From: Cloeon dipterum
Lineage: Eukaryota > Arthropoda > Insecta > Ephemeroptera > Baetidae
NCBI RefSeq assembly: GCF_949628265.1
Contig: NC_088786.1
Span: 32,633,681-32,697,680 of the forward strand
Length of the DNA: 64,000 nt
Direction: 5' to 3'
The notes beneath the pieces were generated by a model. The model had not been told where the DNA came from, ran no database searches, and saw nothing but the letters and a program-made list of their open reading frames with translations. The translations under genes and the position numbers were made by a program. Shown here piece after piece: positions 1 to 64,000 of this stretch (its first letter is position 1; each line of letters opens with the position of its first letter).

Positions 1-21
1 AGCGTCAGAAAGTGTCCAACC

Positions 22-1944
22 ATGACTATCCTGCTGGCGTGTCCGTGCAGCCAAACACCGGAAATTGATCTCAAGTATTTAGTGAAGAAGAAATTCGGCG
101 AAGATATTTTGATTTGCAATGGCAATGAACAGAAACTGGAGAATCAAGGCTACCTCGGAGTGGTTTTGCGAGTAACGTACCATGTTGTTGCGTCTCAGCA
201 TCCAGTCTCGTTCATCGTTAAAAAACCAATGGCTGGTGAACTAGAAGCAAATGCTGCAGAGCGAGAATGGTAAGTTTGTTTTGTTGTGATTATTTTAAGG
301 AGCATTGCTAATTTTACCGATTTTCGGCCCCCAATATACTTTTAACATGTTTATATTTCTTCAAAATTCTATGATTTTTCAAAATTCCACATCGTCGGGG
401 AAAATGGCCTGATTTTTAAAACCCAATCATTTTCGAAAAAATTAAGTTAAAAATCTTCCTATATCTGGGAAAATTGTGCTTAAAAACTTTTGGCTGAGAT
501 GCACTAGGAAAATAACGTGCAGTGTAAAGTGTAAAGCCACGACATGTGCGAAAGTTTACATTTTTTTCAGGAAAAATTATTAATAATGAAAATTTATAAA
601 GTACTGGAAATTTTTGAAACTTTTTCATTGATTTTTTCGGAAAAGATGGGGATGCTAGTAAATTTTTTAACGCATAAAAAACTATCAGCTTTTAGAATCT
701 GTGCTTTTTCTCTCTCCGGCCTATTCCTGCTAATCTACGAAATATATAACTAAAAATATCTTAATTCAAATTCAATTCTTTTTGACAGCATTTACTTCGA
801 GGAACTGAAGCCTGAACTTGAAAACGCCATACCAGATTTGCCAATCGTCCAAATGCATGATATTCACACAGAAAATCCGAGAACTAGAGCAATCATTTTA
901 GAGGACCTCTGTGCGGCTGGTTTTGAGACCTCGAGTTCACATGGCACCGTGATCAAGGAGAAGAAGCTGTCCATGCCCGTCGCTCTTTGCGTCGTCGAAA
1001 GCCTTGCCAAAATTCACGCAGCGTCCGTAGCTAGCAAAATGAATGCACGCACGGATTTGCCCAAAATCGATTGGAGGAAGACCAAAGAACATTTTAAGGA
1101 TCGAATTCACACGAGTGCGAAATATATAATTTCGCCCCTAATGGAAAACGTCCTGAGCGATAGAAATGAAATCGAAAAACTCTCCAGTTTCATCAATTCT
1201 GAACAATTTGTTGAGAAACTTGTACCGCTTATGGAGGGTGATGGTGATGAAAATGGACTAAAGGTGCTTCTCCATGCTGACTGTCACTTATTAAACATGT
1301 TTTTTAAGCATGGTAGCGAAAAAACTGAGATGCGCTTCATTGACTGTCAGGTAATCATAATCTATTTATTAATTATAGAGAGTAGAATCTTTGTCAAAGC
1401 CCGTGATTATTGCTGAAATATGAATTTTAAACTTGCTCAACTCAGTTAAGAGTAAGATTTTTAATGTGACATGTATTACAGATTTTATCATTTAACAAAA
1501 ATATTTCAGTAAAAATTAAAAAATCACTTATGTATGAACATTTTTATGTTCCAGACCTACTATGTCGGCCCAGCTTACATAGATTTAATGTATTTCATGT
1601 ACACAAGTGCGACCCAGGACTTCAGAGCCAAGAACGAAAAGGATCTCGTGCGGAAATACGTGGAAGCTTTTAATGTTTGCTGCGATGATCTCAAAATTGA
1701 TTTTGACGGTTTTTGGAATAGCTACAACAGAGCTCGCCACTATGGTGTGCTTGTCGCAATAGGCTTTCGCGCTTTCCAGCTATTGCCGGAATCCCAATGC
1801 AACGAAACTGATGTACAAAGAGCTAACGATGCATTTAGTTCTGACCCAATTTTCCAGAAAGAGTTTAAGGATCTCATCGAGCACATAAGGGAAGTTTTCA
1901 CAGACATAGTTGAATCATCTCAAAGGAAGGTCTTTTACGGTTAA
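22..1944 (+). CDS. Ecdysteroid-kinase-like protein (CHK/EcKinase family), gene 1
   Basis: Three exons, 22-269, 789-1350 and 1555-1944, join with matching phases into 399 residues, the usual length of the insect CHK kinase-like family. The family has a protein-kinase-like fold; known members phosphorylate ecdysteroids and others are linked to detoxification. Visible landmarks are a lysine in the FIVKKP stretch (about residue 70), an ILEDL hinge-like motif, a Brenner-type motif reading LLHADCHLLN in place of the usual HGDCH, the downstream FIDCQ that replaces the DFQ metal site, and the family's GPAYIDLMYF block in exon 3. The start at 22 lies almost at the window edge, so an upstream exon cannot be excluded. 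A paralogue lies at 20273-22808 on the other strand. The HGD to HAD and DFQ to DCQ changes raise doubt about catalytic activity. The substrate is unknown. Confidence 0.85.
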
Positions 1945-2863
1945 TTGTGAACGTTTTGTGGTCGTCAATTTAATTTTCACTCATGGACCAATTTTGAACT
2001 CTGCCTTTTAGATTTTAATTATTTATGAGTATTTATTTTATTATTTAATACTATGTACTTAACGTAACCTTAACTCTGCGAAAAAGGAGAATAATATTAA
2101 TTGATTAAATAGTTTTTAAGTAATATTAATAATAAAGTAGATGCCCTCAATGCCATAAGAAGCGATGGATATCGCACTTTCTATATAATCTGTTCCAACA
2201 AATGTTTTGACCTAGAGGCCTGTGACAATTGTGCATATATTGTAAGCATGTATACCACCTATTAGACTGAGACAAAAACCAATGACTTTTTCCAAAGCCG
2301 CCGCCAAAAAAGTTGTGATTTTCAAGGTTTGTATACTATTAGTTGTATTGGCGTTTAATAAATAATTAAATAAATAAATCAATCAATAAGTTAATTTTAT
2401 GTTCGTTTTCCACAGCTACCCAATTAAGTTGATAATTTTCACTGCCAAAAAATAAGAGAAATTTAAATTGGTTTTCATTTATTTATCATTAAAATTAAGA
2501 AAAAAACTACTTCAAGTGACTATTCTAATTGTAGAGGAAATCAAATTATTTGTACATATATCGACTTTAAGTTAAACGTGATTAATTATTTGGAAAAGTG
2601 GCCAAAAATAACAATATTATAAAAGTGGTATATTGCACGAGGTTATAGTTTCTTCGGTTTCTTCCTGCACGCGAGCCCGCGTTATTTTTGTTCCATTCTG
2701 CTGGCGGTTGCAGCGCCACTGAAGGGAGCAGGCGTGTACTCTAACTAATAGTAAGAGCGGCTTTAAGAAAAACAAACAGCTGCACTTGTTGTGTGTTTGC
2801 GTTAAACTTGCCGGCATTAGAATTTAGACAACCTGAATCGATTGTGTGGGGCGAATTTCAGCC
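1945..2863. other. Intergenic, CHK gene 1 to Nup205
   Basis: AT-rich spacer. AATAAA-like sites near 2130 and 2356 could end the CHK transcript. The last 250 bases are more GC-rich and probably hold the Nup205 promoter and 5' UTR. No gene seen. Confidence 0.5.
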
Positions 2864-5800
2864 ATGGTTGTGATGGACCCGACGAGCCGGGTGCCGGGGC
2901 CCACAGAGGACTTGTGGACGCCGTACAAGGAGCTGCACAACACAATCGCCAAGTATTTGGCCTCGCCGGGCGACTACCCGTCCGTCATTCTCGAGGAAAA
3001 TCTCAAAAACTTTAAACAAACATTTCTAAATCTCTTGAAAAACTCGGTGAGTGCGAATTAGTCGGCTGTTTATGAATAGTTTTATTTATTGTGCTGTATT
3101 TCAATAAGGCTCCTGACTCGAAAAGCCGGCAAGAGTTGATGAAATGCGTGCAGGAGAACACCAGTTTGCCTCACCGACAGACCCTGCATGTGTCCAGGGA
3201 GCTCATGGAGGAGACCATCATTCTCTCAGACATGTTCGGCATCAACGAATACGTCGCTCTAGACCTGCTGGGAGTTGGTACGTTAATAGAGATTTGGTGA
3301 TTAACATAAATTGCAATTATTATCGCAGCCGAGATGCAAATGCAGCACTTCCCGGACCTGACGAGGGGTCTGGTGGCCGTCATGCTGTACTACGACGGGC
3401 GGAAGGCGGTGTGCGACTCGCTGTGGTTGTTGGCGCAGGCCCGAAGGGGCATCAGCTGGGACTTTGCCAGTGGCTGCGACAGCCGACTCATCGCGGCCTA
3501 CATGGATCAGTTGGTGTCCAACAACCTGATCACCACCATCCTGGACCTGCTGAACCAGATTGATGTGAACCGCGAGATGGAAAAGCTGCAGAAGAATCGA
3601 GGGCTCGGTGGACCCAAGCACCAGCGCCTTGTGCACGAGCTCATCCTCGGCATCAGGCAGTCGCTGGCCAACGTTGTCTTCTGCCTCGCAGCTCAGGCCG
3701 GTTTGCCGCAAGCGGCGCTCCTCCCCCTCAACAAGCACATTTCAGAAATCAAGTGAGACTTGCTTAGATGTCTTAATTTATCAAAATGCCCAAGATCCAG
3801 AAACACGAACATAATTTTTTAATTTTCAAGGATTGAAGACGGAGCTGTGATTGACGATGTCAGTTTGACTCTTGTGATGGCCCAGCTGTATGCCTTGGAC
3901 GTCAGCGTTTTGCAGAAAAAAGAGGAGCACGATGGTACAAAAAATAACTTAAATATAATTGCTTAATGGATTGAACTATTTTTTTAAAATCAAATTCGGC
4001 TTGTCTACAGAAAATTCCTACTCGCTATACACTGAGGAAGCTTTATTGAATTGATTTTATTAATGATTGTAATTAAATTTATCTATTTATCATCCATTCA
4101 TGACTATCAATGGTTTGCTTCATTTCTAAACCTCGCCCAAACATTTGATCCAATTCAACCCTTACAAAATTACATGAACTGTATGGAAAGACTTCTGGAT
4201 TACTTACAGAACTGGTGCAGCGGCTGCCATTGGTGTCGGAGCACAGTCTGATCCAGAGTCTGATGAAGGACCTGTCTCCGATGACGACAACCACGTGGAA
4301 TTGCAGCGACCTGCAGAGACTGGCGCAATTGGCATGGGGCCTGTCTCTGTGCGCACTAAGAAACACGCCCGCCGCCATCAGGAACAAGCTGAACCTGCGG
4401 GGAGAGGAGGATGATGAGCTGCTGATCAATAGTGCGCTTGACGCTGACAGCACTGTCTTCAAATTCCTGAACACCAAAATGCTGCCCAGCCCTGCGTTTG
4501 CCAAAGACGTCTGTTGATTCAATTTGCTCTCAGTGGCGGTGTGTTGTTTACAAAGTTGATGTTGACAGGATTTTTACGTCTGCCGAATGCATACCTTGTT
4601 CACGGACTTCCTCATTCTGCTCCCGATGAAGGTGAAGGAAATGCGCAACCAAGCTGACGAGAACGCTAAGGTTTGTTTATATAAATATGAATTATTTTAA
4701 AACCATAAAACCTTATTCTGATGTTCAATTTTTAAAGATATCAAAAATACTAATTTTATGTCGTTTTCATTTTCAACAAAGTTGCTTGTTTATTTCTCAG
4801 GTCATCAATGTTTTCTTCCAACAAGGATTGAATCCACCGAAAAACCAGAACAATCACTTCGAGAACCTCCTGCTCTGCATGGCCATGGTTTATGACAGCG
4901 ACAAACGTGGTCTCGGACGCGAGTATTGGGGGTTGCCACCCTCTGATGGTCACATGGTTTTGTCCAGAACGCCAGTTTCTCAGGTAAGGTGGAAATAAAT
5001 TGCCTCTGGTAGTTGGAACTGATGTATTATGGCCCGCAGAACATTCTGAGCAAATTCGCCAACTTGACAAAAGATTATCTACCCTCCCTGCTCTACGTGC
5101 CGTACCTCAAGTTTCTGACGTCGCTAGCCAAGGAGCCGCAAGGCGTTCAGCATGTGTTCCAGCTTCTCAACACCACCAACGACAGCAAGTGCACCATTTC
5201 CTGGACTCACTTTTACCGAGCAATGCACAAGTAAAACATCTGGATTTAAATCTCTAGGAGATAACCATTCTTTTTATATGTAGGTACGCTAGCAACCTGA
5301 GCCAGGATACGCAAGTTTTGGCCACAGACTCTGTTTACAGACCGCGAGGAATGCCGAGGGGCATAAACCCGCAAGAGTTGCTTGGTCTGCACAGCGTGTT
5401 GACCTTGATCAAGACAGTTGCAGGTAATATTCCGAGCATTTTAGTAATTCTAAAATCAATTTCATTTACCTCAACAGAAAACGATCCAGTGGGCAGACAA
5501 AGCTTGGCCCAGAATCCCAGCTGGTCTCCTGTGCAGACTTTCCTGGCGCTGGTACGTTGTGCCGTGCCTGTCCCTCTCAAGGCCGACATCCTTCTCACCC
5601 TGTCCGCGTTTGCCAAGTCTACCGAGGTGGCCACTGAAATCTGGCAGCAGATCGAGGCAGCAAATATAATCTGTACTGTGGCCTCAACCAGCAGCTACCA
5701 ACCCAAAGGCCTCCAGGTTTGTCTAGAATTTCACAATTTTTATTTGCAACCAGGCAGTAAACATGGGTTATTCTGTTATGAAAGATGAGCTTATCGTGCA

Positions 5801-8800
5801 TCATATCAAATAAATCCAGATAAAGTACAACATGAGTTTTTACCTGTGTAGGAGTAGGTGTCGGATGGTTGAAACTTGATATGTTACATAACTACCTCTT
5901 AACTCTATTTCACAAAATCACTAAGGGGTCTTGAAATATGGGGTTGGAACTTCCTGTCACAATTTATTTGGATTATATTTATTGCTGTGTATTAATAATC
6001 GGGATAATCTTCACTCTCAGAATTTAAAGTATATTACTTTAATTAAATAATTAGAAAAGTAATTTGTCACTTAGTTAGAATAATTTAATTAAAGTTAATT
6101 TAGAAAGAGTAAATCGCAATCATGGAATTTACTTGGCAAACGTTTGGAAATTTCTAGTACCAAGTATTGGGGAGAATTACCACATCTGCGAACTAGAACC
6201 AACTGAATTATTTTCTTGCCTTTGCAGACGGAACTGGAAGAGGTTGAGACCCGCAATGAGGAATACCCTCTTTCCAGGGCCGCGATGGTCCTGTTCAACT
6301 CTCTGGTGCAGGGCGTCGAGCTGCCGCTACTCCTTGGAATGGGCAAGAGGCCGCCAGGACTCTCGCCTTACATGTTCTTTGCCCTTGACTGCGTCTTTCT
6401 GCCGTTTTTGCACCGAACCTACAGAAAACCAGAGGAAAAGGTTCGCAGAGGATTTTTACATGTTCATATCCAACTTAATTTACTCCTACCCACAGTGGCA
6501 AGTGGCAGAGAGTAGCCTGAGACTGCTGCACTCGCTGCTCTCGCAGTATGAACCGAGTGTGCAGGACATTGCTGGAAGGAAGGTGGAAATAACTCCAGGA
6601 CAAATGCCCACAGACGTCGCTCCCCACCCTGGATTCAACATTCTCGTCTCCCTGAACTCGCCTTCACCACTACTAAAATTGGTATTATTCGCTTTAGTAT
6701 TTCCAACTCCTTTTTAACTGCTGTTCTAGGTGCTGCAAATTCTGGACGAGGCGTGTCTGCATTTGGACAAGTTCACCGACTTCCCTGGAAAGAGAGAACT
6801 TGAGATTAGCGCCCATATTTGTCTGTCCCTGCTGCACCTGGCCCTGGCAAAGCTGCCTAAGCTAACAAAGGTGTTTTCAAATGCAACCACCACTAAGCAA
6901 GTCGTTCAGACCATTGTCGGACTCGACAAGCTCATCTTCAACATCAATCCGCGAACTGGACATCAGGACCATCCCATTAATATCATCAAGTAAGATTTTT
7001 CCAGCACTGTTTAATTTAAATCAGATATAACTTTCTTTGCTGTTGATTTTTAAAATGTAGCCTTAAATTCTATATCAATGCAAAATTTGAAGGCCATTTT
7101 AAAAATATAAAATATTTTAAAATCATTGTATTATATTATATATAATTCTTTCCTTTTCTCAAAGCAGAGAATACACTTTTAGAAAGTTTCTCAAATAAAC
7201 TTGATAATTGTTTCCAGGTTCATGTCATATGCTCAGTGGCTGCCCGGACACGCGTCCCTGGCTATTAGGTTCCTGACACTGCTGGCGTCCAACGCAAGCA
7301 GCCATCACAAGCTGCTTCAAGTTGTGGCTTTCTCCATCCAATCAAAGCCGTCAAAGCACGCTTTCGTGGACATACTCGACTTTGCAAACTCCTTTGAGGA
7401 TCCTTATGAACCAGAGAAGGATGGCGCCGCGCTTTCCCTGCAGCTGAAAGAGGAGGTTCTCGATTTCCTGGCGCAGAGCCTTCTCTTCCCCGCCCCGACA
7501 GTGGCCCACCTGCTGTTGGGCTACGAGATCAAGAGGGAGATGAGGCACACTGTGCTCCAGCATCCAGGTTAGAAATCTGCCTTACTTTCTCTAAAATGAT
7601 AAGGAAAAACTGATAATAGAATAAATAAAATAAACAGGTAGGGAATTAAAATTTAAAAAATTTATTTTGGATATTGATGAGTGAATATTCTATCATATAT
7701 CTAAAATTCGTCAAATTTTCCTCTCTTGTTAAAAATAGGAGTGCTGAGCTTTCCAAGATCCTGTTTGCACTCGATTATTCAATTGCTGGACACCTTGGCT
7801 AACGTTCACGGCGCTTACCAGAAGCCCGGCCGTATCCACGAGCGGTGCTATGCCATCCTGCACACCTTGTGTTCCAACCCTGAGAGCGCCAGGCCCACCT
7901 TGAAATATCTGAGACTCTGCAACGACTTCCTCTCTCGGCATGTTATCAAAATCCGCAACGCCATCATCGCAAAGACTTGTGAGTGAGCGCCGTCAAATTC
8001 GAGACGTGGTTTTAACTTTGGCAATTTCAGCGTTTGGTCTTCACTGCGCCTCCTGGCTGCTCAGATGCATTGCCGTTGACCTGAAACTGAGCTTCTGTGA
8101 AAAACAGAAATCGTCTATTCAGGGTCTGTTGAGAGCACTCTTGTCCATGCCAGCTGACGATCTTATGAAGTCTGTGGACACCACTCATCTCAGCTACAGT
8201 GGCTACCATGGTAGGTCAAACTCTTTATAAATTTATATGCTAGGAATTTGAATAAAAATAAGGCAAAGTAATAGTTCATCAATATTAAAATAATTAATTT
8301 CTTTTGTTTGGACCTGAAAATGGAATTTTATAATACCATATGGGAAACGTTTATAAATCGTACAGAAAAGCAACGCCACGGATCTGAATTGATGGCCATG
8401 ATTCTGCAAGACATTGACTTCACCATGCAGGAAGTGGAGGCACTGCCATGGAGGTTTTTCGACCACTCTCAGATTGAATTGGTAAAGAGATTAATACCTA
8501 TATTGAAATGAAAATTAATCTCCCTCTAAAAAGGCATTGAAAAAGTGTGAGTTCCCTGCTGGAAGCCCGTCTGAGGGTCTGGTTGACATTTCCAAGTTAA
8601 GTTTACTGTTCCGAATCGAACTCAGCAAGTCAAATGCCTACGCTGGTCAGAGAGACCTTGTCAATGCCGAACTCAAGGTTAGTGTTGATGTTTAACAATG
8701 ATTTATTTTATTATAATTTATTTATAAAATTTCAGGAGGTTTTGAGCTATGCTGCAAGAGTAAATCACGCCCGGTCACTCACTCTGGGTGGTATTAAGAT

Positions 8801-11800
8801 TGCGGGTGCCTGGAGACATGTCGTTGGAGTCCTCTTCAACGTCATTCCTCTCGAGTTCATGCCTGTTGGCCAGCGACACCGCCTCCTGCTCGCCATTATC
8901 AAGCTTCTCTTGAACAAGGTACAATTTAAAATTGAGGTATTCTTAAAATTATTTTAAAGCATTAAAAATTACATTTACCTTTTATAAATTGATAGCCTTT
9001 ATTTCCTTTCATGACACCACGTTCAAAAGCGTTGGCCTTTTTCTTCAAGCATGCGTTTAATTCAACTGATATGCAATGGAGAGATAAGAAATGAGCACCT
9101 CTTGAATGCAATAAATTTTTCTTTTCCTGTTTGAGACCATGATTGAACAAAATCTAATCTGTGTTACCTCCTCCCTCAGATCCAGATCGCAGGAGACACC
9201 CTTTCTCCGGAAATCGCCTCGCTGAGCTCTTCAGCGCTGCTTCTCCTCTTGGCCAGCCTCCGCCAGTGTCACCTGGTGGTGCTGGAGGCCCGTGAGAGAG
9301 CCGTCGACCCCAACCAGCAGCTGCTTGACAGCTCAGGCAACGTCATTGCTGATCCCTTCCTGCTGACCATCGACACACCAACCGTTGGTGCCATCCTTTC
9401 TGGCATCGCCCATTGGCTCAACCAACCAAGTAAATTAAATCTGAAATTATAAATGACAGTTTCTAATCCGTTGGCGTTAGTTTGCAACGTGCAGCTCCTG
9501 AGGGCCAATTTGTACGGATCGCTGCTAGTTTTCCTGCATTTGTCCTGCTTTGACGCCACTGCGGAGGAGTTGCGGGAACTCGGCCAAGGTCTTGGAGGGT
9601 CGTCGCTCTACTTCCGACGCCTGGCTCAAAACCCAATTGCATGTGAGTGTTAATTTCTGTTATTGGCAATTATACATTGTTCCACAGTTAGATCAGATTT
9701 AAGAGCAAATTCTCACAAAATCATCTCCTTTCGCTATATCATATCCTTGAAAATTTGTAATTGTGCATAGGTCAGAATTTTACGGAAATAAACCATTTTT
9801 AGCCAATCTGAATGCCATCACCACGCTGAACCAGCGCCGCATGGCTGCCTTGGAGGCTCTTTCCAAGCTGAATGAAAACTGGATAAGCAGCATATTCGTG
9901 GACGCAACCCGCGGCCATGAAGTGTGCCGCATGCTGGCCCTATCCATGATCGCGGCTCTGGTACCTAAAAATTTAAAATCATGAATCACCTCCTCTAATC
10001 CCAATTTTTCTAAACGCAGTTCCGGCTGAGTCCGCAGGCGAGTTGGACGTCCCTGATGATAAACAAAGGCTACCTGCAGTCACTGATCGAGTCGATCGTG
10101 ATGAGCGACCAGGAGCTGCTGGAAATGCTGCGCCCGTCCCCAAGCAACCTGAAACCCCTCTACGTGTACGAGGCCAAGATGGCCCTGCTGTGCCGGCTGG
10201 TGCAGGAGCGGCCTGAGGCCGAGGCGTGTCTCCGTCTTGGCCTACTCTCGGCCCTGAGCGAGTTGTCTGCCCTTGACTGTCGACCCTTCAACGAGGACGC
10301 TGGGCTCCACGACACTGGCGTCCCTGGCACGCTGGCCAGGTACCACCAGATTCTCATGCCGGCACTCAAATTGTGCTCCTCCATCCTCAACACCATGGGC
10401 AGCAACAACATTTCCTGCGTCCATGAGGCAAGTCAAGGGACTTTTTAATTATTACTGCTCAAAAATTATTTTAAAGCATTTGACGATTTTTATTTTAAAT
10501 GCACATTATTGACTGCTACCACAGGTGTCTACATTCTTGATTAACCACGCAGACGTTTTTCAACTGATTTTGCGAAGTGGCTCGCCAAATCTGCCACTGG
10601 ATGCCCTGCAGGAGCTGAGCTTGGTGGTGCACCTGCTTTCAATCTGCGCCAGCCCCTCCAACAGCAACATCAACCGGTCTCCTTTAGCAAATCTGAGCAT
10701 GCAGCGCCTCCGGCAGTTTACCATTTCACTGCTTCCCAAGTTCTACGTCAGCCAACAACTCGCTCTCCAACTCAGGTAAATTTTTGTTAATTTTGATGTC
10801 AAATTTCTCGTAAACCAAGAAAAAAATCGGAAGATTCGTAAAATCTCTTATTTATATCGCCAATATTTTTTTACTTCCTCCCTGATTGAATTCCTGTTCA
10901 GACTGAAGAGCGTCACGACAGATTTTTTATAGTTTTCAGCCTGTTGAATTATTTATTCTGCTCAATTTATCGATAAATTAAAAACACTGTTCCACAATAA
11001 TTTTTCTTTTGCAGAACTGATGACCCGCAGAAGGAGGAGGAAGACAAGCGCTACCTGCTGGTGTTGCAAACTGCCATCCACCTGTTGACCTTCGCCCGGC
11101 ACATAGCCGTCGAGCAAAGGCCCATGACGGTGTTGCAGCCCATTTTCAAACCATCCGTCAGTGACTCTGGCAACCACAACAGTACGCTTTGAAAACTAAA
11201 ATCGCAAACTCTGTATCAAGAAGTATTTTATTTCTACAGGCACCGCGCACCTCCAACCGCCAGACCTGGGACTGCTGCTGAACCAGGTTAACGAACTCTC
11301 CCTGCTGGTCAGCAAGGCCAAGAAGCAGATCGACCTCGAGGTCACTAGACTCAACTCCATGTCAATGTCGCTGCAGAACCAAGTGAGCTTTATAACCCTG
11401 AGAAAGTATAAATAAGAAATTAAAAAAATAATTTTCCTTCGCCAGGCCAACATGACGATGTCAGAACCGTTCCTGCAATCGCGCCAGTTGGTCGAGGACA
11501 GAGTGGCGCGGCGGAGAACGGAAGTGAAGGCGCTGTGCCTGCTCACGGAAGAATGCCTGCACCTGCTTTGGGCCCACCTCGACCTCTACCTGAGACGCAA
11601 CCTGCCGCGCCCTGGCCACCCTCTAAATGGTAGGTTTAACGTGCGATCTTAATTAATTCCATCTAACCGGAACCCTTTTAGAATCACTTCTGGAGCCAGG
11701 TTTTGTGCCAACGGCCCAAGATTTGAGCGTGCTGAAGCAAGGAGTCATCATTGGACTGAGTGACAGAGTCGAGGCACAAATTTCCGACGCAACTAAGGTG

Positions 11801-11934
11801 AATTTGAAAAAGATTATATATTTGGAATTGATAACTAATGTTGCTGATTTTAGGACCAAGCAGAGGGAAGCAAAGATTTTATTAGGATGTTGCTCAGGAG
11901 GATCAAGCGGCTCGTTCAGTTTGCCCCTGTTTGA
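2864..11934 (+). CDS. Nup205: Nuclear pore complex protein Nup205
   Basis: Large inner-ring scaffold nucleoporin that binds Nup93/Nup35-type partners and builds the nuclear pore. The translation follows remembered human NUP205 through its length: an LWTPYKEL opening, a DFYVCRMHTLFTDF block, LNPRT-like INPRTGH, GHEVCRMLALSMIA, and a C-terminal RMLLRRIKRLV just before the TGA at 11932. I start at ATG 2864, since no upstream in-frame ATG was found. Clear early exons are 2864-3046, 3109-3277, 3329-3752, 3831-3934, 4210-4508, 4569-4670, 4801-4983, 5013-5230, 5284-5423 and 5478-5716; later ones run about 6228-6440, 6496-6681, 6730-6990, 7219-7567, 7738-7979, 8031-8210, 8369-8480, 8535-8675, 8736-8920, 9181-9430, 9489-9643, 9803-9962, 10020-10426, 10525-10773, 11015-11181, 11240-11380, 11445-11630, 11681-11799 and 11853-11934. 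An alpha-solenoid protein throughout, with no catalytic motif. A polyA signal (AATAAA) lies near 11962. Confidence 0.95.
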
Positions 11935-12330
11935 TTTGATCATGTTCATTGAATATTTTTCAATAAATTAGTTTCAATTTTCTAAACTAGACAATTGTTT
12001 ATTTTAACACAATTTACTACCACAAACCTGGAAGATCTAATAAAGTTAAGCTTTGTATTTAAAGGAGCCTAGTGCGTCAAATTAAATTTAGGTTTGGAAT
12101 TTGGAATATTTTAGAAATCTTGATTAAGTGTCTTCATGAGTAATACCCAATTGAATCATGTACACAACATGAACCTCAATTAACCGATAACTTGTGACTC
12201 ATTTTAGTAATCTGGGTCTTGGAAAGAGTTATGCTAATGTGATAAGATCAACAAAATCCAACCATTGTTTTCACAACAGTATATAAACCAGGAAAAGCTC
12301 ATTAGTGATTCACTGGCAAGCTTTTCGGCT
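11935..12330. other. Intergenic, Nup205 to S28 peptidase
   Basis: Holds the Nup205 polyA signal near 11962 and the upstream region of the next gene, including its TATA box. Nothing else recognised. Confidence 0.5.
12280..12289 (+). promoter_or_regulatory. TATA box of the S28 peptidase gene
   Basis: The string TATATAAA lies about 50 bases before ATG 12331, a normal distance for a TATA promoter with a very short 5' UTR. Confidence 0.6.
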
Positions 12331-14306
12331 ATGACTAAGGTAACTATGCAAAGTTTCACTAACTTTCTTGTTAAATAATTTTTTTCTTAAAAATTAACAG
12401 AAAATGTTATTGCTCCTTTTCCTCGCGGTTCCCGCTTATGGGTTTATGGGAGGTTTCGCACATCCCAAACTTCCGACTACTTTGAAATCAACTGATGCAG
12501 TTGAAGATAGGATCAAGCAATTGATTGACCATGACCGGCCGCTGGACACAAGAACCTTCAGCCAAGTGAGCTTTCTTTAAAGTCCGTGCGTGTGAGTCGA
12601 GTTAAAATTTTTTAACAGAGATACTACAAGCGGATCGGAAGCATCAGATTAGGCGGGCCGATATTCCTGTTCCTCGGCGGAGAGGCCGAATCCTGGGGAG
12701 GCTACGTGTCTAATGAATCTTTCATCGGGCAAATGACTGATAGGATGAATGGCGCTGCTTTCGAGCTCGAGCATCGCTACTATGGAATCAGTCAGCCGTT
12801 TGAGTACGCTTCTTGAATTGTTTTTTTTTAAATCTCATTGAAACAAAATTCAGCACCCTGGAAACCCAAAATTTGCAATATTTGAGTATTGACCAAGCGC
12901 TGGCCGACGCTGCTTATTTTGCCCAGCAAATGGTTCAGATTTACGGTTTCTCGGGTCCGTGGATCGTATGCGGCTTCTCATACTCGGGGATGCTGGCTGG
13001 GTTCGCGAGGCAGAAATATCCGCACATTTTCCACGCCGCTTACTCTTCTAGCGGCCAGCAAGAGGCCAAAATTGATTTCTTTGGTAAATATATAAAATTA
13101 CAAAAACTGAAATCGGTTTTGAACATTTCCCTTCATTTTGAAAAATAAATAAATTGGTAGATTATTAAAAAATCAAACCTAAAAGGACAGTTTTAAACGT
13201 ATGTAGCTGTTAAATATATTTTTAAATTTCTCTTCAAATGTGTTATATAGAATATCATGAGATGACGGGTATCGGGTTAGGGAAGGTGAATCCACTGTGT
13301 CCAGGATATCTTTCGGCTGCAATGGACGAAATGGTTGCGCGAGTCACCAGTCAAAACCAGGCGGACGTGCAATTCGTTGCTCAAGCTTTCAAGTAAAAAT
13401 AATGATTTTTCCTACATACTTCGTCTAAAATAAATTTTTAGTTTGTGTCCCGAGTCAAATCTCAAGATTGCCAACGATGCGATGGGTTTGTACTCACTGG
13501 TGGCGAACGTTTACGGGTGGGTGGTGCAGTTCGCGCTCCCAGGAATGATTGCCACCGAGTGCGAGCTCCTGATCGACGGTCCCGGCACTCCGCTGCTCAA
13601 CCTGGCGGAGGTCGTCAACCAGGCATTCCCGTCAGGATGTCTCGACGTGCACTACGACGGAATTGTCGAATTCTATAAAAACAGCACGCAAATCGAGCCT
13701 GGAAATAACTGTGAGCAGGGAAAGAATTTATTGTGATTTTTTGGACTCATATTTATTTTTTAAAGACCGCCAGCACTTGTACCAAACGTGCCTTGAACTG
13801 GGGTGGTATTTCACCCTGTCGGGAAATACACCGTTTGGAAATGTAGTTCCTGTCGAGTATTACATCAACATGTGCGCCGACGTTTTCGGCGAGCTGTGCG
13901 TGAAATTATAACAATTATTCGCCATTCGCGAATATAATTTATTTCTGGTGTGTGAGACAGGTTTACTCAGGAGCTCCAGGAGACTGGAGTGGCCCGAACC
14001 AACCTGGAGTTTGGCGGCAAAACACCTGACGTGACCAGGACGATTTTCACTCACGGCACCTTTGACGGTTGGAGCAAAGTGGCAGCGGAGACGGATATAA
14101 ATCCGGACGCGCCTGTCATCGTGATTCAAGGTTAAGTTGGAAATTAATTTCGATGAAATTATCTAATATTTTGTGCCATTTTTGTAGATGTCGGCCATGC
14201 TGCCGACGTGTTTTTCTCTGCAAACGAGCCACCGCAACTGATTGAAGCTAGACAGCAAGTCGAGGCGCAGCTCTCGGAGTGGATTTTGCTGCATGACAAA
14301 AATTAA
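12331..14306 (+). CDS. Secreted serine carboxypeptidase, family S28 (PRCP / thymus-specific protease type)
   Basis: S28 enzymes cleave prolyl-bond or dipeptidyl substrates in lysosomes or outside the cell. Nine exons (12331-12339, 12401-12565, 12619-12803, 12854-13083, 13251-13392, 13442-13710, 13766-13895, 13961-14130, 14188-14306) join in phase into 472 residues, normal for the family. The first exon encodes only three residues; the next supplies a leucine-rich signal peptide ending near AYG. Family marks: GGPIFLFLGGEAE, FELEHRYYG, the nucleophile serine in CGFSYSG, the aspartate in THGTFDGW and the histidine in DVGHAAD, so the Ser-Asp-His triad is present. It differs from PRCP at the usual NGSLDPW (here HGTFDGW) and is closer to the thymus-specific protease branch. 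Expected to be an active digestive or extracellular enzyme; the substrate is unknown. Confidence 0.9.
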
Positions 14307-14708
14307 TTATTTTAATGTATGAGCATGAACTAGTCAATAAAAATAGTACACACTAATATTTAATTGTATTAAAACCTCTGAAGATCCTTTAAATATTATA
14401 TTGAACACGGGATTTCTCGAAATTGCGTGTAACTGGAATTCTTTACAATATGTTATCATTAAAAAGCCAAAGTAGGACATGTAAAAACGTACATGAAGAA
14501 ATCTGGACGTGAAATAATTACAGAGAACAGCATTATTTGCTCATGCATATTGATATCAATGTCTGCACTCCAAATTACATACCCGTTTGTTCTTTTTATC
14601 ACTTTCCTTTCATGGAAACCGCGGGGAGGCCATTAATTTTGGTCGGTATATATATACATCCACGAAGGGAAATAGAAAATGAAAAGGTGTCAATTCAGCT
14701 GACAAACG
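14307..14708. other. Intergenic, S28 peptidase to protease-OBP gene
   Basis: An AATAAA polyA signal at about 14336 fits the S28 transcript. The rest is AT-rich and ends in a TATA box for the next gene. Confidence 0.5.
14646..14656 (+). promoter_or_regulatory. TATA box of the protease-OBP fusion gene
   Basis: A TATATATATAC run lies about 55-60 bases before ATG 14709. This supports transcription starting just upstream of the signal-peptide exon. No comparable element or signal-peptide exon was seen before the OBP-like part. Confidence 0.55.
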
Positions 14709-17409
14709 ATGTACTTGTCCCGCTTGACAACTGCGATACTACTTCAAATCTTGGTAATGTGGTTTTATAATATATAAAATTTCTAACCTCTCGATCATTG
14801 ATTTTAAAAATATACCACCAAACGGTATAAATTTGCAGCTCTCAAATAAATTAAAATTTGCGTTTTTCATGGGTATACACATTAGTCAAACATAATTTTT
14901 TTTTTGCTATACGGGAATTCACAACACGTCATGAGAACACTATAAATTAAAAGTAAAACATAATTAAGAAATCAAACGATTTATACATATCTATACACGT
15001 TTGCTGATTGTGCTCGCTTCATTTAAGATTTGAAATTGATAATTTTGCAGCTAGCAGGTGCAACAAACGCGGTCAAATGGGATTCAGAAAAGGTTAAAGA
15101 GGCGTCGGTGACCTTTCCAAATGTCCAGGAAAACACTGAGACCACTGGAAACGAGGAGGACTTAGCCCCGGGCGCCGACGAACCGGGCGCCGAGCTAAAA
15201 CAGCGTACGTATTTTTGTCAATGGCCCCTCTCGATGGAAAATTAATCTAGAATTCGAGCAGCCAAGGAAGCAGGGAGGTGGTCCAGGAAATTGCTCAATG
15301 GAAAACTGAGCGGCGGGCCCGAGGTGATGCGCGGCCAGTTTCCGTGGCAAGCGTCTCTCGTCGTGGACCAAGTGCTCTTTTGCAGCGGCTCGCTCGTCCT
15401 GAAAAACTGGGTCCTCACCGCTGCTCACTGCGTCTCAAAGTAAATGTCTGTTTGACAATCCTGTAGGCTGTCCTATATATTATTCTCTAAGCATTGGATT
15501 TATCTTAATATAAGGCAACATTTCAAATCTTGACAAAATTAACCCATAGTTTTATAGACGAATCCATTGTTTTAAGTTAAATTTCTCTCAGTGCAAGTGC
15601 TGTTACGGTTAACTTGGGCTCCTTTACCAAGGACGATCTTCGTTCTGCCACAATACAAGCAGCAAGAATATTAGTTCACGAGAATTTCGGTCCTGAGAGT
15701 CTGCATAACAATTTGGCACTTCTGCAGATGTCGAGCGAAGCTAAACTGATGCCAGGTACGCTCTCAAGATATATCTATAGAGTGGTAGAATTAAAAAAAA
15801 AAATAATAATAAATGTCGCAGGTTTCATTGAGCTTGTGAAATTGCCGCTGGCGACAGAAGCAAACAAAACGTTGGAAGGGCTGATGGTTGTAAGTAGCGG
15901 TTTGACGAAAGCAGAAACAAGCGACAAAAGTAGGTACAATAATTACGAATTATGCAGTAATAAAAAATTGGCATGCGTCCAGAAAATAAAGCAGTCCTGA
16001 AGTTGGACTTCCCGGCTCAGAAAGTTATTTCGAACACCGCGTGTCAAAGCTTTTACGGCAGTGGAATTATTAGTGCAGGGATTTTATGCACGAATTTCAC
16101 AGACAGTGGAACAATAACCAAGAAATCCAACTGTCTAAAGGTATAATATTAATTGTGATAATTTTTTAAATAATCGAAAAAAATTGATGCGTGAATCAGG
16201 GATTATCTGGCGGATCGTTGGTATTTCAAGACAAGAGCAACACTTGGGTGCAAATCGGAATCGTTTCGTTCACCTCTTCTGAGGGTTGCTCGCAAGGTCC
16301 GACAGGACACGTCAGGGTTGCCTCGCATTTAGGGTGGATTTCATCCCGAATTGAAAATGGTTTATTTATATTTTATATTTTGGTTTATTTATTAATTACA
16401 ATTTATAAACTGCAGGAACTAGTGCCTTACTGTCCGCAGAAAATCCATCAAAAAAGCCGAATCGCATTGATAAAAACACCTGTCGATCTTCAAACTTCCA
16501 GGTTTTTAAAATATATTTATGATTATATAATCTCACCCGAAATATCACAGAAATTGCATGAATGCTGTGAAAATCCGCCTGCTGACTTGGTCCCGTTTAA
16601 TCCAAAGGAGAAAATTTGCTCGAACAACAAGCAGAAAATGTCGATATTTAATGAATACATTTTGAACAAAGGGCAGCATTCAAACGTTAACTTCACGGTG
16701 TTCTTCTATGACATTCAAACTCAGGACCTGTTGAGACATCAGGCGGTAATAAAATTGCACCAATAAAAACTTTTTTATAATTAAGAGTCTCATTTTATGC
16801 TGCAGTGTTTTGTGAACTGCATTTTTTCCGCGAGAGGAGCAGTACGTAACACTTAAAATAAAAAATATTGTTAATAAAATCTAAGCAGATTACAGATGAA
16901 GTACAAGGTGTCATCAATTCTGAAGCAGTTGTTCGTCTTTTGAAAGAAAACCAAAAGGATGAAGCGTGGGGCACGAAAGTAGAGACTTCCTTCCGTGCGT
17001 GCGAAAATTTGCTGCTTGGTATACAAAAAAACTGTATAAGAAAAGGCTTCAAGGAAAATAGTTGTTTCTCCAACGATGATAGACTATCAGTTTCAACTGC
17101 CCTTTGTCGAATCTTACGGAAAATGGTGCAACGTGACTGCAGCCGCCCTGGTCCAGTGCACTCAATTCCAACTCATTCAGGTTTGGCAGAGCAATGCGTG
17201 CATTACTTAATTTACTTAAAACTTTCCTTTTCATTTTGCAGCTGTGTGAAAAACAAAGTAAGCACGTATATAGATTGTATATTTGATCCTAAATTATTTT
17301 TTAAAATTCAGAATCTACCGGTTCCTGCAATAGTAAGCGGAATGCGTTCAATGCCTGCGCTGGGACAGCGTTCAGAGGTCAATTATTGACGGAGCAAACA
17401 ATGAAATAA
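14709..17409 (+). CDS. Secreted fusion: trypsin-like serine protease homologue plus Plus-C OBP-like domain
   Basis: Fourteen exons (14709-14753, 15051-15204, 15259-15439, 15592-15755, 15822-15929, 15983-16140, 16200-16359, 16416-16501, 16551-16745, 16806-16841, 16889-17018, 17083-17180, 17242-17257, 17312-17409) keep phase and give 542 residues. Residues 1-22 are a signal peptide (MYLSRLTTAILLQILLAG). An acidic linker follows to about 75, then an S1 domain to about 323 with GQFPWQASL and the histidine in TAAHC. The catalytic aspartate block reads NNLALL, and the serine block reads GLSGGSL (serine kept, preceding Asp lost), so it should be inactive. The last 200 residues carry 12 cysteines, including ECC, CFVNCIF and KWC, as in insect Plus-C odorant-binding proteins. 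No stop separates the halves: 16191-16766 is one open frame even unspliced. A GTAAGT at 15890 is a possible alternative donor. A ligand-binding role is inferred only. Confidence 0.75.
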
Positions 17410-17595
17410 CGCACAATCCCAAAAGCTTCAGAATTGTACATTGAAACCATTAAATAATCTTTGCAACAAAAAACACTCATGAAATTGGTTTTAATTTTTA
17501 CCGCAACCATGGCAATAAAATGTTATTACATATTTATGTTATTTAATATACAAGTGTATCGCATTATGCACGTAGTGTCAAGAACAGTTAATTAA

Positions 17596-18029
17596 AGAGG
17601 AATGATACTGGAAAAGCCTGGAAAACGCTTGTTGCCAATGCATAAACTCATCCCTTAGGATTCAGTTAAAGCCTAAATTGACCTATAAGGAGCGCTGTAT
17701 TTTTTTGAGAAAATTGACTGGAAAGTTACCGTGCTTTTCGAATGGTAATGGCTGTCTCCTTACTTGAAATCCGATTTAATTTCAAAACCAAGAGTTTCCC
17801 CAATAAGTGGCATACACCGTTGGACAGATCTAGACGAGAGGAATCGGAATATGCCAAGAAAATATGTTCGAGCAGTGTAAATTTTGGAGAAATTTGACAA
17901 AATTTGAATTCCCATTGTAGGAGTCTTTTTTTATTGTGGCAAATTGTTGAACAAATTGTTTATCGGTCAATTGTTTAAGGCATCCAACAATTAAAATAAT
18001 TTTCAATTGTTGCCCAGTATCATTCCACT
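17596..18029 (+). mobile_element. TTAA-flanked non-autonomous DNA transposon (MITE), copy A
   Basis: A 434 bp element lies between two TTAA tetranucleotides (17592-17595 and 18030-18033). Its ends are imperfect inverted repeats around GGAATGATACTGG and CCAGTATCATTCC. It has no coding capacity. Two more copies lie at 25885-26311 (opposite orientation) and 35149-35569 (same orientation). TTAA flanks are typical of piggyBac-type transposition; the terminal sequence is not one I recognise. Confidence 0.8.
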
Positions 18030-18822
18030 TTAAGCAAAACTGTATAAATTAAAAAAAAATATCAAATCAGAATTTAACTGCTATACGAAACTATCACGTA
18101 ACAAAATAGGTAGTGAACATTTATGCTATTAAACTTGTCCATGCAAAAAAAAATATTTTCTAAAACTAAATCTCAAGATGGAGAGCGATAAATGCTATTT
18201 TCTCAAGATTGTACGACCAGAAAATTGAAACACGATGTGAAAAATTCATTTGGAACGTACAACCTTGGGAAAATAAGCTTATAATTATTCTAAATTCCTT
18301 TCCTAAAAAATTGGAATTTGACCATAAATTCAACATGTAATAGTTGCTAAAAGTATGGGCCCATTTCGGCTTTAGTCTCCAATGAGTAACGTCTTAACAT
18401 GTTGTATGTCAGGAGTGGTGCCCTTTCTCACTTTTCTACTATTCATTGATATTCATTTTATTTTTATAAGTGAGAATAAACATCAAATAATAACACAAAA
18501 ATATTTAAAGGGCAATTTGTATAAATTTAACTTGTAATGTTTAACAATTTTAGAGGTGCGTTAATAGTAAAATTTTCTAATCAGTAAAAATAGCCTATTT
18601 GATGCAGTTTTTTTCTATTTATTTTTCATTCCAAACATTGAATATCCACAGTGGAAAATAATACAGTTCTTCATTTAATTAAAAGTAAAATGGTTTCCAC
18701 CGCTTCACATTTTCTGTGCAATTTCCCTCTCTTTACAACATTATTCAATGTCAGAAATTCCCTTATTCTGATAAAGAGGTTCACCATTCATCATCCTTAT
18801 ATTTTAATTGCAGTGGGGGCAA

Positions 18823-18833
18823 AGTATATAAGT
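18823..18833 (+). promoter_or_regulatory. TATA box of lectin gene 1
   Basis: AGTATATAAG lies about 70 bases before ATG 18894. Confidence 0.6.
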
Positions 18834-18893
18834 AGTTCGCCACGCTTATTTTACTTTATTCCATTCCAATCCCACTCTCGAGCGACAAGCACA

Positions 18894-20097
18894 ATGAAAA
18901 GCCTCAGCGGAGCATTTTTCCTTTTCGTCGGGGCAACTTTCCTGTTTGCCCCTTTTTGCGATGCCGGCCACGCTATCTTGCACGAACTGGAGCGGCAGCA
19001 GAGAAGCACCATTGAATACAGCTGCGATGTACTGTACACTACTTAAATTAAATTCCTAATTTTTCTAACAATTCTTTTAATTTAGGACCAAGCCTACTAC
19101 GACCAGTGAGGCCTCAATTCGTTCCAGTCTAAACGAGCTTAACATTTATTATTTTGTCACGTTCGTTAAATAGGTTTGCAAGCAGTAAGCAGGCGTTGTG
19201 CGACGAATCCTTGGAAAACGCGATCACCGAGCTTCGGGCATCAAAGAGTCAATGCCTGGAGAAATTGCAAAAATTAGTGGAGCAACAGCAGGAGAAACTG
19301 GCGATCTGCTCTCAGGCTCGCAGCACTAACGCAGCTAGTTGCAGTGCAAAGTATAACGTAATTTGTTATTTCAACTCTTCTTCCAATTTTCTGGTAATTT
19401 TAGATTAGCAGCCCTTTCTTCGCAGATCGGTCAATGTGTAAGTGTTTGTATTTTTTTAACTGCACATTTATGTATTTAAATGAACTTTTGTTTTAGCAAG
19501 CTAAATGCTCAGCCGCAACTGGTTTGTAGTTAAATTGTCACTTTTAACACTTCATAATTGCATCATTCAATTTTCAGTAGCTTTGAAATTGGTAAAATTA
19601 TCAACTGGCTCGTACTACATCAGCCCTTCAAGTGAACAGGTGCGCTCTGCTTACTATAAATTAAATTAGAAGACAATTTATTAAACCTCTTCTAGAAAAA
19701 TTGGCACATGGCCGACAAATTCTGCAAGTCTAACGGCTTGGAGCTGGCCAGTGTCGAGACCATCAAGGAAAACGACGCCCTGGTTGCGGCGTTTGGTAAA
19801 ATATTAAAGTATTTTAAACAGACACATTGTTCTAATTCAAAAAATTCAGGGCCAAGCACCGACCGATTTTGGATTTCAGGCACCGACCTCGGCAGCGAGA
19901 AAAAATTCTACTGGAGCGGCGTAGGAAAGACGATGGAAACGTTTTGGTATTTTGAGGATGGCCAGCCGGACAACGCTAATAACAATGAAAACTGTGTTCA
20001 ATACGTTAAGGAAACGAACAAACCTACCTACAAGTGGAACGACGAAAACTGTAACACGCCATTCCGATTTGTTTGCGAGCTAGAAGCTACAAAATGA
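18894..20097 (+). CDS. Secreted C-type lectin, gene 1
   Basis: Eight exons (18894-19028, 19086-19105, 19174-19350, 19404-19437, 19497-19521, 19578-19639, 19696-19795, 19850-20097) join in phase into 266 residues. A signal peptide (FFLFVGATFLFAPFCDAG) is followed by a roughly 110-residue Cys-containing, Lys/Glu/Gln-rich, probably helical or coiled-coil stalk. The C-terminal C-type lectin domain has the GSYYIS start, NWHMADKFCKSNGLELASVET, a FWISGTDLGSE block, the sugar-binding QPD and the calcium-binding WND motif. QPD rather than EPN predicts galactose-type specificity. Likely a secreted pattern-recognition or tissue lectin. It is closest to gene 3 (nearly identical signal peptide and stalk start), and genes 2 and 4 share the plan. 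Confidence 0.9.
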
Positions 20098-20272
20098 GAA
20101 AATAATTAGCAGAGAGTTAATCCTTTTATCGACCAGATAAATATATGATTCTGCATTAATAAATGATTGGAAACAATTAATGTTTTTTTATTTTTTGTGG
20201 CATAATACATGGACTAAAAAGTTAACTTCCCATCTTAAGTTAAATACCAAAAGCATATTTGCATATTTTTAT

Positions 20273-22808
20273 TCATTTCTGGAATACAAAATCACGCAGC
20301 ACGTCCATGGCATGCGCAATCAAGGTTCGAAACTCCTCCCTGAATTCTGGATCATTTTCAAGAGCAAGCATTGCCGGCTGTACCATTGCACCATCGAATT
20401 GATTCATGGCGGCAAATGCCTCTTCAGTGAGTTCTCCCTTATCGGTGGCCGGTTGGAACTCAGTTATAAACTGAAGAGGACGTATGCCCATGGCCATGAC
20501 CACGCCAAAGTAACGAGTCCTCTCGTAAATGCGCCAAAATTGGTCAAAGTCGAGCAAATCTGGCGTGATGCACGCTGCAGCATTGAAAGCTTCAACGTAC
20601 GCTCGGACGACGTCTTTTTCGTGTTTGTCTCTGAAGGCCTGGTTGGCGCTGGTGTACATCAAGTAGATTAGATCGTTGCAAGCCGGGCCATAACGAAAGA
20701 TCTGAAATTCCCATAAAGAGTATTTTGTTAGGAAAATGTAGGAATATATGTGTTTACTCTCGCTATCGACTCGAAGAAAAGAAATACAATTCAGATATAT
20801 CAATATAAGTTTGAATGTTCTAAGCATAAAAAATACTTAATATCATCTAATTTAAAGAATTAAATTAATTAAAAAATTAAATTGCAACCCTGCAGCTTAG
20901 TGGTGTTTATGTTTTGAAGCAAAATGAAAATCATAAATAAATTGATTTGATTACGAATTTTATCTATTTTAATTTTTTTATCAGTAAGAGTTTTGTTCTA
21001 ATTAATTAAATGAACAATATTGATACAAGATTATTTTGTGAAGAGACACAGCTTTTCAAGCAGATTTGAAAGCTGCTGGTGAGCTATACAATATTCAGTT
21101 TTTAGAATTACATAAAGCTAGTAAAAAAGACGTTGAAATAATTAGTCTCCCCAGCAGTTTGAATTTTTGTATACGACTGTCGAATTTGTTGAATATGATT
21201 TAAACCCTATTTTTCAAAAACATAAGTGAATCCTGAAAATTCAACTGAATTTATAAGAAAAGCGCTCGAAAAAAATAGAAAAGAAGGAACCATTTAAATA
21301 AGCCTCAACCTCGTCATTACACTGGAAAAAATATTTTAAAATTTCCAACCCTTCTTCTGCTCTTTTGATTTATACCTGAAAATCGATGAAACACATATCG
21401 ACTGCATTTCCCTTTTTGTCCAGCTTGAACATCATATTGTTAATGTGACAATCGCCATGAAGAAGAACATTCGGCGGGCGAGACTCGTCGTACGCCATGT
21501 ACTCGATGAAATCATCAAGAAGCTTTGGTTTGGCCATGAACTCGGCGTATTTTTCCAGCGAGCGATGTTCGGGAAAGAGCTTCTTCATCATGGGAATGAT
21601 CGTCTGGATGCCGCGGCCAATTAGCATTTTGAAAATCTCGGAGCTGGCCATGTCGAGCGGAGGGATGACCTCATCCCAGTTGACCCCGAGCGAGGCGGCG
21701 TGGATTTTGGCCAGCTTCCGCACGCACATCCTCGCGATCGGGAAGGTGAGTTTGTTGCCTCTGCCCATGTCCTGCATCGTCTTGCACAGCGTCTGGAAGC
21801 CCCGCTCGCACAGGTCCTCCATGATGATTGCATTTTCGTGCGCCACCAGCGTGCGTACGATCGGCAGCTGAGGACATTTTTCCTGCAGTTTCGGCACTGC
21901 AATGTTGAAATAAGCTCTGTTGGGGTGAGAGGAATAGGTCAAATTACGTATTTCGAACCTTTTTAATGAATGGGCGGAAATAGAGACGAGCAAAAAGCAA
22001 AAATATTTTTTTTATCTGAAATGACAAAAATTTGTTATTAAAATGATTGAAATTTATTAATTATTAAAACAAGGTCTAGTTAAAGGACTCACAACTGAGA
22101 AGAGCCGAGGTAAAATATATAAAAACCTTTAAAATATCTCGGTCCAACCCAATTAAATTAAATAAAAAATACTTTGCAAAAGAATTTTGTCATATTATGA
22201 ACTATACCAAAAATTGCAGGAAAATTGAGGCGTTGAATAATTAATTTATTTTTAATTGCTTTAGTTCTAACATGGTAATAATGGAGAAATTTGAAGTAAA
22301 ACGTTTGGTTCATTGGAAATAATTATGTAATCATTGTAAACTTCACATAGATGCGTATTTAATCCAAGAGTTGAACCCTAGGGTGTTTATCTTTATTACT
22401 TTGTTAAAATCACTTTCACCACCCAAAATAAAGAGGGTTAAAAAAACAGCCATCTTTACTTAGTGAAATATGACCTTTCAAACCACTGATGAAAACAATT
22501 AAAATATATTTTTTTGCCTAATTTCAACACACTCACCCCTCTCGCTGAATGATGTTTCCCATGCTGTTGATCATGGCAGCGTGCACTTCGAGGGCAGGAG
22601 GGCGCTTCACCATTAGGTTGACCTCGGTGACCTCGCCAAGAGCGGTTTTTACCTTGATCTTGGCCCTGAGCATCAGTGAGGCGAAGCCCTGCACCGTCTC
22701 GGTGCCGAGGTTGATGCTCCAGTCCAGAATTGAGCAACCACTGCCGTGCGACGCGATGACCGCTGCCAAAAGATCCCCATAATGCACCAGGCTCTTGTCC
22801 TTAGACAT
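20273..22808 (-). CDS. Ecdysteroid-kinase-like protein (CHK/EcKinase family), gene 2
   Basis: Three exons on the minus strand, 22808-22537, 21916-21376 and 20701-20273, join in phase into 413 residues. The intron positions match those of gene 1 (after the first ~90 residues and right after the FIDFQ motif), so the two are paralogues. Unlike gene 1 it keeps the canonical LLHGDCHINN catalytic-loop motif and FIDFQ, so it is likely an active small-molecule kinase. The VNLMVKRP lysine and the GPACNDLIYLMYTSA block of exon 3 are also present. It sits inside the lectin cluster and runs against it. The substrate is not predictable; known relatives act on ecdysteroids. Confidence 0.9.
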
Positions 22809-22963
22809 CTTTTACGCCTTCTACTGCTCCGGCTTAGTTTTGCTTCTGTCACTTTTTTATCGTGCTTGTTATCACTTTGATTGTTCGAAGATAATCATTT
22901 GCATTATCGCTAAAATTTGGTTATGTTAAGTGTTCTTATTCTATCCTTATCAAATCAAAATAT

Positions 22964-25130
22964 AATTCGTTACGCGTCCGGAAAAAAAGTAAATATGCAT
23001 TGTGCGTCAGCGAACAAATGGTACATATGCATTCTGCGTCAGCGAACAAAAGGTAAACCTGCACCTTTCACGATTTTACAGGAGGAGGTTTTATTTGTTT
23101 GCTGACATTACCTAAAACTAACCGGTTTAACGACTCCAGACATTAAATTTGAGACTGAATGCCGCTCATTTCAAAAAATGATTCGACTTGATACATGCAA
23201 CAGAAACGGAGAAATGGCACATTTCTCTGCCAGCATGCACGAGAGCCAGCAAATCAATCGATCAAATTTCAAAATTAAAATAGAAAGCGAAGCTGATAAA
23301 CCGATTTCCACGACACAGAACTAATGCCAACCGATTTAACTACATAATACGACCGGTATTTAATGAATTAAAAAACCAATATAAGAAAGAAATCTGTCGA
23401 TTTTTGACTTGAGCAAAAAATACGAGACTCTGGAACGCGTCTTTTTTCGTCTCTTAAATTAAAATAGCGATTGCAATTTGAGGTTGCGGCATCTGTTGAC
23501 AATAAATTATCAAAAATAAATTGCAAAGTTTTCGTGCATTATCCATGAAGCACTCTGATAAATTGTGTCGCAACTAACCTCTTTTATCAAATAAAACGCA
23601 TCACCAAATCTCGGGTTTGAGCCATCAGAATTGCAAAAATTGAACACCGTTTGGCTCGTCTCAACCTCCCCTAGACAGCCAACGGGTTTTGGGGGTGGTC
23701 ACCTACCCCACCAACCCCAATTTCTGCTTTTTTTCTACCTCTGGAACTTTGTGCCACCCGAATCTCGGGTTTTAGTGGTCCTATTTACAAAAAATACGTA
23801 CTGTTTGACTAGTCTTTGAATGAACTAAGTAACTGAATTGGTTTGAAGAGGGCAATTACTCGTCAACGTCGTTCCAAGGTGTTGAAACGGACAAAAAATG
23901 CTAAATTTCCCGTTATTGAGGGGGTTAAAAGGGGGTTGGGGGTTGGTTGGTCCCATACCCCTTTATTGCACTTGGGTACGTCAAGACGAGTCTAACGGTA
24001 TGCGGTTTTTCAAAATCAGATGATTAGAAGTCGAGATTTGGGCGATCATCGAGCATATTATTGCATCGCGTCTTGATAAAAAAAAGCTTTGTGCACCCGA
24101 ATCTCGGGTTGTGGTGGTCCTATTTACGAAAAATATGTACCGTTTGACTAGTTTTTAAGTGAACTAAGTAACTGAATGGGTTTAAAGAGGGCAATTACTC
24201 GTCAACGTCGTGCCAATGTGTTGAAACAGACGAAAAAATGCTAAATTTCCCGTTATTGAGGGGGTTAAATGGGGGTTGGGGGTTAGTGGGTCTCGTACCC
24301 CTTTAGTGCACTTTGGGACGTCGAGACGAGTCTAACGGTATGCGGTTTTTCAAAATCAGATGATTAGAAGTCGAGATTTAGTCGATCATCGTTTTTTAAC
24401 AACCTCGAAAAACAAGGTTTTTCAAAATTTCCATTTTTTTTAATAAAACGAAGAAAAACTCCAATCCAAATTTTAATGTTTTTAACTAAACTTTCTGTAC
24501 TCTACAAAATGGCTATGGAAAAAATAAAAAATTTCAGTATATTCAATTTCAAATTCGAGTTTTAAATAAAAAATCAATTTTATGACCTTGACCTTTGACC
24601 TACCACTTTGAGGTCAATATAAAAGTTGTTTGCCATGTTGAGACGAGTTAAACGGTTTTTTAATTTTTGTTCTAGAACCATCCTGAGCAAAGTTACAAAG
24701 TACTCAAAATTCCCAGATTTTGACTTTCGAACGCCCGCAAAACCCGCAAAAATTAGAAATTCGGAGTTTTTTCAACTATTTTCTCGGTCAATTAAGGCAA
24801 AGTTTGCGCAAAAAAATTTTCTTCAAAGTCCATTGATCCCTGGACAAAAATTTGTTGATTTTCACCTTTTTCACAGATTTTTGCAAATGACATCTTTTGT
24901 CAGGCTATAAGCTAAATTTAAATTTTCCTTTATTTGCATATAGATGTCACTAGTGATGAAAAAATGAGTCACCCCATGTATTTTGACCCGAATTTTTCAT
25001 TGGTGGAATAAAATCGTTTTGCGTCAAAAGTGCATATTTACCATTTTCACGATTTACCTTTTGACAGATGTACCATTTGTCCGCTGACGCACAATGCATA
25101 TTTACTTTTTTTCCGGACGCGTAACGAATT
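22964..25130. mobile_element. 2.17 kb non-autonomous DNA transposon with long terminal inverted repeats
   Basis: The left end (from 22964) and the reverse complement of the right end (to 25130) match for about 63 bases with one or two differences, beginning AATTCGTTACGCGTCCGG. AATT is either the end of the repeat or a 4 bp target duplication; it is palindromic, so the two cannot be told apart. No transposase frame is visible. The interior holds a block repeated in tandem (about 23755 and again from 24094, offset 339 bp), and a relative of the interior lies at 41293-42080. Confidence 0.8.
23755..24390. repeat. Two tandem copies of a ~300 bp unit inside the transposon
   Basis: Both copies start CACCCGAATCTCGGGTT, run through the same GAGGGGGTTAAA and GATGATTAGAAGTCGAG blocks, and lie 339 bp apart. 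A third copy starts near 41326. Confidence 0.85.
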
Positions 25131-25807
25131 GAAATTTCGTTATTTCTTAACCGTTTAAATAGAGTTAGAAATTTCTTTTTTTTTTTCAGCTGATGCCAAT
25201 CCTTCCTCGAATTTCACTGCAATCGGCCTTGTTTAATTGTTTTAAAAATGACAAAATAATACTTCAATTAATTTGTTTCTTCTCTTTTTTAATTCCTTAA
25301 AACGCTGGAGTCCCAACTTAACCTTCCTCTCGAAGAATAAGTAAAAAAAATACGCAAGAAGTATCAGAATCAGAATAATATGTATTTTTCATCGCACGAT
25401 TGAATTTTCCTTGCGATGTTTTGTTTGTTACATAAGAGAAGATTAATATTTCAATTATTTAATCGTTATAATTATGATTATAAAATACTTTGTAAAATAG
25501 AGTCAACGAGAGAATGATTTATAAAGGATAATATAGAAATACAGATTAGGATCCAGCAGTCCTGTAATCGTTAAGCGGTGGCTGGCAGCATTCACAAAAT
25601 TTCTCTCAGGACGAGCTTATTTTTATTGATCACTATGGCTAACGCGTAAATGTGCAAAACGAGTTTTGAGTTTTTTTAACGTTTTTCTCGACCTCGACTG
25701 TGAACATATGCAACCTGCTCGGAAGGAATGCTTTGCGGCACAGTCTCTATCACATGGAGAAGGCGCTCACAAAATACGCTGATTTTGTCTCATTTCTTTA
25801 ATAACAA

Positions 25808-26423
25808 TGGAGGTCTCAGCCAGTAAGCGCCGCGCCAGTAAGAAAATTTTGCAGAATCAAAAAATGTCTTTCAGCCCTTTTTAAAAAGTGGAATGATACT
25901 GGGCAACAATTGAAAATTATGGATGCCTTAAACAATTGACCGATAAACAATTTGTTCAACAATTGGCAATAATAAAAAATGACCTTCCTACAATAAAAAT
26001 TCCAATTTTTCCAATTTTCTCCAAAATTTACACTGCTCGAACATATTTTCTTGGCATATTCCGATTCCTCTCGACGAGATCTGTCCAACGGTGTATGCCA
26101 CTTATTGGGGAAACTCTTGGTTTTGAAATTAAATCGGATTTCAAGTAAGGAGACAGCCATTGCCATTTCAAAAGCACGCTAACTTTCCAGCCAATTTTCT
26201 CAAAAAATTACAGCGCTCCTTAGGTCAATTTAGGCATTAACTGAATCCTAAGGGATGAGTTTATGCATTGGCAACAAGCATTTTCCAGGCTTTTCCAGTA
26301 TCATTCCTCTTTTAAGCACTATTAAACTTCACGTTTAAAATATTGTCAACCGCGCCAGCCGCCAGTCGCCGCGGCTAAGCCGGTTCGCCAGCCGCCGATT
26401 TAAATCTTCGCAGCTGAGACCTC
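25808..26423. mobile_element. DNA transposon with GAGGTCTCAGC ends, copy 1 (host of a nested MITE)
   Basis: Ends are GGAGGTCTCAGC and GCTGAGACCTC. The 9-base string TAATAACAA sits immediately on both sides (25799-25807 and 26424-26432), a target duplication that would fit a hAT-like 8-9 bp footprint. Non-coding apart from a chance frame. Copy 2, without the insert, is at 49391-49695; internal stretches such as GACAATATTTTAAAC match it in reverse orientation. Confidence 0.8.
25885..26311 (-). mobile_element. TTAA-flanked MITE, copy B (nested)
   Basis: A 427 bp copy of the 17596-18029 family in opposite orientation, bounded by TTAA at 25881-25884 and 26312-26315. It lies wholly inside the 25808-26423 element, so it arrived later. 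Confidence 0.85.
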
Positions 26424-27260
26424 TAATAACAACTAAAATTTTCATTATTCTTATTTGAATACCTTTATAAAATTGTGGGCGTCCCGCCACGCACGAATAC
26501 TCGTGATTGTGTATTTATTTCTCGCACGTATCGCCAGATGTCATTTTATTTCTTTGTGATAAGCACTTTCCTTTACCCTGTGTAATAATCCTTGTACCGC
26601 TCAACCTCGCTCGCACACAGTCATGTCAATTTGCCTGTGTCACGTCAGGGTCACCAAATGTGGGGTAGTTGAGCCGAAATAGAGATAAAGACACGTCTTA
26701 ATTCCTTTCGTCTGTCATTTATTGATGAGTGTAGCAATTTTGTGGAGTAATTTGGACCCGTGTGTGTTCGAGTCGATAGCTTTTAAAATTCATCAGCAAT
26801 ATATAGCTCTATAATACGCGCACGACTTCATTTCCCGACCGGAGAGCGAGTAGGTGACATGACCATTGCGTGCGGAGGTTGATATCGGTCAGTGAAAGGT
26901 GGAAGGTTGAAAGGTTGAGAAGCGCTTATTATTATCATACAGTAATATCGACATCTATAGGAGCGAGATTAATACAAATAATGTGCGGGAACCACCACAA
27001 AGTTATCCAAGTTGACATTCTTAGTACAATCATAATAACACATTTAAATCGGATTTGACGGGATGAAGAATATTTTACAAAACAACTGCAGAAATACACG
27101 TTAGTTAAAATCTAAGCATTTTTTCCCTGCATTAAAATTAATTTTTACATTTTATGCAAGCTCTGAACAGAAGGAGGGCACAAGGTTTTTTGAATTTTAA
27201 AAGACATACGTGTCCGTCTTCGAGGGGACAGTTGTTATCGGTTTTTGTCGAAGGGGAAGT

Positions 27261-27268
27261 GCATAAAA
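27261..27268 (+). promoter_or_regulatory. Possible TATA box of lectin gene 2
   Basis: CATAAAAG lies about 50 bases before ATG 27317, a position similar to the TATA boxes of nearby genes. Confidence 0.35.
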
Positions 27269-27316
27269 GAGCCGCAATCAAGATAGCGAGTTCACTAACG
27301 AATCAAAGGCAGGACG

Positions 27317-28526
27317 ATGTTGCACCTGAGCAAAAGTGTTTTCATAGTCGCTCTAGCGTGCGTCTTGCCCGTCAGAAGTTGGGAACCAAGGAGACACGTC
27401 GCCAAAGCCGGCGGGGTAAAGCCAAACATTTTATTGTGTTAATAAAAAAATTCAATTTGATATTTCATATGTAGTTCTGTCCATCTGCTGTCTCGTTCAG
27501 GGCGTCAGTATTTTATTTAATTTTAATTAAATTCTGCGACTGCTATATTTGAACAGGTACGCCAAGCAGGACCTCGAGTACTGCTACGAAAAGTTGAATT
27601 TCCAAAAGGAACTGGCGCAAGGACAATCGACAGCATGCGAAGAAACCATTGCTAATCTCACACAAGCTTTGACCGATCAGGCGCAGAACTGCAGAATTAT
27701 GGTTTTAAATGCAGTTGAAAGTGGCAATCTCTTGTAAGCATTATAAAAGCATATATATGCAAATAATAAAATGGCTAAACGATTTACCGTGCAGAACATC
27801 CAAGTTGACCGAGGAGCTGGGGAAATGCGTAAGCTGATGATGTTTCTTTCAGTTTTTTTGGTTCAAACTAGTCATATTTCTTTCATGCTCGAAGATAGAT
27901 GCAAACTATCCAGGTAAAGTGAAAACTATAAAATTAAACGACTCATATTTTTTACAAATATTGCGTACATGGAAGAACTTGTTAGCATCGAAAAGAGTGA
28001 TCTAATACAATATTCAACCGGCACTTACTACATAAGCAAATCATTCGAGAAGGTCTTATCTTTAAATAGTTCAAAACGATTTCTAACAAAATAAAATGCA
28101 GACAAATTGGTACATGGCAAACCTGTTCTGCAAAAACAACGGCATGGAGCTGGCGAGCGTTGAAACCAAGGAGGAAAGCGATTTTCTAATATCGGCGTTT
28201 GGTGGGTTTTGCACGTTTTTTGTATGTCAGAAATAAATAATATGTATAAAAAAGGTTCGACCTCGGACAAATTTTGGCTTTCGGGCAACGACTTGGGCAG
28301 CGAGAATTATTTCTACTGGATCGGCGTCGGGAAATTGATAGACCCCTTCTGGTATTTTGAGCAGGGCCAACCGGACAACGGTAATAACAATGAAAACTGC
28401 GTCCAATACTTTGTCCATCCGAATATTAATGGCGCAACTTACAAGTGGAACGACGCAAACTGCGGTGAAGATGAGAGATTCGTGTGTGAGCTTGAGTCTA
28501 CTAAGAGATATGTTGGTGTTTTCTAA
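27317..28526 (+). CDS. Secreted C-type lectin, gene 2
   Basis: Starts with a signal peptide (MLHLSKSVFIVALACVLP, exon 27317-27415). Later exons are about 27557-27733, 27795-27828, 27895-27913, 27976-28052, 28102-28201 and 28255-28526; the small exon between the first two (around 27475-27530) was not resolved. The same stalk-plus-lectin plan as gene 1: a Cys-containing helical stalk, then GTYYIS, NWYMANLFCKNNGMELASVET, FWLSGNDLGSE, QPD and WND. QPD predicts galactose-type binding. Its signal peptide differs from those of genes 1 and 3, so it is an older member of the cluster. The product is expected outside the cell. Confidence 0.85.
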
Positions 28527-29358
28527 TAAAAATGGCTGCATAATTTCTGATGTTCTATCAAATGAGGTTTATTATTTCTGCATTTGGAAAGATGTATTCC
28601 TAAAAACACACACACAATTGACAATTTTATTGGTCGATTTACCCAATGGAACAACACAGGTTAGGTACAAAACACAACATTATTGAAAAAGAATCACATT
28701 TTTGTAAAATCGCGATTATCTAATAAATTTTTTTCAGATCATTTTTTAGAGTATTCAATTGGAAAACTGCAAAAAAGCGTAGTTTTCGTGTCGAAAAAGT
28801 CTGCGGTTGCTGTTAGTCACGTAAAACAAAAACTTTTGCGCGTCCAAAATATGTATTTCACTAAAAGACTTGAAGAATAAGTTCCAAATTTTGTTTTTCC
28901 ATAGTTTAAATTTCTGCTTCGAGTTTGCTTAAGATAGTCTTTTCCTTCTACAATAAAAATATACATATTTTATTTCTCTGAATATCACGCTCTCTGGGCA
29001 CAAAACAAAACATTGTTGAGACAGCAAATAAGAATCACGAATCAAAGTTATGGTTCCTCCAAACCAAGTAAGGACGAAAATGGGATGAAAATCATGTTAG
29101 CCTTCAAAAAGGATAATAATTACAGTATCCGAGGGTAATCATGCATACAACTGAAAGAAAATGATTCAGGAAATGGAAAACAGAGCCAGCAAAATTTTTG
29201 ATGAGGAAAAAAATCCAACCTGAAGCAAAGAAATTGTTTCTAGAAAGCCCCGAGACAGGAAAGTGTTTTAGACCAGAGTGGGGACGATTTTTACACCAGT
29301 TTCGAGCAGTCGGTCTTCTTGTTTCCATTCCAATCACGGTCGCGAGTGGAAAAGCACG
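28527..29358. other. Intergenic, lectin 2 to lectin 3
   Basis: AT-rich. The part from 28980 on belongs to the segmental duplication (second copy from 35083). No gene seen. Confidence 0.5.
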
Positions 29359-32199
29359 ATGAAAAGCCTGTGCGGAGCCTTTTTCCTTTTCGTCGGGGCA
29401 AGCTTCGCGTTTGCTCCTTTTTGCGAGGCCAGCAGCCACGTTATTTTGCACGGACTGGAGCGGCAGCAGAGAAGCAGCATTACCTACAGTTGTGATGTAT
29501 TTAACACGGCTTTAAATGAAAATCTTTACCAAACAATTTTTTTCTTTTAATTCAGGACCAAGCCTATTACGATGAGTAAGATATCGAATTTTTGGGAAAG
29601 ATAAATTTATTTGAATAGCTTTTGGTAAGCAGACTTGCCAGATCGAGACAAGCGGCATGCAACGCAACCTTGGCGAACGAAACGGCCCTGCCCCTGCAGA
29701 CGAAGAATGAATGTTTGCAGAACAAGCAGGAATTATCGGAATTACAAAGGGCGAACCTAGAAACGTGCTCGCTGGCCCGCAGCGAGCAAGCTATCAACTG
29801 CAGCAGAGAGTAAAATTACCAATCGATCAATACGCCACCCTTCTCTATACATTTTGTGTATTGCAAATTTTTAGTCTGGGGGCTTTATCTTTGCAGATCA
29901 GTGAATGCGTACGTTTGTGTACCTGTAAATTATTCGTTAATTGAACTATTTGTTTGCAGAAAGCTTATTGCCCAGTTGCACCCAGTTAGTATGAAAAATT
30001 TCGCTTGAATCGCTTCTTTTGAAACGGTAAAAATATATCTTTTAAGCTGCTTTGAGCTTGACTGTTTTGTCAACGGGCTCATACTATATCAGCTCTGCTA
30101 GTGAACTGGTACGTTGCACACTCAGAACGACACAAAGCCAGTTAAAATATGAATTTTGTTTGAATATTTAGAAGAGCTGGTTCATGGCCGACAAGTTCTG
30201 CAAGTCCAACGGTCTGGAGCTGGCCAGCGTCGAGACCATTGAGGAAAGCGATGCCCTGATTGCGGCGTTCGGTTTGCTATCGCGATAAATATTTCGTTTA
30301 AATTCCCAGAACTCGTTCTGCAGGGTCAAGCTCGGACAGATTTTGGCTCTCGGGCACCGACTTAGGCAGCGAGGGTGTTTTCTACTGGAGCGGCGTCGGG
30401 CAATTCATAGACGCTTTCTGGTATTTCGAGGACGGCCAACCGGACAACGCTAATGGCAATGAAAACTGCGTCCAATACTTTGTCCATCCGGATTTTAGTG
30501 ACGCAACTTACAAGTGGAACGACCACGAATGCAATGCGCCATTTAGATTTGTTTGCGAGCTAGAATCTACAAAATTATAAAAAAATAAAACGCATTATCC
30601 GACTCCTGGATAGGTTTGAAACTTATTAAGTTTGTTCTTTCACTTTGTAGGTTATGAAACACTAAACTTAAAAATATAAAAAAACTGAGACTTTTGAAAA
30701 AGGCTGAAAAAATTTAACATTTTGCCTCTTCCATATCGTTTGATGATCTTAATTCACCAACCGTAGAGCGTATTTAAAAAATAAAATTGATCCCGTGGCA
30801 TCACTTAAAAACGATGAATTGATGTAAATAAATCAAAGGCAATGAGAACATAGTTTTATTTTATTATATAGATGTCCGCATCCTTTTTACTGTGGATTTT
30901 GATTCCTTCACTGAGTGAGGCCCATGTTTTTTGTTTGCTATATGTTATTGGGACACGAGTTTCGCTCGCTATATCAAGGGGCACCCATCTGAAAGAGGTG
31001 AACCGATAAAAAACCTCGTTCGGAAAAACTTTCAAATAACAATGTTATGACGCAGTTGTTTCCCAGAAACTATAAAAATTAACTACACATTTCAGTTGTG
31101 CATAAAAATGTGTTTGTGTGTGCGTGATTCGAAAAATTGAAAAGTTCATGTGCATTGATAGCACAAATTTAATAGCGTTCCCTGGCTTCTTTTTTCTCTT
31201 GTTCTTAATAATACCATTTTTTCTCGGCGCGACAAACTGAAGGGAAAAATAACAAGAACAGAATTATGTGCCGGGTTTGGCAAAACCAATCAATTGTTTG
31301 TGCGGAATGCAAATGCAGAGATTGCAAAACAGCGCAGTATGTTGGAATTGCCGTACAACCAGGCATGGAACCATTGAAAATTTAGGTACGGGGGAGGGTA
31401 CACCGTTGTGTTGGTAAATTAAAAATTAGTTAATTGGCTAGAGAAATGCATGAAACCATATATCATATTGACTACAGTTATTTTTCTGGAATATATTAAG
31501 GGTATTTTAATGTTGAGCACGTACTGAATCCGTAGTGTGAAACAGTACGAGTTTAACTTATTCCTCCATGTGCGGCCACTCCAGAGTTTTTCTTCGACGA
31601 TAACAGATATTTAAAATTGAAAAAAGCTTTACTTTTGGACCAATTAATTTTTTATTCGATACCTCGCCTTGTTGTTAGAGACCGAATTCCCTTTAAAATT
31701 GACGTATTTTCAAATATTTGCGCGGCCGTATACAATTTTATTGCATTGCGTAGAAATGGGCACGTGTAAGTGTGAAACCAATTTCTTATATTTGCGATAA
31801 TTTTTAAGGAAATACGTTAAAAAACTTTATCTTCCTGTCTCTTTATCAATTATACTCCCCCACACAATGCATATTGACGTGGTTTTTCTTTCCAGGAAGT
31901 AAACATTTTAGTAAACTTAACATGCGTCAGTCGCAGACATGCGTGAATATTTATGAGTGAAAGGGAAAAAATGTGAAAAACTTCATGTCTATATCGCAGC
32001 AGAGAAGATAGATAGTTTCCAAGCGTTGTTAACATGACACAAATATGTATTAATTGAGCATTGCAATAAGTTTCAAGAGACTTCACTTTACGTTATTAAC
32101 TAAAATTTAAAGGAAAATTGTAGAAAATATAATTTATGTGTGAAGATTTAAATCTGAAATAAAACGAAATAAGCACCTATTTTTCTTGTTCAAGATTTC
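28980..32199 (+). repeat. Segmental duplication, copy 1 (carries lectin gene 3)
   Basis: Starts at GAATATCACGCTCTCTGGGC and ends at TTCTTGTTCAAGATTTCA. The same order of sequence blocks recurs at 35083-39360: the shared left flank, the lectin promoter and first exon, the last lectin exon, and the 3' flank with GCATTATCCGACTCCTGGATAG. Copy 1 has an intact lectin; copy 2 does not. Confidence 0.85.
29359..30580 (+). CDS. Secreted C-type lectin, gene 3
   Basis: Opens with MKSLCGAFFLFVGASFAF, nearly the same signal peptide as gene 1, followed by the shared HGLERQQRSS segment. Exon 1 is 29359-29496, a very short exon encodes the same DQAYYDE heptad as gene 1, the stalk exon spans about 29632-29811, and the last exons are about 30174-30271 and 30325-30580. 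The lectin domain has GSYYIS, SWFMADKFCKSNGLELASVET, FWLSGTDLGSE, QPD and WND. The middle small exons (29870-30110) align with gene 1 but their limits are approximate. Predicted galactose-type secreted lectin. It lies within a duplicated block whose second copy has lost most of this gene. Confidence 0.85.
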
Positions 32200-33032
32200 A
32201 TCTATACCATTGTCGACTTGTTAGAAAAACAAACTACTGCAGCGTATTTAAACTGAGGATTTTTTTGCTTTTTACCCATGTCCGAGGACCGGGAGGGAAG
32301 GGCGCGCACTATGCAAACCCAATAACACCGCGAACGGATAACATGGGGATTTTCTCTTTTCTTGTCATACCCATCCTGTTAAATAGCTGCGTCATGAAGA
32401 AGAAGAGCTTCATATTGGAATAATTCTTTATATTATATTTGTATCGGTACAACAGCGTGGTCCTGCTTTTTGTTGGAAGCCAACAATTGTCGGCGGTTTG
32501 AATTATTGTGATTTTGCATTATTGTTTAACAGCAGAAAGTCGTCCGTCAGCCACACACGGTGCTGACGTGAATCGTTTAATTGTGCAGAACCCGATTCAA
32601 AGGGGTGAGTCCAACCGTCAGTTAGCAAAGAATTTGTAACTTATTATTGTTAAACAATTTCAGTTATGGTATTTGATTAAGTATCCGATCGGATTTCCAA
32701 CTGTAAACCAATACATCAACCGAATTCGTCAATCTGAATTCATCGGTCTTCATCATTTCATTCCCCTTCAATCTCCCAAAGATTTAATTTGTTTCTCTGT
32801 TATAAGAGAAAAATTCCTAGAAAGCATGAAAACCTTAGTAAAAATATAGAAAACCACAAAAAATATGAGCCTTAATACTCAGCACCAGCAAGGTTCGAAT
32901 TAATTATAAAGCCAATCAAAAACCATTTGAATTAATTAATTTTATTTACTCTCCCTTCCAATACAGATTGAAAACTTTGAAATATTTTTCAGCGAGAAGG
33001 AATCGAAACAAATTAATTGATTTCTCAATTTG
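30581..33032. other. Intergenic, lectin 3 to lectin 4
   Basis: To 32199 this is the duplicated 3' flank of lectin 3. A truncated SINE-like piece lies at about 32262-32345. The rest is AT-rich without recognisable genes. Confidence 0.5.
32262..32345 (-). mobile_element. SINE-like element, truncated copy 2
   Basis: Reverse complement of the 3' part of the 35578-35766 element, including the shared block AATAACACCGCGAACGGATA and a T-rich (A-rich on the element strand) end. The head with 5S-like sequence is missing, as expected for 5' truncation. Confidence 0.6.
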
Positions 33033-34272
33033 TTACGGGAGTTCGCACACAAATCTTTCTATTTCATTTTTGCAGTTGGCGTCGTTCCATTTGTAAGTTG
33101 CGCCAGAAAATGTCGGATGGACAAAGAACTGGATGCAGTCTTCACTGCCACCACCGTTGTCCGGCTGTCCCGTTTCAAAGAACGTTACACCAAAGGGCTT
33201 GCCTGTCGCCGCCCAGTAGAATTCACTCTCTGATCCTTGGTCAGTGCCTGAAATCCAATATTTGTCGTTGCCCGAGCCTATGGTACAACCAAAGAATTTG
33301 TGCTGATTATATAGGTTCAATTTTGGCTGTTAAACAATTTTACCAAAATAACTAATAAGTGCACTGTTTTCTGCTCCGGTTTCCACGCTAGCGAGTTCCC
33401 AACCGTTGATCTTGCAGAACAAGTCCGCCATGTACCAATTCAACTGCATATTATATATTTTGTCAAAACAGTTTTAAATTATTTGTTGTGCTTCAATTAC
33501 TTTCTTCGTCGGAGGGCTGACGTAGTATCTGCCGGTGGACAGGTACACTATGTCTCCCTCAGTGAAAGACACCAATTCTGTGCAATTAATTTCAGTTTTA
33601 GAAAAGCGTTCAGTGAAATAAACTAAATTAAAGCACTAACTGAGCGGTCGTGGACAAGATAAAAGCTGTAAGATTGACTTTCAGCAATGGTAAAAAAAGA
33701 CAAAATGTATAATCATTACGCAATTCAGCAAAGCTATTGTCTGCAATCGAGTACTTCGGGAGAGGCAAAACATTTTGAGCGTTTTTGAAACAGTGAAAGT
33801 TCAAAAGCATACTTTGTTTGGCAGAGCGTTTTTTCTACATCGCGCTGAGTATAACACGTGGACAAACTGTCAGCATTGATCGATGCTGATAGCATGGTTT
33901 GGAAATCGCATTCCAACGTTTCCGCTTCGAGCTTGCTTAACTCGGAGCTAATTCTTTGATCGCAAAAGTCCTTATGCAGTTTTGTATAGCTGAAACGCGT
34001 AAAAACGTATTAACTAAAAAAAATAGTTCGATTTATACTCTGCTTATTACTCGGTGAAGTAGACGGGCTTGGTCGCACACTGAAAGGAATTTTTTGAATG
34101 AATTTGTTTTAAGATTTTCAACTGTTTTTCTTGAAATGAAATTACACCAATTTATTTTAAGCATTAAGCAGAGGGTCTAACGTACCGTACAACCAGAATT
34201 TTGAGATGCCACGACGCAGATGAGAGTAGTCAGTAAAAAGGGAACGATGAAAAGTCGCATAGTAGCCATCAT
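33033..34272 (-). CDS. Secreted C-type lectin, gene 4
   Basis: The minus-strand start at 34272 (or the next ATG at 34269) gives a signal peptide MMATMRLFIVPFLLTTLICV. The stalk is encoded around 33990-33640, a GRYYVS-type segment around 33580-33510, and the WYMADLFCK block around 33440-33360. The last exon, about 33290-33033, holds KYWISGTDQGSE, QPD, WND and the final RFVCELP. Same plan as the other lectins but the most divergent and on the opposite strand. QPD and WND are kept, so galactose-type calcium-dependent binding is predicted. Exon limits are approximate. Confidence 0.8.
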
Positions 34273-35082
34273 GTTTGTGCTTCTGCCTGGTGAATATTTT
34301 GAGTGGCACTTATGTCTGCACAAATTTCAAAGTGCTATCAGTTTTCTCCCCACCAGCGTCAACTCTCGGAAGTTCTCCAATAGCACAGTATTTTAGCATA
34401 TATCTAAATAATTGTAGAAAATATTTGATTTGATAAGTAATTCATAAGTATAAGCATATAATTATTCATAAAATAGTCTCATACCAGGCCAGAGTAGAAA
34501 CATTTGTTATTCCCCATTAAAAAGTTGATATGTATAATTTAAATTAAATTTCCGCTCTTGTAGTATTAGTAAAGTGACAAATAATGATATATAGTGTTCG
34601 ATAAACGAAACTTAAAAGATAGTAATAATGAATAATTTGATATCTCGGTGTCATTCACTTTCATCACAGGAATACTCTCATAAACATTTCTCGTTTTGAG
34701 AAGAGATCGCACAGATCACAACAGAACAAAAAATTTCTCTTAGTATTTTCGTTATTTGACCGTCAAGAGATCAAGTAAAATTTTATAATGAACAAGTGTT
34801 TATAAAAAATATTCTCCTGCAGATATAATATGAAAATTTATTACGTAGATTGAGTGCGTCTGGTTTTTGCTATACTCTTACGACCCCTGCACGGGGTAGG
34901 TAGTGTTCAATTGAAAAACCACCAACCTCACGCAGTAAAAGACTTAAAATATGAAGTTTCAAATTTTGAATTACACGTTGTTTTAATTTATGCTTCCAGA
35001 TAGCCTTTATTTCCTTGTATAATCTAACAAATATATATATTTGTTAGATTATAGTATATATACTATTATATATTATATCTTT
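34273..35082. other. Intergenic, upstream of lectin 4
   Basis: The first ~400 bases match a second copy at about 40240-40620. A 30-base perfect palindrome sits near 35022-35052. No gene seen. Confidence 0.5.
35022..35052. repeat. Perfect 30-base palindrome
   Basis: AATCTAACAAATATA is followed directly by its reverse complement, forming an AT-rich cruciform-capable site just left of the segmental duplication (from 35083). Confidence 0.7.
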
Positions 35083-35148
35083 GAATATCACGCTCTCTGG
35101 GCATTGTTTAAACAGCAAAACAGCTATCAAGAATTAAAGTAGTATGTC

Positions 35149-35569
35149 CAGGAATGATACTGCAAAAGACTGGAAAATGCTTGTTGCTAATGCATACACT
35201 CGTCCCTTAGGATTCAGTTAAAGCCTAAATTGACCTAAGGAGTGCTGTAATTTTTTGAGAAAATTGGCTGGAAAGTTAGCGTGCTTTTCAAATGGTAATG
35301 GCTGTCTCCTTACTTGAAATCCGATTTAATTTCAAAACCAAGAGTTTCCCCAATAAGTGGCATACACCGTTGGACAGGTCTCTACGAGAAGAATCGAAAT
35401 CCTGCCAAGAAAATATGTTCAAGCACTGTAAATTTTGAAGAAAATTGGCAAAACTTCAATTTTTATTGTAGGAAGGTCCGTTTTTTATTATTGCAAATTG
35501 TTAATCGATCAATTGTTTATGGCATCCAACAGTTTTAATAATTTTCAATTGTTGCCCAGTATCATTCCA
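35149..35569 (+). mobile_element. TTAA-type MITE, copy C
   Basis: About 420 bp, same orientation as copy A, with GGAATGATACTG and CCCAGTATCATTCC ends. Unlike A and B it has no TTAA at its edges; the right edge abuts a SINE-like element, so the site has been rearranged. Confidence 0.75.
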
Positions 35570-35577
35570 TATCATTT

Positions 35578-35766
35578 CATAAGCAGCATGCGTCTAGTTG
35601 GGTGACCGCTTGGAAAGCCTCCGTGCCGACTTCAGTGGGCTGGGTCCCTGTGCGGCCCATGTTATCCGTTCGCGGTGTTATTGAGACCCGGGTTTCAGCA
35701 TTCGTATGCGACCACAGTGCGCGCCCTTCTCGGTCCGCGGACAGGGGTAAAAAGAGCAAAAAAAGT
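35578..35766 (+). mobile_element. SINE-like element with 5S-rRNA-like head
   Basis: GC-rich island in AT-rich DNA. Its start contains TTGGGTGACCGCTTGGAAAGC, resembling the internal promoter C-box region of 5S rRNA, and it ends in an A-rich run (AAAAAGAGCAAAAAAAG). Part of it recurs at 32262-32345. Assignment to a 5S-derived SINE class is inference. Confidence 0.5.
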
Positions 35767-36100
35767 AAGGACGACAATGGGATGAAAATCATGTCGCCCA
35801 TCTAAAAGAATAGTATAATTAAAGTATCCTTGGAGGGTAATGTGCATGCATGAAACTGAAGAGAAAATATCGCAATAAATAATCGAAATAAAGAGGTAGA
35901 CAAATTTTTGATGAGGGAAAAATCAAACTGATCGTAAAGTGCCGAAGCAAACAATAATCTTAAAATGTAATACAGGAAAAGATGCCTAAAACAAGGAAAT
36001 TGTTTCTAGAAAGCCGAGAGTTGGGACGATTTTTACCAGTTTCGTGCAGTCGCGGTCTTCTTGTTTCCATTCCAATCACGCTCGCGAGTGAAAAAGCACG

Positions 36101-36501
36101 ATGAAAAGCCTGTTCCTTTTCGTCGGGGCAAATTTCGAGTTTGCTCCTTTTGCGAGGCCAGCCACGTTATTTTGCACGGACTGGAGCGGCAGCGGAGAAG
36201 CAGCACTGCCTACAGTTGTGATGTATTGAACACAGCTTTAAATGAAAAACACTTAACAAAATAATAATTTATATTTTAATATAGGACCAAGCCTTAGCGA
36301 GCGAATTGGCGCTGCTCCTGCAGAGACGAAGAATCAATGTTTGCAGAACAAGCAGGAACAATCGGAAATACAAAAGGGGAACTTAGCAGGTTCCAATACT
36401 TTGTCCATCCGACTATTACTGCCGCAACTTACAAATGGAACGACTTCGACTGCAATTCAGAATCTAGATTTGTTTGCGAGCTAGAATCTACAAAATTATA
36501 A
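36101..36501 (+). pseudogene. C-type lectin pseudogene (copy of gene 3)
   Basis: Starts with the shared MKSL signal peptide, but the GAFF codons are deleted and a one-base loss in the CTCCTTTTGCGAGGCC stretch shifts the frame against gene 3. After a partial stalk the sequence jumps at about 36390 from stalk code straight to the last ~35 codons of the lectin domain (TYKWNDFDCN, RFVCELESTKL, stop at 36499-36501). The QPD region and most of the lectin domain are gone, a deletion of roughly 700 bp relative to gene 3. The 3' flank is still close to that of gene 3. Confidence 0.85.
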
Positions 36502-37532
36502 GAAATAAAACGCATTATCCGACTCCTGGATAGTTTTGTAACTTATTAAGTTTGTTATTTAACTTTGCAGGTTATGAAACACTAAACAGTTGACTTAAAA
36601 ATTAAATAAAATAATTCATACTTTAGAAAAAGGCTATCAGAACTTTAACTTTAGCCTCTTCCATATCGGTTTATGATCTCAACTCACCAACCGCTGAGTG
36701 TTTTTAAAACAAAATTGATCACGTCGTGGCGTCACTTTGAAAATAGAAATAAATCAAAGGCAATGATTACAAAGTTAGTTCTATTTTATAGAGGTCCGTG
36801 TTCTATGGATTTTGATTCCTCCACTGAGGCCAATGTTTTTAGTTCGCTTTTTGTTATTGGGAACGCGAGTTTCACTCGCTATCAAGGGGCGAAAAGAGGT
36901 GAACCTATCTGAGAAAAGGAAGTGTCCGTCAGGAAAAATGTTGAAATAAAACAATTTTCTGACTCAGTTGTTTCCCTTATACTATAAGTGAATTACACAT
37001 TTCAGTTGTTCATTAAAATGTGTGTGATAAAGGAAAATGGTAAAAGTTAATGCACATTGTTATTAACATAAATAGCGCTCCCTGGCTTTGATTTTTCTCT
37101 GGTTCTTATAACAGTTTGAAAAATCACCTTTTCTCTTATAACGTTGTATTTGTTGGCTAAAGACTGGATTTGAACCGTATAAATTACTGAAAGAAAAGGG
37201 ATCATTTTTATTTTTTTGTAATATATAGAGCGAGGCGCGCGGCAAACCGAAGTTTGTGCGTAATGCAAATGCAGAGATAGTAAACAGAGGTATGTTGGAA
37301 TTGCCGTAAAAACAGGCAAAGAACCATTGAAAATTTAGGTACGGGGAAGGTACACCGTTGTTTTAGTTCGTAAATTGAAAAATTAGTTAATTGGCTAGTG
37401 ACTGGATTTGACACGAAAATTATTCAAAGATTTATTTAAATTTTTTTAATACTATGAAATAGTAACAATCAATAAGACACAAGACCCTGAAATTCATCAT
37501 GCTATATAAATGAGATGCATAAACCATATTTT
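36502..37532. other. Duplicated lectin 3' flank, left of the LINE
   Basis: Matches 30581-31440 in order. About 115 bp near 37400-37515 has no counterpart in copy 1. No gene. Confidence 0.6.
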
Positions 37533-38621
37533 TTGAAAATTGTTGATGGTGTCGCAGAATCAGAGGTTATTGTCCAGTCGAATGGCGTGCGTCAAGGGGG
37601 CTGCCTATCTCCTTTCCTTTTTAATATCTCAATTAATGATATTAATGAAGTTATTAAACACATTCCTGGCTTGAAAGCTATTCTATTTGCGGACGACATT
37701 GTACTAACGAGTGAGTTCTTGAGTGATTTGAATATTGCAATTGTCGCCTTAAAGGAATATTTGTTAAGTAGGAGCCTTCAGCTTAATATTGAAAAGTGTA
37801 AAGTGATGAAATTCAGGAATTCTGGGCGGGGCAGGTATGCGAAAACTGATAAAATTGAATTAGATGGTTTAAATGTTGAATTTGTGTCTGAATTCTCATA
37901 CTTAGGTGTTGTGTTCCAAACCTCGGGCACGTCCTTTTCGAGACATGTAGAAAAAAGAGTGCGAGCAGCTTTAATGGCTACTTATAGCATTAAAAATTTA
38001 AACAGGCTTTCTATCAATACTGCGGTTAAACTCTTCGACCTTAAAATCTCGCCAACAGCCTCATATGGAATTGAAATTATCTGGCCACATCTAACTAACA
38101 TGGATTTTGTAAATCTAGAAAGAGTGAAAACTCGCTATTTTAAAAAAGTGCTTGGAATTTCTAAGTATAATAGATCTCGTTATGTTTATGAATTGATTGC
38201 GAAAGACTCCAATTTATATGTAACTGACTTAAAGGTTAGATTTAATCTACCAGAGACTGATGTGTATATAAAGTTCTGTGAAGAAAAGAAAACAAATAGA
38301 CTGTTAATTTGTTCTGAGTTTTTTGAGACTGAAACTATGATTAATGACAACTGGCGTGGCCCTGATTTTCCTGATAGACATATTTTTGCAAGATTTGCTT
38401 GTCATGGATATCACTATATTTTCTGTAATAATGCAACGTTTCACTATGAGCCTAATTATGATTGTAGATGTAAGTTCTGTGGCGAGACTTGTGAAAAATA
38501 TCATATCCAAAAGTGTACAGCAAGAAAACTTACTTTGAGAGAAGCAGCGAAAATGTGTAAAAATTGATTAACCTTTAGATGTAGAGTGTTGCACGCATAT
38601 TTTGCGTTTAATAAACCATTA
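37533..38621 (+). mobile_element. 5'-truncated LINE (non-LTR retrotransposon), reverse-transcriptase C-terminal half
   Basis: An open frame from 37515 to 38567 encodes the last part of a non-LTR reverse transcriptase: GVRQGGCLSPFLFNI, the catalytic ILFADDIVL, a thumb region and a C-terminal cysteine/histidine motif (CRCKFCGETC, then HIQKC). The endonuclease and N-terminal RT are absent. The string ATAAACCATATTTT occurs at 37519-37532 and 38622-38635 and reads as a target-site duplication, so the first six codons of the frame (MHKPYF) are probably flank. The surviving ~345 codons are uninterrupted, which suggests a recent insertion. Jockey/CR1/R1-like clade, not resolved further. Confidence 0.8.
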
Positions 38622-40906
38622 ATAAACCATATTTTATTTACTAAAACTATTTTTATCTGGAATTTATTAAGAAGTGTATTAATGTTGTACACGCAGTAAA
38701 TGCGTAGTGTGAAACAATACGAGTTTAATTTATTCCTCCTTGCGTGGCCACTCCAGATTTTTTCTTCAACGATAGCAGATATTTAAAATTAAAAAAGCAA
38801 TATTTTCGGACCAATCAATTATTGTTACTCGATTCCTCGCCTTGTTGTTATAGACCTAATTCCCTTTAAAATTGACATAGTTTCAAATATTTCCGCGGCC
38901 GTACACAATTTTATTGTAATGCGTAGAAATGCCGCACGTGTACATGTGAAACCATTTTCTTATATTGTGATAATTTTTAAGGAAATACGTCAAACGAAAA
39001 TTTTCCTTGTAAAACACCTTTATCAATTGTACCCCTCAGTACATTGACATATTTATGACTATCAGCAGGAACTTAACATTTACGAAAACTTCACATGCGT
39101 CAGTCGCAGGCGTGCGTGAACATTTTTTAGTGGTAGGAAAAAAATGTTAAAAAACTCCTTCATACCCAGCAGCAGATAACATAGATAGTTTCCAAGCATC
39201 GTTAACATGACAATAAAATTCATATTATAGAAATTTTCAAACGTTTTCAAGAGACTTCACTTACATTAGAAATTGAAAGAAAATTATATATATTATATGT
39301 GTGAAAGTTTAAATCTGATATGAAAATAAATATGCTCTTATAATTCTTGTTCAAGATTTCAATTGAAACGCAAGACATTTCTCCTTATACCCGCTGGGAA
39401 GGTGTAAAGAGTCCACCCCATTTACTAAGAATATATCTTCGTCACGAATAAACAAGATCATCACATCATTAGCCTATAAGTTTCCACATTCCCTGCCAGG
39501 CATTCCCTGAAAGGTGCAAATTTGCTCGTTGAAATGTCATCCCTCGCCCTTTTCCCATTCCAATTTACGTGAGAAATAGATAGTTTTGCGTACAGCGTGA
39601 ATATGAAAATTTTCACTGCATATAGTGTTTAAATTTTAAAGAGGTCACACACGCCAGATCAAAAATTGATTGTTCCCTGTCGTGTTGTATTTATTTTACC
39701 AAGAACGATGATAATTTGAAGAAACTTGGAAAATTCTAGATAGATATGTCGGCCGCATATGATGATAGGTGAGATAACAAGAAAAAATAAAAAGGAAAAA
39801 CGTGTTTTCGATAACTATATAGCGGAAGAAAAGATAGCTATATAGTTTCCGCGTGTCGTTAACAAACAGTTATATTAAAATTTCGCTCAGGAGACTTCAC
39901 CACCATTATTTGAATTTGAAACAAAATAACAGTCAAAAACATTTTTTTAGAAGCCTCAAATTTCTAATATAATACTAAACAAACGAATAAAATATTAACT
40001 GTTATATTTCATGGAAAATTCCTTAGTCCCGAAATCCAGATGGCCGACACAATTTTACTCTGATAGCATATATAGCCGAAAAAATACTTAGTTTTGCAGA
40101 AGACCGAAAACATTTTGGAACCAATTTTCACAATGCCGCGACGAACGATGATTTTTTAAGACCAAAAACTCAATTCATGCTGTTGAAGATTATTTACTAA
40201 AATATGCATCAGGTGAGCTGATTGTAGTCCACGCACGGAAAGTGTTGAAAATTATTTTGCGTGGCACTTAGGCACCTTTCATGCTTCCTCATATATCAAA
40301 GGGATATCAGTTCTTTAGTTTTTCCCCTCCTCTATCAACGCTCGTTAGTTGTCCAATATCACAATTTTTCAACACATTTTATTATAATTTATTAACTGTC
40401 ATTTGATGTGTAAATTATGAGAGGATGCTCAAGAATGTAAAATTTAATTTACTAAAATAATTTCATATCAAACCAAGGTCAAAGCCTCTGTTCTTTCCTT
40501 CAGTGTGAATAATCATTTTAATTAAATGCATTGTTCTCTGATAGCCTTACATGTTGAGACAACAAGTTGGGTAATTAATAAAACGAAACATTTAGCATGA
40601 ATAATTTGATATCTCGATAACATTGTTTCTTTATTGATGCATTGCTTGGAACTGCTGGAGAGTGGCTATTTACAGACAGGACCTCTGCGTGGATAATGAG
40701 AATAATATACAGCGAGCCATAACAATAATCATGAATAGTATAGTACTGATAAGATAACAAAAAATATCACTGGACCCGCCGCGTGTGTCGTCGGCAGCCC
40801 CTTTCGGGAGGATTTGGATGGCACAGGGCTGACTGACAGGCTTGGTCGGCAGGAAGGACTTCGACAGCGGGACAAAATTTCCCATTTTAATCAATCCGCG
40901 TATTCA
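38622..40906. other. Duplicated lectin flank and relics, LINE to TRAPPC9
   Basis: 38636-39360 continues segmental copy 2 (matching 31480-32199). A further partial copy of its tail is at about 39590-39960, and a copy of the lectin 4 upstream region at about 40240-40620. No gene seen; the right end is the TRAPPC9 3' side. Confidence 0.6.
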
Positions 40907-43900
40907 TTAGTCACCCTCGAGCACGCAGAACTGCGGAATAGGGCTCAATTTCCACATGCTGGTCGTGGCGCTCGCGCCGCCCAAACGGCAGCATTGGATG
41001 TCTACTTTGAAGAGGCCGGGGGTGAAGAAGACCAGCGAACACGAATGCTCCGCAGGCTCCTCTTTCGAAAGCTGAAGGTCATTAATTAGAATTAGTTCAA
41101 ACAAAATAAATATTTCCACACAAAAATATAAATTATAATTAAAATATTTTATCTTATTTTTGCGGCAATAATAAACAAGGGAATCAATATGAAAGTTTTT
41201 CTACTCTACAGTAGTTGGATTGAAGATGGAGAGCCCAGAACAAAAAAATTAAATTATTATATGAAATGTAAAATAGAGCAAAAACCTGTGAAATATTGCA
41301 TCGCGCCTCGATAAAGAAACTTTGTGCACCCAAATCTCGGGTTGTGGGGGTCCTATTTACAAAACATACGTGCTGTTTGAATTGTCTTGAGGTGAACTAA
41401 GTAATAAAATTAGTCTGAAGAAGACAATTTCTCGTCAAGGGGTTGAAACGGACGAAAAAATGCTAAATTTCACGTTATTGAGGGGGTTAAAAGGGTTGGT
41501 TGGTCTCGTACCCCTTTAGTGCACTTGGGGACGTTGAGACGAGAACTAACGGTATATGTGTTTTTTTTTTTAAATCGGATGATTAGAAGCCGAGATTCGG
41601 TCGATCATCGTTTTTCACCAACCTCGAAAAACAAGGGGTTTCAAAGTTTTCATTTTTTATTAAAAAAATGAGAATAAACACCATTCCAAATTTTTACATT
41701 TTTAACTCAATTTTTTGTGCTCTACAAAATGGCTAAGAAAAAAATAAAAAATTTCAATACATTCATTTTCAAATTTGAGTTTAAAAAAAATAGTTTTTAT
41801 GACCTTGACATTTTTTTACTATCCACTTTGAGGTCAAATAAAAGTTGTTTGCCTTGTTGAAACGAGTTAAAAGGTTTTTTAATTTTTGTTCTAAGACCAC
41901 CCTGAGCAAAGTTACGAAGTACTCAAAATTCCCAGGTTTTTTACCTTTGAACGCTTCCAAAACTCGCAAAAATTAGAAAGTCGGAGTTGTCTCTACTGTT
42001 TTGTGGGTTAATTAGGGCAAAAAATTTCTTCAAAATCCATCTACCCGTGGACAAAAATTTGTTGCTTTCACAGATTTTAGCTCAAACATAAAAAATTGAC
42101 CTAACTATCAATTTGTCTCATCATCTCGTCAAAATCTGAGTACCCATGCCAACAGGGCGACTACAATGTTTATTTCAAACCAAGAGCAATCAATCGAGAC
42201 TGACCTTGCCAAGCAGGATGGTGCTGGCGCCAGCGATGGCCACCCTCGTGTCAAGCCGGTAGTTGCGGGTGCCGTTCTGGTAGTCCTGGTAGATGGAGAT
42301 GCTGAGCGTGACGTTGTCGAGCGGGAAGGGCAGCTGGTTGGTCAGCCGCACGAGCACCTGCAGCGGCCGACCAGCCGTGCACGTGAACTCCTCCTCGCAG
42401 CTGAGCGCCGTGCCATCAACGCTGAGCACCCAGTCAAGCGGCGACGCCTTTATCGTGTCCAGCATCGAATCGGACAGTTGGATGCCCTGAAGCCGCAGTT
42501 GGCCTTTGCGTCCGTCCGCCAGGCTCCACCGCAGCTGCGCGTTCTCCGACACGTGTTTGCTGCACACTGAACGTACAGCCGCCGTCACGTCTTCCGCCTC
42601 GCGTGCGTACAACTGGAAAAAATAAAAAAAGGATCTTGGTAAATTTTTGACAGCGAGAAAATTTTAGCGCACAAGGAAACTCAAAATCCAACGTTTCAGA
42701 TTATTGCGAAATTATATAAATCGCGTATCGAGGTAAGAGATACCCAGGGGAAATTTGGGTAAAAAAGTGAAATGAATTGTTTGTCAACATGTTAAACCTA
42801 AAACATCAAATCCTAAAAGAGTTTTGTTGTTAGGAATTGATTCGCTAAGGCGTTGATAATTATTTAATCTAAAAGCCCAATTTTTTAGTGTTAAAACCGG
42901 CAATTATGGAGAAATAAAATGAAATGAAAGTTAAAAATACTCCTGAAAAGGAAATGGAAAAACCTAATGTGTAACAATTGGTTTACCTCCGACAAGAGTT
43001 CAAGCGGACACTTGGGAAGAGGCACTGGAACTCTGCAGAATTCATCACCCTCGACAATAATACTCTTGCCCACCGCGTAACAAAGTTCGGCTTCTTCGTG
43101 CGTTTGGTTCAACACGTCCAGGACCAAATAGAAATTAGAAGGCCTGCGAAAATTCATTCCAAGATTATATAAGCAAAGATACACGCCTCGTCTGGAAACT
43201 CACGTTTCAGCTGCGAGCACGTCCCACTTGACGATTTGCAGCGACGGCTGCACCACGATCTGCAGAGCCAGTTCGGCCGACCTGCAGTAGCCGGCGTCAA
43301 AACCCGGTCCTCCTGAGTAGCGGATGCGAAAGCTGCCTTCCAGCGTGATTGGCCTGGCCGGCGCTGGCTTTGCCGGAAACTCCAAAGAAGCTTTTGACGA
43401 ATTGATCGAGTGGTTTAGAGAGCTTGAAGCAGCGGTCGACGCCAGGGAATTGGAGTCTGCAGAGAGAGGATTCCGTTAGTTTAAGTCTAAAGGAGAAATT
43501 AAGAATACCTTCTACAGGAGCTGCGAAAAACGAAGCCTTGCCGTAAATGTGCACAGAAAACTTGACTTGTTTGCCAATCTCAATAGGCAGTAAAATCTCC
43601 AAAGGTTTGTTCTCCCAGGTGCCGAACACCTCCCTCTCCATAACCGAGGTCATCTTGGTCCACGGCTGGACGCTCAACATGGTGACATTCATGTTAGAAA
43701 TGTTGCTTAGAGTTACCACAACTTCTTCCCTGTTGGTCAATAATTAATTATGGGTGGCTCTTTTGTAACTTTAATCCCAGCTTACGTTTCACCGGCGTAA
43801 ACAGACAGGATGCCAGATGTGGCTGCATCTTGGATATGAATTGAATTATTGACCATTTTTGGCAAAGTCGTAGTTATCTGAAAAAAATAGAGCATTAAGT

Positions 43901-46900
43901 CCACAATAAAGGAATTACTTTTCTGTTTTAATGATTCAGGATTATTCTATTTTCAAATTTCAAAAGAATTATTCATATGGTAATCTCCTCTAACTGTTCG
44001 GGGAAATTCCCATGACTGTTCAGGTGATTCCTGATTTTGTTGGTTGATTTAAAATTTTGCTTGGGCAAGTTCTGATTATTATTTGGGCTGATTTCTGTAT
44101 TTGGGGAAATTTGGACCAGTTACGGCGACCCCATAGTCAAATGAAAATAACTTTTTTTAAACATTGCAATTCGAACTGACTAAATTACGTGATTCCATCT
44201 TTTAAATAGAGCAAATAAGTTTGCTTGGTACTAGCTAACGAGAATGAACATGGTTATACCTGTAATTGAGGCATTGCGGGCACAACCTCAATTGTGAACT
44301 GGCTTGAGGGGGAAAGGTGCGCCAGGTCGCTGAGGAAACAGTTAGACTTGACCCCAAGAACGTGTGTCGAATATCCGATTATGTTGAGGGTGCCGGCAGC
44401 TCTTGGAACGCCGGTGAAGATGGAATGTAGAACGTTACTCTCTACAGACGCGATGGACGAGGTGGCCGACGCAGCCGAGTTGGACGCCAAGGACACGGTC
44501 TCAGGGTTCGGCAGCGGCGGCAGCACCAGGGTGGACGGACTACTCTCAAACACTGTTCCGTCTGTTAGCAATTTCTGGAGTGGAGAAATGCATTTAGATG
44601 GAGATATTATTAGAAGAAGAGGTTGCGCCTTACCGCGTCAACTACTCTAAGCTCTATTGGCAGTTGGTTTTCTAAGGTTACTTGTACATCGCAAAAATCT
44701 CCCTCAACCCAAAGGAAATCTGGAATAGAATTTGAATTGATTAATGAGGCTTTTATAATAAGATGCAACTTGAATTACCTAGTTTAGTCTGGCCATTAAT
44801 TGAGTTAGCCTCTTTGCTCCTGTCAAGGGAGCCGAATTTGAGCGGAGTGAAAAGGAACGGACCAGTCTCGACTTTGGCTATTTGGATTTTCTGAGGTCTC
44901 ATGCAGGCGATCAGCGGACTCGGCGTGAACTTGCTGCAGACAAATCAGAAAATATAAGACGCTCTTCTTTGCGAGAAAAGATCATACCTGACAAGAGGTA
45001 AATTGATCAGATTGGCGGGAGGCAGGATGAGACCCGTTTCTGGAAGGACGAGCGGCACCGGCGCGCCCTCCTCTTGACTGGCAGCTGCCTGAAGCTGCAG
45101 AGCGACGTCCTTCCTCTCCTGCATGCTCATGTGGGGCCACATGGCGTGCAGGAGGAAAGTCAGGTGGCGCACGGCCACCTGGTTGGCGCCCATCCGCTTG
45201 GAGGCGGCCACCAGCTCGTGCAGCAGTTGAATCTGCAGCGCCGGCCAACCCTTGTGGATCACTGCACAGGCAAAAGGTTAGACAGGGAAAGTGAAAAAAG
45301 GTTGTACTGACATTGCATGGATATGAAAGTTATGAAAAACTGTGCCATTTCCTCCTATATTTTAGAATGAAATTTGCTTTAAAGTGGAAATAATTTATCT
45401 GAATTCATACCAATCCAAGAAACATGCAGTCAGAACTTAAGACATCTGCTTGAAAGAGTTAAAAGTTTGAATGAAAGTTGTTTAAGAACACACAGTAATA
45501 GATTGATCGGGATCTGAATTTTTGTCGGGGTTTTCGGAAAATCATCAATTATTCTTAGATTGTTATTTTCCGTGCAGATATGACGGTTTTAGACGATTTT
45601 TTATTAGAAAAATCCTACGTTTTTTATACAAATTTTAGCATGTTAATCTTTTTTAAGGAGAATTGCAACAAATGCACAAACTTAAGAAAATACGTATACT
45701 AGAGTTATTTATAGTTTCCTCCTAGATTAAAAATTGAAAAATAGACATAGTACGATTTTCCTTTTCTTCAGAGTACGAATTTATTGCCTTTTTAATCGTA
45801 AGGCGGTTAAAATCATGGAAGTATCATATTTTGGCTTTTAAATACTTTTTGCTTTGCCACCAAACAAACAAGACGTGAATTTGCCCATTTTAAGACTATT
45901 TAAAAGGAATTAAAACCAAATTATTTAAATGAAACTTGTCTAAATAGATTTAAATATATTTTAACCAAAACAAGGACATTTTGTGTCTGTTTTTCAACAA
46001 GTCTAAATAGCAAAAAACCTACGAATGTGGAAAACTGATAAAAAAATTAGGGAGATAAAAAATTCAAATACAAACGAAACGTAAAAATATGTTACCGCGT
46101 GAGTAAAATATGCATGGAATTTTATCTACCTTAGACAGTATTAGACTGTTTTTAGTCGCTTCAAGATAGTTACGTTAGTTTTAGACAGTAGTAAAGTTCA
46201 AGGGCTTAAAATTGAAAAAAATGTGTTTATTTAAAGGTCTTTGAACGATTGGAAGGTCAGAAAAAAATCGGCTGTCTAAATTTCACAGAATAACCTTCAA
46301 CATCAAGCTAGAGAGGATGTTTTGCAGTATTATCTCAACTATGATAGTGGGACACTATGTCATAAACTATTAAATTTCCAGCTTAAAAATTTGTTATCAC
46401 TTTTTGATTTTTACCATGACTTAAAAGAGTGCGATTTACCGCAATTTTTAATGTTAAATGAGCATTCCGACCCCCAAGACCTTCATCCAAGCTATTTTCA
46501 CTGTTAGGAAATAACTGGATTTGTCTTAGAGTATTTTACATTACCTGTGATCATCTCTTTTGGATCCAGGGAGAGCTTAAGGCCGGGCAGGGCCTGCACG
46601 AGAAGCTGGTAGCACTGCGCCCAGTCGGGATTCTCGTTTTGGGCGGACACGTGACGCATGCCAGCCAGTCTTTTGAAGAAGGAGGCTTTCCTGTGGAACC
46701 TGAGCGACTGGTACAGCTCGGCGATGGCCAAGAAGCGCTCGATTTTGTGCTCCTCGGTTAGGTTGAGGTTGATCAGCAGCACATTCTGCAGGAAACTGGA
46801 TGCCTGCAGCTTTTTGTTCTGCATCAGGGCGACCCTGGCTGCCTTGAAGCACGCCTCCGTCTCCATCACGGCAGCGTTCAGGTATTTGCTGTAGTGCGTG

Positions 46901-49900
46901 ATCGCCTCTCTGTACCGCTTGCAGATTTCTTCCTGAGACAGGCAGTGTTGCAACTCCACTGCACTCAGGTTTTTCAACGAACTGGAGAATCAGACGGGAT
47001 TCGAAAATTAAAAATGTTTGAAAATTTGGATGTTATGTGGTTGTAATGAGTATGTGGAGCTTCGTCGAATGCACAGAGTATTTGTCTGTCGCCACCTGAA
47101 CGAGGAATATTTGTGAATTTTCTATGTGTCAGAGCATTCCGTATTTGTGCATTATTTGCTCAGCCTGGCAGAAAGATAGCGAACACTTTTTGTGATAGTG
47201 ATAGGTGGTTTGGCCACAATGGGTTACCCCATAAATGTTATTTCGCGCGGTTGTTGCGGATTTCAGCGATTTTGGTCATTTTTCAAGTCGCCGCTACATC
47301 ATTAGATTTTGAGTAACCAATTGAATTTGATGTTTACTCTGACATTTTGTCGAAATTTAAACAAACTTTAATAGTTCCTCCCACCAACTAAGGTTGATTT
47401 TATGCTCCATAAATCACGATTTTAATACTAGTTTGCAATAATAGCGACCCAAAACATTTAAACACGATTAAACAAATTATGGAAAACACTTGATGGTTGA
47501 CTCTTTAGTGAATTTTTATAATTGCACAAATATCCTCTTCCTGACACTCCTATTGATAAAAATTTGTTGAAAATATTTCATTTAAAAAGCAAACTATTGA
47601 GCCAAATTTAATACGCTTGCATTGACAAATAAGAACTGGTGACCGTCAATTAGTAAATATAAATTTGTTTACATGAGGTTACAACCTTCTGATATTTAAA
47701 GTAAATCATTTCCATTTTGAACAATTCTCTCCATTGTAAATGTAAATTAGATACGTAGTTCGTGAGAATATTGTATCATTGTTACTGTTTTTTTCTGATC
47801 ACGAAATTTATTTCAAATAGATACTTAGTCAGACAATAATTTATAAATTTGTTTCTCAAAAATAAATTTATGTAAAGATGAGATGTGTTTAATTTAACAA
47901 ATTAATAAATAAGAAAAAATATACTATCCAAAATACCAAATTTTACGATTGCGAAATCGTTTCCACGTAAAATCAAGTTGCTACCTCACAAAAACCAATT
48001 TTCGCCCGCATTAAATCTTTGATCTAAATGGGATAATTTCCTCATGCTTAAAAAATTCAAAATAGACGACTCACCCCTTGTGATGCGTCAAGCCATCGGG
48101 TCCTAAGAGGGCAACTGAAGCTGCACACAACCCTTCATAAGCGCCTTTTATTTGGAAAACATTAATCCTGAACGTCATGATATCAAATCCTTCTTACTTC
48201 CAAGCCAGAGCCAGTCATTGGCACCTTTGAGCACATCAATGGCCGCAGAGTAGTGAGCGGAGGCCTCTGTCGGCAGCCCGGCCTGCAGGGTGAGGTCTGC
48301 CAGGTGTTTCGTGCCCCGACCAACACTTCTGTTAAATCAGGATTCGATGAATAAAAAAACCACAATCACTGCTTCCACAAAAACATACTTTCGTTTGTTT
48401 GAGCGAGATTCCAAGTCGAGCCCGATGATGTCCTTCTTCTCAAAGGGCGCCAGCAGCAGGGTCACTTTGTCCAGTTTCTCCCTGCTGCGCTCCAGCCTCT
48501 TGTGCTCCAGCACCCAGAACAGCGACGAGACAAACTCTCTGATGTCGCTGTCCAGGAGGCACGGTTCACTGTCGGAGACGACCCGAACAGCCGCATCCTC
48601 GTCCACGTAATAAAGGGCGCGCGCTTTGAAGTTGGAAGGAATGCTCAGCGAGATAGGAATGGCCTCGGCAACTGTAAACCGTCCGTAAAACTGTCATTGT
48701 AGGATGGGAAATAATGATAATAAAAATTTGAGTCAAGGTTGGCATGCCATTGTAACGGACAAGGCTTGAGTTTTCTTTTCTCCATATTGGAAAGATTTGT
48801 AAATTATTTAAAATACTCTAGATTGGCAACAATTTATTTGCTGGATTTTTACTCCAAAGAAATAGAAAGTGACAAATTAGTCTGAAAACAGCAAAAAACC
48901 GTTTTTAAATGTGAAAAGATAAGAGTCACGCAACCCAACTTAAAATAATGACTTAAATAATAACTTAATAATTCCACAAGCGATTAAATTTCCAGTCGTG
49001 AAACATAATTAAGTACTTTTCCTTGACATTTGAGCCGATTTAACGTTTTTTTTATTGTCTTGAGACAATATTTAGACGCATTGAGACCGTTTTTGCAGTT
49101 TAATATAGATACATATTAAATGGCTTTTAATTTCATGATTGGTGCTCATTTTATGGTCCCACAACGATTGGAAACTAAAATAAATAAATAAATAAATAAA
49201 AGACCATCTGTGTTTCACAGCACTAAAAATAGTTTCCCTAAAATTGAAAAAATAATCTTTATTGTTTTGCACTGTGGACTGAAATCGCTGAAGACAGGGT
49301 AGCATTAGCTAACCACCGTTTTTTCTCAACCGGTTTTAACCGTTTACTTTTTATCCAATTCCTTGCGTAAAAATGCAAGAGTTCTCAAGTAGAGGTCTCA
49401 GCCACGAGATTTAAGGCGGCGGCTGGCGGGACCAGCTTAGCCAACTTTTTTGCCCATTTTCACTGGCAGCTGGCGCGGCTGACAATATTTTAAACTTTAA
49501 GTTTGATAGTGCTTAAATTAACGGCTCAAAGGGTCTGAGGACATTTTTTCTCTTGCACTTTTTAATTTTTTACCCTTTTTCACCGGCGACTGGCGTTACT
49601 GGCGCATCTTAGCAAGATTCACGGCGGCTGGCGGCTGCCTGCGTGACCCGAAATTTGCCGGCTAGCGCGGCGCAGCACGGCTGGCTGAGACCTCTAAATT
49701 TAAGTAATATTCCGCTCTTAACCATTCACGCGGGAGGTTGTGCAATGTTGAATAGACTGATTTAGAATGATTTTGAAAGGAAAGAGATGTTTATACCAAT
49801 GGACAAAATTCTCTGCTTATAGAAGGAATTTTAAGGTCTTCAATTTTGAAATTTCACTTTCTAACCATACAAGCAGAAAAATTTCCTCCTCCTTTTAACA

Positions 49901-51029
49901 TATATCTTAAAAAAACATTTAAAAATTCCTACTTTGTTGAATTATAAATTAATAATATTCTATCCTCACTTTCACTTATGAGAATTGTTTGATTTTCCTT
50001 AGGTTAACAATAAGTCGAATTTATAGGAATATAATTACCAAATATATTGCAAAATTGCGTGCAAGAATAATGCCTTCACAATCTTAAAAAAAAAACTAGT
50101 CCACTGCCATTTATTATAAGATTTGCGCTTTTTTGCAACCATGACTGAAAAAATCCTTTGCTGCCTGACAACAAAACCAAATGAGGCAGTCAAATAAAAT
50201 TTCAAAACAAATCAATGCCTCCCCTGCTTTCCATATTAACTCAACAATTTAAACAATTAATGAGTTGAAACTCACCACTGATGTCCTCAAAGGGAGGCGT
50301 TGGCGACGCAGGAGAGGTGAGTGTGCTGTCAGCGACGGAAGTCGCATCTGAGCAAGTGTCCTCAACCGAGGAGTGGTTGGTAGAAGTGGGAACTGAGCTG
50401 TCACTGCTGTGGGAAAAATCCTCAGGTGACAGGTATGGCGACTCTGAGTAAGGGGAGCTGGCCGTTGAGCGGAGGTTGATCGAAGGGCTGCGTTGCAGGT
50501 GACCCTCTTGGTTTAGTCCAAGCACCAGACACCGCGAGTCGAAAAGCGTTGATGAGTACTTGACCTGGACAGAACATGAATTTATTCAGCTCATTGAACT
50601 TTAATTAAATGCAAATACTATGCCAATTTCAATTTCTGTCCAACAATTACCTTGAGAGATTCGTGCTGTCTGCAAATCTCGTTGAGCTCAGCCTGGCTGG
50701 TGACATTGGACACTGTCAGCAGCCCTAGTAGCTTGCGGTGCGTTTGGAAGTCGCCCCAATCATTCTGCGACGGCTCGTACTCGTTGACCAGCCGCACGTA
50801 GACTGGACGCTCCCGCCCGGACGAGTCGGACAGCTTGAGCCCATGCACCGCCTTCTGCACCTGGTCGGCCAGCCGCGCAAAGGTGCTGCTCTTCAGCGAT
50901 TTACCTGCGAAAAGTCGGTTAAATATCACCCTGGGGCGTATTTCAGAGAAATTGTCTACCGATCGGCTTGAGCAGGACGAGCAGAGTGCGGTGGACGTCC
51001 AGGGTCTGGTGGTAGTCCGGCTTGTTCAT
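40907..51029 (-). CDS. TRAPPC9: Trafficking protein particle complex subunit 9 (NIBP / brunelleschi)
   Basis: TRAPPC9 is a specific subunit of the metazoan TRAPPII complex, a Rab exchange factor at the Golgi. The minus-strand start at 51029 gives MNKPDYHQTLDVHRTLLVLL, close to the human start. Landmarks in order: WGDFQTHRKLLGLL (about 50750), the low-complexity Ser/Thr-rich insert (50520-50290), LLAPFEKKDIIGLDLESR (48430), EAITHYSKYLNAAV and LYQSLRFHRKASFFKR (46900-46660), GWPALQIQLLHELV and LPPANLINLPLVR (45250-44990), the beta-rich C-terminal half (44930-42190) with QDYQNGTRNYRL, and the last exon 41073-40907. The exon 42612-42190 ends GK and splices over a 1.1 kb intron, which contains a transposon relic, to LSKEEPAEHS. 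Long introns at 45.3-46.5, 47.0-48.1 and 48.7-50.3 kb hold no other gene. Confidence 0.93.
41293..42080 (+). mobile_element. Partial copy of the 22964-25130 transposon interior
   Basis: Colinear with about 24057-24900: ATTGCATCGCG, then CACCC(A/G)AATCTCGGG, GAGGGGGTTAAA, GATGATTAGAAG, and the AACCTCGAAAAACAAGG continuation. No terminal inverted repeats are present. It lies in the last intron of TRAPPC9. Confidence 0.8.
49178..49201. repeat. (TAAA)n microsatellite
   Basis: About five tandem TAAA units inside a TRAPPC9 intron. Confidence 0.8.
49391..49695. mobile_element. DNA transposon with GAGGTCTCAGC ends, copy 2 (no insert)
   Basis: 305 bp with AGAGGTCTCAGCC and GGCTGAGACCTCT ends and GC-rich GGCGGCTGGCG arms. 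Same family as 25808-26423, in reverse orientation, without the nested MITE. Lies in a TRAPPC9 intron. No clear flanking duplication. Confidence 0.8.
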
Positions 51030-52356
51030 CGTGGTGTCCAGCTCAGGCGCGGAAAGCAAGGCGGTCACCGCGGCCCTCATCGCGGCCCCGAACAGGCCCC
51101 CTGCAAGAAGCGCAAAGGCTAAGAAAAGGGGCCCTTCATGGCCAGCAGCTGCAGCGCGCTACGGCCCAGCTGCGTCACGACCGATTAGTATTCACTCAGA
51201 TGGGAGTGTTCGCTGCCGCTTCGTTTTTAAGGCACGCCAGGAATGTATCTATGCTTACCATTTTGTTTGCTGAGCACGCATTAACGGTTCAGGGAGAAGG
51301 GAGTGTCAAATAAAGAAGAAGACACCAGCTAGCACGGATGGACCACATAACAGCCTAACAGATGATCAAAAGGATTATGATCAGCGGTGTGGGATGCGGA
51401 GTTGAAAACTTTGCCAGATACCTTAAGTGAGGAAAACCTTATTCGATGGAATTTGATTTAAATGGTGAGCTTAATAAAATTTATTGGGTAAATTCGGTAA
51501 ATTATAAAATTTTGATGTTTTATCTGCTTGAAAATTTAAAACTTTTTGAAATGATTTAAGGTATCGACGAAACGCACAAACCCACAATACCATTCACTTG
51601 ACCCGTGCGCAACGGCAACACAACACTGCTGCAGAGCAGCTAGTTTTTTCTTCGTTTCTTCGTTGCATAACGTCCATGAATGCGTTTATTGGAACGAATC
51701 GACGTGTTGAATACATAAGTAAGGATGTGTGCTCCAGAATTGAAAAAAATGCTAATAATTATTATGTAATATTGATTTTATTACTTTGCAGATAATCAAC
51801 GTGATAAAAAAATGGAATCGTAGTCATTCTTGTTTTCATGGCAGCTTCAGCTGCAGTGTCAGCTGTCAGCTCTTTTACCAAAGGCAGCGCGATGCGCATT
51901 CTGTTGGATTTTAGTCGCGTGCAATGAATGTGAGACGGGCGAGCGACTGACCCCAATGGTTGTGTGTTATGCTGAGTGAGGTAACTTTTTTATCACAGCA
52001 CGCTTATTACCGAGAATCGCAGTGTTAATCATTTTATAAAAACATAATCGCAAGTGGGTGTCAAGTATGTATATTAATAACAATTATCTTATAATGAAAA
52101 ATATAAAACTACTTTTGGGATTTTTTTGAATCATTAAGTCAGAATAACAAATATGTTGGTAGTATTATTTACTCATCTTTGATTCCATTTGTGCCATTTA
52201 AATATTTATACGGTTCAGATATTTTTAAAATTTTATTTAATTTTTGCATCAAACCAATAAAATTAATGTTTTTTCTTCTATGTAATAAAAAATTTATATT
52301 TACTTAATTCCTGATTACAGTGATTCACGCCAAAAAGACTATAGACTGAAGCAAGC
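51030..52356. other. Divergent intergenic region, TRAPPC9 to MITD1
   Basis: 1.3 kb between two genes that start away from each other, so both promoters should be here. The TRAPPC9 side (51030-51200) is GC-rich. No TATA box stands out and no gene was recognised. Confidence 0.5.
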
Positions 52357-53120
52357 ATGACTGCTGAGGCTAATGAAAAAGCTGCAATAGCGCTTCTAAC
52401 GCGTGCTGTGACCTTAGACCATGCATGCCGTTTCACGGAATCGTTTAATTGCTACACGGAAGGCACCCAACTGCTAATGGAAGCCATAAAAGGTGGATTT
52501 TCCTTGCTTGCTAAATGCAAAAATTAAATCAATTGTGCGAGATAGGAATGACCGACCGAGCGAAAATTGATGGTTTCCGCGCCAAGGCCAACACTTACCT
52601 GACTCGTGCAGAACAAATCAAAGTGCACATAGCGACAGAGAAGCAAAAGGGCAGATACACGGAGCACCTGGACATCCAGCAGGATGCCACCGGCTTTAGC
52701 TACAATTCGGTGCTGGGCCGTTTCCTTGGCGCCGACGTTGCGTGGGCGCACGTCGAGGACCCGTACATAAAAAAACACCACCAGTGCATGAACTTCCTAC
52801 GTCTGTGCGAGTTGTTGGTGCTCAAGTGCACGCAGCTGAAAGAAATCCGGCTGGTCACGACCGCGGGCGACGAAGAGCGAACGCGAAAGTTAACTGACCT
52901 GACGAACAACCTCAAATCCCGCGGCGTGACCCTGAGTGTGACATTTTCAACCACTCTGCACGATAGGCAGATAAGACTGAGCAACGGTTGGGTCGTGAAA
53001 ATCGGCCGGGGGTTGGACTATTTTAAAGGGCCTGAGGGGCAAATGAGCCTAGGCTACTTTGACCTTGATCTCAGGCCCTGTCTGCAAACAACCGTCGACA
53101 TTTTCTACGATAAAAAGTAG
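52357..53120 (+). CDS. MITD1: MIT domain-containing protein 1
   Basis: MITD1 binds ESCRT-III tails through its N-terminal MIT domain and membranes through a C-terminal phospholipase D-like domain, and acts in cytokinetic abscission. Two exons, 52357-52492 and 52546-53120, keep phase and give 236 residues, near the human length. The MIT helices run over residues 1-90 (AAIALLTRAVTLDHACRF; YTEGTQLLMEAIK; ANTYLTRAEQIK). The C-terminal domain shows GFSYNSVLGRFL, WAHVEDPYIKKHHQ, LHDRQIRLSNGWVVKIGRGL and the closing LGYFDLDLRPC then TTVDIFYDK. The intron is only 53 bp. It is convergent with PI4KB, about 300 bp apart. Confidence 0.95.
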
Positions 53121-53421
53121 CCAACGCAATTTTTACGAAAACGTGCCGAAAATAAAAGTTGTTTTTTGACTTGAAATACCCATTTCATAGTTTCTTCAGC
53201 GATTTTTGCCAAAAAATTTCAATAAAAAATTAATTTAGAATATTCCACTCTTACCAAGAGGAAACAAATCAAACAAGGAGAGCATTTCTTTGCAAAACAG
53301 AGACGTTCGATAAAAAAGTTTTTATTGATAAAACAGATAGCAGAGAGATGAGGAGAGATCAAGCCAATCAATCGTAGTAATGAGTCCCTTGGACGGAATG
53401 CTTTGGTGCGGCAGATAGCTG
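53121..53421. other. Shared 3' spacer, MITD1 and PI4KB
   Basis: AATAAAA at about 53151 (+) suits MITD1, and the minus-strand AATAAAAAC at about 53319-53327 suits PI4KB. Confidence 0.6.
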
Positions 53422-58766
<5,345 letters not shown>

Positions 58767-60511
58767 CTGAAACATAAGCGAGCAAGACGTTGTCATTGTG
58801 TAACTTTTACTAACTGGAATTTCAACAGTATTAGTTAAGATAAATTAGGAAGAGCTTTCGAGGAAAGGATAATATGATTTTGAAGTTACGTAGATATTTA
58901 CAAATCTCATGCTTTTAAAATTGTTCGAATGTCAATCACCTCAGACACCAAGATAAAAACGATTAAAATTAAAATCTAGTCAAAACAGAGCACAAAGTGA
59001 TATCAAGTAGGGGCAACTAAACGTTGCAAACATTGCAAATCAAAGGAAAACAGATGTGTTATGTTGTGGTGGGGTCCTTCGCAAAGTTCCCTCCGCGGAC
59101 AGCGGGGAAAGTTGCGGAAATTTTCTTAATAGAGCGCATGAAAGGAATAATGCGATTGCGAAAACGAGTGCAAATTTTTGCACGAAGAGCGCGCGGAAGG
59201 AGTGAAAGTAAAAGTCTCACCACAATTAAACTGACGGCGACTCAAGGACGAGGTGTGAATCGCCAGCAAATGACAAGAGCCAGAAGTCCATTACGGTGCA
59301 CTGGGGGCGGACAGCGCCCCGGGGCGCACTGGAGGCGCTTTCTCAGCGCGAGTGGACGCTGCAACGCTACGCGGACGTCGATCGTCCTCTACGGAAGCTG
59401 ACAGGTCGGCAGACTCATGGGAATCGGGCCGAAATCACGGCGAGCTGGCTGCGACTCGTCGAGCCAGTTCAGCCATGATATGTTATGCACACGCAGTTGA
59501 GCCAACGTGATGGTGCGTCAGGGCGGCAACGTGGGTGTGGTGCCGTCACGAGAGGGGGGCCGGGGAGTCCGTGCGAAGAGATGCGACTCCGGGTGGTGGG
59601 GGCAACCCGCGGAAATGGATGTGTGCCAGTGTCGCACGCATTAAAATTGCGAGTCCTGATCGGACTCATTAATGAGGGTGTAACAAAGGCTATCAATTTA
59701 AATGGTTACGCTTTATCTTGTAAACATTGAACGAATCAATCTTTGATAAGTGTTTACAAAGGAGAGAAGACAATTAGGTTTTTAAACTTGGCGCTTCTAT
59801 CCAAATAGAAGGATTCGCTTCTTGGGCAGATTTAAACCAGAAGCAAAGTGCCTGGCCCTGCCCGCCCCCATTAGTCCTAATTAGATCCGTCAGTCTACCC
59901 CTGCACGCGGCCTCCCTTGTCTGTTGGGCCCGTCTTTCACGCTTTGTTAGATTGGAAAGGCACGATAGAAGAATGTATGGCTGCAATAAAGCGTAGGAAT
60001 AGATACCACTCCCAGATATCCAGTGGAGATAGAATCAATGAATCATAGGGGATCGATTTGATATTTTTTTGTAAAAGGCAAAATGCAATGATAGCGTTTA
60101 TAAGGCAGTTTATTTCATTAGGAAGTAAAAATACACAGTTTTAGCAATTAAATTGAGATTATACCAATAATTAATAGTTATTTGTTCAAAAATAAGATAT
60201 TAGGACAAGTTCAACGCCTTAAAATAATAATTGTGACTTAATAAATTTGTGCTAGAATGATTGCACCTTTGTTAAGTATTGAAGAATTGATGATTCTAAA
60301 ATTAAACATTATTCTCTAACAGTGGGGTTTTCCCACATCTATGGCAGTTATATTCAAAATAATACATTATATTTCATCAAAAGGCATTATGATTCAATCA
60401 CCAGTAGTTACAGGAAATATCCTATCCAGGCACTATCATCAAGAGACATTCCAGCTTAATTTTTTGTTAAACTAACGAAGCATATTTTTCAAATTCATGA
60501 TTTTCGCGCTC
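58767..60511. other. Intergenic, PI4KB upstream to PINCH downstream
   Basis: 59040-59650 is markedly more GC- and CpG-rich and open in several frames, typical of a promoter region or 5' UTR exon of PI4KB. 59990-60511 is AT-rich and likely the PINCH 3' UTR. No separate gene is supported. Confidence 0.45.
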
Positions 60512-63500
60512 TTATTTGGCGGGCAGCTCGTGGGCCTTTCGCAGGCGGCGCCTCAGCTCTGAGGGGAAGTGCTCATAGCACCTCTTGCACACCGGCTTGA
60601 GGTCCACCTCGAAGAACTTGGTCTTCTGGTTCATCTTCTGGTCGCACACCGAGCATGCGAAGTGGTGCACGCACCAGGCCTTGTTCAGCGCGGTGAACAC
60701 GTCACCACCAATGACCTGGTTGCACACAAAGCACAGATTGCCAAAGAGCTGGTGGTAGTGCGTCTCGCAGTACGCCAAGCCCTTTTTCTCGTAGTGACGG
60801 TGGCCCAAGAAGGGCTTCTCGCACTTGGCGCACACAAAGTGCTACAACAAAAGTCATAATAATTAATACTAGCATTGCAACTCTAGATTAAGAATTGTGT
60901 TAAAAAGATTATCTCCATTAAAATGACAAACAAGACTAAGGATGCAACGTTGAAGTTTTAAGCGAAATCATTGCATTTGTGAAACTTTTCTTGCTGTGAT
61001 GGAAAATTTTCAATTTGACGATTTTATCAATTTTCGGAGATTTAAGAAAATGTCCCAGATAAATGAAATTTATATATAAATACAGATTTTACTCAACTTA
61101 GCTGAATTTGGGTTATAAATACGTTCAATGTGACAAATCAATCCGCAGGTCGTTTTTGACGTTCCAGAGAAAAATGGCCACAAGGTTTTGTCCCTGGTTT
61201 TGCAAGTTTTATAAAGAGCAAAAAACAAAAATAGTCTTAAATCTGATGAAATATCCTATTTGTACATTCAGATTGAAACTTTTTAGCACGATTTTGTATT
61301 CAGATTAAAAAACGTCAGTTGAAAATGTAAAAATAAAGTGGAAATATTTTTTTCTTAGTGGATAAAATAAGGCTACATGACAGGAAACAGTATCAACAAC
61401 GGAAAAAATAGAGATACATAAAATATATATTGCAAATAATAGACACAAAGGTTTCAAAATTTGTTATATTTACAGCCATGTTGGAAAGCATGCGGAAAAT
61501 CCGTCAATCCAAGCATTAAATAGCTAGCAGGTGCGTAATAAAATAACAAATTTGTGTCAACCGTGTAATGGCTTGTTTACAAAACACACGAAAATAAATA
61601 ACTTACCTCAACGTGCCAGTGCTTGCCTAGGGCAGTGACAACGCGCTCTTCGATGGGGCGACGGCAGGCGCCGCAAATCGGGATTCCCATCTTGTCGTGG
61701 CAACGCAAGCAGTACAGCTCGTTCTGTTCCAATCAAAATTTAGAAGTTTGCATTGCGGACTACTTGAAGAAAACTAACCAGATCATTAGCTGAGTAGCCA
61801 GGACGATTGCGCACCTCACGGGCGTTGGAATCGAGTTCCGTGCCACATGCGGTGCAGTTGAAGTGGTACGGATGGTAAACTTCGCCACGGAAACGCAAGG
61901 GCTTGCCGTCCACCAAGCCACTGTAATAAGAAATTTTTAGGTCATTATCAGGAGTTTTGCAATCAATTTTTACGAGTCAGTCTCACAATATCTGAATTTC
62001 AACTTAAAATGATTTTAAGCCTTAGTTTGTAAAATTATTGGAACCATTCTGATCCGAATTCAAGCCAGGATTAGTCCTCTATACTTACTGGCACTTGTGG
62101 CAGACGTATCTACCAGTGCCAGCCGCCTTGGCCTTGGTATTGCATTCGTGGCAGAGGGCACGATTCTGGTGCCTGATGAAGCCCAGGTCAGCCAGCTCCT
62201 TGTCGCACATGTCGCACCGGAAGCACTTGGCATGCCAGTTGGCATTCATGGCCTTGATCACGCGGCCAATCACGAATTCGCCTGCAGAAAAGACAATTAG
62301 GCAATCTGATAAAATCTCTGAATAAATATCTAACCGCAACGGCCGCAGCAAGGCGCGAAGAGGACCTGGAAGTCATGCTCGCAGTACTTGCGGCCCTCAA
62401 ACTCGTAGAAAATGCCCTCAGGGAAGGGTCTGAAGCACTGGGCGCACCTATTGGGTCAAATTGTTGTGTTAATAAAAAGTTTTGCGTTAAATCATCGTGG
62501 GGAAAACTCACACAAAGCACTGAGGGTGCCAAAGTTCACCGTTTGAGTTGACAATCTTCTCGTGCGGTTCAAACTCCTCGTTGCAGCGAGAGCAGAACAT
62601 GGCTCCCAAGGGCGACATTGTGACACTGCAACAAGGTAAAAGGAGTAAGCAATATTGTCTTGCCAGCGAACAAAATTTGGCAAAATCGTCAACTTTTTGG
62701 CCTGCCTCCGCCTCGTGTAGAGGCTGCTCTGTTCGAGACTCTGCAAAACTGGTTTTTCCATGTTGCACCGCTAGTGTCTGCATCTGCAGAGGCACTGTGG
62801 AAGAATGCTGCGCTGACGAGATACGGCATGTCAAACACCGTGTTCAATTTTTAATATATAAATATGAGATAAGGTGTGTGCTTGAGATAACAGAAAATTG
62901 CTTACTTAGAAAATATTAGAGCGATTCTTCATACAGATATGAATGAATCAAAAATAAATAGAGTAGTTAAAATGAGATATGTTTATTTGAATTTTTGTGT
63001 GAGTCAAGAGGAAGTTTAAATTATCTGATATTTAATTGAATGATAATTGTATGCATATTGAACGAACACGCCCAGTTGTAAAAAATAATATATTTATTTA
63101 TATTTTTCCTGCTCGAGCGCAAAACTTGAAAATTGGATTTCACCATCATTTTTATTTAAACTTATTATTTAAAGAACACGAGTCATTTGTTTGAAAGGTT
63201 GAACTTTTGATATAAAATGTTGGATATTTGTTTTCAGCTGCGACAGCATCTTTAAAGGCCATTCATGGCGAATCGAAAGCCTTAAATCCTTGGCCGTCGC
63301 ATCTGACATTTTAAGCCTCGACCCTATCGACCCACCGCTGAGCCAGCTTCTGCTCCTTATTCCAAAAGATCGCCTTATCATAGAAATATTGATAAACACA
63401 AGTTCAAACATCCGGAGATTGATAAATCAATCTAAATGGAGCCAGTCGAGGAAAACAACACACTGCGGCTGCTCTGGCGGAAAAATCACTGTCTCGCGAG

Positions 63501-63563
63501 CAGAAGTGGCACAAAAGGGTGCGAAAGCACAAGACAGAATGAAAAATACACTCACCCTGGCAT
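60512..63563 (-). CDS. LIMS1: PINCH / LIMS1 adaptor, five LIM domains (steamer duck)
   Basis: PINCH binds integrin-linked kinase and parvin at integrin adhesions. Coding exons on the minus strand: an 8-base start exon at 63563-63556 (ATG CCA GG), then about 62626-62511 (LIM1 first half, [20 protein letters not shown]), 62450-62335, 62282-62087, 61923-61780, 61733-61612 and 60842-60512. All five LIM domains are present in order: [35 protein letters not shown] with [25 protein letters not shown], and [22 protein letters not shown]. The protein ends in a basic tail. A second in-frame ATG at 62618 would serve if the small exon is skipped. A segment [14 protein letters not shown] between LIM3 halves is longer than in human LIMS1. 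Confidence 0.95.
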
Positions 63564-64000
63564 TTGTGGCGAAAATTGGCTGCTAATCTGCGTGAAAAAA
63601 GCGCAAAATGTTAATTTCGCGAGTCAGGTCGAGAGAATAGTGGGTTTTGCTTACCGTGGTCGCTCTTTCCGTCGGTGTGGTATAGCCACGCCTTCGTCGG
63701 TGACGTCACTGCTCATTCGAGTGCTGTTCTGTCTGCTGCCTGTGCTTGATGCCAAATTTAGAAGTTGCTGCTGGCTTGACTTTTGGGGTCACTCGCTGCT
63801 CACAACCCACACTCTGCGCATGCGTTTCGATTGTCCACCCCACCAACTTAGTTTTAGTTTGGAATGGAAGCGCGGTAAGCGAGTAGCGACTTGCGACTGC
63901 TTGCGACTCTTGCGAGAACATAAGGTAAACTTGAAATATGTATCATATGTACATAATCACCTTTTCTATGTGACGGTTTGGCCGGTGTTCAGTGCGTGCA
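63564..64000. other. Upstream of PINCH to window end
   Basis: GC-rich compared with its surroundings at 63640-63900, fitting the PINCH promoter. A donor-like GGTAAGC on the minus strand near 63657 may end a non-coding first exon. No other gene seen. Confidence 0.45.

Follow-up and report, generated by a model that had tools for sequence, protein, structure and literature searches.

A single gene of the mayfly Cloeon dipterum, lying on the + strand at 14709-17409 of the window (the whole 64,000-nucleotide stretch of DNA that was analysed), encodes one polypeptide in which a trypsin-like serine protease (S1) domain is followed by a domain resembling the Plus-C odorant-binding proteins (OBPs). 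Both families are known but their combination is new, and by its gene models and conservation the fusion looks real. Two mayfly genera have it, one with a dead S1 half and one with an S1 half that is apparently intact, and comparing them is a natural way to ask how an OBP affects a protease and why the protease was given up.

Gene structure

Rebuilding the exon chain from the sequence gave 14 exons (Table 1), GT-AG borders at 13/13 introns and no internal stops, with a product of 541 aa. The public NCBI protein "polyserase-2-like [Cloeon dipterum]" (P0001), also of 541 aa, is a 100% match to the rebuilt translation, so that an independent annotation agrees on the exon chain, down to the 16 nt of exon 13. 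The first-pass annotation of this DNA had described fourteen exons kept in phase and encoding a single polypeptide with an S1 and a Plus-C-type domain. The exon chain is borne out by the rebuilt model and by P0001, and the single polypeptide is backed by P0001 and by a protein of Neocloeon triangulifer with this architecture. The length then given, 542 residues, becomes 541, a difference that counting the stop would account for. The signal peptide of the fusion protein was called by eye rather than by a program.

Table 1. Features of the fusion gene and of its neighbourhood (positions in the window)
Feature	Position	Strand	Content
Exon 1	14709-14753	+	Start codon and signal-peptide core, residues 1-15 (MYLSRLTTAILLQIL); same in P0001
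Exon 2	15051-15204	+	Signal peptide end and pro-region, residues 16-66; phase 1 at end
Exon 3	15262-15439	+	S1 start; LSGG at IVGG site; His57 in TAAHC, residue 122; phase 1 entry
Exon 4	15592-15755	+	S1; HNNLALL, Asn166 in place of catalytic Asp102
Exon 5	15822-15929	+	S1
Exon 6	15983-16140	+	S1; cysteines 237, 252, 267
Exon 7	16200-16359	+	S1; GLSGGS, Ser195 (S272) retained, Asp194 (L271) lost; phase 1 end
Intron 7, 56 bp	16360-16415	+	TATAAA at 16404; exon 7 frame stop-free through the intron
Exon 8	16416-16501	+	Linker and C1a (C345) of the Plus-C-like domain
Intron 8, 49 bp	16502-16550	+	GT-AG
Exon 9	16551-16745	+	CC doublet (C356, C357), C1 (C374)
Exon 10	16806-16841	+	CFVNC; C2, C3 (C417, C421)
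Exon 11	16889-17018	+	C4 (C466)
Exon 12	17083-17180	+	C487, C497
Exon 13, 16 nt	17242-17257	+	C506; sequence same in P0001
Exon 14	17312-17409	+	C515, C525, stop codon
EcKL open frame	754-1941	+	Ecdysteroid kinase-like
Peptidase S28 gene	12804-14306	+	Serine carboxypeptidase S28; Pfam S28 in 12804-13145, remaining extent by eye
~430-bp repeat	17594-18031		Copy immediately 3' of the fusion gene
Related copy	18859-20106		Pfam C-type lectin match in 19696-20094
EcKL open frame	20276-22011	-	Ecdysteroid kinase-like
340-bp unit	23747-24391		Two tandem copies, ~91% alike
~430-bp repeat	25885-26312
Related copy	28100-28523		Pfam C-type lectin match in 28164-28523
Related copy	29323-30586
~430-bp repeat	35150-35569
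Related copy	36065-36294
RVT_1 match	37491-38564	+	Reverse transcriptase; 358-aa open frame
Relative of 340-bp unit	41294-42068		~80% alike

It had also been pointed out that the two short introns flanking the linker leave the frame intact whether spliced or not. This is true, the unspliced frame running open from 16188 to a stop at 16764-16766, but the point carries little weight since, near the first cysteine, the Neocloeon protein agrees with the spliced reading. AATAAA occurs in intron 9 at 16748 and 16762, beside that stop. A retained-intron transcript ending near 16748-16767 could encode the S1 domain plus a tail.

Genomic neighbourhood

The locus is flanked by two ecdysteroid kinase-like (EcKL) open frames, and a peptidase S28 gene lies directly upstream. 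Four copies related at the DNA level (~67-77% alike), two of them with Pfam C-type lectin matches, probably form a lectin gene cluster. Three copies of a ~430-bp repeat, 88-92% alike and found in both orientations, look like a non-autonomous transposon, and the RVT_1 match is likely a retroelement remnant.

The S1 half

The Pfam Trypsin model matches residues 84-316 with an E-value of 1.3e-32 and 113.9 bits (cut-off 20.6), which places the first half in the S1 (trypsin) family; the Neocloeon protein reaches 148.3 bits. Among solved structures, the best match of the Neocloeon S1 half is Hypoderma lineatum collagenase (1hyl, 5.8e-39), followed by a second collagenase (1azz, 1.1e-34). The corresponding half of the Cloeon protein is of the brachyurin/collagenase-like S1 type.

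Residues are named here in chymotrypsin numbering. The two C. dipterum proteins, P0001 and P0002 (see below), both carry H122 (His57), N166 in place of Asp102, and GLSGGS with S272 (Ser195), and in both one residue is inserted between Cys267 and Ser272, and Leu stands in place of Ile16. Asp102, Asp194 and Ile16 are therefore replaced in Cloeon, and His57, Ser195 and 6/6 S1 cysteines are kept, the latter fitting the three usual S1 disulfides. The loss of the catalytic Asp and of the Asp before the nucleophile Ser, noticed earlier, is confirmed (Asp102 to Asn, Asp194 to Leu). The signature of an active S1 protease (His57, Asp102, and Ser195 with GDSGG) is missing from Cloeon, which shows H, N, S and GLSGG, whereas the Neocloeon sequence has it, with His57, Asp102, GDSGGP and Ile16 all present.

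The Neocloeon protease is apparently intact. Its triad alone does not prove activity, since the activation site before residue 16 reads Q-IIGG (K-LSGG in Cloeon), with Gln, which is neither Arg nor Lys, and since the Neocloeon model (isoform X2) is without ~16 residues found in Hypoderma collagenase. The initial view of the S1 half as an inactive binding or scaffold domain is accordingly supported for Cloeon, given its Asp losses, but not for the family, given the residues that Neocloeon retains.

The Plus-C-like half

The second half is very likely an OBP domain. All of the 12 cysteines for which it had been called OBP-like were counted in the rebuilt protein (345, 356, 357, 374, 417, 421, 466, 487, 497, 506, 515 and 525), with gaps of 10, 0, 16, 42, 3, 44, 20, 9, 8, 8 and 9. 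A dipteran Plus-C pattern printed in the available part of PMC5054612 reads C1a-X11-13-C1b-C1c-C1-X21-48-C2-X3-C3-X43-C4-X20-33-C5-X9-C6-X8-C6a-X10-C6b-X9-C6c. The Cloeon cysteines pair with it in order, 12/12, and deviate by at most 2 from the printed ranges, the exact spacing being missed at X10 (X11-13 in the pattern), X44 (X43) and X8 (X10). No shuffle of the second half among 300,000 matched the 12-Cys pattern at a tolerance of 2, a value chosen post hoc with the spacings already known; the published inner core, fixed beforehand, was matched by 25/200,000 shuffles. The Plus-C core motif given in the accessible text of PMC2808328 (C2-X3-C3-X39-47-C4-X17-29-C4a-X9-C5-X8-C6) is matched by Cloeon 417/421/466/487/497/506, and the Neocloeon gaps of 3, 44, 18, 9 and 8 likewise fit this core.

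With regard to other marks of the group, the strict older Plus-C motif is absent, the intervals C1-X8-41-C2 (42 here) and C6-X9-11-C6a (8 here) each being one off, and the Plus-C proline right after the C6/C6a cysteine is missing (C506 is followed by Glu in Cloeon, and the Neocloeon residue is Asp). The Pfam PBP_GOBP model (PF01395) gives a sub-threshold match at residues 415-466, the C2-C4 stretch, with an E-value of 0.02 and 15.4 bits for the whole protein; the second half alone gives 0.0064 and 17 bits and P0002 gives 16.9 bits, both under the cut-off of 22, and the Neocloeon protein gives no match to this model. Compared as a profile with four classic OBPs, the half aligned at C2-X3-C3 in a stretch of 30 columns, but weakly (hhalign probability 1.4%, P 0.038), and 2/150 fully shuffled and 3/150 Cys-fixed profiles scored at least as high as the real one. 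Solved structures matched the OBP half at chance level only, two by sequence and one by profile. The name Plus-C-like was chosen because the cysteine pattern fits, but the proline, the strict motif and the Pfam cut-off are missed.

Relatives and extent of the fusion

The same domain order was found in a further C. dipterum protein (P0002), encoded on a different contig, and in Neocloeon triangulifer LOC132195166 isoform X2 (P0003); both genera belong to the Baetidae. The contig of P0002 is 240 kb long, so that this protein probably represents another assembly or lineage; it could possibly be a paralog. In the OBP half, P0002 is 92% and P0003 62-63% identical. Between the genera, conservation is higher in the OBP half than in the S1 half (124/196 versus 103/211 identical, Fisher p 0.004), and the linker is conserved at 3/20 positions. 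P0001 and P0002 are equally conserved in the two halves (S1 186/200, OBP residues 341-504 150/164, p 0.69); residues 505-541 were left out of this OBP count (152/177 with them) because the P0002 model departs there. The dead S1 half, being as conserved as the OBP half between these two proteins, shows no visible decay.

Searches of the kind that the first-pass annotation had proposed, for proteins with both S1 and Plus-C-type domains, found no fusion other than P0001, P0002 and P0003. These three were the only proteins of 298-947 aa recovered with the OBP half (450 candidates), and single-domain relatives of that half were absent at E <= 1 among 94 candidates. A full-length profile search, which scored the 7999 candidates sharing most words, yielded at least 38 proteins at E <= 1e-10; query coverage is 92-100% for P0001-P0003 and 10-51% for the other 35. 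The OBP cysteine core occurs in 0/35 of these partial matches and GDSGG in 34/35; P0002 is itself without the core because its model stops before C506. No fused relative beyond the Baetidae appears among the at least 38 matches at E <= 1e-10, in a search that relies on shared five-residue words and annotated proteins and may miss older relatives. Within the 64-kb window, tblastn with each half as query (E <= 10) revealed no paralogs; apart from the gene itself, all matches had E 0.51 or worse. The fusion looks old as well as real, since Neocloeon shares it with the protease apparently intact.

Origin and function

The account that we prefer, to which we give about even chances as a whole, is that one gene gives one secreted protein, which would consist of a signal peptide, a ~60-residue pro-region, a brachyurin-type S1 domain, a short linker and a Plus-C-like OBP domain. 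The fusion would have arisen before the split of Cloeon and Neocloeon, with phase-1 introns as the points of joining. Exons 3-7, which make up the S1 block, are bounded on both sides by phase-1 introns and so form a symmetric 1-1 module; this arrangement is typical of shuffled extracellular modules, and the block looks like one of these. As Neocloeon retains His, Asp and GDSGGP, the ancestor was probably a competent protease, able to cut and tethered to a Plus-C-like domain, and the Cloeon version would have become a pseudoenzyme, with its triad broken and the S1 fold retained as a non-catalytic module. Loss in Cloeon is the simpler direction of change. The most likely role would then be that of a ligand carrier with an S1 docking module, in which the Plus-C-like half may bind a small ligand of hydrophobic character, while the S1 half may position the carrier via a protein or matrix partner.

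One gene might also give two products, the full fusion and an S1-skipping transcript that secretes the OBP alone, to which we assign a low but appreciable probability. A junction of exons 2 and 8 (each phase 1) keeps the frame without an internal stop and yields 285 aa, one of exons 1 and 9 does the same and yields 205 aa without C1a, and the donors of exons 1 and 2 are ordinary (GTAATG and GTACGT); phase matching by itself, however, is common.

About equally improbable is a secreted immune or haemolymph serine protease homolog, whose OBP domain would capture a ligand of lipid or microbial nature, with the dead S1 domain serving as a cofactor of a protease cascade. Insect serine protease homologs with broken triads are an established class, one of which is reportedly the subject of a published study, and C-type lectin domains are encoded downstream. 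Neighbouring genes are, however, weak evidence, the Pfam scan reported no clip domain, and the S1 half is brachyurin-like, a class that is largely digestive.

Less likely again, the ancestor may have been a ligand-regulated protease, in which the Plus-C-like domain gated or delivered the tethered S1 domain. This arrangement would have been kept in Neocloeon and converted in Cloeon to a non-catalytic sensor or carrier, and S1 skipping could yield both forms. If true, two genera of one family would represent the before and after of a transition from protease to carrier.

It is very unlikely that prediction has merged two neighbouring genes, of which one, an S1 homolog, would end at ~16360 and the other would be an independent Plus-C OBP gene. 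In favour of this reading, prediction programs can string adjacent genes together, conservation of the linker between the genera is poor, and intron 7 contains TATAAA. The claim that no start, TATA box or signal peptide precedes the OBP part therefore fails for the TATA box and stands for a start and signal peptide nearby, where no candidate was convincing by eye. The first in-frame Met after this TATAAA is residue 381, downstream of 4/12 cysteines. Further upstream, at 14300-16000, ATG-to-GT stretches with a mean hydropathy of at least 2.0 number 4/22 in the phase of exon 8 and 13/37 in that of exon 9 (the real exon 1 included), so that the sequence leaves room for a remote alternative first exon. 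Closer by, this level is reached by 2/4 candidates in exon 8 phase (16000-16400), which share the ATG at 16187 and begin MRESG, and by 2/3 in exon 9 phase (16000-16510), one beginning MHEFH; with their charged or polar starts, these are by eye unlike signal peptides. Moreover, two C. dipterum proteins and Neocloeon share the join, and the exon 7 frame is stop-free until 16764.

The least probable reading is that triad loss in Cloeon was a first step of pseudogenisation, for which the three replacements and the residue inserted before Ser195 could speak, but the retained cysteines, His57 and Ser195, the 14 intact exons and an S1 half as conserved as the OBP half between P0001 and P0002 argue against it.

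Comparison with known systems

Hypoderma lineatum collagenase 1hyl, a brachyurin/collagenase-type S1 protease, has in common with the fusion protein the S1 domain and its six cysteines. Compared with such proteases, the Cloeon protein is without Asp102 and Asp194 and has an extra C-terminal Plus-C-like domain. With insect serine protease homologs it shares a broken-triad S1 domain, but it has no clip domain, and it has an OBP-like partner and an ortholog with an intact triad.

The available parts of PMC13205551 and PMC3428353 usually present OBPs as small proteins, either with a single domain or of OBP-OBP form. Almudi et al. described 191 OBP genes in C. dipterum, then the largest set (PMC7250882); the words "protease" and "peptidase" are absent from the main text of that source as available. 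A mayfly chemosensory paper of 2026 assigns its ten OBPs to the Classic or Atypical type, and "trypsin", "serine protease" and "fusion" do not occur in its accessible text (PMC13205551). Among the open-licence literature matches listed, titles and abstract openings mention no S1-OBP fusion. With an OBP half under the Pfam cut-off and a public name that refers to the protease only, the fusion is of a kind that may escape scans for short OBPs.

Double-domain, dimer and atypical OBPs of Nasonia, Drosophila and mosquitoes, as presented in the available text of PMC3428353, resemble the Cloeon protein in placing an OBP within a longer fused protein; their partner is a second OBP domain, whereas here it is a protease-like domain. 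The closest correspondence in cysteines is with the 12-Cys Plus-C OBPs (e.g., Anastrepha Plus-C and AgamOBP48), which, in the published excerpts consulted, show the same cysteine order, the CC doublet before C1, C2-X3-C3 and the X9 and X8 spacings. Unlike these, the Cloeon domain sits behind an S1 domain with no signal peptide of its own found, has no proline after C506, departs by 1-2 in some of its spacings and scores below the Pfam cut-off. The N-terminal region of AgamOBP48, with its CC doublet, contributes to a homodimer according to the available part of PMC5054612; by analogy, a Plus-C-like dimer in the mayfly protein would display two S1 domains.
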